Shown one piece after another: positions 1-64,000 of a stretch of 64,000 nucleotides of DNA (positions are counted from its first letter, which is position 1; every line of letters starts with the position of its first letter). Below the pieces are notes generated by a model. That model was not told where the DNA came from and made no database searches. It saw only the letters and a list, made by a program, of their open reading frames with translations. The translations under genes were made by a program, and so were the position numbers. Source of the DNA: an uncultured Methanobrevibacter sp. (GTDB taxonomy: Archaea; Methanobacteriota; Methanobacteria; Methanobacteriales; Methanobacteriaceae). Location: the NCBI RefSeq assembly GCF_946184425.1, contig NZ_CAMHFP010000002.1, positions 35,354-99,353 on the forward strand. Reading direction: 5' to 3'.

Positions 1-443
1 TCAATCCATGGGATGCATGAAAAGTTTGCGATGTTTTCCATATCTCTTTTTTCCATATCCACAGTAAATCCCTTATTTTCACCATTCAAAATTGATTTTG
101 AGAGATCTTTAACATAATCATGCCATTCATTGAGGGTATCAAAGTTTTGTGGGGTTTCAACTCTCATTTCCTTATATATTTCGTTTTTCTCATCCATTAT
201 TGGTGTGGTTGCCTCAAGATAGTCAAATTCATAAACCTTATTGTTTATTATTCTTCTTTTTAGTGCCGGTACTCTGTTTACTGCATTCATCAGACAGCCC
301 AGACTCATGACAAAAAATGATTTATCGTGTTCATGACACCAATTCCACATTTTTTCCACACTGATTCTTGCAGACATGGTGTATCTGGAAGATTGGAAAT
401 TAATGAATGGATTTTCATTTAGATTAAATTCAATTTCTCTCAT
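1..443 (-). CDS. CatA-like (chloramphenicol acetyltransferase family) O-acetyltransferase, C-terminus cut by window edge
   Basis: Open minus frame from ATG at 443 (MREIEFNLNENPFINFQSSRYTMSARISVEKMWNWCHEHDKSFFVMSLGCLMNAVNRVPALKRRI...) to the window edge; absent from ORF track because it is partial. Confidence 0.7.
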   Translation of the reverse strand, partial: MREIEFNLNENPFINFQSSRYTMSARISVEKMWNWCHEHDKSFFVMSLGCLMNAVNRVPALKRRIINNKVYEFDYLEATTPIMDEKNEIYKEMRVETPQNFDTLNEWHDYVKDLSKSILNGENKGFTVDMEKRDMENIANFSCIPWI

Positions 444-518
444 TTAAAAAACCTTAATCTTTTTATATCATTTTTTAATATATATTATATTGTATAAATC
501 TTTAATGGGTTTGTTAAA

Positions 519-1850
519 ATGAAAGTAGTAATCGTAGGTGGAGGAGCTGGAGGAATATCAACAGCTTCAAATATTCGCAAAATTGACAAAGATATAGAAA
601 TTACAGTTCTCACAAGAGACAACAAAGTAGCATATTCTCCATGCGCTATTCCTTATGTATTGTCCGGAACAATTGAATCATTCGATGATATTGTTATGAG
701 AACTCCTGAAGATTATAAAGAAAAAGATATTGATGTTATCATTGAGGCAGAAGTGACTGCAGTTGATTCTGATAAAAAAACCGTGACTTATCAAAAGAAT
801 GGTAAAGATACTGTCATACCATATGACAAGCTTGTATTGGCTACAGGAGGAAATCCATTTGTCCCTCCAATGCAGGGTGTGGACTTGGATGGAGTATTCA
901 AAATCAGAAACATTGAAGACGGTATGAAAGTACAGGAAGCTATGAAAGATGCAAAAAGCGCAATCGTAACTGGTGCAGGTTTAATTGGTATAGAAATTGC
1001 ATTTGCTCTTAAAAAACAAGGTTTGGATGTTATATTAAGTGAAATGATGCCTCAAATTGTTCCAAGATCTTTGGATAAGGACATGTCCGACATATTGGTA
1101 AAATACCTTGGAATGGAAGGAATTAAAGTTGTATTAGGTAAACCTATCACTAAATTAATCGGTGATGGTAAAGTCGAAAAGGCATGTTTCGGTGATGAAG
1201 AGGTTTATGACGCTGACATGGTAATAATGGCAACAGGTGTAAGACCTGAATTGGAACTTGCTGAAATGGCAGGATGTGACATCGGAAGATGGGCAATCAT
1301 TGTAAATGACAGAATGGAAACATCAGTTGAAGATGTTTACGCTGTTGGAGACTGTGTCGAATCCAGAGACCTTATTTTAGGATTTAATACAATTTCTCAC
1401 TTAGGAACTACAGCTGTTCGTGAATCAAAAACATTAGCTCGTACAATCTGCGGTAAAAAATCCAAATTCAATCCTGTATTGAATTCAATGGTTTCTAAAG
1501 TGGGCAAATTGGAATTTGGTGCTGTAGGATATACCACAAGTTTCGCTCAACAAAACCAGATCAGACCTGTTGTACAAAAAGTGCAGGCACTTACAAGAGC
1601 AAGATACTATCCTAATGCAAAACCTATGGACATCAAGGTTATCTGTGACGGTAACGGAACCATTATAGGTTGTCAAATCATAGCTGAAGAAAGGGTAGCT
1701 GAAAGAATTGATACCATGACTTTGGCTATTACCGAAGGATTGACCTGCTTTGATTTAAGTAATATGGAATTTGCTTATGCACCACCGGTATCAATGGTTA
1801 CAGACCCATTAATCCTTGCCGTTGAAGAGGTTAGTAAAAAATTTAATTAA
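519..1850 (+). CDS. FAD-dependent NADH oxidase / CoA-disulfide reductase-like pyridine nucleotide-disulfide oxidoreductase
   Basis: VVIVGGGAGGISTA FAD motif, SPCAIPYVLSG single-Cys active site, VYAVGDCVE. Confidence 0.9.
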   Translation: MKVVIVGGGAGGISTASNIRKIDKDIEITVLTRDNKVAYSPCAIPYVLSGTIESFDDIVMRTPEDYKEKDIDVIIEAEVTAVDSDKKTVTYQKNGKDTVIPYDKLVLATGGNPFVPPMQGVDLDGVFKIRNIEDGMKVQEAMKDAKSAIVTGAGLIGIEIAFALKKQGLDVILSEMMPQIVPRSLDKDMSDILVKYLGMEGIKVVLGKPITKLIGDGKVEKACFGDEEVYDADMVIMATGVRPELELAEMAGCDIGRWAIIVNDRMETSVEDVYAVGDCVESRDLILGFNTISHLGTTAVRESKTLARTICGKKSKFNPVLNSMVSKVGKLEFGAVGYTTSFAQQNQIRPVVQKVQALTRARYYPNAKPMDIKVICDGNGTIIGCQIIAEERVAERIDTMTLAITEGLTCFDLSNMEFAYAPPVSMVTDPLILAVEEVSKKFN

Positions 1851-1875
1851 ATAAATATTTTTGGAGATGATATTA

Positions 1876-2856
1876 ATGCCAGAACATGGACACGGTCACG
1901 GTCATCATGGTCACGGAGGCCAAATGACACCTGAACAACAAAGACAAATGATTGAACAAGAATTGAGAATAGCTAAAAACCTTGGCCAAATCAAGCATAA
2001 AATAGTTGTTATGAGTGGAAAAGGAGGAGTTGGAAAATCCACCGTTGCAGCTAACATTGCTGAAACATTACAATCAATGGGATATGCAACAGGAATACTT
2101 GATGCAGATATTCACGGACCAAACATTCCTAAAATGCTTGGAATCGAAATTTTAGAACAGGAATTTAATCAATTTCAATTTGATACCTTCAAGGAAATAA
2201 CTGAAAATGCAATGGCTAAAGAAACTTTTGAAACAAAAGAAGAGGAAGCAGAATTCATCAAGGCAAAACAGCAAGAATACAGCCATTCAATGTTTCCGGT
2301 AGTTACTCCAACAGGTTTGAAAGTAATGTCAATGGCATTTTTAATTGACGCTATAGACAGACCTATCATTTGGAGAGGTCCTCAAAAAACAGGCGCTATC
2401 AAACAATTGATTTCCGATGTATATTGGGGAAAACTTGACTTTTTAATTATCGATAACCCACCTGGAACCGGTGACGAACCTTTGACAGTTTTACAGACAA
2501 TTCCTGATGCAGATGCAGTAATTATGGTAACCACTCCTAATGTAGTGTCTCAGGAAGATGTTTTAAAATGTGTAAAAATGGTTGAAATGATGAATATTAA
2601 GAAAATAGGTCTTATTGAAAACATGGCTTATTATATTTGTCCTCACTGTGATGAAAAGCTACACATATTCGGTGAAGGTAACGGTAAATTATTTGCAGAA
2701 GAAATGGAAATTGAATATTTAGGCGATTTGCCTATTGAAGAATCAGTCTCCAATTCCCCAAATAAAGAGGCAACTATTTCAACATTAAATCCGGATGATG
2801 AAGTTTCAAAAAGATTTGAAGAAATAGTAAAAGAAATAAACGAAAAATTTTGTTAG
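1876..2856 (+). CDS. Mrp/NBP35 family P-loop ATPase (Fe-S carrier) with His-rich N-terminus
   Basis: MSGKGGVGKSTVAANIA deviant Walker A, CPHC near C-terminus, DNPPGTGDE; ATG at 1876 after a GGAGA ribosome site. Confidence 0.92.
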   Translation: MPEHGHGHGHHGHGGQMTPEQQRQMIEQELRIAKNLGQIKHKIVVMSGKGGVGKSTVAANIAETLQSMGYATGILDADIHGPNIPKMLGIEILEQEFNQFQFDTFKEITENAMAKETFETKEEEAEFIKAKQQEYSHSMFPVVTPTGLKVMSMAFLIDAIDRPIIWRGPQKTGAIKQLISDVYWGKLDFLIIDNPPGTGDEPLTVLQTIPDADAVIMVTTPNVVSQEDVLKCVKMVEMMNIKKIGLIENMAYYICPHCDEKLHIFGEGNGKLFAEEMEIEYLGDLPIEESVSNSPNKEATISTLNPDDEVSKRFEEIVKEINEKFC

Positions 2857-3248
2857 ATTAATGTAATGTTAATGATATAACTTACACGAGCTATATTTAC
2901 GATGTATCCTAAGAAATTAGGATCTTCTTTTAATTTTTTAAAGTAATCAAGTTTTTCAATCACATAATCCTTGTTTTCATCCATCACATTCAAGGAAAAG
3001 TACTGCATTCCATTTTTATATTCTAGTGCGTCAGTAAATATTGGAACCAGATACTGCCCGTCATTTGCATATGGAATTTTCACTGGTTTTCCGCCTTCAA
3101 CAGAAATTATGAATTCTTTATCTGAAATATATTCTTTAATTGTCTGTTCTGTTTTTTCAATTGCTTTCTGGTTTTGATTTTCGCCATGCATATAAATCAT
3201 GTTGATATGATTTTTAAGCTTAGGATGTTTTATTTCTTCGATTTTCAT
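2853..3248 (-). CDS. SseB-like domain protein
   Basis: VKIPYANDGQYLVPIFTDALEY...FLGYIVN shared with neighbouring paralogues. Confidence 0.6.
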   Translation of the reverse strand: MKIEEIKHPKLKNHINMIYMHGENQNQKAIEKTEQTIKEYISDKEFIISVEGGKPVKIPYANDGQYLVPIFTDALEYKNGMQYFSLNVMDENKDYVIEKLDYFKKLKEDPNFLGYIVNIARVSYIINITLI

Positions 3249-3253
3249 TATAT

Positions 3254-4165
3254 CTACTTTTTGTTTTTATTGTTAATATATTCTTCAATCTCTTGTTTTG
3301 GAATGAATTTCAATGCTGCAGAGTTGATGCAGTATCTTTTTGCCCCTCCAGGTCCGTCATTGAAGACATGGCCAAGGTGGGAATTGGCTTTGGCGCTTCT
3401 GACTTCAACTCTTGTGCTTCCATGTGAAAAATCCCTGTTTTTTGTTATTACATCTTCGGAAATGGGTTTTGTAAATGCAGGCCAACCGCATCCTGAGTCA
3501 AACTTGTCCTCAGAAGAAAAAAGAAGTTCACCATTTACAACATCTACATATACACCATCTTCATAAAAGTCATCATATTCACCACTAAATGGCGGTTCTG
3601 TCATAGAAAGCTGTGTTATTTCATACTCTTCACGAGTCAAGTGTTTGAATTCTTCATCGTTTATTAAATTTAAATCAACATGACAATAGCCCTGCTGATT
3701 TTTTTCAAGATATTTCTGGTGATATTCCTCAGCTGTGTAAAAGCATCCAATAGGACCAACTTCAACGACAATTTTTTCACAATCCTCATTCTGTTTTTTT
3801 GCAAAAAATTTCAGGATGTCTTCCCTTTGGGATTCCTCCTGCCAGTAGACACCTGTACGGTATTGAGTTCCGATGTCTGGACCCTGACGGTTTAATGAAT
3901 AAGGATCAATAATCATGTAATATTTTTCTAAAATTTCCTCAAGGGAAATGATTTCAGGATTGTAGGTTACCTTGACACTTTCGGCATGGCCTGTTTTGCC
4001 TGTGCATACCTTTTCATATGTCGGTGCCAAATCATTCCCATTAGCATAGCCTACCTCTGTCTGATTGACTCCCTTCAATCGGGATATAAATGCTTCCACG
4101 CCCCAAAAGCATCCACCTGCCAAATAGATTACCTTTAATTTTGTATACATATTATTTAATTTCAT
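3254..4165 (-). CDS. msrAB: Bifunctional peptide methionine sulfoxide reductase MsrA/MsrB
   Basis: MsrA GGCFWGVE; MsrB SGCGWPAF...[11 protein letters not shown]; exact start uncertain (4150 or 4165). Confidence 0.93.
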
Positions 4166-4268
4166 TTGGTTATATTTATCATTTGGCAATTATTTTTCCG
4201 TCAAAAAACTTTTTTATAATAAAATTCATACATTTATAATAGTTTATTATTTTGGAGGAATTATTCAA

Positions 4269-4460
4269 ATGTTTTATAGTACTATTATGAAAATCGATTC
4301 AATCGATAGATTAAGAGATATTAGGGATGCTTTACTTGTAGAACAGGGTATCAATCCTACCCGTCAAGGTGAACAAGCTATTAAAGTGGTTGTCGAAAGA
4401 ATTGATGAGATTCAAGCTACTTTAGATAAATCTGCAACCAAAAACAGAAACAGAAGATAA
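4269..4460 (+). CDS. Small hypothetical protein
   Basis: 63-aa ORF after a GGAGG-type ribosome site, followed immediately by the next ORF. Confidence 0.55.
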   Translation: MFYSTIMKIDSIDRLRDIRDALLVEQGINPTRQGEQAIKVVVERIDEIQATLDKSATKNRNRR

Positions 4461-4745
4461 GTGATTTTCGTGTTGAGGCGGGCATCTAGTAACAGACGAT
4501 TACTTAGAAAAAGAATGTATAAAGCACCACATACTCGTCATAGGAATTCTCAATATTACCGTGAGAATAAAAGTTTAGTTAAACCACACCAAGAGGAATT
4601 TAGAAATTCCCATGCACCGGTTATAAGACGTAAAAGAAGACCTAAACGTGAAGTTGTAAAAGGATTTAAAATGTCTTATAGATATAAATATTATGTTGAT
4701 GATGTTGTAGAAGAAGAGGAAATGGATGAGAAATCAGAAGAATGA
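4461..4745 (+). CDS. Hypothetical protein, Arg/Lys-rich N-terminus and acidic C-terminus
   Basis: ORF directly abutting the previous one; strong charge asymmetry. Confidence 0.45.
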   Translation: MIFVLRRASSNRRLLRKRMYKAPHTRHRNSQYYRENKSLVKPHQEEFRNSHAPVIRRKRRPKREVVKGFKMSYRYKYYVDDVVEEEEMDEKSEE

Positions 4746-5015
4746 TTCTTCCATTATCTCATTTTTGTCAACATGCTTGTTTTCATTATGCATATTTAAT
4801 ATTATGCCCGAAAAGGCATCATCATTTTTTGAAAGCTCTTTAAATAGTTCAAGTGACACTTCACAAGGAGTATAATCACTCAAATCCATATGTTTTAAGC
4901 CTTCTTCATATTCTTCAAGACTTGAAAAAACAATAATTTTAAACTCATCAATGCTACCACATACAAGAAAGTCCCTTTCATGACCTTCTCCAATTGAAGG
5001 GCAAATGAATTTCAT
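4734..5015 (-). CDS. SseB-like domain protein (short)
   Basis: FSGIILNMHNENKHVD C-terminal motif similar to adjacent paralogues. Confidence 0.5.
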   Translation of the reverse strand: MKFICPSIGEGHERDFLVCGSIDEFKIIVFSSLEEYEEGLKHMDLSDYTPCEVSLELFKELSKNDDAFSGIILNMHNENKHVDKNEIMEESFF

Positions 5016-5459
5016 TTAAAAATCACCGTTCCGGTCCATATTGAAGTTTTGGGAATGGGGATTTATTACAAATCCCTGGAAATGTTCATCTTCTTCAGCT
5101 ATTTTTGTGATGTCTTCAGGAGTCATTACCTTCATTTCTAATTTATCCAAAAAGAGTTTTGCTATTTTTGCACTTCCAACTGCATATTCCCTGATATCTG
5201 TAAAAATTGGAATAATATATTGTTTTGATGCCTCGGTAAGTGTCAGTTTCACAGGCCGGTCAACTTCATCAACCAAAGTGAAGTAAATCTCTTCAGGATA
5301 AGTTTGCTTGATGTTTTCTTTTACTGCATCAAGTTCAACGGCCTGTTCAGTTTTAAGTTTTTTGGCCATATCAGCATATATTTGGATATATTCCTTAAGC
5401 TGACTTTTTGATGCCTTTACATTATTTTTCTGATAGTCTTCGTAATCTTTAGGGTTCAT
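5016..5459 (-). CDS. SseB-like domain protein
   Basis: YIIPIFTDIREYAVG...FQGFVINPHSQNF. Confidence 0.65.
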   Translation of the reverse strand: MNPKDYEDYQKNNVKASKSQLKEYIQIYADMAKKLKTEQAVELDAVKENIKQTYPEEIYFTLVDEVDRPVKLTLTEASKQYIIPIFTDIREYAVGSAKIAKLFLDKLEMKVMTPEDITKIAEEDEHFQGFVINPHSQNFNMDRNGDF

Positions 5460-5461
5460 AT

Positions 5462-5950
5462 TTACTCACAGCAGTCGTGAACATCTTCTCCGCCGATAAC
5501 GAAATCCCATTGTGGTGCATTGATTGCAAGGCCAATGAAACCTTCATCATCTGCATAATCTGCCACTATTTCGCTTCCGACTTTGGTGTCGCATTCAAAT
5601 TCATTGTCTTCAAACTGTTCTTTGAAAACAGTGATTGCCTCTTCAGCTTCTTTTTCATCAGTGTAAACGGGTATTACGAATTCTTCATCTTCGTCGTCTT
5701 CTTCACTTATGATTAAAGCAACCACTTCTTTTTCTTCGCTTTTTGCATTTGAAACGATGATAAATTCTTCATTAAAAACTTTGTGTTCTATTTCATGGTA
5801 TATTTCACCAAGTTCTTCAATCTGTTCCTTGTTGTCTTCTTCAAAGCTTTCGGGAAGATCTTCTGAATTTTCTAATTCCTTTTCTATTTTTGCATTTAAA
5901 TCATCATCAAGTTCAATAAATTTTTCTACTAATTGTTTAAGTTCGCTCAT
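5462..5950 (-). CDS. SseB-like domain protein, acidic
   Basis: FVIPVYTDEKEAEEAI...FIGLAINAPQWDFVIGG. Confidence 0.65.
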   Translation of the reverse strand: MSELKQLVEKFIELDDDLNAKIEKELENSEDLPESFEEDNKEQIEELGEIYHEIEHKVFNEEFIIVSNAKSEEKEVVALIISEEDDEDEEFVIPVYTDEKEAEEAITVFKEQFEDNEFECDTKVGSEIVADYADDEGFIGLAINAPQWDFVIGGEDVHDCCE

Positions 5951-5998
5951 AATTTCACCTAATTAATAAATAATCGTTAAAAAAAAGTTTTTAAAAAC

Positions 5999-6108
5999 AA
6001 ATGAACATTCTCTTCCTAAACACCACTAAAGGAATACAAACGAATGCTCATTTCAACCATCACCATTGTTCATATTATAAAAAAATAGTATATAACAATA
6101 TGAACAAT
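5999..6108. promoter_or_regulatory. Two consecutive long inverted repeats upstream of 5462..5950(-)
   Basis: AAATGAACATTC(5999-6010)/GAATGCTCATTT(6042-6053), 11/12; ATTGTTCATATT(6065-6076)/AATATGAACAAT(6097-6108), 12/12. Confidence 0.6.
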
Positions 6109-6156
6109 ATTATTTATAATTTCAACCTATATAAAGTTTTAGTATCCGAATAGTAA

Positions 6157-7101
6157 TTAAAAGTCTTTTTCAATACTTTTGATTAGATTATAGATAATTC
6201 TATTTGTGCTTACATCAACATTATTTTTCTCGCCAAGCTCAATGACCTTACCATTCAATGAGTCAATTTCAGTTTTAATTTTTCTTTTGATATCCTGATG
6301 GGTTGAAGAGTAATGTTCATAAGTATCCGGAACCAGTTTGGAATAAAAAATATCCTTATATTCGTTTGAAGTGTTCCAAAGGGTGGAATAGCCTGATGCC
6401 TTGATTACTTCAAAGATTTCATCAATTATTTTATCCATTATTTCCATCGAATATTCGCTTTCAGTCAGTTTTCCGTAATTCACATTCAAGATGGCACCTA
6501 ATGGATTTAATGCACAGTTATAAATCATCTTTGCCCACAAATATCTGTCAACTTCGTTTGTAAGTTCACATTTTATTCCAGATGAGGTTATCATTGAAGC
6601 AATTTCTCTTAAACAACTTGGATTTTCGTGCTGTAGTGATCCAAGAAGGACAGGTTCTGTATATACTGTTATTTCACTGATGTATCTTTCATGTCTTTTA
6701 AATCCGGTAATCACGCGTGCTGAAAATACCTGATTTTTTGGAAAATATCTGAGGTATAATGCATCGTTTCCAAATCCGTTTTGGAATATGATGATTTTGG
6801 CGTCATTCTTCAGGATGTTTCTGTGACTGTTTAGGTTATCTGCAATTTCTTCATTTGCGGTTGTTTTTGAAGCAATGAAAATATAATCAAATGTGTTTTC
6901 AGGAATGTCTGAGTATGATTCATAAACTGGCACATCCTTAATTTCATAATGTTCAAATAGTCCACATCTCTTAATTCCGTTCTTTCTTATTGCCTTTGCT
7001 GTTTCTCCTCTTGCATATACAGATACTTCCGCTCCCTGTGATGCAACTGATGTGAGTATTCCGATTCCTACACTTCCGGCGCCGATTAATAATATCTTCA
7101 T
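6157..7101 (-). CDS. Ketopantoate reductase family (PanE/ApbA) protein
   Basis: MKILLIGAGSVGIGI Rossmann, KTTANEEIADNL, KMIYNCALNPLGAI. Confidence 0.85.
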   Translation of the reverse strand: MKILLIGAGSVGIGILTSVASQGAEVSVYARGETAKAIRKNGIKRCGLFEHYEIKDVPVYESYSDIPENTFDYIFIASKTTANEEIADNLNSHRNILKNDAKIIIFQNGFGNDALYLRYFPKNQVFSARVITGFKRHERYISEITVYTEPVLLGSLQHENPSCLREIASMITSSGIKCELTNEVDRYLWAKMIYNCALNPLGAILNVNYGKLTESEYSMEIMDKIIDEIFEVIKASGYSTLWNTSNEYKDIFYSKLVPDTYEHYSSTHQDIKRKIKTEIDSLNGKVIELGEKNNVDVSTNRIIYNLIKSIEKDF

Positions 7102-7288
7102 AATATTAAATTTGTTTTTATAATAAATAAAAATAATTTTAGGCATATCAAAAATTTAATCCTTTTTAAATTCTTTATTTTGGTAAAACTAAATTAATAA
7201 TATTTTTTTAAACCTAAAAAAGATATATTCATAGATTAATTTAAATATAATGATTTTCCTATATATTATTAATACATGGGGCATTATC

Positions 7289-8725
7289 ATGGATTATCTA
7301 ATTCGAGAAAATAACATTCAAAAGGTTTATCTTACCGAAGATACTTTGGATGTAATGGAAATATTGAAAGAAAATTATGGTTATATTGTTGATTCAATGA
7401 AAATGGAGGAATTTTCCGTTAAGAATCCTACATGCAGTCTATTCAAGGAACTTGTTTATGAAACCAAAGTTGTAGGTTTCTGTTCTTATGACTATTCAAG
7501 GGAATTCATGACTTCTGCCCTGAACAATATTTATGTTTTGCCAAAGTTCAGAGGAAACGGATTATTTTTAGATGAATTAACTAAAACAATGAAAGAGCAG
7601 AACAAGCCCAGCATTATCGAACCTACTCGTTTGGTTGTGGAATTACTGGTTAAATATGGTTTTGCAAAAAAAATTACAGATAATATCGTTGCCAGCTCTT
7701 TTGAATTCATTGTGCCTGGTGAACATGTGCTCTCAAATGTGGAGTATGATTCATCTGAAGAGCTATCCACTCATTTTTATGATTTAAACGCATGTGCAAG
7801 CATTCATTTCCTTGATTTGGATAAATCACATTTTGCATACAGCGCTCCATTGAACTATGACATAATCAATTATGATTGTCTCAACAAAAGAAAACAAATT
7901 GATGATGAGTATTTTGATGAAATTAGATGCCTCTTTACAAATCATCATGAAAAACTTATCAATGCGGTGATTGAGCTTGAAGACAAACTTTCAGTCAAGT
8001 CATATACTCTTGAAGAGGTTATAGGTGATGAGAATAATCTTTCACCATATATTGAATCATTGATAGATGACGCACATGTAACATACACTAATGCATTGGA
8101 AATTAAACAGCAGATTAAAGAGGAATATGAGGCTGGAATGATTTTAAATGAGTCATTGTTAATCAGATTGGCTTATCTATTTGACAAACCGACTGAACCT
8201 ACAATCAAATCTCACAGTGACACATGTCCGTACTGCGGCATGCCGATTGATGACCATGACAAATTCTGCCATTTCTGCGGAATCAACCTGAATTACGACC
8301 CCGATGAAATGTTTGACAGTCTACTGGAAACTATCAAATCTTCTAATGATGATTTCAAGGAGGACATAAGATATGTTTCCTACAAATTCCTGAAGCTTAT
8401 AGATGAGGGGATAGATTTTAATTATGCTGTTTTCACAATTGAAAATACCTATGACATTGACTGGCGGGTCTTGAAAAAGTTTCTTGAAGAAAACAATTAC
8501 TTTGATGGTAAACTTACTGAAAACGGTTTTGAATTCATTTTAAATCATCCTCTGAATTATTATGAGGAGTTTAATATGAGCAATGTAAATTACACTGATT
8601 TTGAAAGATATTTCTATGAACATGATGATTTGAGGGGAATAGATATCTGCCTTAATTATCTCAATCAATTCAAAGATGATGAGGACATTCTGGAGATAAT
8701 ATCTGAAATAAAAAATTACATATAA
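7289..8725 (+). CDS. GNAT-like N-terminal domain plus zinc-ribbon protein of unknown function
   Basis: YVLPKFRGNGLFLDEL GNAT-like; CPYCGMPIDDHDKFCHFCG double CxxC. Confidence 0.6.
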   Translation: MDYLIRENNIQKVYLTEDTLDVMEILKENYGYIVDSMKMEEFSVKNPTCSLFKELVYETKVVGFCSYDYSREFMTSALNNIYVLPKFRGNGLFLDELTKTMKEQNKPSIIEPTRLVVELLVKYGFAKKITDNIVASSFEFIVPGEHVLSNVEYDSSEELSTHFYDLNACASIHFLDLDKSHFAYSAPLNYDIINYDCLNKRKQIDDEYFDEIRCLFTNHHEKLINAVIELEDKLSVKSYTLEEVIGDENNLSPYIESLIDDAHVTYTNALEIKQQIKEEYEAGMILNESLLIRLAYLFDKPTEPTIKSHSDTCPYCGMPIDDHDKFCHFCGINLNYDPDEMFDSLLETIKSSNDDFKEDIRYVSYKFLKLIDEGIDFNYAVFTIENTYDIDWRVLKKFLEENNYFDGKLTENGFEFILNHPLNYYEEFNMSNVNYTDFERYFYEHDDLRGIDICLNYLNQFKDDEDILEIISEIKNYI

Positions 8726-8727
8726 AA

Positions 8728-8743
8728 TTTAGGTACACCAAAA
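8728..8743. promoter_or_regulatory. DtxR/IdeR-like imperfect palindrome TTTAGGTACACCAAAA
   Basis: Matches the motif seen at 26607, 26665 and 52848. Confidence 0.4.
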
Positions 8744-8754
8744 AATTTTAATAT

Positions 8755-9248
8755 TTGAAGAATATATTATATTACATGGACGATGATCATTTGCCGGTTT
8801 ATGGTGTTGGACCTTATTTGATTATTCCGATGTTAGCAATAACGCTTTTATTCAGTTTTGCAATTAAAATACCTGTATTTAAAGTTGATTATTTGAATGC
8901 ACCATTTTTAATTATTGGGGTAATATTCCTAGTTTTGGGAGTCATATTCTGGATTTTATCTGTAGTCCGATCCAAAATTACCGAAAACATTTTGGAGAGT
9001 AATCTTATTACAACAGGAATCTATGCATATGTCCGACATCCAATATATTCGGCATTTTTATTCGTTTCAACAGGTCGATTTTTATTTCAAATAATTTATA
9101 CTTGTTTATTCTACCGATAATTTTCTGGGCTTTATTATCATTGGTAATTATAAATACGGAAGAGAAATGGTTAATTGAGAAATTTGGTAATGAATATCGT
9201 GAATATTCACAAAGAGTATCAAGATTTATACCATTCTTAAGGATATGA
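8755..9248 (+). pseudogene. Isoprenylcysteine carboxyl methyltransferase (ICMT/PEMT) family membrane methyltransferase, frameshifted
   Basis: Frame 1: ...GIYAYVRHPIYSAFLFVSTG; a second frame continues NNLYLFILPIIFWALLSLVIINTEEKWLIEKFGNEYREYSQRVSRFIPFLRI* to 9248. Confidence 0.8.
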
Positions 9249-9252
9249 TAAT

Positions 9253-9948
9253 ATGGGATTTTTTGACAATATGAGAAAACCAAAAGGAAAATTAGGAAAC
9301 CTTCAATTAAAATCTATGAATAAAGAGCACACTCCCGTTTCCCTGTGGGGTTTGAAACATTTGGATATTCACTCCAATGATGTAATTCTTGATGTTGGAT
9401 GTGGGGGAGGAATAAATATTAATAGAATGGCTGAAAAAGCGAAAAAGGTCTATGGTGTTGACTACAGCATTGAAAGTGTAAAGCTTTTCCGTGAAGTAAA
9501 TAGGGTAAATATTGACAAAGATAAAGTAGAAATTCTTGAAGGTGATGTCCAGAATCTGCCTTTTGAAGACAATCGATTTGATATTGTAACAGCTTTTGAA
9601 ACAGTATATTTTTGGCCTAATATTGTTGAATCATTTAAGGAAGTTAAAAGGGTTCTCAAACCAGGGGGAATATTTTTAATAGGCATGGAATCCAACGGTT
9701 CGGATAATATTATTATGAAATTGTCCGAAAAATTTATTGATATGGCGGTTTATAACGATAAAGAAATCAAGGAGTTCTTAAAATCTGCAGAATATTGTGA
9801 TATTACTGTATATTTAAGAGATGGAAAGAATAAAAAGGAAATAATTAAAAAAATGGATGGAAGCATCACAAAAATAGATGATGATTACAATAATTTATCA
9901 ATTTCAGATAAATTCGTTGAATGGATGACAATTGTGGCTCAAAAATAA
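9253..9948 (+). CDS. Class I SAM-dependent methyltransferase
   Basis: VILDVGCGGGININRMAEKAKKVYGVDYS; FDIVTAFETVYFWP; LKPGGIFLI. Confidence 0.9.
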   Translation: MGFFDNMRKPKGKLGNLQLKSMNKEHTPVSLWGLKHLDIHSNDVILDVGCGGGININRMAEKAKKVYGVDYSIESVKLFREVNRVNIDKDKVEILEGDVQNLPFEDNRFDIVTAFETVYFWPNIVESFKEVKRVLKPGGIFLIGMESNGSDNIIMKLSEKFIDMAVYNDKEIKEFLKSAEYCDITVYLRDGKNKKEIIKKMDGSITKIDDDYNNLSISDKFVEWMTIVAQK

Positions 9949-10653
9949 TCATCCATCACAAATATCCTTGTATGTGCAGAATTTGCATAGAAATTGTCTG
10001 TGGGCTGGAAAAATGCCCTTATTTATTTTGGCTCTGACTTTATGAAGTGTATCAACAGCTTCATCAATTTCAGTCTGATTCAGATATTTTCGTTTGTTGT
10101 CTTCATTGCATACATCTAATAATCTTAATTTACCGTTTTTTGTAAAAAAGACTCCAACACTTGACACTTCACGATTATAAACGTTTTCAACCAATAGTTT
10201 ATAATAGCATAATTCAAGGCGGTATTTTGAAAATGAACTTGATTTGCTTGTTTTATAATCAATCACGACTAAATCTCCATTTTCATCCTCCAGTATTATG
10301 TCGCATATTCCAGAAAATCTGTTTTTCTCATCAAGTAAATATTCCTCATTTGAGAATAGTTTATAGTTTTCCTCAACAAAAACTTCATCAAAAAATGATC
10401 CTAGATTGTCTATGTGTGAAGTCAGGTCATATCCTATGTCCAAATCATATGCTATCTTCAAAAGTTCATTTGTAGTGTCAACGTCCTCAATGTTGTCCCC
10501 AAACTTTTCTGTAAACTTTTCAGCAATCAAATGGACATAGCTTCCAAGAGCCATATACTTGTTTTGTGGAACTTCAATTTCATCGATATACTGAAATTTG
10601 AATTCCAGTGGACACTTGAGATAGGAATTAACCTTTGATTTTGATAATTTCAT
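9949..10653 (-). CDS. PD-(D/E)XK nuclease family (RecB/Cas4-like) protein
   Basis: SKSKVNSYLKCPLEFKFQY; FSGICDIILED..LVVIDYKTSK; C-terminal CKFCTYKDIC. Confidence 0.85.
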   Translation of the reverse strand: MKLSKSKVNSYLKCPLEFKFQYIDEIEVPQNKYMALGSYVHLIAEKFTEKFGDNIEDVDTTNELLKIAYDLDIGYDLTSHIDNLGSFFDEVFVEENYKLFSNEEYLLDEKNRFSGICDIILEDENGDLVVIDYKTSKSSSFSKYRLELCYYKLLVENVYNREVSSVGVFFTKNGKLRLLDVCNEDNKRKYLNQTEIDEAVDTLHKVRAKINKGIFPAHRQFLCKFCTYKDICDG

Positions 10654-10709
10654 GATATAATCTCTTAAAAAATAGATTTTGAGGATTGTTAAACCCTCGA
10701 ATTAAAATT

Positions 10710-11255
10710 TTACCATCTGCTAATTTTGCCGTCACTTGAAGATGCACTCATTGTATCAATAATGTTTTTACATGTGTTTATGAAGCTTTCACTGTTTTCA
10801 TAAGTAATGTTGTCTCCACTAATTTTGAAATTTTGGCCGTCTTTAGCAAAGTAGATATCTGTATTATAACTGGATTCACTTTCTTGATATAGGAAGTATG
10901 CAGGAACACCGTTTTGGTCAATTTTCTGATTTGAAGTGTAGGAACCCTGACTGATTAAACTGTTGGCTGTATCAGAAACATTTTGTGAACTGTCAAGCTG
11001 TTCGACTAAAATAGTCATGTTACTGTTGCTGTTAACCAGATTAACCGCAGTATTATTTATTTTAGATTCTTTAAAATTAGATATTTTAGCAAAATTACCT
11101 GCACCGACAGTAATTCCATCACCATTGTTGTCATTTGTATTATTAGTGGTATTGTCGTTTGTATTAAGAATATTTAAACCGTTTGCAGCCACATTAATGC
11201 CCACATAAATAACTATTAAAATGATAAGTAAGGCATAAAGTTTTTTCATTTCCAT
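10710..11255 (-). CDS. Membrane-anchored extracytoplasmic protein of unknown function
   Basis: N-terminal TM helix then Asn/Thr-rich linker. Confidence 0.6.
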   Translation of the reverse strand: MEMKKLYALLIILIVIYVGINVAANGLNILNTNDNTTNNTNDNNGDGITVGAGNFAKISNFKESKINNTAVNLVNSNSNMTILVEQLDSSQNVSDTANSLISQGSYTSNQKIDQNGVPAYFLYQESESSYNTDIYFAKDGQNFKISGDNITYENSESFINTCKNIIDTMSASSSDGKISRW

Positions 11256-11400
11256 ATCTTCACCTTTATAATACTTATGAATTTTAACTTATATAAAATT
11301 AATTTAAGGATTTTTAAATAATATTTATATATATATTTTTCAATAAAATATAATTATTAATTTCTTATTTTGAAAATTAATAACAATCGGAGATAAAAAA

Positions 11401-11943
11401 ATGAAAATTGTAGCACTTCAAGCTAGTCCACGTAAAGGTGGAAACTGTGACGTATTGATGGATGAAATGATAAAAGGAATTGAGGAAAACGGTGGAGAAG
11501 TAGTCAAATATTACTTGGAAAAGGAAGAAATTGCACCATGTAAAGCATGCATGTACTGTGCTGAAAACCCTGAATGTGTGCGTGCAGATGACGGTAACAA
11601 AATATTGGATGAATTAGTTGCTGCTGATGGTGTAATATTTGCAACTCCAATCTATTATGGACAAATGACTGCTCAAGGAAAATTGATTATTGACCGTTTC
11701 TACAGTATTGGCCAAAACCCAGATAAAAGCCTATCCGGTAAGGCAGCATTAATCTTTACTGAAAACCAACCTGAAGGAACCTATAAAGAATATATTGAAC
11801 TTACCAAATTCTCACCATTCACATTCATGGGCTATGATGTAATAGGTCATGTGGATGCGGGTAGTGCGGGTCCTGCAGGAATCGTTGCTGAAGAGCAAGA
11901 AGACAAATTGAAAGAAGCTTACGAATTAGGTTTAAAATTCTAA
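11401..11943 (+). CDS. Flavodoxin-fold NADPH-dependent FMN reductase / iron-sulfur flavoprotein family
   Basis: ALQASPRKGGNCDVLMDEM; CKACMYCAENPEC. Confidence 0.9.
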   Translation: MKIVALQASPRKGGNCDVLMDEMIKGIEENGGEVVKYYLEKEEIAPCKACMYCAENPECVRADDGNKILDELVAADGVIFATPIYYGQMTAQGKLIIDRFYSIGQNPDKSLSGKAALIFTENQPEGTYKEYIELTKFSPFTFMGYDVIGHVDAGSAGPAGIVAEEQEDKLKEAYELGLKF

Positions 11944-12021
11944 ACCTACATTATTTTTTTTAACAAATTTTACTGTTGTAAACCGCAACATTTATATATT
12001 TTACATTTTAATTTATATTCA

Positions 12022-13005
12022 GTGATAAATATGGAATGTGAAAAACTAGTTTTAACTAATGACTGGGATAAGGTATTTCCAAAATCAGACAAAGTAAATC
12101 ATGAAAAAGTAACTTTCATAAATCGTTATGGAATAACATTAGCAGCAGATTTATACAAACCCTTGGATTTTGATGGTAAATTGCCTGCAATTGCAATATG
12201 TGGTCCGTTTGGCGCAGTTAAAGAACAGTCTTCCGGTTTGTATGCTCAAAAATTAGCTGAAATGGGATTTTTAACAATAGCTTTTGACCCTTCATTTACA
12301 GGCGAAAGTGGCGGACAGCCACGTTTCATGGCATCACCGGATATTAACACTGAAGATTTTCAGGCTGCTGTTGACTTTCTGGTAACAAATGATGAAGTTG
12401 ATGCAGATAGAATTGGAATCCTTGGAATATGTGGATGGGGAGGCATGGCTTTAAATGCCGCCAGTTTGGATACTCGTATAAAAGCAACTGTAACTTCTAC
12501 AATGTATAATATGACTCGTATCAATGCAAAAGGATACTTTGATGAAGCAGACAGCCCTGATGCAAGATATGAAATGAAAGTTGCTCTTAACAACCAAAGA
12601 ACTGAAGACTACAAAAATGGAAAATATGCAATGGGTGGAGGAGTAGTCGATCCACTTCCGGATGATGCACCTTTCTTTGTAAAAGACTATTATGATTACT
12701 ACAAAACTGAAAGAGGGTATCATAAACGTTCACTTAACTCCAACGATGGTTGGACAGCTATTGGAACAATGTCATTCATATCCCAGCCAATTATAGCATA
12801 TTCAGATGAAATCCGTTCTGCAGTTCTGATAATACATGGTGACAAGGCTCATTCATGTTATTTCTCAAAGGATGAATTTGAAAAATTGAACGGAGACAAT
12901 AAGGAATTAATGATAATTCCTGATGCAGTTCACACAGACCTGTATGATGATTTGGATATAATTCCATTTGAAAAAATTGCAGATTTCTTCAATGAAAATC
13001 TGTAA
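12022..13005 (+). CDS. Alpha/beta hydrolase
   Basis: GILGICGWGGMAL nucleophile-elbow region; GDKAHSCYFS. Confidence 0.85.
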   Translation: MINMECEKLVLTNDWDKVFPKSDKVNHEKVTFINRYGITLAADLYKPLDFDGKLPAIAICGPFGAVKEQSSGLYAQKLAEMGFLTIAFDPSFTGESGGQPRFMASPDINTEDFQAAVDFLVTNDEVDADRIGILGICGWGGMALNAASLDTRIKATVTSTMYNMTRINAKGYFDEADSPDARYEMKVALNNQRTEDYKNGKYAMGGGVVDPLPDDAPFFVKDYYDYYKTERGYHKRSLNSNDGWTAIGTMSFISQPIIAYSDEIRSAVLIIHGDKAHSCYFSKDEFEKLNGDNKELMIIPDAVHTDLYDDLDIIPFEKIADFFNENL

Positions 13006-13199
13006 TTTGTATCTATTTGAATTTTTTTAAAATATTTTCAACTATTTTTTTTTAATTTTATCTGACTTTTTTTTTTGACATATTGTGAAAATTTCATAGG
13101 ATTAACTTAAGTTTGATACTAAATATTATAAATCAGTAAATGTAAAATATATTTTATTTGACTGTTATTTTAATTTGAATATTTAAAGGAGATAATTTT

Positions 13200-13416
13200 A
13201 TGTCTTTTCGTGTAGAAAAAAATTGTATCTGCTGCGGTGATTGTGCAAGCATGTGATTTGAATTTAATAACAGTTTATGATGACCATATTGAAATGGATA
13301 TTGAAAAGTGCCAGCATTGTTCAAAATGTGTTTCTGCATGCAAGAATAATGCATTTACAAAAACCGTCATATTAAAGCATTTTTTATACTTGTTCAAACG
13401 TAAAAGTGGATTATGA
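13200..13416 (+). pseudogene. 2[4Fe-4S] ferredoxin broken by an apparent 2-bp deletion
   Basis: Frame 1 MSFRVEKNCICCGDCAS..*; frame 2 from 13243 VQACDLNLITVYDDHIEMDIEKCQHCSKCVSACKNNAF..*; together two CxxCxxCxxxC motifs. Confidence 0.85.
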
Positions 13417-13611
13417 CTTTCTTAGTTCTCACATCAATAATGAGTGTTATTTTAATATAAATCACTTTTTGTATAATGCATCAAGCTTTAAAATTTCATC
13501 ATGTTTTTTATATAATTTTTTACAAATTAATTATTAATGATATGTGTTGCTTCTCAAATTCGATGAAGTTCTAACACTTCGAACTAGTTATCATATAAGG
13601 GAGTAATTGAC

Positions 13612-13848
13612 ATGGGTTTAGGGTCATTTTTCAAAAGAAACAAAAAACAAAAGGAAGAGATAGAAGAGGAATCACACATTGACATCAACATTGATGAGTG
13701 TGATGGCTGTGAAAAATGCATTATTGCCTGTCCCAACAATGTTTTGGTATTGGTGGATGAGAAGTCCTCTGTAAACAATTCATTTGGATGCAAACGATGT
13801 AAGGTATGCATGGCAATCTGTCCGAATGAATGTATAAATGTAAACTGA
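13612..13848 (+). CDS. 2[4Fe-4S] ferredoxin
   Basis: CDGCEKCIIACPNN and CKRCKVCMAICPNE. Confidence 0.92.
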   Translation: MGLGSFFKRNKKQKEEIEEESHIDINIDECDGCEKCIIACPNNVLVLVDEKSSVNNSFGCKRCKVCMAICPNECINVN

Positions 13849-13908
13849 AAAAAATTTATTATATGAATTTTACAAATATTAATTAAGAGTTACTGGAAAC
13901 GTGTTATT

Positions 13909-14328
13909 ATGAATGATTTATGGGGATTAACAGTGCGCGGAATATGTGAAGTGAACGGTAAAATTCTGCTTTTAAAGGTAAGGTCCAAATCTAGCCATGA
14001 TGCAAACAGATGGGAAATTCCCGGAGGCAAAGTAAAGAAATGTGAATTTTTTGACGATGCTCTCAGAAGGGAATTTTTGGAGGAAACCGGACTTACTATA
14101 ACTATAGAATCCCTTTATAATGTTATTCAAAATAATTATACAGCCTGTAAAACCAAAGAAGAGGTCAAATCAATACAGTTAATAATGAAAGTAACATCAG
14201 ATAGTGATGAGGTTACAATAAGTGAAGAGCATGATGGCTTTAAATGGTTTACCCGCGATGAAGTTGATCAGTTGATTGAAAAAGATTTGCTTACAAGAGC
14301 TGCAATGAATTCATTTAAAAGGAATTAG
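13909..14328 (+). CDS. NUDIX hydrolase
   Basis: GGKVKKCEFFDDALRREFLEETGL Nudix box. Confidence 0.92.
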   Translation: MNDLWGLTVRGICEVNGKILLLKVRSKSSHDANRWEIPGGKVKKCEFFDDALRREFLEETGLTITIESLYNVIQNNYTACKTKEEVKSIQLIMKVTSDSDEVTISEEHDGFKWFTRDEVDQLIEKDLLTRAAMNSFKRN

Positions 14329-14337
14329 TCAGGTAAT

Positions 14338-15414
14338 ATGCATAACACCAAAAGAATTTTTTATTATGATGTGCTTAGGGCATTTGCAATAATTGGAATA
14401 GTGTTCTGTCATGTTTCTACTATATTCGTTTTGACAAGTATCAATACTCCAAATTTATATATCTCCACTTTTTATAACTGTTTTAGAGATATTTCAATAC
14501 CTGTCTTTGTAATGCTTAGTGGAATTTTGCTTTTAAACAGAAAGGATTCATTCAAAAATTTTTTTCAAAAGAGACTGTCACGTATTTTAATTCCGTTTAT
14601 TTTTTGGGCAATAGTTTATGCAATATATGATTTTATTTATGTGGGTCATGTATTTGACTGGAACGTGTTATTTAACATTTTCATTGCAAAACCCGGAACG
14701 TTAGGAGTTACATTTTGGTATATCTGGATGATTATTGTGATTTATATTGCAATATTTATCATTAATCAGATAATTGCATATGGCAATAAAAGAATGGACG
14801 GTTTCGCTAGCAAATTCATTAATATTCTTACTGCATTTGCTATTTTATTCATTATTTTAGATTATTTTGATGTATTTCATCTGTTTTACCGATCAATGTT
14901 GTTTTATTATTTTTCATTTTTGTCATATGTCATAATAGGATATTTTATGGCAAACAATGATTTCATTGGAAAAAGGATTTCTGCAAAAAAGATGGTTTTA
15001 ATCACTTCCATGATTGTCTTTTTTGGTTATATCTTCTATATAGTGGGTTATGTTGTCCCAACAACCAATATCAACAGTCATTTCACATATTTTGGATATT
15101 TTAATCCATTGATTGTTATTATTTCAGTCAATGCATTTTTATTTGCCAAATATCTGTCAAAAACTGATTTTTTAAAAAATATTGAAGATACTCAAATTGG
15201 TAATGTGCTTAGTTTGGTGAGCAGATATAGTTTTGGAATTTATTTGGCTCATTTCATTATATTAAAAAGAGTAATTGCCCGTTTGTTTTTCATTTCTCAA
15301 AACTTGGCTATAGCTATTCCGGTTTATGTAATTATTACAATAGTTTTGTGCATTGTAATCTTATGGATTTTAGGCAAAATTCCATATGTTAATAAGGTGT
15401 CTGGAATAAATTAA
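14338..15414 (+). CDS. Acyltransferase 3 family integral membrane protein
   Basis: FYYDVLRAFAIIGIVFCHV; multi-TM; paralogue of 54896..55984. Confidence 0.88.
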   Translation: MHNTKRIFYYDVLRAFAIIGIVFCHVSTIFVLTSINTPNLYISTFYNCFRDISIPVFVMLSGILLLNRKDSFKNFFQKRLSRILIPFIFWAIVYAIYDFIYVGHVFDWNVLFNIFIAKPGTLGVTFWYIWMIIVIYIAIFIINQIIAYGNKRMDGFASKFINILTAFAILFIILDYFDVFHLFYRSMLFYYFSFLSYVIIGYFMANNDFIGKRISAKKMVLITSMIVFFGYIFYIVGYVVPTTNINSHFTYFGYFNPLIVIISVNAFLFAKYLSKTDFLKNIEDTQIGNVLSLVSRYSFGIYLAHFIILKRVIARLFFISQNLAIAIPVYVIITIVLCIVILWILGKIPYVNKVSGIN

Positions 15415-15439
15415 AAAAAATAATGGATTATAGGTTTAA

Positions 15440-15736
15440 TTATTCAGCACCTATAATTTGGATATCACTTTCTTTAACGAAATCCTTAGTTTCTAAACGA
15501 AAAGTTTTGAAGTGGCTTGATACCATATGTTCTCTCAAATAATCGAAATTTTCCCATTTTTCAATAAATGTTATTGAGTTATCAGTTGTGGATTTTAGTA
15601 ATTGATATTCGAGGTTACCATCTTCCTCAAGTGATTTTTCTATTAACTCTTGTGAAATTTCTAATACACTTTCTTGACAGCCATCTTTTGGATATAATCT
15701 GGCTAGAACTACAATGAACTCCATAAATACTCTCAC
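15440..15736 (-). CDS. Antibiotic biosynthesis monooxygenase (ABM) domain protein
   Basis: KDGCQESVLEIS..SITFIEKWENFDYLREHMVSSHFKTF. Confidence 0.85.
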   Translation of the reverse strand: MRVFMEFIVVLARLYPKDGCQESVLEISQELIEKSLEEDGNLEYQLLKSTTDNSITFIEKWENFDYLREHMVSSHFKTFRLETKDFVKESDIQIIGAE

Positions 15737-15845
15737 GATGTCGATAAAAATAGTTTTATTTTAATGATATATAAATTATTTTGAAAAGATTTTTTCATGA
15801 AACTATTTTTATACTTGAATGAAATAATATTATTATAGGTGAATT

Positions 15846-17705
15846 ATGAATAGTAATTTAAAATTTACATTTTTTTTAATCATTATTTTATTTGCAGTTG
15901 GCACGGTTCATGCTGCTGATTTTAATTCAACAGAAACAGAACAGTTAGGCTATGTCATTAATGATACTCATATTGAAACTGGCGGTTTGGGTGCAATTGA
16001 AAATTCAAGCGATTCACATTCGGTAGAAAAATCACATCCCATTATTTCAATTGATTCAAATAATATTAAAAGCAAAGATGTACTCAATATTAATTTGGTG
16101 GACAGTACAGGTAACGTTTTGAAATTTAAAAATATAACTGCAAAAATAAACAATAAGAATTTCAAGTTGGTGACTAATTCAAAAGGAGTTGCCAAGTTAA
16201 ATGTTAATCTTCCCGCTGGAAAATATAAACTGACAATTCAAACTAGGGAAGATGATAATTTCAAAGCCACTTCAAAAACATTTAATTTAAAACTATCAAA
16301 AATATCAACATCGATAATATACCAATCAAATTTTGTTTTAAATAATAACTATTTTTATTCATTTTTAAAGGATGAGAATGGCAATGGAATCTCATCAAAA
16401 AAGATTACATTAATTTTAAACGGAAAAACATATGTAAAAAAGACGAATGTCAATGGAAGAATTGCTATCAAAATCAAATCTTCCTCTAAAAAGCTTTCCA
16501 TTTATTATAAATTCGATGGAGATGATTATTATTTCAGAACATCGAAAAAAGTAAATTTTTATGTTAATGAACATACATCACTCAACATAGGAAATTCCAA
16601 ATTGATAACCGGAGGATATTTAAGAATATATCTCAAAGGTGAGGGTTATTCCAGTTATTGGAAAAAGACAATCACAGTTACAGTAGGAAATTTAAAATTT
16701 TCCAAAAAAACAAATGCAGAAGGTATTGTAATTATCAGGCCAAATATGGATGTGGGCAAATATAAGGTTTCAGCCAGATATGGAAAATACTATACATTTA
16801 AAATTATGTACTGCTATAAAGCAATCGCCAAGGATCCGTTGAAAGAAGTTGTTCCATTAAAAAATGGCGCTCCAGATATTGACGTCATGACTGGAAACTA
16901 TGTTGGGGGAGATGGAAGCAGAACTTATATACTCACTAAATCACAGTATATGGAAGTTTTAAAAAGGGATAGTCAATGTTTATTTTTAAAGAATAAATTA
17001 ACAAAATATGTATTCTTTAAAACAAAACATTATCCAAATACCTACCACATTCTCAATAGGGAAAAATGGAATGTAATTGAAAAAGCCATAAATGAAAAGC
17101 TTGTTGATGCAAATACTTATGGTTATTGGCCGGGCATAATAAAAGTGTCTTTAAAGGGAAGGTCATATTCATATCCTGAAGTCAGAGACTGGCAGGATAC
17201 AGCATATACTTGCGGACCGACTTCATGCAGTATGTGCAGTCAGGTTTTAAAAAATTATCTGTGTGAGGCGTATATTGCCAAATATGCACATTCTACAAAG
17301 GCTTTTGGAACTTCATGCTCTGACATGAGTAAGGTATTGGAAAAGAAGAATTTCAAATGTGAATACTATTACAGAAATTCATTTGCATATGCTTTGAATG
17401 AACTTAAAAAAGGAGGATGTGCGTTGGTATTCCATGCTAGAAATCATTATGTTGCTATATTAGATATCAGCACTAATGGTAAACTGGTATTGGTAAGCAA
17501 TTCCTATGGAACTTATGATAATATTGCATCTAAATGGCTGTCTGTTAGCTATATGAAGACAAGGTATTATAAAAACTATGATGATGGGCTGATAGTTCGT
17601 TTGAATTATAATCTGAATGACAACATCAAAAATCAGATAAGTTGCTATTATTCAAATTTTGTTCCGAACTGGGCTGCCCACAATACTCGCGAAACTGTGA
17701 GCTAA
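15846..17705 (+). CDS. Secreted Ig-like repeat protein with C-terminal C39-like cysteine peptidase domain
   Basis: Signal peptide; Ig-like repeats; C-terminal TCGPTSCSMCSQVL...GGCALVFHARNHYVAILDI...VSNSYG. Confidence 0.8.
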   Translation: MNSNLKFTFFLIIILFAVGTVHAADFNSTETEQLGYVINDTHIETGGLGAIENSSDSHSVEKSHPIISIDSNNIKSKDVLNINLVDSTGNVLKFKNITAKINNKNFKLVTNSKGVAKLNVNLPAGKYKLTIQTREDDNFKATSKTFNLKLSKISTSIIYQSNFVLNNNYFYSFLKDENGNGISSKKITLILNGKTYVKKTNVNGRIAIKIKSSSKKLSIYYKFDGDDYYFRTSKKVNFYVNEHTSLNIGNSKLITGGYLRIYLKGEGYSSYWKKTITVTVGNLKFSKKTNAEGIVIIRPNMDVGKYKVSARYGKYYTFKIMYCYKAIAKDPLKEVVPLKNGAPDIDVMTGNYVGGDGSRTYILTKSQYMEVLKRDSQCLFLKNKLTKYVFFKTKHYPNTYHILNREKWNVIEKAINEKLVDANTYGYWPGIIKVSLKGRSYSYPEVRDWQDTAYTCGPTSCSMCSQVLKNYLCEAYIAKYAHSTKAFGTSCSDMSKVLEKKNFKCEYYYRNSFAYALNELKKGGCALVFHARNHYVAILDISTNGKLVLVSNSYGTYDNIASKWLSVSYMKTRYYKNYDDGLIVRLNYNLNDNIKNQISCYYSNFVPNWAAHNTRETVS

Positions 17706-17883
17706 CACAAATATTTTGAAGATTATTCATATTTTTTTTAAAAATTTTTTTATTTTATTCTTTTAATTATTATTTTTGAATATTTTTAATTATTTGGTGA
17801 TATAATAACACAATTAATATTTTTTGTAGGTTTTTTTATTTATTTCATAATTTTTATATAAGTTATTTATAAATATATTAAGT

Positions 17884-18840
17884 ATGGTAAAAGTTAGTAT
17901 TATGGGATCAACTGGAGTGATAGGTAAAAATGTTGCATTTACCTTAGCAAGAGCTGATACAGTTGATGAAATTGTAATGTTTGCAAGACCTCAAAGTGTC
18001 GATAAGGCAAAAGGTGAAACCTTTGATATGTATGATGCTTTAGCGGCAGAGGATATTGATTGTACACTTACTCCATCATCTGATTATAATGATATTGAAG
18101 GTTCAGCTATCGTATTAATCACTGCAGGGATTCCAAGACAAGAAGGAATGAACAGGCGTGATTTAGCTATTCCTAATGCAAAAATCGTTAAAAAATATGC
18201 AGAACAGATTGCAAATCATGCTCCGGATTCAATTATTTTAATTGCAACAAACCCTGTTGATATTATGACAACTGTGGCTTTGAAATATTCTGGATTCGAT
18301 AAAAATAGAGTCATAGGTATTGGAAATCACTTGGACTCTTTAAGATTAAAAACATATTTCTCAAAATTCATTAACATCAACAGTTCAGAAGTTCACACAA
18401 GGGTAATTGGTGAACATGGAGATCATATGGTTCCGCTTTTAAGCTCCACCACAATTGGTGGTATTCCATTAAAATATTTCATCCAATCTGTGGATGTTGA
18501 TGTCAAAAGACTTATAAAAAGACTCAGAAATGCAGGAAATACAATTATTAGTAAAAAAGGCGCAACCGAATACGGACCGTCTTATGCGATATCAAACTTG
18601 ATTTCCACTATTATTACAGACAGCCATAAGATTTTGACAGTAAGCACATATCTTGAAGGTGAAATTGAGGATGTTAAAGATGTTTCTTTAGGCGTTCCTG
18701 TTGTTTTGTCAAAAAAAGGAATTGCAATGATTGTTCCTATTCATATGAATGATTATGAAAAGAAAAAATTTTTGGAGGCATCTGAAATAGTAAAAGAGAC
18801 AACTGATGAAGTTCTTGAAGCTCTTGATGAAAAGTGGTGA
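17884..18840 (+). CDS. mdh: Malate (L-lactate-like) dehydrogenase
   Basis: GSTGVIGKNVAFTLA; AGIPRQEGMNRRDLA; IGEHGDHMVPL. Confidence 0.92.
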   Translation: MVKVSIMGSTGVIGKNVAFTLARADTVDEIVMFARPQSVDKAKGETFDMYDALAAEDIDCTLTPSSDYNDIEGSAIVLITAGIPRQEGMNRRDLAIPNAKIVKKYAEQIANHAPDSIILIATNPVDIMTTVALKYSGFDKNRVIGIGNHLDSLRLKTYFSKFININSSEVHTRVIGEHGDHMVPLLSSTTIGGIPLKYFIQSVDVDVKRLIKRLRNAGNTIISKKGATEYGPSYAISNLISTIITDSHKILTVSTYLEGEIEDVKDVSLGVPVVLSKKGIAMIVPIHMNDYEKKKFLEASEIVKETTDEVLEALDEKW

Positions 18841-20089
18841 TAATATCTTAAAGGATATTGTAAAAAAATGGACTGAATCTAGTTTAATTTTAAAAATTGT
18901 CATTGGATTAATCATTGGTACCATTTTAGGTGTTTGTGTTCCGCATATAACAGTCATTGGTCTACCTGGAAAATTATTTGTAAGCGCATTAAAAGCTATT
19001 GCTCCACTTTTGGTGTTTGTTTTAGTTGCTTCAGCTATTTCAAAGGCAAGCAGTGGAATAGGCTCAAGATTTAAAACGGTCATTGTTTTATATCTGTTCA
19101 GTACCTTTTTGGCAGCAATGGTTGCAGTTACTGGAAGCTATCTGTTTCCTGTAGGAATGCACCTTTCAACAGTAAGCAATGCAACAGCACCAACAGGTCT
19201 TGAGGATGTTGTTACAAATATGCTTTTGAATGTGTTTTCAAACCCTTTAAAGTCATTGTCTGAAGGTGAATATTTGGGAATATTGTTCTGGTCTATTGTA
19301 TTTGGAATTGCACTCAAATCTATTTCAGCAGACAGTACGATATCCGTTCTGACAGACTGTGCAGGTGCAGTTACTAAAATTGTAAGAGGTATAATTCAAT
19401 TTGCACCTATAGGTATTATGGGTTTGGTATTTACTTCAGTTTCAGAAAGCGGTATTGGAATATTTACTCAGTATGGACAATTGATTTTATTGTTGGTGGT
19501 GTGTATAGGAACTGTGGCATTCATAACAGACCCTATTATAGCGGGATTTGCATTAAAAAGAAACCCTTATCCATTAGTATTTAAATGTTTAAAGGAAAGT
19601 GGTATTACTGCATTTTTCTCAAGAAGTTCAGCAGCTAATATTCCGGTGAATATGGAACTTTGTGAAAAATTAGGATTGGATCGTGATTTTTATTCTATTT
19701 CAATTCCTTTAGGTTCTACAATAAATATGGAAGGTGCTGCGGTAACAATCACAGTCATGACCCTGGCAGTATGCCATACATTAGGAATAAGCGTTTCATT
19801 ACCTACAACAATAATTTTGTGTGTCATTTCCACTTTGGCTGCCTGTGGTTCTTCAGGTGTTGCTGGAGGTTCATTATTGTTGATTCCGATGGCATGTTCT
19901 TTATTCGGTATTACCCAGGATATTTCTATGCAAGCTGTTGCAGTTGGATTTATAATTGGGGTGATTCAGGATTCTTGTGAAACAGCTTTAAACTCTTCCG
20001 GTGATGCATTATTTTCAGCAACTGCAGAATATCATGATCGGGTGAAAATAGGGGAGGACATGAAATTTTTAGGTGAATTTGCTAAATAA
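18827..20089 (+). CDS. sstT: Serine/threonine:Na+ symporter SstT-like (DAACS family)
   Basis: Multi-TM; FFSRSSAANIPVNMELCEKLGLD; IPLGSTINMEGAAVTITVMTLA; ATG at 18827 overlaps mdh stop. Confidence 0.88.
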   Translation: MKSGDNILKDIVKKWTESSLILKIVIGLIIGTILGVCVPHITVIGLPGKLFVSALKAIAPLLVFVLVASAISKASSGIGSRFKTVIVLYLFSTFLAAMVAVTGSYLFPVGMHLSTVSNATAPTGLEDVVTNMLLNVFSNPLKSLSEGEYLGILFWSIVFGIALKSISADSTISVLTDCAGAVTKIVRGIIQFAPIGIMGLVFTSVSESGIGIFTQYGQLILLLVVCIGTVAFITDPIIAGFALKRNPYPLVFKCLKESGITAFFSRSSAANIPVNMELCEKLGLDRDFYSISIPLGSTINMEGAAVTITVMTLAVCHTLGISVSLPTTIILCVISTLAACGSSGVAGGSLLLIPMACSLFGITQDISMQAVAVGFIIGVIQDSCETALNSSGDALFSATAEYHDRVKIGEDMKFLGEFAK

Positions 20090-20203
20090 TTCATCTCTTT
20101 TTTTTAATTCTTTTTTTCTAATCCATATTAACAACTTTAATACAAATGTTTAAAAACATTAAAAGTTATATATTTTTATATACTGTTCATTGGAGAATGA
20201 GAA

Positions 20204-21100
20204 ATGGTTAATGATAATTCTAAAATGGATGAAATTAATAGATTAAAATCTCCTTTAAAATATAATGATTATAAGGTTTATGATAGTCATGGAAATGAAG
20301 TGAAATCTGTTGAAACATTTTCTGATTTAAAATATGTCATGGAACCTGATTCCAATATTTTAAGTGATGATGAAATCCTGGAATATGCTCCTCACTCAAA
20401 AGAGGCTTCCAAAGTCAGGCTTAAAAGGGGAGTTGGGAATAATTCTGATGTAATGCTTGTCAATGATTCACTTCCATGGATTATCGGATTATATTATATG
20501 ATTTTAATTTGCATTTCAATTCCAGTTATTTATGGAGGAAATCGCTTATCAATGTTTTTAATATTGATATTGGTTATTCTTCCTTTGATTTATCTGTATT
20601 ATATTTTCAATTTAAAACAATATGAGGATAAAAGCAGTAAAAAACTAATCAATAAATCCAGATTCAGTAATTCAACAATTTCAGAAATCAAAACAGATGA
20701 AGGACTTCAATCTCTAAAAAAATATGCGGAAGAAGTTGAAGAATTGAAAATAATTTTTGAATCAAAGGAAATTGCTGTCAGAAAATTGATTGAAAAACGT
20801 TTTGAGCCTCCTCAAATAACTTATGACAGATTTATATCTGCTATTGATAAGTCTCATGAATTGTTTTATCATGAAGCTAATGGAGCATTAAACATAACAA
20901 AATTAGCTGTTGAAGATACTCCAAGGGTGGAAAATGAGCTTGAAAATAAAATCAGTATTTTAAAATCAATCATTGATCAAATTGAGGATTTAACTAATGA
21001 ACTGGTAATCAATATAAATTCTGATGGAAAATCCGAGGATGTAAAAACTTTAGTGGATGATATGGAAAACCTGATAGATTCGGTTAAGGAATATAAGTAA
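20204..21100 (+). CDS. Membrane protein with C-terminal coiled coil, possibly XpaC-like
   Basis: Two central TM helices, long helical C-terminus; in operon with TelA-like gene. Confidence 0.55.
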   Translation: MVNDNSKMDEINRLKSPLKYNDYKVYDSHGNEVKSVETFSDLKYVMEPDSNILSDDEILEYAPHSKEASKVRLKRGVGNNSDVMLVNDSLPWIIGLYYMILICISIPVIYGGNRLSMFLILILVILPLIYLYYIFNLKQYEDKSSKKLINKSRFSNSTISEIKTDEGLQSLKKYAEEVEELKIIFESKEIAVRKLIEKRFEPPQITYDRFISAIDKSHELFYHEANGALNITKLAVEDTPRVENELENKISILKSIIDQIEDLTNELVININSDGKSEDVKTLVDDMENLIDSVKEYK

Positions 21101-21109
21101 GGGATTTAC

Positions 21110-21715
21110 ATGACAATAAAATGCCCAAAATGTGGAAAAGAACTGCCTGATGAATCTAAATTTTGTCTTGAATGTGGATGTCATATATATAATAAGAATA
21201 CCTCAAAATCTGAGTCAAATTTATTTTCAAATGGTAAAATTTTTTTGATTTTAATTTTTATAGTGTTAATTTTTGGCGGTGTTTTGATATTTTCAATGGG
21301 AGGAAGTGACAATAACCAAACAGCTGAAGATAGCATAAGCAAGGAAGCCAGTGAATTTTCATTCACTATAAGTGATGTGAATGGATATTACAGTGCTGAA
21401 AATAATAATTATTTCATATGGACTGAAGTATTATTCCAGAAAGTCCCATCCAATCAAAAAGACTATATTGTAAAAGTGACATATCTTGATGGGAACAACA
21501 CTGATATTGGTCATGAAATTGATAATCTGGCTAATATCTATTATGATGCTGATTATGCCCTATCCGTTGGTTATCATACTTCATATAAATACATGGATAT
21601 TGATTCCGTTAAAGTTGAAATAATTAAAGACGACCAAGTTATTAAAGAAGCTACTTCAAAAGTAGATAAAAATAAATTTAATTTCAATGCTCCTAAGGCA
21701 AATCAAACTAAGTGA
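21110..21715 (+). CDS. Zinc-ribbon, single-TM protein
   Basis: CPKCGKELPDESKFCLECG followed by TM helix. Confidence 0.7.
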   Translation: MTIKCPKCGKELPDESKFCLECGCHIYNKNTSKSESNLFSNGKIFLILIFIVLIFGGVLIFSMGGSDNNQTAEDSISKEASEFSFTISDVNGYYSAENNNYFIWTEVLFQKVPSNQKDYIVKVTYLDGNNTDIGHEIDNLANIYYDADYALSVGYHTSYKYMDIDSVKVEIIKDDQVIKEATSKVDKNKFNFNAPKANQTK

Positions 21716-21725
21716 TGGTGATATA

Positions 21726-22865
21726 ATGGCTGAATTTTCACTCGATGTAGATGAAATAAAAAATGATGTTGAAACAACTTTAAAAGAAGAAGAAGTAAAA
21801 TTGGAAAATTCAAATCTTAAAGACAAGGCTAGCCAAAATGCTGTAGCTATTTTTGAAGCAGATTTTAATAATCCTGCTGAAAGGGACAGTATTCTTAAAC
21901 CTTTGGAAGACTTTGGTATGGATGATATGTCCAAATCCTCCCAAAGAAATGAGCTTCTTGCCACTAGGTTTGTAGATATCAGCAAAGGTGGTCAGGATGC
22001 TGAAAATATTGGAGAAAAATTGTCAGAATTAGAAAGGCAAATGAAGGATTTGGATCCAAGTAAAGTGGATTTCACCAAAAAAGGAGTTTTAGGAAATATC
22101 ATGAATCCTGTTCGCAAATACTTCGCTAAATATGAAAAGGCTGAAACCTCAATTTCAAATATCATACAATCTCTTGACAACAGCAGTAAAGTCCTTCAAA
22201 ATGATAACGTAACTATTTCCAATGAAGAGGATAATTTAAGACAAGTTACAAATAAACTCTTAGCGGACATTGAACTTGGTAAAAAAATGGATGATTCAAT
22301 AGAAATGCAAATTCAACAGGCTGAAATGGAAGGAGTAGACCCCGAAAAAATTAAATTCGTAAAAGAAGAGATTTTATTCCCTCTCAGACAAAGAATTATG
22401 GATATGCAACAGATGATTGTTGTCAACCAGCAAGGAATCGTTTCATTAAATGTCATTAGAAGAAACAATAAAGAATTGATTCGTGGTGTAAATAGGGCTA
22501 AGAATGTAACAGTATCTGCACTCAGAACAGGTGTGATGGTTGCACGTGCACTATATGACCAAAAACTTGTGATGGACAAGATTAATATCTTAAACCAAAC
22601 AACTGAAGAAATCATCGAAACAACTTCTCATATGCTTCGCCAGCAAGGAAGCGAAATCCAAAAGCACAGTGCTGAAACTATGATTTCACCTGAAGTTTTA
22701 AAAGCTTCATTTTTAGAAGCTCTTGGCGCTATTGAAGATGTAAGTAAATATAAAGAAGAAGCCCTTCCTAAAATGAAGGAAACAATTGTTGTATTTAATG
22801 AAATGGCAAAAGACGGTCAAAAAGTTGTAGATCAAATAGAAACTAAAAACAATATGTTAAAATAG
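21726..22865 (+). CDS. TelA/KlaA-like toxic anion resistance family protein
   Basis: Long helical protein; VNQQGIVSLNVIRRNNKELIRGVNRAKNVTVSALRTGVMVARALYDQKLVMDKI. Confidence 0.85.
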   Translation: MAEFSLDVDEIKNDVETTLKEEEVKLENSNLKDKASQNAVAIFEADFNNPAERDSILKPLEDFGMDDMSKSSQRNELLATRFVDISKGGQDAENIGEKLSELERQMKDLDPSKVDFTKKGVLGNIMNPVRKYFAKYEKAETSISNIIQSLDNSSKVLQNDNVTISNEEDNLRQVTNKLLADIELGKKMDDSIEMQIQQAEMEGVDPEKIKFVKEEILFPLRQRIMDMQQMIVVNQQGIVSLNVIRRNNKELIRGVNRAKNVTVSALRTGVMVARALYDQKLVMDKINILNQTTEEIIETTSHMLRQQGSEIQKHSAETMISPEVLKASFLEALGAIEDVSKYKEEALPKMKETIVVFNEMAKDGQKVVDQIETKNNMLK

Positions 22866-22871
22866 ATTTTT

Positions 22872-23294
22872 ATGAATGCAATTGATAAAATCAAAAAATC
22901 ATGGTGGGTAATATTTCCATTCACATTTCTTTTTCCAGGAATGGGATTATTATATATAGGCCTTAAGTTCAATAATAGAAACTGGATTGTGGAAGGAATT
23001 ACCTATGAAGTTCCATGGTTTTTCTTTTTTTTATCTTCAGCGATATATCATTCACAAGTAATATCATCATATTATGTGTGGATTTTGATTTTAACTGCTT
23101 TTATAGCTTTGGTCAGGTCAATTATGGTGGCCATTAAGCTAGCGGAAGTTTATGATATAGGTGAAAATTCAACTGCAACTCATGTAAGTTCAGGCAGTCC
23201 GATTTCCAAAGCAAAGGATGATTCAAAACTTGGTGGATGCTGTATTTGCGTTATTTTTATATTTATTGTATTTGCATTTGTTGCAATTCTTTAA
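22872..23294 (+). CDS. Small membrane protein
   Basis: Several TM helices; same-strand operon position. Confidence 0.6.
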   Translation: MNAIDKIKKSWWVIFPFTFLFPGMGLLYIGLKFNNRNWIVEGITYEVPWFFFFLSSAIYHSQVISSYYVWILILTAFIALVRSIMVAIKLAEVYDIGENSTATHVSSGSPISKAKDDSKLGGCCICVIFIFIVFAFVAIL

Positions 23295-23306
23295 AGGGGA
23301 TATTTA

Positions 23307-23753
23307 ATGCGTTTAATTGTTCAAAGGGTTTCAAACTCCAGTGTAAAAGTTGATGGAGAAATCGTTGGTGAAATTAAAAAAGGATTGATGGTTCTGGTTG
23401 GATTCGGACAAAATGACACTTCAAAAGAAGCAGAATATCTGGCTAAAAAATTGGTCAAGTTAAGGATTTTTCAAGATGAAAACGGACGGATGAACAGGTC
23501 CGTAATTGATATTGGTGGTAAATTACTGCTTGTTCCTCAATTTACATTATATGCATCAACCAAAAAGAACAGACCTTCTTTTCACAAGGCATTAAGTCCT
23601 GATAAGGCAACTGAATTATTTGATTATTTTACAGAACAATGCAGACAACACATTGGTGTTGAAACTGGTGAATTTGGTGCGTATATGAAAGTTGATCTTT
23701 TAAATGATGGTCCGGTAACAATTTTGCTTGAAAAGGAATTTGGTGAAGATTAA
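23307..23753 (+). CDS. dtd: D-aminoacyl-tRNA deacylase, bacterial/eukaryal DTD1 type
   Basis: MRLIVQRVSNSSVKVDGE; VPQFTLYASTKKNRPSFH; NDGPVTILLE. Confidence 0.93.
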   Translation: MRLIVQRVSNSSVKVDGEIVGEIKKGLMVLVGFGQNDTSKEAEYLAKKLVKLRIFQDENGRMNRSVIDIGGKLLLVPQFTLYASTKKNRPSFHKALSPDKATELFDYFTEQCRQHIGVETGEFGAYMKVDLLNDGPVTILLEKEFGED

Positions 23754-24397
23754 TATAATCTTTCACCGCTATACTCGTTTTCTTCAGTGTATATTCGGAT
23801 TAACGTATCGACTGTATCATCATACATTAACCTATATCCGATAGCACCGCCGTCATCTGATTCAACATTGTTTAGGGAAGTATCACTGTTTTCACTGCAA
23901 TTGTTGATGACATACCACATTCCATGAGGTGTGTATATGAACAGTACTCCTTCACCGTCTTTTGATCCGTTCTTAAAGCTGTCGTCAGGGTCATAAATTT
24001 TTGTTGAATGAAGTGCCAATCTAGAAAGGTTTTGCTTTGGATGTGTTCCTGTTTTTTTAAACAATGTGTTTAGCCAGTTGTATGCATTGTCCTTAAGGTT
24101 TACTTTTGCAATCGGGTCGGCAAGTGCTTTTTTGATTTTTTCCTGTCTTTTGGCAAGGGTATTTTCTATACCTAAAATCTCTTCCACTTTACTGACATCT
24201 TTTTCGAGGCATCTGTAGCCTTCAGGTCTTCCTGTAACTTTGATAATCCCATCGACAAAATCTTTTCTTCTGAAATCTCTCATATATGGTTTTACTTTTT
24301 CAAATTCCTTGTCGGGTATTTTTTGGTTTAATCCATATAGATATCCATATTCATTGGCATCATAACATTTGGTTTCTAATTTTAACTCTTCTGCCAT
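23750..24397 (-). CDS. Hypothetical protein
   Basis: 215-aa ORF with protein-like composition. Confidence 0.5.
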   Translation of the reverse strand: MAEELKLETKCYDANEYGYLYGLNQKIPDKEFEKVKPYMRDFRRKDFVDGIIKVTGRPEGYRCLEKDVSKVEEILGIENTLAKRQEKIKKALADPIAKVNLKDNAYNWLNTLFKKTGTHPKQNLSRLALHSTKIYDPDDSFKNGSKDGEGVLFIYTPHGMWYVINNCSENSDTSLNNVESDDGGAIGYRLMYDDTVDTLIRIYTEENEYSGERLY

Positions 24398-24511
24398 TCA
24401 AATCAGCTCTTTAATTGTATAATTAATATTAAAAAGTATGGATATATAAATGTATTCAATAAAATTGTCTTTAAATGAATTGTTATAAAAAAGGTTTATA
24501 AAAAAAGAGTA

Positions 24512-24530
24512 AGAGCATTAAAAATGCTCT
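24512..24530. terminator. Short hairpin AGAGCAT-taaaa-ATGCTCT at 3' end of 24537..24935(-)
   Basis: 7-bp perfect stem immediately downstream of a stop codon. Confidence 0.35.
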
Positions 24531-24536
24531 AAATGT

Positions 24537-24935
24537 TTATTCTAGATAATCACTTCCACGAGCTTCCATGTCCTTGTAATCTTGAATGAGTGTAGCTGCA
24601 TCTGCACCATCACTTTGACCACCTACAACTTTTCCCCATTGGTTGTAGTAGAAATTGTACTCTGCATTATAATAGAGAGGTTCATCACTACCACCATCAC
24701 TTGTTTGATTTTTAGTGGAATTGTCGTATTGAACGGTGTTTGCTGTTGAATTGGAATCGGTTTTTTCAACTGTTGCGCTTCCTTCTTCAATTTTAATGGT
24801 TTCTTCTAATTTGGAGGGGTTATATTTTGAGCTTCCTGTGTAATTGAAGATAACCTTGTGATCTCCTATAGCTTCATTATACAAAATTAAGTATCCTTTA
24901 CCATCTTTATCAGTAATTACAGAATAGTTTTCCAT
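24537..24935 (-). CDS. Ig-like domain fragment protein without signal peptide
   Basis: DKDGKGYLILYNEAIGDHKVIFNYTGSSKYNPSKLEETIKI resembles the C-terminal half of archaeal Big-type repeats. Confidence 0.55.
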   Translation of the reverse strand: MENYSVITDKDGKGYLILYNEAIGDHKVIFNYTGSSKYNPSKLEETIKIEEGSATVEKTDSNSTANTVQYDNSTKNQTSDGGSDEPLYYNAEYNFYYNQWGKVVGGQSDGADAATLIQDYKDMEARGSDYLE

Positions 24936-25037
24936 TTTTATTCAAATTTTTTTTTAGATATTATCCAATATTTTTTACATTCTTGCAGATTTTTCAATAA
25001 ACAAAAATTTATCTATTTTTAAGATAAAATTAATATC

Positions 25038-25391
25038 ATGAAACGTGATGTAGGGTCTAAATTTAACAAAGATGAAGCAGATAAAATATTTGATGCATTA
25101 GATAAACTTGATTCAAAAAGTACAAAAAAGGATAAAAATATTGAAAATCAAATTAAAGAAGTTTCACAGATTTTAAAAGATGCTAAATCCTGTGATGATG
25201 CAAAGGCATGTGAACTTTATCAAAAAGTTTTGGTGCTTATGCCTGAAAATTCCGATGCATATATGGGGCTTGCTGATATTTATCATAAGCAAAACCGTGC
25301 CGAAAAGGAAAAAGACATCATAAAAAAAGCTATTCATAATACTGATGGAAGCAATAAGGAAAAATTTATGAAGAGATTAAAAAATCTTTAA
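25038..25391 (+). CDS. Small TPR-like protein
   Basis: ACELYQKVLVLMPENSDAYMGLADIYHKQNRAEKE. Confidence 0.7.
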   Translation: MKRDVGSKFNKDEADKIFDALDKLDSKSTKKDKNIENQIKEVSQILKDAKSCDDAKACELYQKVLVLMPENSDAYMGLADIYHKQNRAEKEKDIIKKAIHNTDGSNKEKFMKRLKNL

Positions 25392-25873
25392 TCTTCATCT
25401 GCAAGTTTTTTCAGATTTATGCCTGTTAGATGAAACACATTCCAGTCTTTTTGTTGGGCTCCAATGGATTTATAAAAGTCAATGCTTGGTTTGTTCCAGC
25501 TAATACATGTCCATTCAAATCTTCCATAATCCCGCTCAACTGCAATTTTTGCCAATTTTTTAAGCAATGATTTGCCGTAACCTTTTCCCCGATATTCCGG
25601 ATCGATGAATAGGTCTTCGAGATGCATATTGACATTAGAGATATATGTTGAAAAGCTCAAGAAAAACAGTGCGAACCCAATCACTTTTTCATCTTCCAGT
25701 GCAAATATTACTTCAGCTTGTTTTCTATCAAAAACCCATTTTTCTATTGCTTTTTCTGTAGCAACCACTTCATCAAGTCTATTTTCATATTCTGCCAATT
25801 TTTTGATATATGTTAGGATTAAACTGACATCTTCCCTATTGGCATTTCTAAATGTTAGTGTCATATCAATCAA
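25388..25873 (-). CDS. GNAT family N-acetyltransferase (diamine acetyltransferase-like)
   Basis: LEDLFIDPEYRGKGYGKSLLKKLAKIA; WNKPSIDFYKSIGA. Confidence 0.9.
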   Translation of the reverse strand: MIDMTLTFRNANREDVSLILTYIKKLAEYENRLDEVVATEKAIEKWVFDRKQAEVIFALEDEKVIGFALFFLSFSTYISNVNMHLEDLFIDPEYRGKGYGKSLLKKLAKIAVERDYGRFEWTCISWNKPSIDFYKSIGAQQKDWNVFHLTGINLKKLADED

Positions 25874-25908
25874 ACTTTATTTTTATTAGTTTTTATAGAT
25901 ATAATAGT

Positions 25909-26379
25909 ATGTTTCGAAAAATGAGAAGGCACAAACAGGAGTTATCAAAAGAAGAATGCATTGAAATATTGACAAATGAACCTCGCGGTGTTTTAGCTCT
26001 GTTAGGAGATAATGATTATCCCTACGCACTTCCAATGAGTCATGTTTATGTTGATGGAAAAATATACTTTCATGGAGCAATGGAAGGACATAAGAATGAT
26101 GCTGTTGAAAAATATGACAAGGTTTCATATTGTGTGATGGATAAAGGTGTCAAAAAAGAGGACAGCTGGTGGTACACATTTAAAAGTGTCATAGTATTTG
26201 GAAAAATCAAAACTTTGTCGGATAAACAGGATAAAATCGATAAATTAACTTATTTGGGTGATAAATTTTTTCCAACTCATGAAGAGACAGTAAGTGAAAT
26301 AGATAAACTTTTGGACAGGACTGAAGTGTTTGAAATAACAATTGAGCACATGAGCGGAAAAATTGTTCATGAAAAGTAA
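25909..26379 (+). CDS. Pyridoxamine 5'-phosphate oxidase-like (NimA-like) flavin-binding protein
   Basis: EPRGVLALLGDNDYPYALPMSHVYVDGKIYFHGAMEGHK. Confidence 0.88.
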   Translation: MFRKMRRHKQELSKEECIEILTNEPRGVLALLGDNDYPYALPMSHVYVDGKIYFHGAMEGHKNDAVEKYDKVSYCVMDKGVKKEDSWWYTFKSVIVFGKIKTLSDKQDKIDKLTYLGDKFFPTHEETVSEIDKLLDRTEVFEITIEHMSGKIVHEK

Positions 26380-26485
26380 TGAGGATATTATTTTTTTTAA
26401 GTTTTGCAGTCATCATTTTTTAAGCTAAGGAACCAAAAATGTAATTGTAATTGATTGAGATTAAATAGAAATAGTTTTTTTATTA

Positions 26486-26593
26486 ATATGTGAAATTAAA
26501 TATGAAAATCATATTTAATTTCCGTGAGAGTAGTCATATGTCAAATTAAATTAGAAAAGAATATTAATGCTAATTTAATTCAATCGGAGTAGT
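26486..26593. repeat. Two tandem hairpin-forming repeat units in an intergenic region
   Basis: Unit 1 ATATGTGAAATTAAATATGAAAATCATATTTAATTTCCGTGAGAGTAGT; unit 2 ATATGTCAAATTAAATTAG..CTAATTTAATTCAATCGGAGTAGT. Confidence 0.6.
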
Positions 26594-26606
26594 AATATAA
26601 ATTAAG

Positions 26607-26622
26607 TTTAGGTAAACCTAAA
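26607..26622. promoter_or_regulatory. DtxR/IdeR-like palindrome TTTAGGTAAACCTAAA
   Basis: TTTAGGT and ACCTAAA arms separated by 2 bp. Confidence 0.45.
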
Positions 26623-26664
26623 TTTTATCACTAATTATAAATAGTAAGAAATAGTATATAAATT

Positions 26665-26680
26665 TTTTGGTATGCCTAAA
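26665..26680. promoter_or_regulatory. DtxR/IdeR-like palindrome TTTTGGTATGCCTAAA
   Basis: Same motif as 52848..52863, 39 bp before the ung ATG. Confidence 0.45.
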
Positions 26681-26718
26681 AGTAAATATAATATATTTTA
26701 ATTGCTAAATCTATTTTT

Positions 26719-27378
26719 ATGATTGGAAACGATTGGGATTTGGCACTTAATGAAGAATTCGAAAAGGAGTATTTTTTAAAAATCATGGATTTTGTAGATA
26801 AGGAATATGAAACAAAGACAATTTATCCTCCTTATGAGGATATATTCAATGCATTCAAGTTCACTCCATTTAATAATGTTAAAGTTGTCATTTTAGGCCA
26901 GGACCCTTATCATGAAAAGGGTCAGGCTCATGGTCTTGCATTTTCAACACCTATAGGAAGAGCAATACCAAGATCTCTAAAAAATATATTCAAGGAGATT
27001 CATGAAGAATATGGTTATCCAATTCCAGAATCAGGATGTTTGGAATCCTGGGCAAAACAGGGAGTTTTTCTTCTGAATACTGTCTTGACAGTCGAGGACG
27101 GTAATGCCAACTCACACAGCAAATGCGGTTGGCAAACATTTACTGATAATGTGATAAAATTATTAAATGGCCATGAAAAGCCAATAGTGTTTTTGCTTTG
27201 GGGAAAACAAGCCGAAAAGAAAAAGGAACTGATAAAAAATCCTCATCATTTGGTTTTAATCACGTCTCACCCTTCACCTTTTTCTGCAAGACGAGGATTT
27301 TTTGGATCAAATCATTTTAAAATGGCAAATGAATTTCTAAAAGAGAATGGACTGGAAGAAATAGATTGGAAATTATGA
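26719..27378 (+). CDS. ung: Uracil-DNA glycosylase, family 1
   Basis: VVILGQDPYHEKGQAHGLAFS; VFLLNTVLTV; LITSHPSPFSARRGFFGSNHF. Confidence 0.96.
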   Translation: MIGNDWDLALNEEFEKEYFLKIMDFVDKEYETKTIYPPYEDIFNAFKFTPFNNVKVVILGQDPYHEKGQAHGLAFSTPIGRAIPRSLKNIFKEIHEEYGYPIPESGCLESWAKQGVFLLNTVLTVEDGNANSHSKCGWQTFTDNVIKLLNGHEKPIVFLLWGKQAEKKKELIKNPHHLVLITSHPSPFSARRGFFGSNHFKMANEFLKENGLEEIDWKL

Positions 27379-27981
27379 TCAACTCATAACACCAAAGTTA
27401 AATCCATTGCTTCCGACAGAAACAAATGAATGTGATCCGCTTTCTCTTTGAGGACTATCAAATCTTTGTGATTCAATTGCATTTACAATTTTATATTTGC
27501 CATACTCTTCATTGAGCAGTGAATAAAACTCATTTTTATTATAATTTGATTTGTTTGCACTTTTTACAACTTCTTTAATGGTTGGTGTTATTTCGCTACC
27601 TCTCCAGGCAATGTAGTAGAATTCATCACCTGCAGAAAACCATAATTTGGAGTTGTTTGTCTCATCATGGCGGTTATAGCTCATGAAATGAACTGCATCA
27701 TGGCCTGCAACATTAACTTTTTTAACATAACTGTTGTGCTCTAGAAAGTATCCGTATAAACTCATAATTCTCGGATTCACATATCTGACTGTAAAAACAT
27801 CAATATCTTCATCAAATTCATACATGTTGAAGTCACTTGAATACGGATTTTCATATTTGGGTGGGATTTTGAATTTTTCATAGCCCACACTGGCCTTTGT
27901 CCAATTTGAACTGTCTATGGCATTAACTGCACCTATTAATATAAACAGTGTTAAAATAAGAATTATAATTTTTTTAAGCAT
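27379..27981 (-). CDS. Secreted protein of unknown function
   Basis: MLKKIIILILTLFILIGAVNAID signal peptide. Confidence 0.65.
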   Translation of the reverse strand: MLKKIIILILTLFILIGAVNAIDSSNWTKASVGYEKFKIPPKYENPYSSDFNMYEFDEDIDVFTVRYVNPRIMSLYGYFLEHNSYVKKVNVAGHDAVHFMSYNRHDETNNSKLWFSAGDEFYYIAWRGSEITPTIKEVVKSANKSNYNKNEFYSLLNEEYGKYKIVNAIESQRFDSPQRESGSHSFVSVGSNGFNFGVMS

Positions 27982-28006
27982 GGTAATAGTATATGTTTAA
28001 TAATAT

Positions 28007-28573
28007 TTAAATGACTATTCTGTAGCTTGATGTCCGTTTATCCCTATCTTTTGAGTCCATATCAACCAAATCATAAACCAATGGGTTTGTAATCAGTCTT
28101 TTCCATATTTCATAGGTAACTTTAATGAAATCTTCATTAAGTTTGATATGGTCACGAATAATTGGGCATTCGTATGGAAATTCAGTTTTATCTAAGATTA
28201 AATGAAATTCTCCATTCTTTGATATGTGTGGTACCAGTGGAAATGTCCTGCATTGTATTGGTCTTATGGACCGGTCACATTTTGGAGGATTGCTGCATTT
28301 TACAAGGTAAATATTATCTTTCCAGGAATGCGGGTATCTGATTTCGGAAGAATCCATATAATATAATTCAAATTCATCGCTGTCTTCATACATCAGCTCT
28401 TCACCGGGCAAGAGATATAAAACTAGCTCTTCGTCATGTGTTTTGTCAGTATCATAAACACAGCATACTTCTCCGCATAGTTTTCCACAATCAAAATCGA
28501 CAGGTGTGACCTCATCAAGTCTATCATATATTCTTTGAATTGATTTTTTCATTTCTTTTGCTGTAATTTCCAT
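28007..28573 (-). CDS. YkgJ-type cysteine cluster protein
   Basis: CGKLCGEVCCVYD...CDRSIRPIQCRTFPLVPH. Confidence 0.7.
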   Translation of the reverse strand: MEITAKEMKKSIQRIYDRLDEVTPVDFDCGKLCGEVCCVYDTDKTHDEELVLYLLPGEELMYEDSDEFELYYMDSSEIRYPHSWKDNIYLVKCSNPPKCDRSIRPIQCRTFPLVPHISKNGEFHLILDKTEFPYECPIIRDHIKLNEDFIKVTYEIWKRLITNPLVYDLVDMDSKDRDKRTSSYRIVI

Positions 28574-28666
28574 GATTATCCAAATTAATTATATCAATCA
28601 AATGTATTATATTTTTTGAAAAATTATTTATAGTCAAATATAAAATATATCTTTAGGTGTAGTTAA

Positions 28667-29116
28667 ATGTATAAAAAAATAATTATTTTTTCAATATTGG
28701 CTATATTTTTAATGGGTTTTGTTTCCGCGCAGGATTTTTCTGACTTTAAAATTGGCGACGGATTTAAAGATGTAGGTGATGGAGTTTACGTTAAATATGA
28801 TTCCAAGGGTGAAACTGAAGAGAGCATGGCAATTCTTAACTATACTCAGCATAATGGTGAGGATTATTTCGTAAATGATACTGGATATGGTTATTCTGTC
28901 AATAAATCCAAGAATAATATTTATAATTATTATGATGGCAAACTGAAAGAACAGGGGTCTTGTGAAATTGTAAACAAGAGCGGTAAGTTGTATATTATTG
29001 AGTCTTGGGAATCTATTGATAACGCTAAAGACTTTAATAATACCTTTAACGATATTTTGGAATTCAATAAAGTGAATAACCTTAAACCTGTTGATGTTTC
29101 CAAAGTTCTCAAATGA
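28667..29116 (+). CDS. Small secreted protein of unknown function
   Basis: Signal peptide MYKKIIIFSILAIFLMGFVSAQ; FSDFKIGDGFKDV resembles the broken gene at 60691. Confidence 0.65.
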   Translation: MYKKIIIFSILAIFLMGFVSAQDFSDFKIGDGFKDVGDGVYVKYDSKGETEESMAILNYTQHNGEDYFVNDTGYGYSVNKSKNNIYNYYDGKLKEQGSCEIVNKSGKLYIIESWESIDNAKDFNNTFNDILEFNKVNNLKPVDVSKVLK

Positions 29117-29244
29117 TTTTTATCCTTCTTTTTTTTTAATTTAAATCTATGTTAAATAAATATTCCATCTAGAAATTATTAAATAATTATTTGGCAATAT
29201 ATAATATTTGTATTTTAAAAATCCTTCCATTGGAGAGGTTTAAC

Positions 29245-30015
29245 ATGGGTGATTCAGAAATTACAAGTACAGAAATTATTGATTCATTTGACTGTGACAT
29301 CATTTCAAAAAAACTTGCAGCTATAAATAATAAAGTTAGATTTTCTATTTTGGAAATTTTAAGGAGCAATAATAAAGATCCGTTATACTCACGTGAAATA
29401 AATTCAATTCTTTTAAACAATTATAATATTTCTATTTCTGTCCAAATGTTGGGACAACACTTGAGGCAACTTGTTGAAGCTGAATTGATTGAAGAGGTTA
29501 GCGTTAAAAAAGAGGTTGTAAACAAGATTGGTAAAAGAAATGTTAATGGGTATTGCATAAGAAATAATGCTTTTGAAGATTTATTTTTGGAAATTTCTTT
29601 TTTATCAGATGAAATCCTGGCATTCTTTGATGTGCATCAAAGTAACTTTAAAAAAGACGATGATGAATATTGCAGATTAACTGTATTTAACGGACCTGAC
29701 AAAGGCAAATTCTTTAAAATTTCTAAAGATGAGACAGCATTTATCGGTCGTAAAAGCAAGTTCAAAAATGAAGACTTTGATTTTCCGGTTGTTTTATTGG
29801 ATGATGAATATTCTACTGTTTCTAATGTTTCAAAACCCCACTTAAAATTATTCAATAGGGATGATTCATGGTATATTCTAGATGAAGGAAGCTCCAATGG
29901 TACTTTTATCAAAGATACTGAAATACCAATCGGCAAACCTACACCAATAAGGAACAATTCTTTCATTAAATTGTCCCGAGGCAACGGAGGAGCAGTAATT
30001 CATTGCTTATTTTAA
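29245..30015 (+). CDS. Winged-helix plus FHA domain protein
   Basis: NNKVRFSILEILRSNNKD...LGQHLRQLVEAELI (wHTH); AFIGRKSKF...SNVSKPHLKLF..SWYILDEGSSNGTFI (FHA). Confidence 0.85.
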   Translation: MGDSEITSTEIIDSFDCDIISKKLAAINNKVRFSILEILRSNNKDPLYSREINSILLNNYNISISVQMLGQHLRQLVEAELIEEVSVKKEVVNKIGKRNVNGYCIRNNAFEDLFLEISFLSDEILAFFDVHQSNFKKDDDEYCRLTVFNGPDKGKFFKISKDETAFIGRKSKFKNEDFDFPVVLLDDEYSTVSNVSKPHLKLFNRDDSWYILDEGSSNGTFIKDTEIPIGKPTPIRNNSFIKLSRGNGGAVIHCLF

Positions 30016-33000
30016 TTGGTGATTTTGTTGGATTTTGAAGAAATTAAAGACCTTGTCGGCAATTATTTCAATGGTCAGTATGAGGTAAAAAAATTTTTAG
30101 GCGAAGGATCATTTGCAAAGGTTTATCTGGTAAAGCATAATTACCTGGATGATTTTCGTGCAATGAAAATTATTAAGGAGCCTATAAGTCCGACAACAAA
30201 TATAAAATCTGTTTTTCATGAAGTGATGCTTGCAACCAAATTGAGGCATGAAAATGTAATAAGCATTTATGATGCCGGTATAATGTCAAGGGATATTGTA
30301 AATAAAAGCAAACGTGACCTTGCTTTTTTTGTATTGGAATATGTGCAGGGAGGAGACTTGGAGCAATATTTGAATTCATTTATAAATTCAAATATACTGA
30401 TGCCAATAAATCGTGCGTTAGACTTAATAAAGCAGATATTAATGGGTTTAAATACTCTTCACATGTCAAATCCTCCAATTGTTCACAGGGATTTGAAGCT
30501 GAACAATATTCTGCTTACATATGATAAATGTGGTGAAATTGTTGTAAAAATATCTGATTTTGGCTTTTCAAAGGAAGTAACCACAAGCATTTCCGATATT
30601 GATATAGGAGGTACACGGCCATATATGGCTCCGGAATGTTTTAACAAGATATTATCTCCAATGGTTGATATTTATGCGGTAGGAATCATTTTTTATCAGT
30701 TGCTGACAAATAGATTACCTTATAATGTTGATGATTTCACGACAGAAGAGATGTTGGATTTAAAACCATGGCAAAATAAATTTGAGCCTCCGAGTTTTTA
30801 TAATAAAAATGTTTCAAAGAATTTGGATGAAATTGTAATGAAGTGCCTTGAATTCAGTCCTCAAAATCGTTATCAGAATGCATCAGAAGCATTGAATGAT
30901 GTGGAAATAGCCATTAATGAATTCAAACCTTTAAAGGTTGAAAAAAATCATGTTAGTGATGATTATTTTACGGATTACATTTTAAATGACTCACTTAAAA
31001 AAGCTTTTATGCTTGCTAAAATTGAAAATAAGTTGAATGAAGCTATTGAAATTCTTGAAAGTGAAGTTTTAAGGGATTTTGATGTAAGGAAATATTATGG
31101 CCAAAGACTAAAAATGTGGAAGTCAGAATATCCTGATGTAAAATTAGTTTCCAGTGCTTTTACGGTTAATTTGAGTGGAAAAAATTATAAATTATCATGT
31201 GATTTATTAAAGGAAGCTATAGCTTATAATCCTTCAATTAAAAATAAATATTATCATTTCATTGATTTGTGGCAGATTTTCATAGATTTGTCAAATGAAG
31301 GCAATTTGGTTAAGGCAGTTCTGGAATTGGAAAGTTTAATGGACTTGAATAATCATATTCGAGATATTTATTCTCCAATTATAAATATATTGAAGACTTT
31401 TTCCGTTGAAGAGATCGTTGCACAATCTGTCCATTGGGTAAATTCGAATAACTTGGTCGATGCCTCAAATTTAATGGAATTTGCAGTTGTATATGATTCA
31501 AATATCTGTGAAGAATATGGATACAAACTGTCTTTGTGGAAGCAAAACATGAATACTGATTTTAAAGTTGGCACTCAGGTTGAAGGGGAAACTATTGATT
31601 ATGCAATTGATTTGGGAACAACAGATTCCATTCTTTCTTATTATAATGAAGGAAACCCTCAGATTATTAAAAATTATAAAACAGGAAAAGATTATACACC
31701 ATCAGCGGTTCTAATTGATGAAAATAATGATGTGTATATTGGAGAACATGCTAAAAAGGCATTATTGCTGGATAATTCCAATGCTGTATCTGAATTTAAA
31801 CATAATATGGGATTTTCAGTTCCATTTAATTTTAAAAATGCTTCACGTGAAATGCAACCTGAGGAACTGTCAGCTGAAATTCTAAAGGAATTAAGAGTAT
31901 CTGCATTCAAACAATGTGGTGTAAATATGGACCATGCAGTTATTTGCGTTCCTGCAAATTCCAATAACATAAAAACAAGAGCAATCAATGATGCCGCAAA
32001 TCTTGCCGGTTTCAGGTCACATACATTGTTATTGGAGCCGATAGCTGTAGCTTTAGCTTATGATTTATCTTCATATGGAGATGCAAATTGGATTATTTAT
32101 GATCTCGGCGGAGGCACATTTACTCTTTCCTTAATCAGGTATAAATCTGGTGAAATTGAAAAGATAGACAGTATCAGATTGGATGATTTTGGAGGAGATA
32201 CTTTGGATTGGGCTATTGTAGATGAAATTTTTGTTCCAAAAATTCTCGATGATTTGCATCTGATTGATTTTAGAAGGCATAATCAAAAATATAAGCAAAT
32301 TTTTTCAAAACTTAAATTAGCCGCCGAAAAATCTAAAAAAGAATTGGATATTACTACTTCGACAGATATATGTTTAACTAATCTTTTCAGTAATTATGAC
32401 TTTACTTATAATTTATCAAGAGATGAATTCATTCAAACGGTACAATCATTAATTAAACCTACATTTAATTTGGCACAAAATTTGTTAAATCGCAATTCAT
32501 TATCATTCGATGAAATTGAAAAAGTTGTTCTTGTAGGTGGCTCATGCATTAGTCCTGTTCTTCGCAGCATAATTGGAAAGAATTTTGATGTTCCTTTGAA
32601 ATTCAGTTTAAATCCTCTAACAGCAGTTGCCAAAGGGGCTTCAATTTATGCGGGAAGTTTGAAAAAGCCGAAAATTAGAGTATATGATGGTCCAGTATCT
32701 GTAATTATTAATTCATGTGACGGACATGTTGATGGAAGGATTTTCACACCTGATGACAAATTTTCATTTTTAGGTTATTTCATAGAGTTTTCAAATTCCA
32801 ATAATTCATCAGGTAAAGTTCCAGTTAATCTGGATGGAACTTTTGATGTAAATATTAAAAAGGGTGATTATGATATCATGGTTTATGACGGTGAGGGTAT
32901 TGTCAAAATTGATGAAAAATCACCAAAATCAATTAAAAATGATGAAATATATATTGAATTTATAGATAAATCCTTTTCAAATAATCATAGTTTGAGAGTT

Positions 33001-33561
33001 GATGAAATCATAAACTCCTATAATGGCTTAATTAAAAAAGTCGACTATCTAAAGGACTATTCATTTTATCTGAATGAAATTGATATATTGAATTATTTGG
33101 ACAGGTTAGTTGATATTGTTCAAATTGATAAAAGGGCATTGCTTCAGACTTCAATTTACACTGATTATCTTGAATCTATTGTAGAGAAAAATTTGGATTA
33201 CCTGAATTTTTCAATTATTTTGGAAAATATTGAAAATAAAGTAAAAATCATAAATGAAAATAAGCTATTTAATATAGATAATTTGGAGAAAAAATTAAAA
33301 GAGGCTGTTGAATTAAAAGATTTCAACAAACTAGATGATATTTATAATAGCTTGATGAGGAAATATATTGAAATAAATCGCAAAGATGTGATTATCTCAA
33401 GCTTTTTTAATCTAAAGTCTGAAGGCATTTATATTAATAATATGGAAGAATTCAATCATCTGTCTAAAAGGGCAACAGTTTCATTGGAAAAACAGGATTA
33501 TGACGCTTTGGCAGAAATTGTATGCAGATTATATGAAATTGATGAAAGATTTAAGGAATAG
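30016..33561 (+). CDS. Hanks-type Ser/Thr protein kinase fused to Hsp70 ATPase domain
   Basis: Kinase: GEGSFAKVYLVKH, AMKII, IVHRDLKLNNIL, DFGF, APE. Hsp70: AIDLGTTDSIL, IYDLGGGTFTLSLI, VVLVGGSCISPVLRSII. Start may be TTG at 30025/30028. Confidence 0.92.
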   Translation: MVILLDFEEIKDLVGNYFNGQYEVKKFLGEGSFAKVYLVKHNYLDDFRAMKIIKEPISPTTNIKSVFHEVMLATKLRHENVISIYDAGIMSRDIVNKSKRDLAFFVLEYVQGGDLEQYLNSFINSNILMPINRALDLIKQILMGLNTLHMSNPPIVHRDLKLNNILLTYDKCGEIVVKISDFGFSKEVTTSISDIDIGGTRPYMAPECFNKILSPMVDIYAVGIIFYQLLTNRLPYNVDDFTTEEMLDLKPWQNKFEPPSFYNKNVSKNLDEIVMKCLEFSPQNRYQNASEALNDVEIAINEFKPLKVEKNHVSDDYFTDYILNDSLKKAFMLAKIENKLNEAIEILESEVLRDFDVRKYYGQRLKMWKSEYPDVKLVSSAFTVNLSGKNYKLSCDLLKEAIAYNPSIKNKYYHFIDLWQIFIDLSNEGNLVKAVLELESLMDLNNHIRDIYSPIINILKTFSVEEIVAQSVHWVNSNNLVDASNLMEFAVVYDSNICEEYGYKLSLWKQNMNTDFKVGTQVEGETIDYAIDLGTTDSILSYYNEGNPQIIKNYKTGKDYTPSAVLIDENNDVYIGEHAKKALLLDNSNAVSEFKHNMGFSVPFNFKNASREMQPEELSAEILKELRVSAFKQCGVNMDHAVICVPANSNNIKTRAINDAANLAGFRSHTLLLEPIAVALAYDLSSYGDANWIIYDLGGGTFTLSLIRYKSGEIEKIDSIRLDDFGGDTLDWAIVDEIFVPKILDDLHLIDFRRHNQKYKQIFSKLKLAAEKSKKELDITTSTDICLTNLFSNYDFTYNLSRDEFIQTVQSLIKPTFNLAQNLLNRNSLSFDEIEKVVLVGGSCISPVLRSIIGKNFDVPLKFSLNPLTAVAKGASIYAGSLKKPKIRVYDGPVSVIINSCDGHVDGRIFTPDDKFSFLGYFIEFSNSNNSSGKVPVNLDGTFDVNIKKGDYDIMVYDGEGIVKIDEKSPKSIKNDEIYIEFIDKSFSNNHSLRVDEIINSYNGLIKKVDYLKDYSFYLNEIDILNYLDRLVDIVQIDKRALLQTSIYTDYLESIVEKNLDYLNFSIILENIENKVKIINENKLFNIDNLEKKLKEAVELKDFNKLDDIYNSLMRKYIEINRKDVIISSFFNLKSEGIYINNMEEFNHLSKRATVSLEKQDYDALAEIVCRLYEIDERFKE

Positions 33562-33567
33562 ATAAAC

Positions 33568-33717
33568 ATGAAAAAGAAAGATAATTCTTCAAAGGCAACG
33601 GTTATATTAAATAAGAGTAATTCTGATGGATTTTTGGAGTATCCATATGATTTGGTTTCTATCATCAAAATATTGAATGAAAATACAGATGAATTAATCA
33701 CTCGTTCAAGTAATTGA
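33568..33717 (+). CDS. 49-aa ORF between kinase-Hsp70 and membrane gene (not in ORF track)
   Basis: MKKKDNSSKATVILNKSNSDGFLEYPYDLVSIIKILNENTDELITRSSN*; starts 7 bp after kinase-Hsp70 stop. Confidence 0.5.
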   Translation: MKKKDNSSKATVILNKSNSDGFLEYPYDLVSIIKILNENTDELITRSSN

Positions 33718-33787
33718 TGTTAACCTATAATATGATATATTTATTAACAATGTAACCAAGAAATAGTATTAACTTTAAGGTGTTTTC

Positions 33788-34825
33788 ATGGATAAATCTC
33801 AAAAAAAGAATCTGTCTTTAAGTATTAATAATAGGAATATAAATATAATCTTTTTAATATTATTTATTTCCAATATCATTCTTTATGGGGCATTAATTAC
33901 TCATTATTCTTCTCATTATGAGGTATATTTTCATATGAGCAATCTTAATGACATATTTGCTATGGTTTCAGCAGTCATTATATTGGGATTTATCTCTACA
34001 AGATTGCCACAGTTTAGAAAATTGGGTGACAGTTCCATTTATGAAGTCAGCTACCTGATTATCTTTGGTATAGTGGGTATGGTTGTTTCTTATTTCAATA
34101 AAATCAGTAATTCTGAAGCATTTATAGCTCCTTTTTTTGATATGTTTAAAGTTTTATCTGTGATGTTGATTTTAATGATTATTGCAACTAAAACAAAACC
34201 TTTTAAAAACATGTTAAAAGGTAAATTCACCAAAAAAAATCTGTTTTTATGCTTTATAATATTCACTATTTTGGGATGTTTTGCATCTAAATATCATATT
34301 TATGTTGACAGTACTCCTGCAAATGTCCGATGTCTGATTATAATGGTTGGAGGATTGCTTGGAGGGCCTTTAGTTGGAATACCTTCTGCAATAATATCTG
34401 GAATATTCAGGTTTATTCAAGGGGGTCCTACAGCATTTCCATGTGCAGTTTCAACAGTTCTTGCGGGATTAATCGGAAGCATGATATTTGTCTGGAATGA
34501 CAGAAAGATTCTTCGCAGGTTACATGCAGTTATTTTAATGTTTCTCTTCATAGGATTAGAAATGTTGCTGATTGTGGTTTTGACACCTCCAAGTATATCA
34601 TTTGGTTATATTGAAGATGTTTATCCGTTGATGCTTTTTGCATCAGTGTTGGGAATGATTCTGTTTTTAATGATTGTCCGTGAACAGAAGGATAACAGTA
34701 AACATGATATAAGTTATGAGGAATTGAGAATTAATGAGCTTGAAAACACTCTGGATGAATATATGGACAAAGTTGACGATTTGCAGGAAGAAATAGATAA
34801 CTTGAAGAATGAGGATTCAGATTAA
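33788..34825 (+). CDS. 5TMR-LYT-like sensor membrane protein with C-terminal coiled coil
   Basis: RCLIIMVGGLLGGPLVGIPSAIISGIFRFIQGGPTAFPCAVSTVLAGLIGSMIF; C-terminal ELENTLDEYMDKVDDLQEEIDNL. Confidence 0.75.
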   Translation: MDKSQKKNLSLSINNRNINIIFLILFISNIILYGALITHYSSHYEVYFHMSNLNDIFAMVSAVIILGFISTRLPQFRKLGDSSIYEVSYLIIFGIVGMVVSYFNKISNSEAFIAPFFDMFKVLSVMLILMIIATKTKPFKNMLKGKFTKKNLFLCFIIFTILGCFASKYHIYVDSTPANVRCLIIMVGGLLGGPLVGIPSAIISGIFRFIQGGPTAFPCAVSTVLAGLIGSMIFVWNDRKILRRLHAVILMFLFIGLEMLLIVVLTPPSISFGYIEDVYPLMLFASVLGMILFLMIVREQKDNSKHDISYEELRINELENTLDEYMDKVDDLQEEIDNLKNEDSD

Positions 34826-35653
34826 CCTGGCTACTGTATATTCGCCCAAAAAGTCAAACAGGATTTCAGCTTTTTGATTTTCATTGATTGATTTTTTAAT
34901 GTCACTTGCACTTTTTACTTCTTCAATTAATGTGTAATCGCTGTTTGCCACATAGCCGGCAATTTTCTCATTAAAAAAGACTGCTATTGCATCAGGATCA
35001 TGCTCGTTTTCAAGGTCTCTAATCAAATCAACAACGATTCCACTTTTTGGTGTAAAATTATAAAAGCCTGTTCCCGCAATTATAATTAAAATATCTGAGG
35101 TATTATTCAGATAATCAATTTGATTCTCTAATTCTTTAAGTCTGTCAAATTCATTATATGCCATCAGGTAGGCTTTTTGTGCTTCAACAAGATTTTCCAT
35201 GCCTTCAAGAATTTCGGCCTTTAAAAAATAGAATTCAGAGGGGTCTTCACTTTCAGGAAGGATATCTAATGCATCATCAATTAAAATAAGTGACTTATCG
35301 TAATTGCCTTCGGGGAAAAATGTGACTTTTGAAAAATCATACAGGCATTTTGCTTTATTTAATCTGATTTCTTGACAATCACAAAGGGATAATGCATTGT
35401 CAAAGCATTCAATAGATTTTTCATATTCTTTTAGATTATTTAAAATAATTCCTTTGAGATTCCAGTTTGAAAAGTCTTTATCATTTTCCAGTATCTTATC
35501 GATGTGTGTTAATGCTTTTTCATAATCTTTTTGATTAATCAAATGCTCAATTTTGGAAGTTTTTGAAACTTTGAATTTTGCCTGGTGTGTGCTGTCATCT
35601 GTTTTGTCATCAAAATCAATATAAAGATAATTATTTGTCATGTTATCTCTCAA
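34817..35653 (-). CDS. TPR repeat protein with C-terminal HIRAN-like domain
   Basis: TPR helices (NWNLKGIILNNLKEYEKSIECFDNAL); IIIAGTGFYNF...LIRDLENEHDPDAIAVFFNEKIAGYV. Confidence 0.75.
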   Translation of the reverse strand: MRDNMTNNYLYIDFDDKTDDSTHQAKFKVSKTSKIEHLINQKDYEKALTHIDKILENDKDFSNWNLKGIILNNLKEYEKSIECFDNALSLCDCQEIRLNKAKCLYDFSKVTFFPEGNYDKSLILIDDALDILPESEDPSEFYFLKAEILEGMENLVEAQKAYLMAYNEFDRLKELENQIDYLNNTSDILIIIAGTGFYNFTPKSGIVVDLIRDLENEHDPDAIAVFFNEKIAGYVANSDYTLIEEVKSASDIKKSINENQKAEILFDFLGEYTVARLI

Positions 35654-35720
35654 TTGTATTTAAATTATAATATAAATGAATCTGCTAATTAATTATCAGT
35701 TTATCTTCATATTAAATGTT

Positions 35721-36104
35721 TTACTTTAAATTTATATCCATTTGTGCAAGATAACCTAAAAATGTGGTAATGAATAAAGTCACGACAAATGTTGAGAAAA
35801 AATGAATTGGGTATTCTCTAAAAATTAAATTGGGTGTATTTGGCAGTATTAAAATTGTAAAATCTAAAATTGCTGAAGTTAAAATGAATATGCATCCAGC
35901 TAGAAATCCTTCTATTACCTCATTTGAATTATAGTTTCTTATGTATAATATTCCAAAGATTGTTGTTGAAATAATGGATATTGTAGGCACAAGTATATTT
36001 ACATGAGGTAATCTTGATGTAAACAATGGATTTAAAAGTGTTGTTCCAAGGAATAACAAAATCCAGTTCAATATTCCGTATAATACTGCTTTTTTAAAAT
36101 TCAT
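35721..36104 (-). CDS. Small integral membrane protein
   Basis: About four hydrophobic segments. Confidence 0.55.
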   Translation of the reverse strand: MNFKKAVLYGILNWILLFLGTTLLNPLFTSRLPHVNILVPTISIISTTIFGILYIRNYNSNEVIEGFLAGCIFILTSAILDFTILILPNTPNLIFREYPIHFFSTFVVTLFITTFLGYLAQMDINLK

Positions 36105-36360
36105 TATTAAAGTATTTCATTATATTTTTTAAATACTTTGCTATATTTATCAATAAATATTACAAATAATCATCAAGGCATACATTTTTAATCATTAATT
36201 TTTGTAATGTTTCGACTCTTTTTTATTTCTCATTTTGCCTTTCAGTTAAAAAGATGGACTTTCAATTGTGCTGCCGGTTTTTCAACTGATTTTTTTCATG
36301 GCATTGCATTCAATTTAATTTTACAAAACTTTTAATTATTTTAAAATCATACTTTAAAAT

Positions 36361-36882
36361 ATGTCTTTAATTGATTTAATGTATAAAAGGAGAAGTACAA
36401 GAAGATTTAATGATGAAGAGATTTCAAAAGAAGATCTTGATTTAATTCTTCAATCAGCACTTTTAGCTCCTTCCGCAATGAATAGAAAACCATGTAATTT
36501 CATGGTTGTTGAAAGAAAAGAAACTTTAAAGGAATTATCTGTTTGTAAGGAAGAAGGAGCAGGTTTGGTTGCTGGAGCTAAAAAAGCTATTGTTGTTATT
36601 GCTGATACGATGATTGCACCGGATACCTGGATTGAAGATTCTGCAATTGCACTTACACATATGCATTTGATGGCAACGGAGCTTGATATAGGTAGTTGCT
36701 GGATTCAAATTCGCTTAAGATCCAAAGACGGAAGGGATTCAGAAGAAATCATCAGAGATATTTTAAAAATAGATTCTCATTACAGGATTGCAGGCATTTT
36801 GGCATTAGGTCACAGTGATAAAATTCCAAAGCCACATGATGCAGATGATTTGGACAAGTCAAAAATACATTTCTTGGTTTAG
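36361..36882 (+). CDS. Nitroreductase family protein
   Basis: KRRSTRRFNDEEISKEDLDLILQSALLAPSAMNRKPCNFMVV. Confidence 0.93.
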   Translation: MSLIDLMYKRRSTRRFNDEEISKEDLDLILQSALLAPSAMNRKPCNFMVVERKETLKELSVCKEEGAGLVAGAKKAIVVIADTMIAPDTWIEDSAIALTHMHLMATELDIGSCWIQIRLRSKDGRDSEEIIRDILKIDSHYRIAGILALGHSDKIPKPHDADDLDKSKIHFLV

Positions 36883-36907
36883 GTAAATTTTTACATGAGG
36901 TTAAATT

Positions 36908-38362
36908 ATGGATTATGATGTTATTTATATTGGAAGTGGAAATGCCGCATGGCAGGGTGGTCGTTTTTTAAGGAAAGCGGGGCTTAAAATATTGATTGTT
37001 GAGGAAAGTCTCTATGGAGGGACATGTGCAAACAGAGGATGCAACTCAAAGGCATTACTTGATGCACCATATGAGATAAAGGCTTTGGCTGATAACTTTG
37101 AAGGTGTTGGTAAAGCGGGAAACTTCGAAGTCGACTGGCCGGCCTTAATGAAATTCAAACAAAAACGTATTGGAAACATGGCTCCCTTTTTAGACGGTAA
37201 GTTCAAGGAATATGACCTGGATGTGGCTCATGGAAAAGGAGTAATTGTAGATGAACACACTGTTAAAGTTGGGGATGAAACATACACTACAGAAAAGATT
37301 GTTATTGCCACAGGTTTAAAGCCAATTATTCCTGACATTAAAGGCCATGAATATTTGCATGACAGCACTGACTTTTTGGATATTTCAGAACTTCCGAAAC
37401 ATGCAATAATTATAGGAGCTGGTTTTGTAGGTATGGAATTTGCATCTATACTGGCTGAAGCAGGTCTTGAAGCTGATGTGATTATTAGGGGAAACATGGC
37501 CTTAAAATATTTCCACCAGCCATATGTGCAGAAGGTAATCGGCATTTTAAAGGAGAAGAATATCAGATTCCATTTCAATGAAACAGTAAAAGAAGTAATA
37601 AAGGATGAAAATGTAATTATTGAAAATCCTGAAGATAGAATCCTCAATGTTGAAAAAGGATTGAATGTTGATGAGGATTTAAGAGATCCCGATGCAAAGA
37701 TAGACAATAAGGCATATGAAAATGCTTTCACAGTAAAGTGTGAAAGTGGATTAAGCATTACCGGAGACTACGTTATAGCTGCAATGGGAAGAGAGGCCAA
37801 CGTAGATGGCATAGGTCTTGAAAATGTTGGATTAACTTACACCAAATCCGGAATCAAAGTAAATGGACACCTTCAAACAAAAGTTCCAAATATTTATGCT
37901 TCAGGAGATGTTGCCGATACAGGCATTGCAAAACTGGTAACAGTTGCCATTCATCACTCAAAATATCTTGCAAAGGAATTGTTGGGCGAAGCGGATGAGA
38001 TTACATATCCTGTTGTGCCTGCTGTAGCTTATACTATTCCAAGGATTGCAACTGTAGGGGTTCCGGCATATGTTGCTGAGAAAAGCGATGAATATGATGT
38101 TCACCAGATAAGGTACGGTAATTCATATTCTCTTGAGCTTAAAAACGATACTACTGCTGAGGCTAAGGTAATTGTAGATAAGGGATTAAACATTGTAGGT
38201 GCAGAAATTTATGCAGCAGATGCTGAAAATGTAGCAAACATGTTCGCATTTATCATTAACAAAAAAATAACTCTTGAAGAACTTGATTACATGATTTATG
38301 CATTCCCTTCAAGCAGTTCAGTATGTTTGTACAAGTTGCATAATATCCATTATGACTTATAG
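36908..38362 (+). CDS. Class I pyridine nucleotide-disulfide oxidoreductase (glutathione/mercuric reductase-like)
   Basis: GGTCANRGCNSKALL redox Cys pair; VIIGAGFVGMEFASIL; YASGDVADTG. Confidence 0.92.
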   Translation: MDYDVIYIGSGNAAWQGGRFLRKAGLKILIVEESLYGGTCANRGCNSKALLDAPYEIKALADNFEGVGKAGNFEVDWPALMKFKQKRIGNMAPFLDGKFKEYDLDVAHGKGVIVDEHTVKVGDETYTTEKIVIATGLKPIIPDIKGHEYLHDSTDFLDISELPKHAIIIGAGFVGMEFASILAEAGLEADVIIRGNMALKYFHQPYVQKVIGILKEKNIRFHFNETVKEVIKDENVIIENPEDRILNVEKGLNVDEDLRDPDAKIDNKAYENAFTVKCESGLSITGDYVIAAMGREANVDGIGLENVGLTYTKSGIKVNGHLQTKVPNIYASGDVADTGIAKLVTVAIHHSKYLAKELLGEADEITYPVVPAVAYTIPRIATVGVPAYVAEKSDEYDVHQIRYGNSYSLELKNDTTAEAKVIVDKGLNIVGAEIYAADAENVANMFAFIINKKITLEELDYMIYAFPSSSSVCLYKLHNIHYDL

Positions 38363-38395
38363 CATGGGTTTAACCTGTGCTTTCTATCTTTTTTT
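38361..38395 (+). terminator. Imperfect hairpin followed by T-rich tract
   Basis: AGCATGGGTTTAACCTGTGCT then TTCTATCTTTTTTTC, right at the stop of 36908..38362. Confidence 0.4.
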
Positions 38396-38474
38396 CATTT
38401 TGAGGATTGATTTTAGAAAAAATTTATTAAGTATAACTTAGTAATTAACATATATTATTTTGAACGTGATTTTT

Positions 38475-38804
38475 ATGACAGATGAAAAAATTACTTATGA
38501 TGATATTAAAAACTATGAAAAATTATTCACATTGGCACCATCATTTCTGCTTGAAAGATGGGCTAAAAAGAATACCAATATGGTTTCAAAGTTTGAATCA
38601 AGAGTTCAAGACCAATTGCACAAGTTAAATGATGGTAATAAAAGAAAATTGGATTTAATTTTGAATAGTCCTGTAGAAGATTTGCAGGCCATTATGGCTG
38701 ATGCATACGAAAAATCCAATAAAAAACAATATAAGATATTGGCTAATCCAAAATATATGGAGTTTATAGAACTGAATTTGGATGAAATTAGAAAAATGGT
38801 TTAG
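38475..38804 (+). CDS. Hypothetical small helical protein
   Basis: MTDEKITYDDIKNYEKLFTLAPSFLLERW; protein-like composition. Confidence 0.55.
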   Translation: MTDEKITYDDIKNYEKLFTLAPSFLLERWAKKNTNMVSKFESRVQDQLHKLNDGNKRKLDLILNSPVEDLQAIMADAYEKSNKKQYKILANPKYMEFIELNLDEIRKMV

Positions 38805-38824
38805 TATTGTAATGTTTTACAATT

Positions 38825-39874
38825 CTAACTCTTTTTTGGTATTTCTGATTTCACATCCCATTTTGCAGAACGGTTAATAAAACATGTGGAAGTTTTTTTC
38901 CAATAGCAGTTGTTGCATGTTTTGCATTTGGTCTCACCGTTGCCTTCAAGTTGCCAATCGACCAAAAAGCTAGGGTCTGCTACAAAAGGTCTTTGCATTG
39001 AAATGTAGTCAATATCTGTTGTGTTTAAAATTTCATTAATCTGATTTTGAGTTGTTGCTCCACCACCTAAAATAACCGGAATATTCACATTTTTAATTAT
39101 CTGTTCGCTGGCTTCAATTAAAGGATTTTTTTCTTTGTTTTCGCGTGTGAAGAATTGTGGTGAACGTGGACGAGTAATCTGAAGTGAATCCGCTCCATAT
39201 TTTTCCAAAATTTTAGCTACCTCAATTGTTTCTGTCAAGGTCATTCCATTTGTTGTTCCATCAAATGCATTTAAACGGCAGTTAATATGCAAATTTGTTG
39301 TTTCTTTAATGACTTTGATTATTTCAAGAACTATTTTCAAGCGGTTTAATGTGCTTCCGCCGTATCTGTCTTTGCGTGAGTTGAAGTTCGGATTTATGAA
39401 TCTGGACAAAAAGTAGTAGTTTCCAAGACCTATCTGAATGCCGTCAAAACCTCCATAATCGAATTTTTGAGCAGCCATAATCATATCTGTCTGGATTTTT
39501 CTTATGTCTTCTATAGACACATCATCAATAGCTATGTTCTGTTCAGTTTTTTTACTGTACTGAACCATTCCCAACTGTGCAAATATGGGAACGTCATATA
39601 CGTGAACGAGATCTGTCAGGTCACGGGCTTCACGTACAAACCTGGCATAATTGGTGGTATTTGAATATTTGGAAAAAACATCCCTTGGATACAAGGAGTA
39701 CAATTCTGTAATTATCAGTCCGACACCGCTTGCGGCGATATTTTCATATCTGTTATAGATTTCAGGTGTTAAATTCCCTGTTTTTTCTCTTTCAGATTCC
39801 CATAAACCAGTTCTTACAATTCTGCTATTAAGTTTCAAGTCTCCAAATTCACAATAATCAAATAAGTCCTTCAT
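38825..39874 (-). CDS. Old Yellow Enzyme family NADH:flavin oxidoreductase
   Basis: LNSRIVRTGLWESE...YGGSTLNRLKIVLEII; CKTCNNCYWK; paralogue at 56106. Confidence 0.92.
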   Translation of the reverse strand: MKDLFDYCEFGDLKLNSRIVRTGLWESEREKTGNLTPEIYNRYENIAASGVGLIITELYSLYPRDVFSKYSNTTNYARFVREARDLTDLVHVYDVPIFAQLGMVQYSKKTEQNIAIDDVSIEDIRKIQTDMIMAAQKFDYGGFDGIQIGLGNYYFLSRFINPNFNSRKDRYGGSTLNRLKIVLEIIKVIKETTNLHINCRLNAFDGTTNGMTLTETIEVAKILEKYGADSLQITRPRSPQFFTRENKEKNPLIEASEQIIKNVNIPVILGGGATTQNQINEILNTTDIDYISMQRPFVADPSFLVDWQLEGNGETKCKTCNNCYWKKTSTCFINRSAKWDVKSEIPKKS

Positions 39875-39912
39875 GGTTATTAATATAATATAAAATAATA
39901 TAAATATTAATC

Positions 39913-40173
39913 ATGTCAGTAGAAAGATGCCCACATTGCAATAAGATATTGTCTCCTCAGGAGTCAGTCTGCAGCAATTGTGGCAAAAAGGTTAAAAATC
40001 CAAATATAGGAAAAATTAATTCCATATATCATAAAAGCAATGTAGCAACATTGATTTTCTTTGCCGTGTTTCTGGTTGTGGCTTTGATATATGCATTTGT
40101 TGACTGGATTTTGGCCATTATTGTTGGTGTTGTTTTGATGGGTTTATTTATGTATTTAATATTTAAACGGTGA
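39913..40173 (+). CDS. Zinc-ribbon membrane protein
   Basis: CPHCNKILSPQESVCSNCG; two TM helices. Confidence 0.7.
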   Translation: MSVERCPHCNKILSPQESVCSNCGKKVKNPNIGKINSIYHKSNVATLIFFAVFLVVALIYAFVDWILAIIVGVVLMGLFMYLIFKR

Positions 40174-40179
40174 AAAATT

Positions 40180-40629
40180 ATGAATGATCTGAATTTTGAT
40201 GATGAAAGAATCCTTTTTACACCATTGATTCTTTATATTGATTATATTTATTTGCTTCACAATGACTATTTAAAAAAGACTTATAAGGACTTGACTCCCA
40301 GTGATGTGACATATCTGATTAATATTTTTTATCATCAGAACTGTTCACAAAGGGACTTGGCAGAGCTTTTGTTTGTTTCAGAGTCAAATGTGGCTCAGAT
40401 AATTAAAAAATTGGAAAAAAAGGAATATATTGTCAGAGTTCCTGATGATAAAAATAAAAGTAGAAAAATAATTAATTTAACTTCTAAAGGCAAAAATACA
40501 GTTTTCATGATTATAAAAGGAATGTATGAATGGGAAGGCGAATTTTTCAAGGATTATAATCCTGAGGATGTTGAAAACTTTAAGAAAATGTTATATGAAT
40601 ATTCACAAAAAACAATCAATTCAATCTAA
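40180..40629 (+). CDS. MarR family transcriptional regulator
   Basis: CSQRDLAELLFVSESNVAQIIKKLEKKEYIVRVPDDKNKSRKIINLTSKG. Confidence 0.92.
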   Translation: MNDLNFDDERILFTPLILYIDYIYLLHNDYLKKTYKDLTPSDVTYLINIFYHQNCSQRDLAELLFVSESNVAQIIKKLEKKEYIVRVPDDKNKSRKIINLTSKGKNTVFMIIKGMYEWEGEFFKDYNPEDVENFKKMLYEYSQKTINSI

Positions 40630-40666
40630 ATATTTATATGGTGAGGTTTACATAATTATAAATTAA

Positions 40667-40685
40667 GACTTAAGGTACTTAAGTC
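40667..40685. promoter_or_regulatory. Palindrome GACTTAAGGTACTTAAGTC, candidate MarR operator
   Basis: 7-bp perfect arms with 5-bp spacer between marR-like and ferritin-like genes. Confidence 0.6.
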
Positions 40686-40702
40686 ATTCTTTAGGTGATA
40701 TT

Positions 40703-41182
40703 ATGGCTGATAAAGAAAAAACAATTGAAGTATTACAAGCTATTGTAACCGGATTATCTGCAAATTCATTTGGACACAGAATTCAATCAAAAATATTTGC
40801 GGGATTAGGATTCCAATCTTTAGGAGACAAATATACTACCCATGCAACTGAAGAAATGGACTTTGTAGAACAATTCATGGACCGTATCTTAGATTTAGGC
40901 GGAGAAATCAAACAGGAAGCTCAAGAAGCTAAACCTATTTATACTGACATTGTTGAGTTCATTGAAGCAGATTATCAGGTATCTGTTGAAGGTATTGCAT
41001 TTTTAAATGAAGTAATGGACTCAGGCATTTTTGATGCAACCACTTATGACTTAATGAAAGAATATCTTAAAGATGAAGAAGAGGACATGTACTGGAGCGA
41101 ACAGCAATTGGATTTATGCAAAATGATTGGTAAACAAAATTACTTGACCCAATTATTAATAAACGACCAAAACGCAGAATAG
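40703..41182 (+). CDS. Ferritin-like (bacterioferritin/Dps-type) protein
   Basis: THATEEMDFVEQFMDRILDLGGEI; KDEEEDMYWSEQQLDL. Confidence 0.75.
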   Translation: MADKEKTIEVLQAIVTGLSANSFGHRIQSKIFAGLGFQSLGDKYTTHATEEMDFVEQFMDRILDLGGEIKQEAQEAKPIYTDIVEFIEADYQVSVEGIAFLNEVMDSGIFDATTYDLMKEYLKDEEEDMYWSEQQLDLCKMIGKQNYLTQLLINDQNAE

Positions 41183-41188
41183 ATTACT

Positions 41189-41968
41189 ATGAAAATCAAA
41201 GCTGTAAAAAATATTGAAAACGGTTTCATGACTCAGGGATTTGCTTTTGGTGGAGAAGAAGGTCCTGAAAAATTTGATAATTCCATCAAATATCGTTCAA
41301 GCATTCAAAACTTTTTAATTGACACTGGTGATGATGTTATTTTAGTTGATACAGGTGTTCCAAACACATTTCCAATTAACGAACCAGATGAATCAACTCC
41401 ATTATTTATGGGAGATAAATTCACTGAATATTTAACTTCCCTTAAAGAATTAGGCTATGATAAGGAAGATGTTACTAAAATTATTCTTACCCACAAACAT
41501 ATTGACCATTCAGGTGAAATAAAACAGTTCCCAAATGCTAAAGTTTACCTGTCAAAAACAGAAGCGGAAGCATTAAATCTTGAAGGGGACAATATTGTTC
41601 CTGTCGAGTTTACTGACGGCACTTATCACAACTTTGAAAAATCACAAAAAATCGTAGATGGTGTATACTTAATAGAAGCAGTTGGCCACACTATGGGTAA
41701 CAGTTTAGTAATTGCAGAAGATGATGGATTATTCTACATGTTCCAAGGAGACATTACATATACTGATGAAGCATTGTATGCAAATAAGCTTTCTACTGTT
41801 TTTGAAGATATTGAAAAAGCAAGGGAAGCATTAGACAATGTTCGTGAATTTGTAAAAAATAATCCAACAGTATATTTATCAACCCATACACCATTAGGTC
41901 ATGAGAATCTGGAAAACAAATCAGTTATTGATTTGGAAAATCCCCCAGAAAGTATTTATCCAGAATAG
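41189..41968 (+). CDS. MBL-fold metallohydrolase (lactonase-like)
   Basis: ILTHKHIDHSGEI; EAVGHTMGNSL; FQGDITY. Confidence 0.9.
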   Translation: MKIKAVKNIENGFMTQGFAFGGEEGPEKFDNSIKYRSSIQNFLIDTGDDVILVDTGVPNTFPINEPDESTPLFMGDKFTEYLTSLKELGYDKEDVTKIILTHKHIDHSGEIKQFPNAKVYLSKTEAEALNLEGDNIVPVEFTDGTYHNFEKSQKIVDGVYLIEAVGHTMGNSLVIAEDDGLFYMFQGDITYTDEALYANKLSTVFEDIEKAREALDNVREFVKNNPTVYLSTHTPLGHENLENKSVIDLENPPESIYPE

Positions 41969-42005
41969 ATACTTTCAAATTCTTTTTTTTTTAAAGGTTT
42001 TTTTA

Positions 42006-42767
42006 ATGAAAATATTATATTTTACATCAACTGGGAATAATCTATATATTTCTCAAAAACTGGGCGGTGAATTGCTGAGCATCCCCAAACTTGTGAAAAA
42101 CAATGAATTTGATATTCAAGATGAATGTGTGGGCATTGTTTTTCCAGTATTTTTCGCTAATTCACCAAAAATGCTTCGTGAATTTCTAAAAAAAGTTAAT
42201 ATAAAAACTGATTATCTGTTCATTATAACTTCATACGGTTCTGACGGTGATCAGAATGCACTGAGAATAATGATTGAAACTCTCCAAAATAGGGGCATTC
42301 ATGTAAATTATGCCAATTCTGTTTTGATGGTTGATAATTTCCTTCCAATGTTTGACATGGCTGAAGAAAAGAAAATTAAAAAAGATGAGGACATTGATGC
42401 TCAAATTGAATCTATTAAAGAGGATATAGATTTGAGAAAGGATTTTAGACTATCCAAAAAGATGTTTACAGACATTCCAAATATTGAAGATGTTTTGGAA
42501 AAAACAATGATTTCAAAGTTCCATATATCAGTCAGTGAAGATTGCACCAATTGCCAAATTTGTAGCAGGGTCTGTCCTAGAGGAAATATTGCATTTGCTG
42601 ATGAAAAACCGGTTATAGGTGAAAATTGTGAGTTCTGTCTTGGCTGTGTACATCACTGCAAAAATAATGTTTTGACGATAAATGATGAAAAAAACAGCTC
42701 TGAAAGATTCAGAAATCCTCACATTAAGCTTTCTCAAATCATTAAAAGTAACAATGTTTTAACATAA
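42006..42767 (+). CDS. EFR1-type flavodoxin-ferredoxin protein
   Basis: MKILYFTSTGNNLYIS flavodoxin; CTNCQICSRVCPRGNI and CEFCLGCVHHCKNN. Confidence 0.9.
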   Translation: MKILYFTSTGNNLYISQKLGGELLSIPKLVKNNEFDIQDECVGIVFPVFFANSPKMLREFLKKVNIKTDYLFIITSYGSDGDQNALRIMIETLQNRGIHVNYANSVLMVDNFLPMFDMAEEKKIKKDEDIDAQIESIKEDIDLRKDFRLSKKMFTDIPNIEDVLEKTMISKFHISVSEDCTNCQICSRVCPRGNIAFADEKPVIGENCEFCLGCVHHCKNNVLTINDEKNSSERFRNPHIKLSQIIKSNNVLT

Positions 42768-42800
42768 GATTAATTTAATAGTTTTCCCATAATTAGATTC

Positions 42801-43226
42801 ATGAAAAGCTATAAACTTTTTATTTTCATCATGGTTTTAATTGCCTGTGTATCAATATCTGCAGGTTTCAGTGCAGATACAACTAAGATAGTTGACGGAT
42901 TAAATTCATCATCTGATTTAACACAGGCATTAAAGGATGCAGGAACTCAAAATAAAACTGTAATGTTGCTTTTTGATCAGGACAGTTGTTATTATTGTGA
43001 CTTGTTGAAGCAGGATGTTTTAAGTAAAAGCAATGTTCAAAAAGAGTTAAATGACAAATTCATTGTTGTTGATGTTGATGTTAACAAGCAACCTCAGCTT
43101 GCTGCGCAGTATAAGGTTGTTGGAACTCCAATGATTGTATTTTTGGATTCTAATTCCAAAGAACTGCAAAGAATTGAGGGTTATGTTTCAGCAGATGAAT
43201 TTTTAACTTCAATTAAGGAGATTTAA
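42801..43226 (+). CDS. Secreted thioredoxin-fold protein
   Basis: Signal peptide; DQDSCYYCDLLKQDVL; VVGTPMIVFLD. Confidence 0.9.
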   Translation: MKSYKLFIFIMVLIACVSISAGFSADTTKIVDGLNSSSDLTQALKDAGTQNKTVMLLFDQDSCYYCDLLKQDVLSKSNVQKELNDKFIVVDVDVNKQPQLAAQYKVVGTPMIVFLDSNSKELQRIEGYVSADEFLTSIKEI

Positions 43227-43847
43227 ATGGAATTTCTTCCGTTAATCTCATTTACCACAGGAGCAATATCCATATTGTCTCCCTGTATTTTACCTATTTT
43301 ACCTATTTTTGTAAGCGTTAGTCTTAAATCCAAATCAAAAAGTGAATTGATATCATTTATATGTGGTCTGTTGACTATTTTTATTGCAGTAATATTTTTA
43401 ACAGGATTTTTTACAGCTATTTTATATGCTTATATAGCCCAAATAAGACTAATTTCAGCAATTATTCTCCTGATTATTGGAATTTTGATGTTTTTTGATT
43501 ATTCTTTAAGCTTCAAAATAATTCCTCAGATAAAAGATAATGGAATTGTATCTAATTATTTGATGGGAGTTTTGACATCAGTTGCCTGGGCTCCATGTTA
43601 TAGTGGATATCTGATAGCTCTTATAACCTTATTAATCAGTTCAAACAGTCCGACATATGCTATAGTTAATATAATAATCTATTCAGTTGGTTTTGCTTTG
43701 ACCTTGCTTGTCTTAAGCTATTTCATATCTAAAATAAATTTGGAAAAATTAATTTTAAAAACAAGATATATTCCAAAGATTTTTGCAGTTTTAGTAATCT
43801 TTGGAGCTATATATTTAATTTATGAATCAATGAAGGTATTGATTTAA
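43227..43847 (+). CDS. CcdA-like (cytochrome c biogenesis / DsbD TM domain) protein
   Basis: SILSPCILPILPIFVSVSL; SVAWAPCYSGYL paired Cys in TM helices. Confidence 0.88.
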   Translation: MEFLPLISFTTGAISILSPCILPILPIFVSVSLKSKSKSELISFICGLLTIFIAVIFLTGFFTAILYAYIAQIRLISAIILLIIGILMFFDYSLSFKIIPQIKDNGIVSNYLMGVLTSVAWAPCYSGYLIALITLLISSNSPTYAIVNIIIYSVGFALTLLVLSYFISKINLEKLILKTRYIPKIFAVLVIFGAIYLIYESMKVLI

Positions 43848-43899
43848 TATTGTTCAATTGAAAATAAGAATTGGAAAGCTACAAAGTAGCCATATATTT

Positions 43900-44868
43900 T
43901 TAAATTACTTCAAAATCTATCAGTTTTATTTTGTTTGAAATGAGATCTGAATTTTCATCAATCTCTTCGGATAATTTTGTAGTAATGTATTTTTTGTTGT
44001 CGTCTGCAAACACGGTAGCAATTGTCAATTCATCACTGTTCATCAAAACCCCTGCCAAAAAGTTTGCGCCACTGGAGATTCCAATTCCCAAACCGAATTC
44101 CTTAGCTATTCTTTTTGACATATTTATGGCATCACAATCGTGGATTAAGACAATTTCATCAATTGCACTTTGATCAACAATTCCAGGTATGAAATCATCG
44201 CCAATACCCTCAATTAAATGGCTGCCTTCTTCCATACCCATTTTAAGGATAGATAATGTTGATGGCTCAAGTGCAATAATTTTTGAGTCAGGATTGCTGT
44301 CCTTTAATCGTTTTCCGATTCCCATAAGTGTTCCACCTGTTCCGATTCCTGAAACAAATGCATTTACATTAGGAACTGCATCAATTATTTCCTGACCTGT
44401 AGTTTTATATTGTGCTTCAACGTTTAACTCATTATCAAATTGAAGTGGTCTGAATGCATTATTTTCTTTTGCAAAATCTTCTGCAAGTTCTAAAGCTTTT
44501 TTAAATCCACCTTCTTCTTTGGATACAAGATGCACATGAGCGCCATACATCTCAATCAGATTTCTTCTTTCAACTGATACCCAGTCGGGCATGAATATAT
44601 GTACGTCATGGCCGTAGAATGCACCTATTGCGCTGAATGAAATTCCTGTGTTTCCGCTTGTTACTTCTACAATTGGCTGACCATCTTTTAGTTCTCCGTT
44701 TTGTTTTGATTTTTGAATGATGTATAAAGCAATTCTGTCTTTTATGCTTCCTGAGTAATTGTAATATTCAAGTTTGGTGTAGATACTTCCTAATTTGCCT
44801 TCATATTCATAATTAATCTTTATCATTGGGGTGTTGCCAATTAACTTTTCTAAACTCATAATGTTCAA
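43900..44868 (-). CDS. Cysteine synthase family PLP enzyme
   Basis: LIGNTPMIKI; GSIKDRIALYII; VEVTSGNTGISFS; GIGTGGTLMGIG. Confidence 0.92.
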   Translation of the reverse strand: MNIMSLEKLIGNTPMIKINYEYEGKLGSIYTKLEYYNYSGSIKDRIALYIIQKSKQNGELKDGQPIVEVTSGNTGISFSAIGAFYGHDVHIFMPDWVSVERRNLIEMYGAHVHLVSKEEGGFKKALELAEDFAKENNAFRPLQFDNELNVEAQYKTTGQEIIDAVPNVNAFVSGIGTGGTLMGIGKRLKDSNPDSKIIALEPSTLSILKMGMEEGSHLIEGIGDDFIPGIVDQSAIDEIVLIHDCDAINMSKRIAKEFGLGIGISSGANFLAGVLMNSDELTIATVFADDNKKYITTKLSEEIDENSDLISNKIKLIDFEVI

Positions 44869-45162
44869 TCCGATTCAATAATATAATATTTTATTTATGT
44901 TTTTCAATTATAATATATTTTTTTGTAAATTCTCTTCGCTGATTGAAATGATTAAAAGATGAAATTATAATTTTAAACTTTCAAAATTGGGAATAAATAT
45001 ATTGTCAACTATTTTAGACAATCCTGGTGTATTTTAAATATTATATTCTTTAAATAATTAATTATAGAGGTTATGTTAACAAAAGGTTAGCAGATCATAT
45101 TCTATAATTTTATAAAAATTGTAGAAGGATTTTTTCTCAATTAATTTGGGAGGAGGGATTAT

Positions 45163-46326
45163 ATGAGGATCTGTCCTGAATGCGGTACTGAAAACAGTGA
45201 TAATTCAAAATTTTGTAGAAATTGCGGAAGCAGTTTTGAAAATCTTGCAACAGATGATTTGGGAGTTGGTCAAAACAAACGAAATGTAGGCAATGCTTCA
45301 AATCAGAAAAATAAATGGATAGCATTAATATTAAATTTTATTGGAGGAATGATTGCTTATTGTTTTAGTGGTATAGGACATATACTTTATCTTCGATTGT
45401 ATAAACGGGGATTAATTTTATGTGCAATAGGATTATTAATTACCGCAATATTTGGCATAATTGCTATTTTCAATGATAGTTTCACTGTCACTTTATTATC
45501 ATTGATATTTGGATTCGGATTGATAATTTATTCTATGTATGATGCTTATAAATGCACTGATGCAATAAATGAGGGCAAACAGTTGCCTTTGCTTTTCAAT
45601 GCAATAGATTCAGAATCCATGTCAAAATCAAAGGTAATAGCAGTTATTCTAATTTGCGTTGTTGCTCTATTTGCTTTGGTGGGAGCCATAATTTTATCTC
45701 CAGAACCTGATTATTCTCCGCAACTTACCAATGGCCTTAGTGGGGATATTATAGGTGGGGATGTCGAAGACTATGATGTTCAAATAAAAATTATCTGTCC
45801 TGTTGAATGGTCTGCTTCAATTGGTGATGAAAATACCAGCACTCATTATGAAGGAACAGGCAATAGGACTATTAATATTGATTCTGATGATTATGAAGTA
45901 ATTGCTGCTGCTGTGCAGAAGACTAAAAGTGGTTCGGATAATCTGAAGGTTCAGATTATAAAAGATGGTAAGGTTGTTGATACAGAAAGCACTACTAAAG
46001 ATTATGGTGTTGTTACTGTAAGCGCCACTCTTGACGGTAAAACTTTTGCCAATCCTAGTTCTGATAAGATACAGTTTAAAATTACCTGCCCTGTTGAATG
46101 GTCAGCCTCCATTGGTGGAGATGACACAAATACACATTATGAGGGAACAGGCAATAAAATCATTGAAGTTGACCCTAAAAACTATAAAGTGATCGCTGCT
46201 GCTGTGCAGAAGACTAAAAGTGGTTCGGATAATCTAAAAGTTGAAATTATAAAAGATGGTAAGGTTGTTGATACAGAAAGCACTTCTAAAGATTATGGTG
46301 TTGTAACTGTAAGTACGACTATTTAA
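45163..46326 (+). CDS. Zinc-ribbon membrane protein with two near-identical extracytoplasmic repeats
   Basis: CPECGTENSDNSKFCRNCG; TM helices; tandem CPVEWSASIG..THYEGTGN..VIAAAVQKTKSGSDNLKV.IIKDGKVVDTES. Confidence 0.8.
   Translation: MRICPECGTENSDNSKFCRNCGSSFENLATDDLGVGQNKRNVGNASNQKNKWIALILNFIGGMIAYCFSGIGHILYLRLYKRGLILCAIGLLITAIFGIIAIFNDSFTVTLLSLIFGFGLIIYSMYDAYKCTDAINEGKQLPLLFNAIDSESMSKSKVIAVILICVVALFALVGAIILSPEPDYSPQLTNGLSGDIIGGDVEDYDVQIKIICPVEWSASIGDENTSTHYEGTGNRTINIDSDDYEVIAAAVQKTKSGSDNLKVQIIKDGKVVDTESTTKDYGVVTVSATLDGKTFANPSSDKIQFKITCPVEWSASIGGDDTNTHYEGTGNKIIEVDPKNYKVIAAAVQKTKSGSDNLKVEIIKDGKVVDTESTSKDYGVVTVSTTI
45901..46317 (+). repeat. Intragenic tandem duplication, period 291 bp
   Basis: GCTGCTGCTGTGCAGAAGACTAAAAGTGGTTCGGATAATCT occurs at 45904 and 46195 identically. 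Confidence 0.85.
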
Positions 46327-46371
46327 TATTATTTCTTACCATTCTTTTTTTTTAAATCAAAATTGTGATTG

Positions 46372-46869
46372 TTATTCCGGTAGACTTTCTGTCCATTGAT
46401 AAGCGATTCTTGCGGATTTGTCATTAACATATACAGTTCCGCATTTCTTAAAATCATTTCTTTCAATTAGTTTTTGCATCACCAGATTGTTTTTGTGCGT
46501 GTCTATTCTAATGTTTTTGGATATGCTTTTGCAGTATTTGATGGCGCAATCGAAAATACCTCTGCACTTACCGTCACTTGCAATTCTGTGTACAGTTACA
46601 TATGCATCATCATTTAACCATTCACCATTTTCGATGTATCTGTATGTGGGTTCATCACCTCTAAAAAGTGCAAATACTCCATGAGGAGATTCATTTTCAT
46701 AAATCAGATAGCAAATTTCATTTTCAATGTCATTTTCTATCAATTCTTTTGTAGGGTAATGATGTCCCCACTGTGTCGGATTTCCGGATTTAATCATGAA
46801 ATTCTGTGCAATTTCATATATTTCCATGATTTTATCCAAGTCGTCAGTTACGGCTTTTTGGATATGCAT
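46372..46869 (-). CDS. GNAT family N-acetyltransferase
   Basis: YVTVHRIASDGKCRGIFDCAIKYCKS; LVMQKLIERNDFKKCGTVYV. Confidence 0.88.
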   Translation of the reverse strand: MHIQKAVTDDLDKIMEIYEIAQNFMIKSGNPTQWGHHYPTKELIENDIENEICYLIYENESPHGVFALFRGDEPTYRYIENGEWLNDDAYVTVHRIASDGKCRGIFDCAIKYCKSISKNIRIDTHKNNLVMQKLIERNDFKKCGTVYVNDKSARIAYQWTESLPE

Positions 46870-46901
46870 TTTTTTTGACCTACAATAATTATTTTTGTCA
46901 G

Positions 46902-47681
46902 TTAATGATTTTTATAAAAATTATTCAAGATTTTTATTATTTCAGCATTGTTTTTTCCAACAAGAAGATTATGTCTCACATCATCAAAAACGATTAAATC
47001 TGATGAGGAAATGCTTTTATGAATAAGTTTTTGCTTATCCAATGGTATAATCTCATCATATTTTCCCGCCAAAATTAATGTAGGCACGTTAATATTGGAA
47101 ATGCTTTTTTCAGCATTGAAATTTATGCAGGCGTCAACCGCTTTTTCATAAGCCTCAAGGTTTGTATTTTGTGATGAAATCTGCTTTAGGATTTCCAGTT
47201 CTTCACGATTTTTTTCAATGACTTCCGGGCACAATACTTTTTCAATCATAAAGTCAAAAAAGTCTTCAAATGATTTGTTTAATTCCTCTTTAAATTGACT
47301 GAACAGCTTTGATAAGTAGTCATCACATTTTAGAAATGTTGACATCAAAACAAGAGAAGACACATAATCTGGATATCTGATTGCAAAATCAATTGCTACA
47401 GCACCGCCTAGGGAAAATCCAATTACATTTGCTTTTTCAATTTTCAATTCATCCAATATCTTTTTTAAATCATTAGCATAAGTGTTTATGCATATTTCAT
47501 CTGCACCTAACTCAGATTCACCATGTCCTCTTAAATCAATTCTTATGATTTTATAATTGTTTTTAAGGCTGCTTGTCAATATTTCCCAGTATCTTAAATC
47601 GTCCGAAAGGCCATGTATGAATATTAAAGTTTTTCCTTCACCTTCAACAATGTAATTTAGTTTCATAGTTTCCCCATTCAT
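46902..47681 (-). CDS. Alpha/beta hydrolase
   Basis: LIFIHGLSDDLRYWE; NVIGFSLGGAVAIDFA; LAGKYDEIIPL. Confidence 0.92.
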   Translation of the reverse strand: MNGETMKLNYIVEGEGKTLIFIHGLSDDLRYWEILTSSLKNNYKIIRIDLRGHGESELGADEICINTYANDLKKILDELKIEKANVIGFSLGGAVAIDFAIRYPDYVSSLVLMSTFLKCDDYLSKLFSQFKEELNKSFEDFFDFMIEKVLCPEVIEKNREELEILKQISSQNTNLEAYEKAVDACINFNAEKSISNINVPTLILAGKYDEIIPLDKQKLIHKSISSSDLIVFDDVRHNLLVGKNNAEIIKILNNFYKNH

Positions 47682-47900
47682 GTTTATATATACTATTTAT
47701 TTTTACAGTTAAATTTTTATTAAATTATTTCTTTAAATTAAAAAATTTTTATTAAACTATTAATTATTGTTCACCATTTTTTGTTAAGTTGAATTGGCCT
47801 TTAAATCTTTAATTGTTTTAAAAATATATCTTTTGTATAAAAAAGTTTAAATTAAATGTTTTTTATAAAACCTTATTAATTAGTATATATTTGTGATTTT

Positions 47901-49286
47901 ATGAAGCCAAAAATTTCAGTTATAATTCCCGTTTACAATGATGAAGAATATATTGGTAGATGCTTAAACAGTCTCATTAACCAGTCATTAAAAGAAATTG
48001 AAATCATATGCATAAATGATGGATCTAATGACAATTCTCTTGAAATCCTTGAGGAATATAAAAACAAAGATGACAGGATACAGATTATTTCCCAAAAAAA
48101 TCAGGGAGCGGGCATCAGTAGAAATAATGGAATAAAATTGGCAGAGGGGGAGTATATTTCATTTGTAGATGCCGATGATTGGATGGAATTGGACTCGTTA
48201 GAGAAATTATATAAAAATGCCAATGCTAATGATTCAGAAATGGTTTTATTCAATTCAATCGAGCATGGAATCAATGAATTAACAAGGGAAAGAATTTATC
48301 TGCCTGCTGATGAATCCGTTGATTACGATAATTTTGTTTTTGATTATAACTATGAAAAGAAGTTAGTCATGAATAAGATGTTTGTGATATGGTCAAAAAT
48401 TTATAAAACTTCCTTTTTAAAGGAAAACAATTTGGAGTTTTACAGTCATAAAATATTCAATGATGTTCAATTCCATATAGAATCAATGCTTCTGGCCAAA
48501 AGGATTTCCTATCTTCCGGAAATTCTATATCACTATAACAGGGCTAATGAAAATTCTCTTCAAACAAAAGCAACATCATCAAACAATAAGATTATAATTT
48601 TTGATGTTTTCAGGGGAGTTAAGGATTTTTTAATTAATCATAACTATTATGATGAGTTTAAGCAGAATTTTGCACAATTTATGATAGTTGAATCCAGAGC
48701 TAATCTTCTTAAAACCTCTGATGAATTTAAAGATGATTATTATTACACCTTGAGGTCAGAATTTATTAAAATGAATTTTGATTCTGAAACCCTCAATAAG
48801 TTTCCTTTCGGTTTGTATAATTTCTATATGCTGGTCTTGAACTGTGAAACTTACAGTAATTTTGATTTATTTAAAACTAAAATTAGCAAAGACGATATTG
48901 AAATAGATGAAATTAGTGAAATTACTTTAAATGATGATGAATCTATTGGAGGTCAAACCGGGCAGCAGGAAGTTCTATTGTCTCAGGACAAATTATTCTT
49001 GTTCAATCTGGAACATCAACTCTACAGAAAGAATAAGCATATTAAAAATCTCAACAATAAAATAAATATTCTCGAACAAAAGAATGAAAAATTAAACAAT
49101 AAATTAACCTCTTTTGAAAATAATAACATTAAGCTAAAAGAAAAAAACAAAAAATTAAAAACAAAAAATCAGGACATTATAAATCAAAATAAGGAACTTA
49201 AAAAATTAATTAAAGAATATGAGTCTTCAACAAGTTGGAAAATCACAAAACCGTTAAGAAAAACAACAAATATGTTTAAAAAATAG
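47901..49286 (+). CDS. Family 2 glycosyltransferase with C-terminal coiled coil
   Basis: ISVIIPVYNDEEYIGRCLNSLINQSLKEIEIICINDGSND; FVDADDWME. Confidence 0.93.
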   Translation: MKPKISVIIPVYNDEEYIGRCLNSLINQSLKEIEIICINDGSNDNSLEILEEYKNKDDRIQIISQKNQGAGISRNNGIKLAEGEYISFVDADDWMELDSLEKLYKNANANDSEMVLFNSIEHGINELTRERIYLPADESVDYDNFVFDYNYEKKLVMNKMFVIWSKIYKTSFLKENNLEFYSHKIFNDVQFHIESMLLAKRISYLPEILYHYNRANENSLQTKATSSNNKIIIFDVFRGVKDFLINHNYYDEFKQNFAQFMIVESRANLLKTSDEFKDDYYYTLRSEFIKMNFDSETLNKFPFGLYNFYMLVLNCETYSNFDLFKTKISKDDIEIDEISEITLNDDESIGGQTGQQEVLLSQDKLFLFNLEHQLYRKNKHIKNLNNKINILEQKNEKLNNKLTSFENNNIKLKEKNKKLKTKNQDIINQNKELKKLIKEYESSTSWKITKPLRKTTNMFKK

Positions 49287-49301
49287 TATGGAGGTTAAAC
49301 G

Positions 49302-51620
49302 ATGTCATTTGGAGAAAATTTTTTGGTGGATAATTTTTTCATAATTGATTCAAAAAACTTAAATCAGGTAACAACTTCTTTTTATGGGTATTCAATCGAT
49401 TCACAGGGTAATGTATTTACTGAGTATGATGAGGATATTGAATTAACTTCCGACGGAGCTTATGTTTTGGTAGATGTTTATGAAGATAAAATAGTCATTA
49501 ATCAGGATTTTATGGGTTCCTATGGATTATATTTATATCAAAATGATGATTATTTTGCTATTTCAAATTCATTTATCAAATTGGTGGATTATATAAAGTT
49601 AACTCAAAAAATTTCACTCAATCAGGATTATGCAAATGATTTGCTTTTTACAAATCTGTGTTCAAGGGCGTATAATGAGACATTGGTAAACGAGATTGAA
49701 TGTTTGTCAAGAAACTGCATTGTCACTATAGATAAATCAGATAAAACAGTTGAATTTGACTACATTGACTATGGAGAAAGTACCATTCCCATAGATTCAA
49801 AAAATGCTTTGGATATTCTGGATGATTGGTTCTACAAATGGGTAAACATAATAAGATTGTTGAAAAGCAAAACAAATAATCTCGCTTTTCATCTGTCCGG
49901 CGGTTTTGACTCAAGAATCATTGCGGTATTGTGGTTATCTGCAAACATTAACCTGAATGACATTAAGATAGTGTCTATAAATGACCATCTCCACACTCAT
50001 AAAGAAGATTTTGAAATTGCCAGTGAAATAGCTGATAAATTCAATTTTAAGTTAAATGAGGGAAAAATTAATGAGAAAATTATTGGATTTGAAGATATTC
50101 AAATGCCGATGATGAATTCTTTTTATACCAAACAAGGTTTTCACAAGGAAATGTATTTTAAAACATTCAGATATGAACATCCTGTCTATACATTCACAGG
50201 TTCCGGAGGAGGTGTTATAAGAGAATTAAACAATGAAGTTCCATCAGAATTTATAGAGGATATTAAAAAGAGGAACCATAATGTGGATTATTCATTAACA
50301 AAATCATCAATCAATCTTTTTGAAAACGCACGCATTAGGTTAAATGAGAGATTCGCAGTTGACATGGATTCAAAGGAAATTGTAGATATATATCACAGAG
50401 AAGTTAGAAACAGGATTCATTTCGGCAAATCTGCTGTAGAGACATTTTTTGCAAACGACATTTCCTTAACTCCTTTATTAGATTCAAATCTAATTAAGAT
50501 AAAGCTTACAACAGAGGAGTGCAAAGACAATAATCTGTTGATGGCATTGATTTTCTCAAGATTCTACCCTCAATTATTGGAATTTAAAATTGAAGGCAAC
50601 CGTGGATTCAGACAGGAAACAATAGATTATGCCAATAAAATTAATGAACAATATCCATTTGAATTAAAGGACTTTACAAGAATTCCAGATATGGAATCTG
50701 ATGAAAAGAGTGAAAATATCATTTTAAACGATGAATACATATCAAGACGGGACATTGATAATTATCTGGAAGAAATTTTTAATTCCAGAACTTTTGAAAA
50801 GGAATTTGAGAAATATTTCTCATTTGAATCATATTCATATATACATAAAATCACAAAAAATACTCAGTATTATCCTTTAAAAGCTGTTTATGCTGCAATA
50901 GCGGTTTTAAAAATTATCAAGGATGTTGAATTTTCCAATAGGGGAATCGATTATTCAGAAATGGACTGGCTTGACGGTTTCTTTGATGATAAAAACTTGG
51001 TTAGATTAATTAAACTTGAAGACAAAAAGGATTTGATTAAATTTGCAACTGCCAGATTGGATATTAAAAACAACGGTGAAAATAATTCAATTGAAGTCAT
51101 TAAAAATTCGGATGAATATTCCCGTCAGCAATTCCCTCGCTGGTTTGAAGATTCCAAAGGAAAAGGTCTGGTTATTGAAAGTTATAGGGGAGAATTGGAT
51201 TTGCAGCTCCAATGTGTCAATAAAGGTAATCTTGAAATAAAACTAAAGGGAGTAGACATTAGGGATGAATCAGGTAACAAATTGCCTATTTATATTAATT
51301 ACACTTCTTTCATGATTAATGGTGAAAAGCACATAGAAAATGTTTTGACAAAAAATGATGAACCCTTCGTATATAAAAAAGAAGTTGAAGATCAGGAAAT
51401 TGTTGAAATGCATGTTGAATGGCATCCTTTGAATTCAAAATCAGTTTATCAAAATAAACTTAAAATCAAAAATGATAATCTGCAAAATGAGAACTGGGAA
51501 CTTTTAAGAAAATTGGATGATATAAAATCTAAATGCAATCAGCTTGAAATTGAGAATAAAAACCTTAAAGAAAAGAATGATTCAAAATCTTCAAAATTCA
51601 AATCATTTTTAAGGAAATGA
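49302..51620 (+). CDS. Asparagine-synthetase-like PP-loop protein with C-terminal coiled coil
   Basis: LAFHLSGGFDSRIIAVLWLS PP-loop; divergent amidotransferase-like N-terminus lacking an obvious catalytic Cys2. Confidence 0.75.
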   Translation: MSFGENFLVDNFFIIDSKNLNQVTTSFYGYSIDSQGNVFTEYDEDIELTSDGAYVLVDVYEDKIVINQDFMGSYGLYLYQNDDYFAISNSFIKLVDYIKLTQKISLNQDYANDLLFTNLCSRAYNETLVNEIECLSRNCIVTIDKSDKTVEFDYIDYGESTIPIDSKNALDILDDWFYKWVNIIRLLKSKTNNLAFHLSGGFDSRIIAVLWLSANINLNDIKIVSINDHLHTHKEDFEIASEIADKFNFKLNEGKINEKIIGFEDIQMPMMNSFYTKQGFHKEMYFKTFRYEHPVYTFTGSGGGVIRELNNEVPSEFIEDIKKRNHNVDYSLTKSSINLFENARIRLNERFAVDMDSKEIVDIYHREVRNRIHFGKSAVETFFANDISLTPLLDSNLIKIKLTTEECKDNNLLMALIFSRFYPQLLEFKIEGNRGFRQETIDYANKINEQYPFELKDFTRIPDMESDEKSENIILNDEYISRRDIDNYLEEIFNSRTFEKEFEKYFSFESYSYIHKITKNTQYYPLKAVYAAIAVLKIIKDVEFSNRGIDYSEMDWLDGFFDDKNLVRLIKLEDKKDLIKFATARLDIKNNGENNSIEVIKNSDEYSRQQFPRWFEDSKGKGLVIESYRGELDLQLQCVNKGNLEIKLKGVDIRDESGNKLPIYINYTSFMINGEKHIENVLTKNDEPFVYKKEVEDQEIVEMHVEWHPLNSKSVYQNKLKIKNDNLQNENWELLRKLDDIKSKCNQLEIENKNLKEKNDSKSSKFKSFLRK

Positions 51621-51884
51621 TTTTTATTTTATTTATCAGTGAAATAATGGGCTATGAACTATTTGGATTGGGGATTTGATTCTCTTTAAATATCAGAATA
51701 TCAAAATATGATTTATATTGAAATTTTTTAAAGTATTTTTAAAAATTAAATGATATTTTTTAAATTTTGTATTTTTTTTACAAAAAATATTAATGATTAT
51801 TATAAAAAATAATATAAAATTTTATATATGTGAAGATTAATATATTATGAACAGAAATGTTACTAAACTAATTGGGTTGAAAAA

Positions 51885-52727
51885 ATGAATGAATCTACAA
51901 AAATATTAACTATTCAGGATTTGTCCTGTTTCGGGCAATGCTCTATAACCGTTGCACTTCCAGTAGTTTCTGCATTTGGAATAGAAACTGCAGTGCTTCC
52001 TTCAGCTGTTTTATCCACTCATACTTCTGGTTTTACTGATTATACTGTTAGGGACCTAACAGATGACTTGCCTGCAATTCAAAAGCATTGGGAAAGTGAA
52101 AGAATATATTTTGATGCCATTTACACAGGATTTATTGCATCAGCAGAACAGATGGATTATATAAAAAGCATTATAGATTCACGACTTAAACCTAACGGAA
52201 GTGTATTTGTTGATCCTGCAATGGCTGATCATGGGGAATTTTATAATGGTTTTGACCAGGAATTTGCAGATAAAATGGGAGAACTTTGTAAATTGGGCGA
52301 TTATATTCTTCCAAACACAACTGAAGCCTGTTATATATTACATAAACCTTGGAAAGAACATTTTTCCGAAGATGAAATGTTGGAAATGGCAAGGGAACTT
52401 GCAGATTTTACAAAAAGATATGTCATTCTCAAAGGATACGAAAGGGAAAATGAGCTTGGAATGATTATTTTCGATAAGAAAGACTCATCCGTTGAAATTG
52501 TTTTCAATGATAAAATCAATTATGTATCTCATGGAACAGGAGATGTTTTTGCATCATCTTTTGTCGGTTCAACTATACTTGGAAAAAACCCCTCTAGGGC
52601 GGCTAAAATCGCAGGAGAGTTTACAAAAATAGCTATTGAAAAAACAATTGGTGATGAAACACATACTTATGGTGTAAAATTTGAACAGGCCATTCCTGAA
52701 TTATATGGTCTTTTGAAAAAATATTAA
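51885..52727 (+). CDS. Pyridoxal/pyridoxamine kinase
   Basis: QDLSCFGQCSITVALPVVSAFGIE; VFVDPAMADHG; VSHGTGDVFASSFVG. Confidence 0.92.
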   Translation: MNESTKILTIQDLSCFGQCSITVALPVVSAFGIETAVLPSAVLSTHTSGFTDYTVRDLTDDLPAIQKHWESERIYFDAIYTGFIASAEQMDYIKSIIDSRLKPNGSVFVDPAMADHGEFYNGFDQEFADKMGELCKLGDYILPNTTEACYILHKPWKEHFSEDEMLEMARELADFTKRYVILKGYERENELGMIIFDKKDSSVEIVFNDKINYVSHGTGDVFASSFVGSTILGKNPSRAAKIAGEFTKIAIEKTIGDETHTYGVKFEQAIPELYGLLKKY

Positions 52728-52847
52728 TTTTTTATTTTTTTTATAAAATCATAATATATGTAATTTTTTTTATTATTTTTTTTTAATATTAATTTATTTA
52801 ACATATTTTTAATAATTATATTCTATTTTTTTATTAATTTTGTTTAA

Positions 52848-52863
52848 TTTAGGTATGCCTAAA
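52848..52863. promoter_or_regulatory. DtxR/IdeR-like palindrome TTTAGGTATGCCTAAA overlapping BRE/TATA region
   Basis: Immediately followed by AAATTTATATAG TATA-like element upstream of 52925. Confidence 0.55.
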
Positions 52864-52924
52864 AATTTATATAGTTATTAGTTCAATCATTATATAACTC
52901 AAAATAACCAATGGAGGAAAACTT

Positions 52925-53707
52925 ATGATATTAGAAGGTGTAGAAAAAACAATGCTTTTGACATTATTTGCCAAAGCACAACATTCACAAAAAAAGAACC
53001 ACAAATTTTACGATCAAAAAGCAATAGAGATAATATCCAAGATAGATTATGATTTCACAGTTGCAAATCAGGATAGATTTATGAAATATGGTGTGATTTC
53101 AAGAACAATTGTTCTTGATGAAATGGTTTCAGATTACATTAAAAAACATCCTCACTCTACTATAGTCAACATTGCTTCAGGAATGGATACAAGATTCAAC
53201 AGACTGGACAACTGTTTAATCAAATGGTATAATATCGATTTGGAAAACTCAGTTAATTTCAGAAGACAATATCTTGAAGACACAGACAGGGTCAAAACAC
53301 TTGCATACTCAGCAATGGATTCCAATTGGGCTAGTGAAATTAAAATAGAAAGTGGCAATGTTCTTTTTATCATTGAAGGTCTTAGCATGTATCTTACAGA
53401 AAATGACAATTCAGAAATTCTAAAAATAATAAATGACAATTTCAGACACTGCAGCATATTTGTTGAGATAATGCCTCCAGTTTCAGTAGAAAATGTAAAG
53501 GAAAAATCTGTAGAGCAGACCAGTTCAGAATTTATATGGGGTGTTGAAAAAGGTTCACAACTTCTTAATTTAAATTCCGGATTTAAGTGGATTCGAGATG
53601 TAAATCTTTTTGATGGAATGAACAAGTTCAAGCCGGCATTCAGATTGTTTACATGGCTTCCATTTTTGCGAAAAAAGATGGATTATATTGCAGTTTTGGA
53701 AAAATAG
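52925..53707 (+). CDS. Class I SAM methyltransferase, leucine carboxyl methyltransferase (LCM) family
   Basis: IVNIASGMDTRFNRLDNCLIKWYNIDLENSVNFRRQYL; VLFIIEGLSMYL. Confidence 0.85.
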   Translation: MILEGVEKTMLLTLFAKAQHSQKKNHKFYDQKAIEIISKIDYDFTVANQDRFMKYGVISRTIVLDEMVSDYIKKHPHSTIVNIASGMDTRFNRLDNCLIKWYNIDLENSVNFRRQYLEDTDRVKTLAYSAMDSNWASEIKIESGNVLFIIEGLSMYLTENDNSEILKIINDNFRHCSIFVEIMPPVSVENVKEKSVEQTSSEFIWGVEKGSQLLNLNSGFKWIRDVNLFDGMNKFKPAFRLFTWLPFLRKKMDYIAVLEK

Positions 53708-53876
53708 TTTTTAAGCTGATATTTTTAATAATATTATAAATTATTTTTCTAAATTTTATCTATTTGTACAAAACAAAATATCAAATTAAATTTTTTTCAA
53801 ATCTTATATTTTTAGCTAAATATTTAAGATATTTGTACCATAATATTAATTATTAACATTTAAGGTTTTGACATTT

Positions 53877-54692
53877 ATGAATATCTTAATATCCAATGAT
53901 GATGGGGTTTTTGCACCGGGGATATTGGCTGCAAAACAGGCAGTTGAAGACTTGGGAAACGTTACGGTTGTCGCTCCTGATAAAAACAACAGCAGTGTAG
54001 GGCGTCGTTTAACATTATTCAAGCATTTGAAAATCAATAAATGTGAACTTGAAGATGGAAGCCTTGCCTATTCTGTTTCTGGAAGTCCTGCAGATTCTGT
54101 TGTAGTTGGTGCAAACTATATAATGGATGAAAAGCCTGACCTGGTCATAACCGGAATCAATCAGGGCGTTAATATAAGTTGTGATATTACTTCTTCTGGA
54201 ACAGTCTGTGCAGCTTTTGAAGCGGTCAGTTTGGGAATACCTGCAATTGCAGTTTCATTGTTCATGGACCCTAAAACCTCTTATAAACAGGATGAAAACG
54301 GTGAATGGTTTTTGGATTATGATTTTACATTGACAAAGAAAGTTTTGCATGATATCGTTTTGAAGATAATCGAAGATGGCTTTCCAGAAGGCGTTGATTT
54401 ATTCAATTTGAATGTGCCTTCAAATTATGATTGCGAAGAGGTTAAGATTACTCATTTGTCTCATAAGATGCTTGACAAGCAGGTCATTGATCGGAGCAGC
54501 AGTGAAAAATCAGAGTTATTCAATTATTCTCTGGATGAAAATCAGGATGATGAAGGTTTAATCATGATTACACCTGATCTAGTCAATGAATATGAAAAAG
54601 ACAGTGACGGATATGCATTGATTGTTGAAAAAAGACCGAGTTTGACACCTCTGAATGTCAATATGACTCATGAAAATTTGAAGGATTGGTAG
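53877..54692 (+). CDS. surE: 5'/3'-nucleotidase SurE
   Basis: MNILISNDDGVFAPGI; APDKNNSSVGRRLT; GINQGVNISCDITSSGTVCAAFEA. Confidence 0.96.
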   Translation: MNILISNDDGVFAPGILAAKQAVEDLGNVTVVAPDKNNSSVGRRLTLFKHLKINKCELEDGSLAYSVSGSPADSVVVGANYIMDEKPDLVITGINQGVNISCDITSSGTVCAAFEAVSLGIPAIAVSLFMDPKTSYKQDENGEWFLDYDFTLTKKVLHDIVLKIIEDGFPEGVDLFNLNVPSNYDCEEVKITHLSHKMLDKQVIDRSSSEKSELFNYSLDENQDDEGLIMITPDLVNEYEKDSDGYALIVEKRPSLTPLNVNMTHENLKDW

Positions 54693-54895
54693 TTCATGTT
54701 TTATTTGTAAAATCTGATGATAATTCAGTAATTGATGCAACTGATGAAATAAATTTCAATAACTACTATTTTTTACATTTTTTTAGATTAATGATACTCA
54801 TTTACAATCTGAATTCTATTTAAGCAAATTTTATATATTTTTTATACTAAACATTTATATTAAAGAGTATTTATTTCTTAAATTAATCATAAAAA

Positions 54896-55984
54896 ATGAG
54901 TGTTATGTATAAGGTAGTAAACGGAAAAAAGAGAATTTTTTATTTAGACCAGTTAAGGGCGCTGGCTATAATGCTGGTTGTTTTGGCTCATGTTTTTAGA
55001 AATTTTTCAAATAATTTTGCTGTAGGAACTTGGCAATGGTACTTTTCAACACTGTGGGTTGATATTGCTGTAATGGGTGTGCCGTTGTTTTTGATGATAA
55101 GTGGTTCATTATTGCTAAATAGGGATTATGAACTCGGAAGCTTTTTGAAGCATAGATTTGCAAGGATACTTATACCATTCATTCCTTGGGCTATCTTATT
55201 GCCGTTTCTTTTGATGTTTGTAAACGGATATGATGTCTCTTTAGTATCATATAAAAATATCTTTTTAGATAAGCAGTATTGGTTCATATATATGCTGATT
55301 GGGGTTTATCTGTTCTTGCCTGTAATCAATTCATTTGTAAAGGAATTTAAGCTTCGGGGTGTTGAATATTTTTTAGTTGTGTGGCTTGTCACCATGGTAT
55401 TGGGTTTTCTTAATAAGTATCCGTTCCATGAACTTGAGCTGAGTTATTTTGCAGGTTATCTCGGTTACTTTGTGATGGGATATTATTTGGCAAATAAGGA
55501 TTTCAAACTGTCAGACAAGAATATGATCAGATTAGGTTTTATAATTGCTGTGGTATTCACATTCATCAATATGAGATATACAATTAGCCGTGGATTTACA
55601 ACCAAATCAGTCATGTGGTGCACATATTTGACAATTGTTCCGGTAATGCAGGCAACAGGATTGTTTTTAATATTCAAATATTGGGCGGCATTCAGTTCCA
55701 AAAATCCGGGTTCATTCAAAAATAGGATTTATTCCTTCTTGAAGGATTCTTTCGTATTCAAAATAATTTTTGCAATAAGTACATACAGTTACGGTATATT
55801 TTTGGTGCATTATTTCCCTTTAAATACCCTTAAATATATTGGAAATCATATGATTCCATTTTTCAAGTGGAACCCTCTCATTTGGCTGCCATTAAATTAT
55901 ATTGCTGTATTTGTTTTGGCATTCTTAATCGTATTTATCTGCGGCCATATTCCATTCATAAAACGATTTAGTGGTGCACATTAA
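54896..55984 (+). CDS. Acyltransferase 3 family integral membrane protein
   Basis: FYLDQLRALAIMLVVLAHVFRN; paralogue of 14338..15414. Confidence 0.9.
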   Translation: MSVMYKVVNGKKRIFYLDQLRALAIMLVVLAHVFRNFSNNFAVGTWQWYFSTLWVDIAVMGVPLFLMISGSLLLNRDYELGSFLKHRFARILIPFIPWAILLPFLLMFVNGYDVSLVSYKNIFLDKQYWFIYMLIGVYLFLPVINSFVKEFKLRGVEYFLVVWLVTMVLGFLNKYPFHELELSYFAGYLGYFVMGYYLANKDFKLSDKNMIRLGFIIAVVFTFINMRYTISRGFTTKSVMWCTYLTIVPVMQATGLFLIFKYWAAFSSKNPGSFKNRIYSFLKDSFVFKIIFAISTYSYGIFLVHYFPLNTLKYIGNHMIPFFKWNPLIWLPLNYIAVFVLAFLIVFICGHIPFIKRFSGAH

Positions 55985-56033
55985 TGTATTAATATCATTT
56001 TAATACATTATCTTTTTTTATTATTTTTTTTAG
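55982..56033 (+). terminator. Hairpin plus T-tract
   Basis: TAATGTATTA-atatcattt-TAATACATTA (10-bp perfect stem) then TCTTTTTTTATTATTTTTTTT. Confidence 0.65.
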
Positions 56034-56105
56034 GAGCATGAGGTTTACAACTGCACTGTTATGCATACATCAATATTTATATCTTCAAAAAATTAATTGT
56101 TTATT

Positions 56106-57134
56106 ATGAAGGATATATTTGACCGTTGCGGCTTCGGAAGTTTTGAACTTAACAGCAGGATAGTTAGAACAGGTTTATGGGAGTCCCAAAGAGAACCTCT
56201 CGGAAATTTCACACCAGAAATATATGACAGATATGAAAGCATTGCCGCAAGCGGTGTAGGATTAATAATTACTGAAGTAATTTCACTTTATCCCCGCGAT
56301 GTCTTTTCAAAATACACTCACACCATTAATTTTAATCGTTTTGTAAGAGAAGCAAAGGACTTAACAGATCTTGTTCATGTATATGACGTGCCTATTTTTG
56401 CTCAGTTAGCCTTTGTACAGTATAACAAAAGAACTGAACAGAATCTGGAAGCTGAAGATTTATCAATTGAGGACATCAGAAAAATCCAGGCTGATTTCAT
56501 TATAGCTGCGCAAAAAATGGATTTTGCAGGTTTTGACGGAATACAAATAGCGCTTGGAAACAATTATTTCCTGAGTCGTTTCATTAACCCTTCATATAAT
56601 TTTCGTCATGATGAATATGGTGGTAATACGCTGAACAGGTTAAGGATGGTATTGGAAATCATTAAAGTTATCAAACAGAATACCAAATTGCACATCAACT
56701 GCAGATTAAATGCTTATGATGAATCCCAGAATGGAATGACAATTGATGAGACCATTGAAATAGCTAAACTGCTTGAAAAGCATGGTGCTGATTCACTCCA
56801 AATAACCCGTCCTCTATCATCTGTCTTTTTCACCCGCAATAATACTGAAAGCAACCCTTTAATTGATGCAACTGAAAAGATTCTAGAAGAGATTGACATT
56901 CCTGTTATTTTAGGAGGTGGACTGACCAGTCAGAATCAAATAAATAAATTGCTGAATGAAACCAATATCGAATATGTATCTATGCAACGACCATTTGTTG
57001 CTGACCCAAGCTTTCTGGTTGACTGGCAAATTAAAGGCAATGGTGAAAGTTTTTGTCAGGCATGCAATAACTGTTATTCAAAAAAGGCAAGTACCTGTCA
57101 TTTAAAGCCATGCAGTCCCGAGTATTATAAATGA
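56106..57134 (+). CDS. Old Yellow Enzyme family NADH:flavin oxidoreductase (paralogue)
   Basis: FELNSRIVRTGLWESQRE; EYGGNTLNRLRMVLEIIKVIK; CQACNNCYSK. Confidence 0.92.
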   Translation: MKDIFDRCGFGSFELNSRIVRTGLWESQREPLGNFTPEIYDRYESIAASGVGLIITEVISLYPRDVFSKYTHTINFNRFVREAKDLTDLVHVYDVPIFAQLAFVQYNKRTEQNLEAEDLSIEDIRKIQADFIIAAQKMDFAGFDGIQIALGNNYFLSRFINPSYNFRHDEYGGNTLNRLRMVLEIIKVIKQNTKLHINCRLNAYDESQNGMTIDETIEIAKLLEKHGADSLQITRPLSSVFFTRNNTESNPLIDATEKILEEIDIPVILGGGLTSQNQINKLLNETNIEYVSMQRPFVADPSFLVDWQIKGNGESFCQACNNCYSKKASTCHLKPCSPEYYK

Positions 57135-57301
57135 ACTTTTTTTTTTTATCTGCTATAACTGCCTTGAAATTGCCATGTGATTTGAAAATATCAAATCAAT
57201 CAGACATTATTCAATTTCTGTTGGAAAAATTAATTCATTTGTTCCATTGACCTGTATTAAATTAGATTCATAGTTCTTAAAACTATTTGATCATGCTTTT
57301 T

Positions 57302-57316
57302 ACCTAAATTTTAGGT
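57302..57316. promoter_or_regulatory. Palindrome ACCTAAATTTTAGGT
   Basis: 7-bp perfect arms with half-sites in reversed orientation relative to TTTAGGT..ACCTAAA sites. Confidence 0.35.
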
Positions 57317-57532
57317 TATATGGCTCAGATTATTTTACCAGTTCAATTGTAATTTATTATTTGCTTGGTGTCCATAAAATCTTTATTTTTATTTAATATT
57401 TAATGTATATCAAATAAAACGAATATTTGATAAATTAAATTTAAATTAAGAAAAGAAAATCTTTTTTAACTATTATTAATTAATATAATGATTAAGTTAA
57501 TCAAGGTATGTTTAATTTAATTGGGAGATATT

Positions 57533-60484
57533 ATGAATAAGTTTTTCAAAAAAACAGTAATTGCAGTTTCCATTTTATTAATTTTATTTTTGATGATGGG
57601 TTTTGCTTTCTCCAGTGGAAATAATTCCAGTAATTCATCATTTGAAAAATTTTATGAAAATTCAAATTCACAATCACATGACATTAACATTTCAGGTAAT
57701 GTAAGTCTTAATGATAATGGCACTTCAGATGATTTTAAAGAAAATGAAGAAACCCCTCAAAATTCAAGTGGAAACAATAACAGTAGCAATTTAACTAACA
57801 ATAGTTCGATTTCAGATAATACTCCTGAAGAAATGTATGAATCTACAAAGGTTAACTATAAACCATTAACAACAGATTACACTGAAGGTTACGTGTTTTT
57901 TCCTGTTTATGCTTATGATATTGTAAGTTATGATGGAATCAGATACATCAATCCAAAATATAATTCAATCGTTAAATTAATTGTATTCACAGGAAGCACT
58001 TTCAAGAATTATTCGGGCAAAATTGGAGATAATGGGATAGCTCAGGTTAAGTTGTATGGCTTAAGTATAGGAAATCATATAATTAAAATTCATGTTGATG
58101 GAAAATATTACGGTTCATCATCTATAAAGGTTTTAAAATCTACCGCTCGGGTATATGCACCTCTTACACAGGTAAATTATAATAGAACCAATTATTTTTT
58201 TATCAGGGTTATTGATACACATAATTTCAATGTCAAGGCGACTATACTGAAAATCAAGGTTTATTCCGGCAGTAAATATAAAATATACACAGTTAGAACA
58301 AATGCTGCTGGCCTTGCAAGAATGCACACTAAAGGTTTATCATTGGGTGTTCATAATGTCATTATCTATTCCGTTAACAGTAAGTTTAACATTAATAAGG
58401 CTTCAAAAATTATCGTCAGGAAAAGTGCAAATAACACAGTTAAGCAGGTGGTGGGATATACCCAAAACGGAATAGTGAAATATAAAGACAAAACTTATTT
58501 CAAGATAACTGTCAAAAATACATTAGTTTTCCCAGTTAAACAGTTGCTTTTGAATGTAAAGGTGAATTCAGGTAAATATTATAATATATATAAAGTTAGA
58601 ACTAATTCAAATGGAGTTGCTAGCCTGAATACTGGTGGATTATCATTAGGTAATCATAATGTACTGATTACGTCAGCCAACACAAATTATTTGTTAAAAA
58701 AGATTTCACTGATTTCGGTGCAAAAGAATGTTGTGAATAATAAAATAGAAAAAACAAGGTTAAAATCTTTAATTTTTAATCATCCTGGCAATGATTATTT
58801 TGCAAAACTGACATGGACTTCAAAGAAAAATGCCGATTATCAAATTCTAAGAAAGTCTGAAGGTAATTTTAAAATAATTGCGACAGTAACCGCCAATAGT
58901 GAAGAAATGTCTTTTATAGATAAGGTTTGTGAAAATGATTCCTATACATATTCTGTCAGGGAAATAATAACCAAGGGCAATACAAAAATATTGGGGCCTT
59001 ATGATTCAGAGGGATTGAAACTATTGAAATATCCTACAGTAAGTGTTGAATTTTACAATAATAAGGCGGTAATCCATTGGAGTAAAGTTTCAGGTGCAAC
59101 AAAATACTTAATATATAATAAAATCGGAAAAGAAGGCAAGTTTAAATTAATCGGCACAGCAGATGGAAGTAAACTGAATTTTGCTCACTATTACTATAAA
59201 TCCGCAGGTGATGAGATTAAAAGGAATTTCACTGAATATTACTATAAATCTGCACCAGACATATCTGATAAACTGATAAAAGGTGTTTTCATTGATCCAA
59301 GTTCAAATGATTTGGTCTACACAGTCAGAGCCTGCACAATAGGAAAAGTTGACGGTGTAGAAAAAACAAGTTTCGGTACATATCTAATCGACGGTGATTT
59401 TCACCTTGAATGCCCAACTATAATTTCCCTTTCTGAGGGCATTATAACCTGGGACACAGTTCCAAATGCCGACGGTTATCTTATATTGAAAAATAATAAT
59501 TCAGATAATGTGTGGAATGTAATAAAACAGGTAACTAAAAATACTGAGGTTCATCAGTCTGCGGAAATTGGTGAAATTGAGAAGGATTCCTATTATGCCG
59601 TGCAGGCATATTCCAATAAAAATGGTGAAATTATTTATGGGGGATATGATGAAGGTTTCACCCTTAAGCATTTTTCTCAAAATTATTCTAATAACAGTAT
59701 ATTGTATATTGGAGATAGTCTTACTTTCGGAGCATATTATTCTTCAAGTAAAAATGACTTCTTCTCCATACCTTATAGAGTGGCGCAGTTAATTGGTGGA
59801 GTGTATTATAATCCTTCAATTATGGGGTCTACTTATCATAGTCTTGAAAAAAATATTAATAATGTTAGAGATGTCCTTATTAATGCTGTAATAAATCCAA
59901 TATATTCAGGAAAACCTCCTTTTTCTGGCCGAAATATGGTTTATACAAATAATAGTATTGGTCAGGCAAACACACGTATTGCAGATTATGATGTAGTTGT
60001 AATGGCTGCCGGAACTAACGATTACATTACGGATGCCAAATTAGGCTCTTTGAATAGTAATGATACAAAAACATTCAATGGTGCAATCAACTATATTTTG
60101 AATAAAATAGAAAAATCAAGTGAATATCGTGTTAATCATGGAAAAACACCAATTAAGGTGGTTTTTGTTGATTTATATTATAGTGATACTGTTTATGACC
60201 TGAAAAAGATAACAAACAGGGATGTAACTCCTAACAATATTGGATTGACATTGACAAATTATCAGAATGCTTTAAATAATCAGATTAAAAAATGGAATAC
60301 CAGCGAATTTTTGACATTTTATCAATTTAAGACAAGAAGCTATAATATAGTTACCCAGCATAATTGCGCATATACCACATCCGATAATTTACATTTAACC
60401 AGAGCTTCCTACAGCAAATACGGCAATGCATTTGCGGAGTTCCTTGTAAATAATGTTTACACTAATTCAACGGTTAATTTTTAG
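57533..60484 (+). CDS. Secreted Ig-like/FN3-like surface protein with C-terminal SGNH/GDSL hydrolase domain
   Basis: Signal peptide; three Ig-like repeats; ILYIGDSLTFGAYY (GDSL), VVVMAAGTNDY, SDNLHLTRASY (DxxH). Confidence 0.88.
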   Translation: MNKFFKKTVIAVSILLILFLMMGFAFSSGNNSSNSSFEKFYENSNSQSHDINISGNVSLNDNGTSDDFKENEETPQNSSGNNNSSNLTNNSSISDNTPEEMYESTKVNYKPLTTDYTEGYVFFPVYAYDIVSYDGIRYINPKYNSIVKLIVFTGSTFKNYSGKIGDNGIAQVKLYGLSIGNHIIKIHVDGKYYGSSSIKVLKSTARVYAPLTQVNYNRTNYFFIRVIDTHNFNVKATILKIKVYSGSKYKIYTVRTNAAGLARMHTKGLSLGVHNVIIYSVNSKFNINKASKIIVRKSANNTVKQVVGYTQNGIVKYKDKTYFKITVKNTLVFPVKQLLLNVKVNSGKYYNIYKVRTNSNGVASLNTGGLSLGNHNVLITSANTNYLLKKISLISVQKNVVNNKIEKTRLKSLIFNHPGNDYFAKLTWTSKKNADYQILRKSEGNFKIIATVTANSEEMSFIDKVCENDSYTYSVREIITKGNTKILGPYDSEGLKLLKYPTVSVEFYNNKAVIHWSKVSGATKYLIYNKIGKEGKFKLIGTADGSKLNFAHYYYKSAGDEIKRNFTEYYYKSAPDISDKLIKGVFIDPSSNDLVYTVRACTIGKVDGVEKTSFGTYLIDGDFHLECPTIISLSEGIITWDTVPNADGYLILKNNNSDNVWNVIKQVTKNTEVHQSAEIGEIEKDSYYAVQAYSNKNGEIIYGGYDEGFTLKHFSQNYSNNSILYIGDSLTFGAYYSSSKNDFFSIPYRVAQLIGGVYYNPSIMGSTYHSLEKNINNVRDVLINAVINPIYSGKPPFSGRNMVYTNNSIGQANTRIADYDVVVMAAGTNDYITDAKLGSLNSNDTKTFNGAINYILNKIEKSSEYRVNHGKTPIKVVFVDLYYSDTVYDLKKITNRDVTPNNIGLTLTNYQNALNNQIKKWNTSEFLTFYQFKTRSYNIVTQHNCAYTTSDNLHLTRASYSKYGNAFAEFLVNNVYTNSTVNF

Positions 60485-60690
60485 AGGTATAATATTTACA
60501 TTTTTTTCACAAAATTTTTCTTTAAAGTAACTTTGAATTCTGTATAGGTCAATTAATTTTAATTGAATATTTGAACAATTTATAGCAAATTTAAGTGTAT
60601 GTGTGCACTTGCATTCGGAAATATTTATATATATTTTATTTATATGATATTTAATAGAGATTATATTTCACTAAAAAAAGGTGATTAATA

Positions 60691-61128
60691 TTGAACATTA
60701 AAGGAGTTTTAATTTTAGTTATCGTGACAAGTATTTTAATCAGTAGCGTATGTGCGGCTGGAGTCAATGACTTTAAAGTTGACAGCTCATTCAAAAATGT
60801 ATACAGTTCAGAATATTATGCAGTATATGCAACAAACGATCAAACATCTGGAATAAGCATCTACAAAAATGTAAACGACGATGTATATGACGACCAATAC
60901 AACGATGATGTCCTAGACGGAGCAATTCACCATGACGGAAGAGAATACACCTAGTGGATGGGCATGGTTCTTAATTCAAGACAATGAATCAAAATATTTA
61001 AAATATCCGTACATTATTAGGGTATTTGAAAGATTCAAGACCAGTTATATGAAGGTGATTTTGATAATAATGAAAGATATGAACTGGGTGAAAAGACATC
61101 TGAAATATCTGATTTTTTCTGTTTTTAA
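60691..61128 (+). pseudogene. Small secreted protein gene with multiple frame disruptions
   Basis: Frame A MNIKGVLILVIVTSILISSVCAAGVNDFKVDSSFKNV..HDGREYT*; frame B SGWAWFLIQDNESKYLKYPYIIRVFER; frame C QLYEGDFDNNERYELGEKTSEISDFFCF*. Confidence 0.7.
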
Positions 61129-61254
61129 CTGAATTAATCATGTTTGAATTTTCATCTGAAGTTTTACATGCTTTTCAAATGAATTTATGGAAAATGATAT
61201 TAACATTCAAATCCAAATTTATATCTATATATTTCAAAATAGTGAGATGATAAT

Positions 61255-61785
61255 ATGCACACATGTCCCGACTGTGGCTCAATAATTATGGAAGGAGACC
61301 CCTATTGCACACATTGCGGAGCTCATCTGTCCTGGAGTGACGATTATGGCTCTCAAGGAAGGTCAAATATGGGATACTCCGATTTTGATGACTCCCTTGA
61401 AAAATCATTAGAATTTGAAAAAAGACATCAGGAACTCATTAATAAAATATGTGAAAAATATAAAGTGGAACTGGAAGATTTGGACATTAAAGATGGATAT
61501 ACAGAATATATTTTCCTTAGAAAAACACCATACTACACTTTAAAAATCGTTGCAACAGACCAGTACGGTGGAATGATTGGAATTATAAATGATGCAACAA
61601 GAGTTGATTTTACAAAAATACTGGAAAACAGGGATTATCAGGAAATGATTAAGGATTTGGGGCCTCATAAATTAACTACAGATCTTTACAGGGATGAAAT
61701 GCATATCGTCACACAAGATGCCATCTACCAGATAGATATGGAAAATAAGAAGTTAATAGAGGTAAAAAAAGAGAAAGTTACATAA
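61255..61785 (+). CDS. Zinc-ribbon protein of unknown function
   Basis: CPDCGSIIMEGDPYCTHCG. Confidence 0.7.
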   Translation: MHTCPDCGSIIMEGDPYCTHCGAHLSWSDDYGSQGRSNMGYSDFDDSLEKSLEFEKRHQELINKICEKYKVELEDLDIKDGYTEYIFLRKTPYYTLKIVATDQYGGMIGIINDATRVDFTKILENRDYQEMIKDLGPHKLTTDLYRDEMHIVTQDAIYQIDMENKKLIEVKKEKVT

Positions 61786-61808
61786 TATTTTGCGAAACAG
61801 GAGATATT

Positions 61809-63080
61809 ATGAACAATGTGTTTAGTTTTGAAGGAATAGAAATTAATCAGGACTTGTTGGAGAGAACAAATCCCATATTTAACACTGCTCGGATGACTCT
61901 TTTTCAGCTGGCGGTAGCAGGTCATGATGATGCAATGGATATAGTTGAAAAGTTGAATCTTACCAAGGAAGATACACAGAACAGCAAAACTGTCAAGGCC
62001 GATGAGGATGATCTTTTTGTTAACAGCGTCATTATGGATGTGAGATATTTTACCAGTGGAAAGCTCGCTAAGGAATCTGGTTTAACCGTGGTTGACTTGC
62101 CATGCGGTTTCACACCCAGAGCCCTTGAATTTTCAAAAAGCGGCAGGAAATATGTTGGAATGGATCTTCCCGCAACAATCAATGAAGTTGAACCTGCCAT
62201 TATGTCACTGCTGGATGAAAACCAAAAAAAGCTTGTTAGTTTTGAAGGCGTGGATGCAACAAATTATCAGTCCCTTAAGTCTGCATTTGACAAAATTGAT
62301 GGTGAGGTATGCATAACAACAGAGGGGCTCCTGATGTATCTTACAAATTCCGAGATGGATGTCATGTGCGATAACATTAAAAAGATTCTTCAAGAGCATG
62401 GAGGATACTGGATTACTCTTGATCCTGAAATATCTTTTCTCTATGTTTTGATAGTGAAAGCTTTTTATGGTGATCGAACAAGGGAAATTATGTATCGGTC
62501 TAGGTTTAGAATAGAGGATAAATCTGATGTAAAGGCTGTGCGCAATACAATAACTGTTCGTGTCGTAGGTGATGTTCAGGAAAATATGAGAAATGCAATT
62601 AATTATATTGCCTCAAGGGGATTTAAACTGGAAAGGATACCATTTGCAGACCATGTTCCTGAGTTTAAAAGTTTAAAGAATGCAGACCCTAAAATTGCAG
62701 ACCATATCAAGGAAGGCCTTAAGAGAGTGTGTATATGGAAGATTTCCGTAGATGAATCGGATAAGGAGGAAATTTCTGATTCCGGAACTGAGTCTTTTGA
62801 TGCAGATGCGTCAATTGATGGTGACATGCTTAATCTCATCATGTCAGGAAATTTAGATTCATTAAGTGCACCTAATCTTCTTGCCAATTATGAAAAGATT
62901 AAAAAAGATAATGCTTTAAGAAGCGTGATGATTGATTGTTCAAAACTGGAATATGTATCATCTGCAGGTCTGCGCGTTCTTCTTATTATGCATGATGGCT
63001 GCAGGGGTGGAGTTGTAATGAAGTCATGCAATGAAAGGGTCAGAGAAGTTTTATCAGATACTGATATAAAAATTAAATAA
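61809..63080 (+). CDS. LCM-family SAM methyltransferase fused to C-terminal STAS domain
   Basis: VVDLPCGFTPRALEFSKSGRKYVGMDL; EVCITTEGLLMYLTNSEM; STAS core MIDCSKLEYVSSAGLRVLLIMHDGCRG. Confidence 0.88.
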   Translation: MNNVFSFEGIEINQDLLERTNPIFNTARMTLFQLAVAGHDDAMDIVEKLNLTKEDTQNSKTVKADEDDLFVNSVIMDVRYFTSGKLAKESGLTVVDLPCGFTPRALEFSKSGRKYVGMDLPATINEVEPAIMSLLDENQKKLVSFEGVDATNYQSLKSAFDKIDGEVCITTEGLLMYLTNSEMDVMCDNIKKILQEHGGYWITLDPEISFLYVLIVKAFYGDRTREIMYRSRFRIEDKSDVKAVRNTITVRVVGDVQENMRNAINYIASRGFKLERIPFADHVPEFKSLKNADPKIADHIKEGLKRVCIWKISVDESDKEEISDSGTESFDADASIDGDMLNLIMSGNLDSLSAPNLLANYEKIKKDNALRSVMIDCSKLEYVSSAGLRVLLIMHDGCRGGVVMKSCNERVREVLSDTDIKIK

Positions 63081-63096
63081 ATTGATTCAGCAATTA

Positions 63097-63726
63097 TCAT
63101 TCATAATCTTCACAATAACATCCTTTGCATATATGATGTCCTAAATTGCAGTAATACTCAACATATCCATCAATTTCCATATCTCCAACAATTCCTCCGT
63201 AACTGTCAAAAAATTCCTCGTAGAAATGTATGCAAGTAAAACTGCAGTAGCCTCCACGGGTCGGTGGAGTGTTTTCTATTTGTTTTCTTCTCATTTCTTT
63301 TTCTTTAGCTATTCTGGCTTCTTCTTCAGCTCTTTTCTGATCTATTCTGATTTTATTTTCCTGCATTAACTGATTTATCCTATCTTCAACTTCTCCACTT
63401 TTAATTTTCCCGGAGTCGATTTCTTCGTAAACCTGTTTTTTGATATTTTCCGCCGTATTAAAACCTATACCCATTCTGAGTATTTCCTCAGTGAAACTTG
63501 CCTTGAATAATATTCCTCCCCCCATTACTTTTTTAAGCTGATTTCTGGCTCTTTCTTTTTCGTATTTATCCTGAACTGATTTTAATGAAGTGTCCTGTTT
63601 CATATCCTCTTTATCTATTTTAGTCCCACAATTACCGCAATAATTATAATCTTTTTCTAATTTGGCCCCGCAGTTAGTGCAAAAATTGCCCATATTATCA
63701 TTCCCCAATTCAATCTTATTAAACAC
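63097..63726 (-). CDS. Zinc-ribbon protein with SHOCT-like segment and Cys-rich C-terminus
   Basis: CTNCGAKLEKDYNYCGNCG; GKIKSGEVEDRINQLMQ; CSFTCIHFYEE..CNLGHHICKGCYC. Confidence 0.65.
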   Translation of the reverse strand: MFNKIELGNDNMGNFCTNCGAKLEKDYNYCGNCGTKIDKEDMKQDTSLKSVQDKYEKERARNQLKKVMGGGILFKASFTEEILRMGIGFNTAENIKKQVYEEIDSGKIKSGEVEDRINQLMQENKIRIDQKRAEEEARIAKEKEMRRKQIENTPPTRGGYCSFTCIHFYEEFFDSYGGIVGDMEIDGYVEYYCNLGHHICKGCYCEDYE

Positions 63727-64000
63727 AGTTTAGTCTAAACTTATATATATGTTTCTAAGTTCTGCCATTTATATTAACTGTATTTATATTTTTTTCAAGG
63801 TAAATGAAGATGAATATGCATAATATTGCAGCAATAATTGCGAGTAATTGGGAAAAAATTATGGAAAAGAGACAGATTAAGTTATTTCTATTCTAAGAAT
63901 GATACGGAAGATAAAACTGTTTTTAAAAAGAAAATTAGTAACTTTCAACAAAGGGATGAATTACTATTATATTTCTCTCTTTTTTGTATATTTTTTAAAA

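Follow-up and report, generated by a model that had tools for sequence, protein, structure and literature searches.

A protein kinase fused to an Hsp70 nucleotide-binding domain without SBD-beta, encoded beside an HTH-FHA gene in Methanobrevibacter

The window analysed here is a stretch of 64,000 nucleotides from an uncultured Methanobrevibacter sp. (contig NZ_CAMHFP010000002.1, positions 35,354 to 99,353 of the forward strand). Positions 30016-33561 on the plus strand form a single open frame that begins with a TTG codon and contains no internal stop, encoding 1181 amino acids when counted from TTG 30016. The actual start may be a later TTG at about 30025-30028 (near 30028), because GGTGAT at 30018-30023 resembles a ribosome-binding site and the alignment of many homologues begins only at DF(N/D). 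Ending one base before the frame starts is a gene on the same strand (29245-30015) whose product combines a winged-helix DNA-binding domain (HTH_20, E 3.9e-5) with an FHA phosphothreonine-reader domain (E 2.9e-9). The FHA residues G168, R169, S193, H199, N218 and G219 are invariant among 15 homologues, and this HTH-FHA gene lies directly upstream of the fusion gene in all 19 fused loci for which upstream sequence exists.

A reading made from the letters alone had proposed that the 1181-aa product joins a Ser/Thr kinase and an Hsp70 ATPase in one chain. Pfam profiles and identically fused homologues in 20 genomes of Methanobrevibacter type confirm this, and the kinase, phosphate-1, phosphate-2 and adenosine motifs that it named could all be located in the protein. 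The homologues share 52-65% identity with the window protein, and all named relatives are Methanobrevibacter. Within its own genome the protein is the top Pkinase match and one among several HSP70 matches, distinct from an ordinary DnaK-like protein of 628 aa. Nonsynonymous divergence (NG86) is well below synonymous divergence in the kinase, the linker, the nucleotide-binding domain (NBD), the beta domain and the helical tail, with dS saturated in the wider pairs. In G064, G088 and G068 a contig end interrupts the homologue. A merger of two genes by misassembly or frameshift could be entertained, given that relatives carry unfused neighbour genes. However, there is no stop between the two parts, the same fusion with a conserved junction occurs in the 20 genomes, one of which (G039) is assembled as a single contig, and the fused proteins form one clade sharing two losses described below, that of SBD-beta and that of the D201 aspartate. 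Such an error therefore has practically no chance of being the explanation, and the kinase/Hsp70-NBD architecture is secure.

The kinase domain occupies residues 22-294 (30079-30897; Pkinase, E 1.3e-48) and carries the full catalytic residue set, with GEGSFAKV at 29-36, AMK with K51, E69, HRDLKLNN at 157-164, DFG at 181-183 and APE at 205-207. K51, E69, H157/R158/D159, N164, D181/G183, E207, D218 and R285 are kept in all homologues wherever the sequence covers them. All the hallmarks of a Hanks-type (PknB-like) kinase are thus present, from the Gly loop, Lys, alphaC Glu, HRD, Asn, DFG and APE to the F-helix Asp and the subdomain XI Arg. The domain is apparently an intact RD-type Ser/Thr kinase, predicted from these residues to be active in phosphotransfer. 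PADLOC matches to mad6 and PD-T4-6 were set aside, as they reflect only the generic kinase domain. In a full-length AF2 model, built on a 20-sequence alignment, the kinase N-lobe is poor (pLDDT below 50), and contacts between the kinase and the NBD were therefore left uninterpreted.

Between the kinase and the Hsp70 part lies a linker of Y..L.W repeats (residues about 325-510; 30988-31545). AF2 places helices across 325-509, with pLDDT of about 90 over much of residues 400-500, and the mean column identity among homologues is 71%. Three aromatic segments had been singled out in the sequence-only reading; they are real, they map to 361-371, 412-422 and 503-513, and the linker alignment shows conservation at their key positions. 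Searches of the linker against PDB and Pfam matched neither TPR nor any other family, and for this reason we call it helical repeats only. Of the 152 genomes of the phylum, 29 match a profile of the linker, and every one of these belongs to one of three genera of the Methanobacteriaceae.

The Hsp70 NBD spans residues 531-883 (31606-32664; HSP70, E 1.2e-61). The profile match covers positions 4-376 of 599 and therefore includes the NBD only. Phosphate-1 (IDLGTT, 531-536), phosphate-2 (YDLGGGTF, 695-702) and adenosine (LVGGS, 839-843) motifs are in place, and Foldseek aligns the domain to DnaK NBDs with target TM scores reaching 0.92 across 365 columns. The equivalents of DnaK D8, K70, D194 and T199 are invariant in the 20 fusions (the last three being K595, D696 and T701), and that of E171 (E674) is kept in 19. 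Position 703 corresponds to DnaK D201 and Hsc70 D206, and here 16 of the fusions have N, two T, one S and one H, while none has Asp; all 15 unfused Hsp70 relatives read GGGTFD there and so retain D201. The complete DnaK ATPase residue set, which includes D201/D206, was accordingly found in none of the fusions. This aspartate has a role in metal and K+ binding, and its mutants hydrolyse ATP more slowly. Some ATPase activity remains in Hsc70 D206 mutants, so that hydrolysis by the fusion NBD may persist. The retained K70, E171, D194 and T199 equivalents and glycine motifs, together with the low dN/dS of the NBD, argue for retained nucleotide binding.

The C-terminal tail had been described as novel, beta-rich and helical. 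It does lack a canonical SBD-beta, the peptide-binding domain of Hsp70/DnaK, but it is not unrelated to Hsp70. Unfused Hsp70 relatives have three parts after the NBD, namely an additional beta domain, a canonical SBD-beta and a helical part, and a profile of the last two finds Hsp70 substrate-binding domains in PDB (best E 9.2e-7). The fused tail can be aligned over its full length to the complete unfused C-terminus (hhalign probability 99.9%, E 1.1e-33), the one large gap, of about 107 residues, falling on SBD-beta. What stands before the gap is an FN3/Ig-like beta-sandwich (residues 894-987; 32695-32976; AF2 pLDDT about 90); what follows it is a helical part (residues 995-1175; 32998-33540), the counterpart of the SBD-alpha and C-terminal helices of unfused Hsp70. 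An AF2 model of the tail (pLDDT 87.9) likewise shows a beta-sandwich and a helical bundle. Its top Foldseek matches are mostly FN3/Ig-like sandwiches, all with E above 0.001; Hsp70 substrate-binding domains are absent among the best 50 matches, and a sequence profile of the fused tail alone returned nothing useful from PDB. Judged by the alignment, the tail is a reduced Hsp70 C-terminus in which the FN3-like domain and the helical part were kept and SBD-beta was deleted. In comparison with DnaK and Hsc70, the fusion thus has the NBD fold and motifs in common but is without SBD-beta, has lost the catalytic Asp and has a kinase attached. Given the deletion of SBD-beta and the loss of the D201-equivalent Asp, binding of clients in the Hsp70 manner is unlikely.

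Unfused relatives of the system exist in the Methanobacteriaceae (G028, G019 and G114, and G022, without upstream sequence), as operons of FHA, kinase and Hsp70 genes. These share with the fused loci the kinase-linker family and the HTH-FHA gene, but differ in that kinase and Hsp70 are two genes and the Hsp70 retains SBD-beta and D201. Unfused loci of genus g9 have RtcB, SIS and FHA genes upstream and encode a DUF4062-AAA-WD40 protein downstream. A kinase tree unites the fused proteins in one clade, with support of 0.94, beside the unfused FHA-kinase-Hsp70 pairs of another genus; in an NBD tree they again form one clade, with low support (0.42). A single fusion event is the simplest reading of these trees. 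The step from an unfused kinase with a full Hsp70 to a fused kinase with an Hsp70 lacking SBD-beta would make a natural series in which a chaperone turned into a signalling module. A paralogous unfused module, conserved in the Methanobacteriaceae and sometimes adjoining TIR proteins, comprises a ClpB-like AAA+ protein, a kinase, two uncharacterised proteins for which PDB gave no relative, an Hsp70 with SBD-beta, a metallophosphatase, a small protein and TPR proteins (L048:3315-14744). Two of its products, the 'NGFRILGL' protein and a 272-aa protein, were considered as J-domain/GrpE parts and rejected, because the profiles found no support in PDB.

A typical fused locus contains genes for an RtcB paralogue, a SIS protein, the HTH-FHA protein, the fusion, a calcineurin-like phosphatase and RyR-domain proteins. 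Among the fused loci, RyR proteins were counted in 15, SIS in 13, the phosphatase in 11 and the RtcB paralogue in 10. The RyR-domain proteins are about 750 aa long and often occur as two in tandem (L070:10724-12991 and similar). RyR genes are present in 20 of the 21 fusion-bearing genomes of the genus (one of them, G069, fragmentary) versus seven of the 46 others (Fisher p 2.8e-10, uncorrected for kinship). TIR domains were found in one fused-locus example, and TIR genes also lie beside RyR genes, as in the window's own genome, where the end of contig C33 holds a TIR-like cassette with an RyR protein. In a related locus, one gene adjoining them carries TIR domains (L010:13581-15503), and linked genes gave TIR_2/ThsB_TIR matches; no ThsA-like (Thoeris) protein was identified among them. 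Genome G094 has a second kinase-Hsp70 copy with stop codons within the Hsp70 part (contig C27, L053:2336-5856), which adjoins RtcB, SIS, FHA and phosphatase genes. A pattern search of IMG/VR viral contigs did not find the system.

The window's own locus consists of the HTH-FHA and fusion genes only; phosphatase, RtcB and SIS neighbours are missing there and in the closest relative, G073. The window's genome (93% complete) gave no match to the co-operonic phosphatase type, and none to the RtcB paralogue, its only RtcB being a canonical one of 492 aa. On contig C31 of the same genome is a second HTH-FHA and kinase pair without Hsp70 (L078:5721-7649), whose kinase is truncated within the linker.

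Taken together, these features make it probable that the fusion serves a stress or defence operon as a signalling switch, and improbable that it works as a chaperone. In more specific terms, domain anatomy and synteny suggest, with about an even chance in our estimation, a nucleotide-gated signalling kinase in which a chaperone-derived switch reports to an FHA regulator and a stress/conflict operon. The NBD would bind ATP and hydrolyse it slowly or not at all. Its opening and closing, coupled through the FN3-like domain, the helical tail and the linker, would gate the kinase or hold partners, with no folding of clients. The kinase would phosphorylate itself, effectors or both, and the adjoining HTH protein could then read the phosphothreonine through its FHA domain and change transcription of the operon. 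Where present, the calcineurin-like phosphatase would reset the system. The TIR and RyR partners suggest that the output may be a stress or anti-invader response based on an NAD-derived nucleotide of cyclic-ADPR type. A plausible chemistry for these partners comes from a 2026 preprint in which phage RyR-domain proteins cleave or bind cADPR immune signals (PMC13232231). It is possible, though here we are distinctly more tentative, that the fusion acts as the regulatory centre of an archaeal immune system not described before, with a client-free Hsp70 ATP switch gating a kinase that governs both RtcB RNA repair and TIR/RyR signalling of the cyclic-ADPR type. We know of no defence phenotype for the system.

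Other readings give the Hsp70 part a different task. With the FN3-like/helical tail or the linker as its sensor, it might detect proteins that are unfolded or have aggregated and turn the kinase on, leading to heat-shock-like transcription through the HTH-FHA protein. The paralogous module speaks for such a proteostasis sensor, since it joins the same kinase family with a ClpB-like AAA+ protein, a full Hsp70 with SBD-beta and a phosphatase, a disaggregation-type set; the fused version, however, is without SBD-beta and has no ClpB neighbour, its partners being RtcB, SIS, RyR and TIR proteins, and we consider this reading unlikely. The sequence-only reading had offered two roles of its own. That the kinase phosphorylates the chaperone cycle found no support, as no ordinary dnaK gene adjoins the fusion and the invariant adjoining partner is the HTH-FHA phospho-reader. 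That the Hsp70 part is a nucleotide-gated client recruiter or scaffold may hold in its second half only, a nucleotide-gated scaffold being possible and a recruiter of the Hsp70 type being unlikely without SBD-beta.

A scaffold in the strict sense would be an inert actin fold that places the kinase near the FHA protein and effectors with no nucleotide cycle. That every fusion lacks both SBD-beta and the D201 Asp speaks for this, but an inert domain sits poorly with the ATP-site residues and glycine motifs kept in nearly all 20 fusions and with the low dN/dS of the NBD, and we doubt that it is correct. A very slim chance remains for an operon devoted to RNA repair by the RtcB paralogue in response to RNA damage, merely regulated by the kinase-Hsp70 protein: the paralogue recurs in unfused FHA-kinase-Hsp70 loci as well as in 10 fused ones, but is missing from several other fused loci besides having no match in the window's genome. 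The conserved RtcB-SIS-FHA-phosphatase-RyR-TIR neighbourhood provides a concrete proposal for a stress/defence operon in rumen and gut methanogens, organisms in which, to our knowledge, little signalling is known.

Chains that combine a kinase with Hsp70 are already on record; relative to the literature examined, what is new here is the deletion of SBD-beta, the loss of D201 and the operon. A BMC Genomics survey of 2005 lists a kinase and HSP70 protein of Pirellula sp. (gi|32474490; PMC1262709). As listed there, with no mention of linker, tail or neighbourhood, it resembles the fusion in having a Ser/Thr kinase and, C-terminal to it, an HSP70-homologous domain within one chain, but its host is bacterial (a planctomycete), and the likeness to the window protein is one of description alone. 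Archaeal chains of Hsp70 and Ser/Thr kinase are encoded on Halomicrobium plasmids (NZ_CP044130.1, 118993-122475, L093:8578-12057; NZ_CP039376.1, 53800-57276), where they are annotated only as GrpE; their Pfam matches are HSP70 (E 6e-166), GrpE (E 6e-10) and Pkinase (E 2e-25). They differ from the fusion in having the reverse domain order, GrpE mid-chain, and HLD/DWG instead of HRD/DFG in the kinase, and their HSP70 match extends to profile position 574 of 599, so that a substrate-binding region is present. The differences in order and parts suggest that the Halomicrobium fusion probably arose independently. At least three distant groups (Methanobrevibacter-type, Halomicrobium and Pirellula) thus encode a kinase and an Hsp70 in a single chain, an indication that the two activities are directly linked in function. 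Two further plasmids of Halomicrobium carry copies of the NZ_CP044130.1 chain with 90% identity. A search of plasmids for the window protein found no full-length relative.

Comparable parts also occur in the GAP1-N2 GTPase conflict systems of Kaur et al. 2020 (PMC7159879), which include HSP70/GrpE/DnaJ and FNIII proteins. These are predicted conflict operons in which Hsp70, in some cases without the peptide-binding domain, stands beside FNIII, TPR, kinase and phosphatase parts; the portions of that paper describing them contain no kinase-Hsp70 chain. In the subset of neighbouring proteins scanned at the fusion loci, there was no match to a GTPase or GAP1. On the Haliscomenobacter plasmid pHALHY02 (NC_015512.1, L092:7989-12328), an Hsp70-family gene abuts a gene for a Ser/Thr kinase-AAA+ fusion, with TerB and BREX genes (pglZ, brxL) alongside.

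Several further genes of the window were noted. Downstream of the fusion, 33788-34825 encodes a membrane protein with a 5TMR-LYT domain and a short coiled-coil tail, without a kinase domain, and G073 has an ORF of similar size at the matching position. The TPR protein at 34817-35653 has a C-terminal part that is HIRAN-like by eye (GTGFY...NEHDPDAIAVF...GYVA), without confirmation by Pfam. Three genes at 20204-22865 encode a membrane protein, a zinc-ribbon protein and a helical protein that by eye resembles the TelA type (toxic-anion resistance). Judged by eye, the product of 15846-17705 is a secreted protein in which Ig-like repeats are combined with a C-terminus resembling cysteine peptidases (CGPTSC motif), and it may be a pseudomurein peptidase.

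Follow-up and report, generated by a model that had tools for sequence, protein, structure and literature searches.

A methyltransferase-STAS fusion gene in Methanobrevibacter with a homologue on a Selenomonas plasmid

The stretch of DNA analysed here (the window) comprises 64,000 nucleotides of a Methanobrevibacter MAG (G000; 2.23 Mb, 93% complete). Close to its downstream end lies a gene that encodes an LCM-like methyltransferase domain followed, after a short linker, by a STAS domain. The gene and its features are the following:

61809..63080, plus strand: methyltransferase-STAS fusion gene, 423 aa, ATG start
61799..61804, plus strand: Shine-Dalgarno-like aggaga, 4 bases before the ATG, as read from the sequence
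61809..62762, plus strand: N-terminal class I SAM methyltransferase domain, LCM-like, residues 1-318 (hhalign and Foldseek; PF04072 below cut-off)
62088..62120, plus strand: equivalent of SAM motif I, VVDLPCGFTPR, residues 94-104 (aligned by hhalign with the LCM motif I VVNLGCGLDTR)
62763..62807, plus strand: acidic, Ser-containing linker, about residues 319-333 (low pLDDT at 317-328)
62796..63065, plus strand: C-terminal STAS domain, about residues 330-419 (PF01740, a block of higher pLDDT, Foldseek)
62961..62963, plus strand: codon of S385, a predicted phosphorylation site, aligned with S58 of SpoIIAA (alignment with 1th8_B)

A similar aggaga precedes the start in four orthologues (L012, L013, L019 and L099). 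The G+C content of the fusion gene (37.9%) is the second highest among the 50 ORFs of 150 aa or more in the window, which fits an origin outside the lineage, albeit not strongly. Two different zinc-ribbon proteins flank the gene, one encoded at 61255-61785 on the plus strand and nearly unique to this genome, the other at 63097-63726 on the minus strand. The former ends 23 bp upstream of the fusion and is lineage-specific; it was rejected as an operon partner, as only one of the other 66 Methanobrevibacter genomes has a full-length match to it, and that genome is free of the fusion. Further upstream, a 987-aa protein (57521-60484, plus strand) ends in a region that weakly matches GDSL-type lipases and is repetitive in its N-terminal part; its look is that of an adhesin.

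PF01740 recognizes the STAS domain at 34.7 bits, where the Pfam cut-off is 22.6 (E 1.6e-8, residues 336-419), and it was also recovered by a six-frame search of the genome. The first-pass annotation had described it as retaining the serine motif of SpoIIAA and RsbV, and this description holds: the quoted DCSKLEYVSSAGLRVLL motif is present, S385 sits in the stretch VSSAGLR, and both S385 and D350 are invariant across 13 aligned fusions, archaeal ones and one bacterial. The NCBIfam models TIGR00377 (anti-sigma factor antagonist; 33.3 bits, cut-off 53.45) and TIGR02886 (SpoIIAA; 21.7 bits, cut-off 114.75) score the domain below threshold. The STAS part of the AF2 model forms a block with pLDDT of about 69-93, and in Foldseek its best matches are SpoIIAA bound to SpoIIAB and RsbV with RsbW, with a probability of 1.00 to SpoIIAA/RsbV. 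SpoIIAA, TM1442 and further STAS proteins are the solved structures matched by the fusion, and the neighbours of the domain in sequence and fold include the Mla STAS subunits of P. aeruginosa and E. coli.

The kinship of the N-terminal part is more remote. PF04072, the LCM family, gives 14.2 bits (E 0.04) against a Pfam cut-off of 22.3, and it matches 7 of 8 orthologues at E values of up to 1. When a profile of the methyltransferase part was compared by hhalign with an LCM profile, built from LCM proteins of Methanobrevibacter and other archaea, the probability was 94% with an E value of 1.3e-7 (for this single comparison), and the alignment pairs MDLP with DLDLP and TEGLLMYL with AEGLFMYL of the LCM enzymes. 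The AF2 models of this part, full-length and domain-only alike, are poor because the alignment is shallow. With the low-confidence full-length model, PPM1 is the first match in Foldseek that is not a STAS protein, and with the likewise low-confidence domain alone Rv0731c comes first (E 4.8e-4) and human LCMT1 second (E 2.7e-3). Motif I of the fusion has a proline where LCM enzymes have a glycine (LPCG and LGCG, respectively), and L97-G100 and T102-P103 within it are invariant, the Selenomonas homologue included. These profile and model comparisons suggest that the earlier label 'LCM-like' is probably right as a remote relationship, although the support is weak; it does not extend to membership of PF04072. 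A separate LCM-family gene, which exceeds the PF04072 cut-off, lies in the same window (52925-53707, plus strand, 260 aa) and has similar genes in many genomes of the genus.

The fusion is not confined to one assembly, so that neither of the two outcomes named in the first-pass annotation as refuting it, a failed STAS profile or a fusion found here alone, was observed. A single-sequence scan of genome contigs returned 10 relatives, all titled Methanobrevibacter and 73-81% identical, and in a phylum survey of 152 genomes, 67 of which are Methanobrevibacter, the fusion was found in 17 of the 67 genomes of the genus. In 13 of these the full-length frame is intact, in 2 it is cut by contig ends and in 2 it is interrupted; one genome with an intact frame (G110) carries two copies. 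Eroded copies occur in three sister genera, with internal stops in the two-contig genome G054, in pieces in G039 and as fragments in G053 and G072. Identity between the window protein and those intact fusions that were compared is 76-81%, and dN/dS has a pairwise median of 0.13 in the methyltransferase part, 0.18 in the STAS domain and 0.25 in the linker, the least constrained part; these values indicate that the fusion is under purifying selection in Methanobrevibacter. The acidic, serine-containing linker itself is present as the first-pass annotation had proposed. In the searched Methanobacteriota genomes the methyltransferase part was never found without a STAS domain, save for pieces of interrupted or truncated copies. 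No relative of the fusion was found in two further archaeal phyla (115 and 29 genomes), a result that is weak as the search had no positive control. Phage records and viral contigs likewise hold no relative, and an origin from a phage or virus was rejected on this ground; an assembly artefact or chance joining was rejected in view of the 13 intact frames in the genus and the bacterial homologue.

This homologue is encoded on plasmid pSRC2 of the rumen bacterium Selenomonas ruminantium TAM6421. It is the sole full-length relative in the plasmid collection (34% identical across 94% of the query, E 7e-73), is annotated only as 'STAS domain-containing protein', and aligns with the window protein in both halves, with LPCG motif, SSAG loop and DPE triplet all in register. 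A second, broken copy is present on pSRC1. In a tree of STAS domains, which included 30 stand-alone STAS ORFs sampled from Methanobrevibacter and its family (one of them, L036, without a clear motif), the archaeal fusions join the Selenomonas fusion apart from all the stand-alone ORFs with a support of 0.988. This tree rejects the idea that a RsbV of Methanobrevibacter was joined to a methyltransferase locally, and the grouping indicates that the fusion was formed once, predates the transfer and moved as one unit. Hence, while the architecture is indeed present in an archaeon, as had been proposed, it is not an archaeal invention, and since the same architecture stands on a Selenomonas plasmid, the fusion apparently travels between rumen bacteria and archaea. 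On pSRC2 (L068), positions 3605-16209 hold a run of genes on one strand, with a GCS2-type ligase, a MATE protein whose ATPase-like tail is degenerate, hydrolases and the fusion, which may be a small biosynthetic cluster. The C-terminal tail of this MATE protein (L068:4849-6579) can be aligned with the MATE-HATPase of Methanobrevibacter; the tail is not recognized by Pfam and has lost the N box, so that as a partner kinase the protein is only a lead.

The first-pass annotation had also remarked that no kinase partner is visible nearby. Within the final 6 kb of the window no kinase or phosphatase gene stands beside the fusion, and across the genomes compared none consistently adjoins it; the neighbours differ from genome to genome. 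There is a frameshifted RsbU about 1.2 kb from the fusion in G126 (L093), RsbU genes about 6 kb downstream of it in G109, and the end of an NRPS with a MATE-HATPase about 9.5 kb away in G111. The fusion gene behaves as a solitary mobile unit. The partner proteins are not missing, however, and the genome search that had been suggested for RsbW-like ATPases and phosphatases located both. Contig C5 encodes an RsbW-type kinase that exceeds its profile cut-off and has intact N, G1 and G2 boxes, and its gene overlaps that of an RsbU/SpoIIE phosphatase, both supported by Pfam; an Sfp-like protein follows (read from the sequence), consistent with the arrangement in M. ruminantium M1. Contig C12 encodes two further SpoIIE phosphatases beside a stand-alone STAS protein, which brings the SpoIIE/RsbU total to three. 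On contig C49 a second stand-alone STAS gene is divergent from an NRPS gene, so that the genome has two stand-alone RsbV-like proteins. The C49 NRPS (6586-14403), which has a terminal reductase-like domain, is followed directly by a MATE protein with an RsbW-like HATPase_c_2 tail (L005, 14412-16142), in which the G1 box is kept and the G2 box is lost. Frames of about 580 aa with a HATPase match occur commonly across the genus, and these may be MATE-HATPases of the same kind. In G126, a dense partner-switch cluster (L094, contig C18, 1893-11904) contains two RsbU genes, a MATE-HATPase-like protein, a stand-alone STAS protein and a 711-aa protein that ends in an RsbW domain. A set of this kind, with RsbU/V/W genes near NRPS genes, was described for M. 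ruminantium M1 in the genome paper of 2010 (PMC2812497).

SpoIIE and HATPase_c_2 matches were found in 17 of 17 carriers of the fusion, compared with 35 and 36, respectively, of the 50 non-carriers (Fisher p 0.0065 and 0.0096, ignoring phylogeny and genome completeness). This co-occurrence supports a partner switch in a suggestive manner only, because relatedness and completeness are uncorrected. Phosphorylation by RsbW would be the most likely fate of the STAS domain, judging by its conserved serine, by its fold similarity to SpoIIAA and RsbV in their kinase-bound form, and by the occurrence of kinase and phosphatase in all carriers.

On this basis, the protein may be a mobile, single-gene LCM-like methyltransferase that is placed under an RsbU/RsbW partner switch by its built-in RsbV/SpoIIAA-type STAS domain, a reading to which we give slightly less than an even chance (roughly 45%). 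A membrane RsbU/SpoIIE phosphatase would sense a signal and dephosphorylate S385, and the unphosphorylated STAS domain would then dock on an RsbW-type ATPase, either the stand-alone RsbW or possibly the RsbW-like tail of the MATE protein. Docking or release would alter the activity or the location of the attached methyltransferase, so that an enzyme and not a sigma factor would be the output, and phosphorylation of S385 by RsbW would reset the switch. To our knowledge, archaea lack sigma factors, and the methyltransferase is a natural candidate for the output because the host is an archaeon without them; that the switch controls the attached enzyme is plausible by analogy. The N-terminal domain itself would carry out the methylation, and at a guess its substrate could be an acidic metabolite of small size, or a peptide made by the NRPS systems of the genome. 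The unlinked kinase, the unconserved neighbourhood, the scores below the TIGR00377 and TIGR02886 cut-offs and the LPCG in place of LGCG in motif I all speak against this reading. The broader proposal that sigma-free partner switching gates an archaeal enzyme, on one gene carried between bacteria and methanogens and possibly serving the modification or export of an NRPS product, is more tentative and somewhat unlikely.

The main rival reverses the roles of the two domains: the methyltransferase-like domain would be a sensor and the STAS domain the output, as in RsbR-type proteins, which have the same order of a ligand-binding N-terminal domain and a C-terminal STAS domain. On binding of SAM, SAH or a metabolite, the STAS domain would compete differently against stand-alone RsbV for access to RsbW, and the real output would lie with a different RsbW client, for instance the MATE-NRPS system. 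The genome, with one canonical RsbW for several STAS proteins, leaves room for such competition, and motif I is atypical; yet constraint is stronger on the methyltransferase part than on the STAS domain (dN/dS 0.13 and 0.18), and the motif I, DLP and EGL-MY regions of LCM enzymes are kept across the divide between archaea and bacteria, which makes this arrangement unlikely.

Alternatively, the STAS domain could be an unphosphorylated structural, protein-docking or nucleotide-binding module of the MlaB/SLC26 kind, attached to an ordinary tailoring methyltransferase. The TIGR00377 score, the Mla subunits among the neighbours and the unlinked kinase genes agree with such a module, but the serine and D350 would hardly be invariant in it, the top structural matches belong to the kinase-bound RsbV/SpoIIAA class and RsbW and RsbU occur in every carrier genome, so that we consider it distinctly unlikely. 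That the gene is mobile cargo, acquired from rumen bacteria, of little use and without a defined role in Methanobrevibacter, and now on its way out again, would account for its patchy spread, the eroded copies in sister genera, the high G+C content and the unconserved neighbours, but is improbable given the 13 genomes with an intact frame, the 76-81% identity and the dN/dS of 0.13-0.18.

Each half of the fusion is of a known kind, and partner-switch genes are already known in the genus; no paper that joins an LCM-type methyltransferase to a STAS domain was found in the open-access literature. Rumen methanogens hold RsbU/V/W genes despite having no sigma factors, and the STAS-enzyme fusion read as a partner switch names a candidate output for them and makes the question of their target testable with two purified proteins. 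Furthermore, it shows a signalling-enzyme protein that is common to rumen bacteria and methane-producing archaea.

Among the known systems, RsbR-type proteins consist of an N-terminal folded, globin-like domain and a C-terminal STAS domain. The fusion shares this order, but its N-terminal domain is methyltransferase-like and not globin-like. With LCM/COG3315-type O-methyltransferases (PPM1, LCMT1, Rv0731c) it appears to share a remote profile and fold similarity together with motif I and the DLP and EGL-MY regions, while it differs in its score below the family cut-off, in LPCG for LGCG, in a length of about 320 aa and in the STAS domain that is always attached in intact copies. RsbV and SpoIIAA, which consist of a STAS domain only (PMC8256260), have in common with it the STAS fold, the SSxG loop with a candidate serine and the kinase and phosphatase families in the genome; unlike them, the window protein is fused to a methyltransferase, is unlinked to a kinase gene and remains below the TIGR00377 and TIGR02886 cut-offs, and no sigma factor is expected in its archaeal host. 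The M. ruminantium M1 set likewise comprises serine phosphatases, an anti-sigma antagonist, a kinase, MatE and a PPTase near NRPS genes, and the NRPS-associated genes, as described in the relevant passages of that paper, do not include a methyltransferase-STAS fusion (PMC2812497). For several STAS proteins the target is something other than a sigma factor, or is unknown (PMC8256260), and in HsbA/HsbD, BgrV/BgrR and SiaC/SiaD the phosphorylation state of a STAS-type protein controls a diguanylate cyclase (PMC8457831). These systems would resemble the fusion in placing an enzyme under the control of STAS phosphorylation; their STAS protein is a separate partner of the cyclase, whereas in the fusion the STAS domain is covalently joined to the enzyme.
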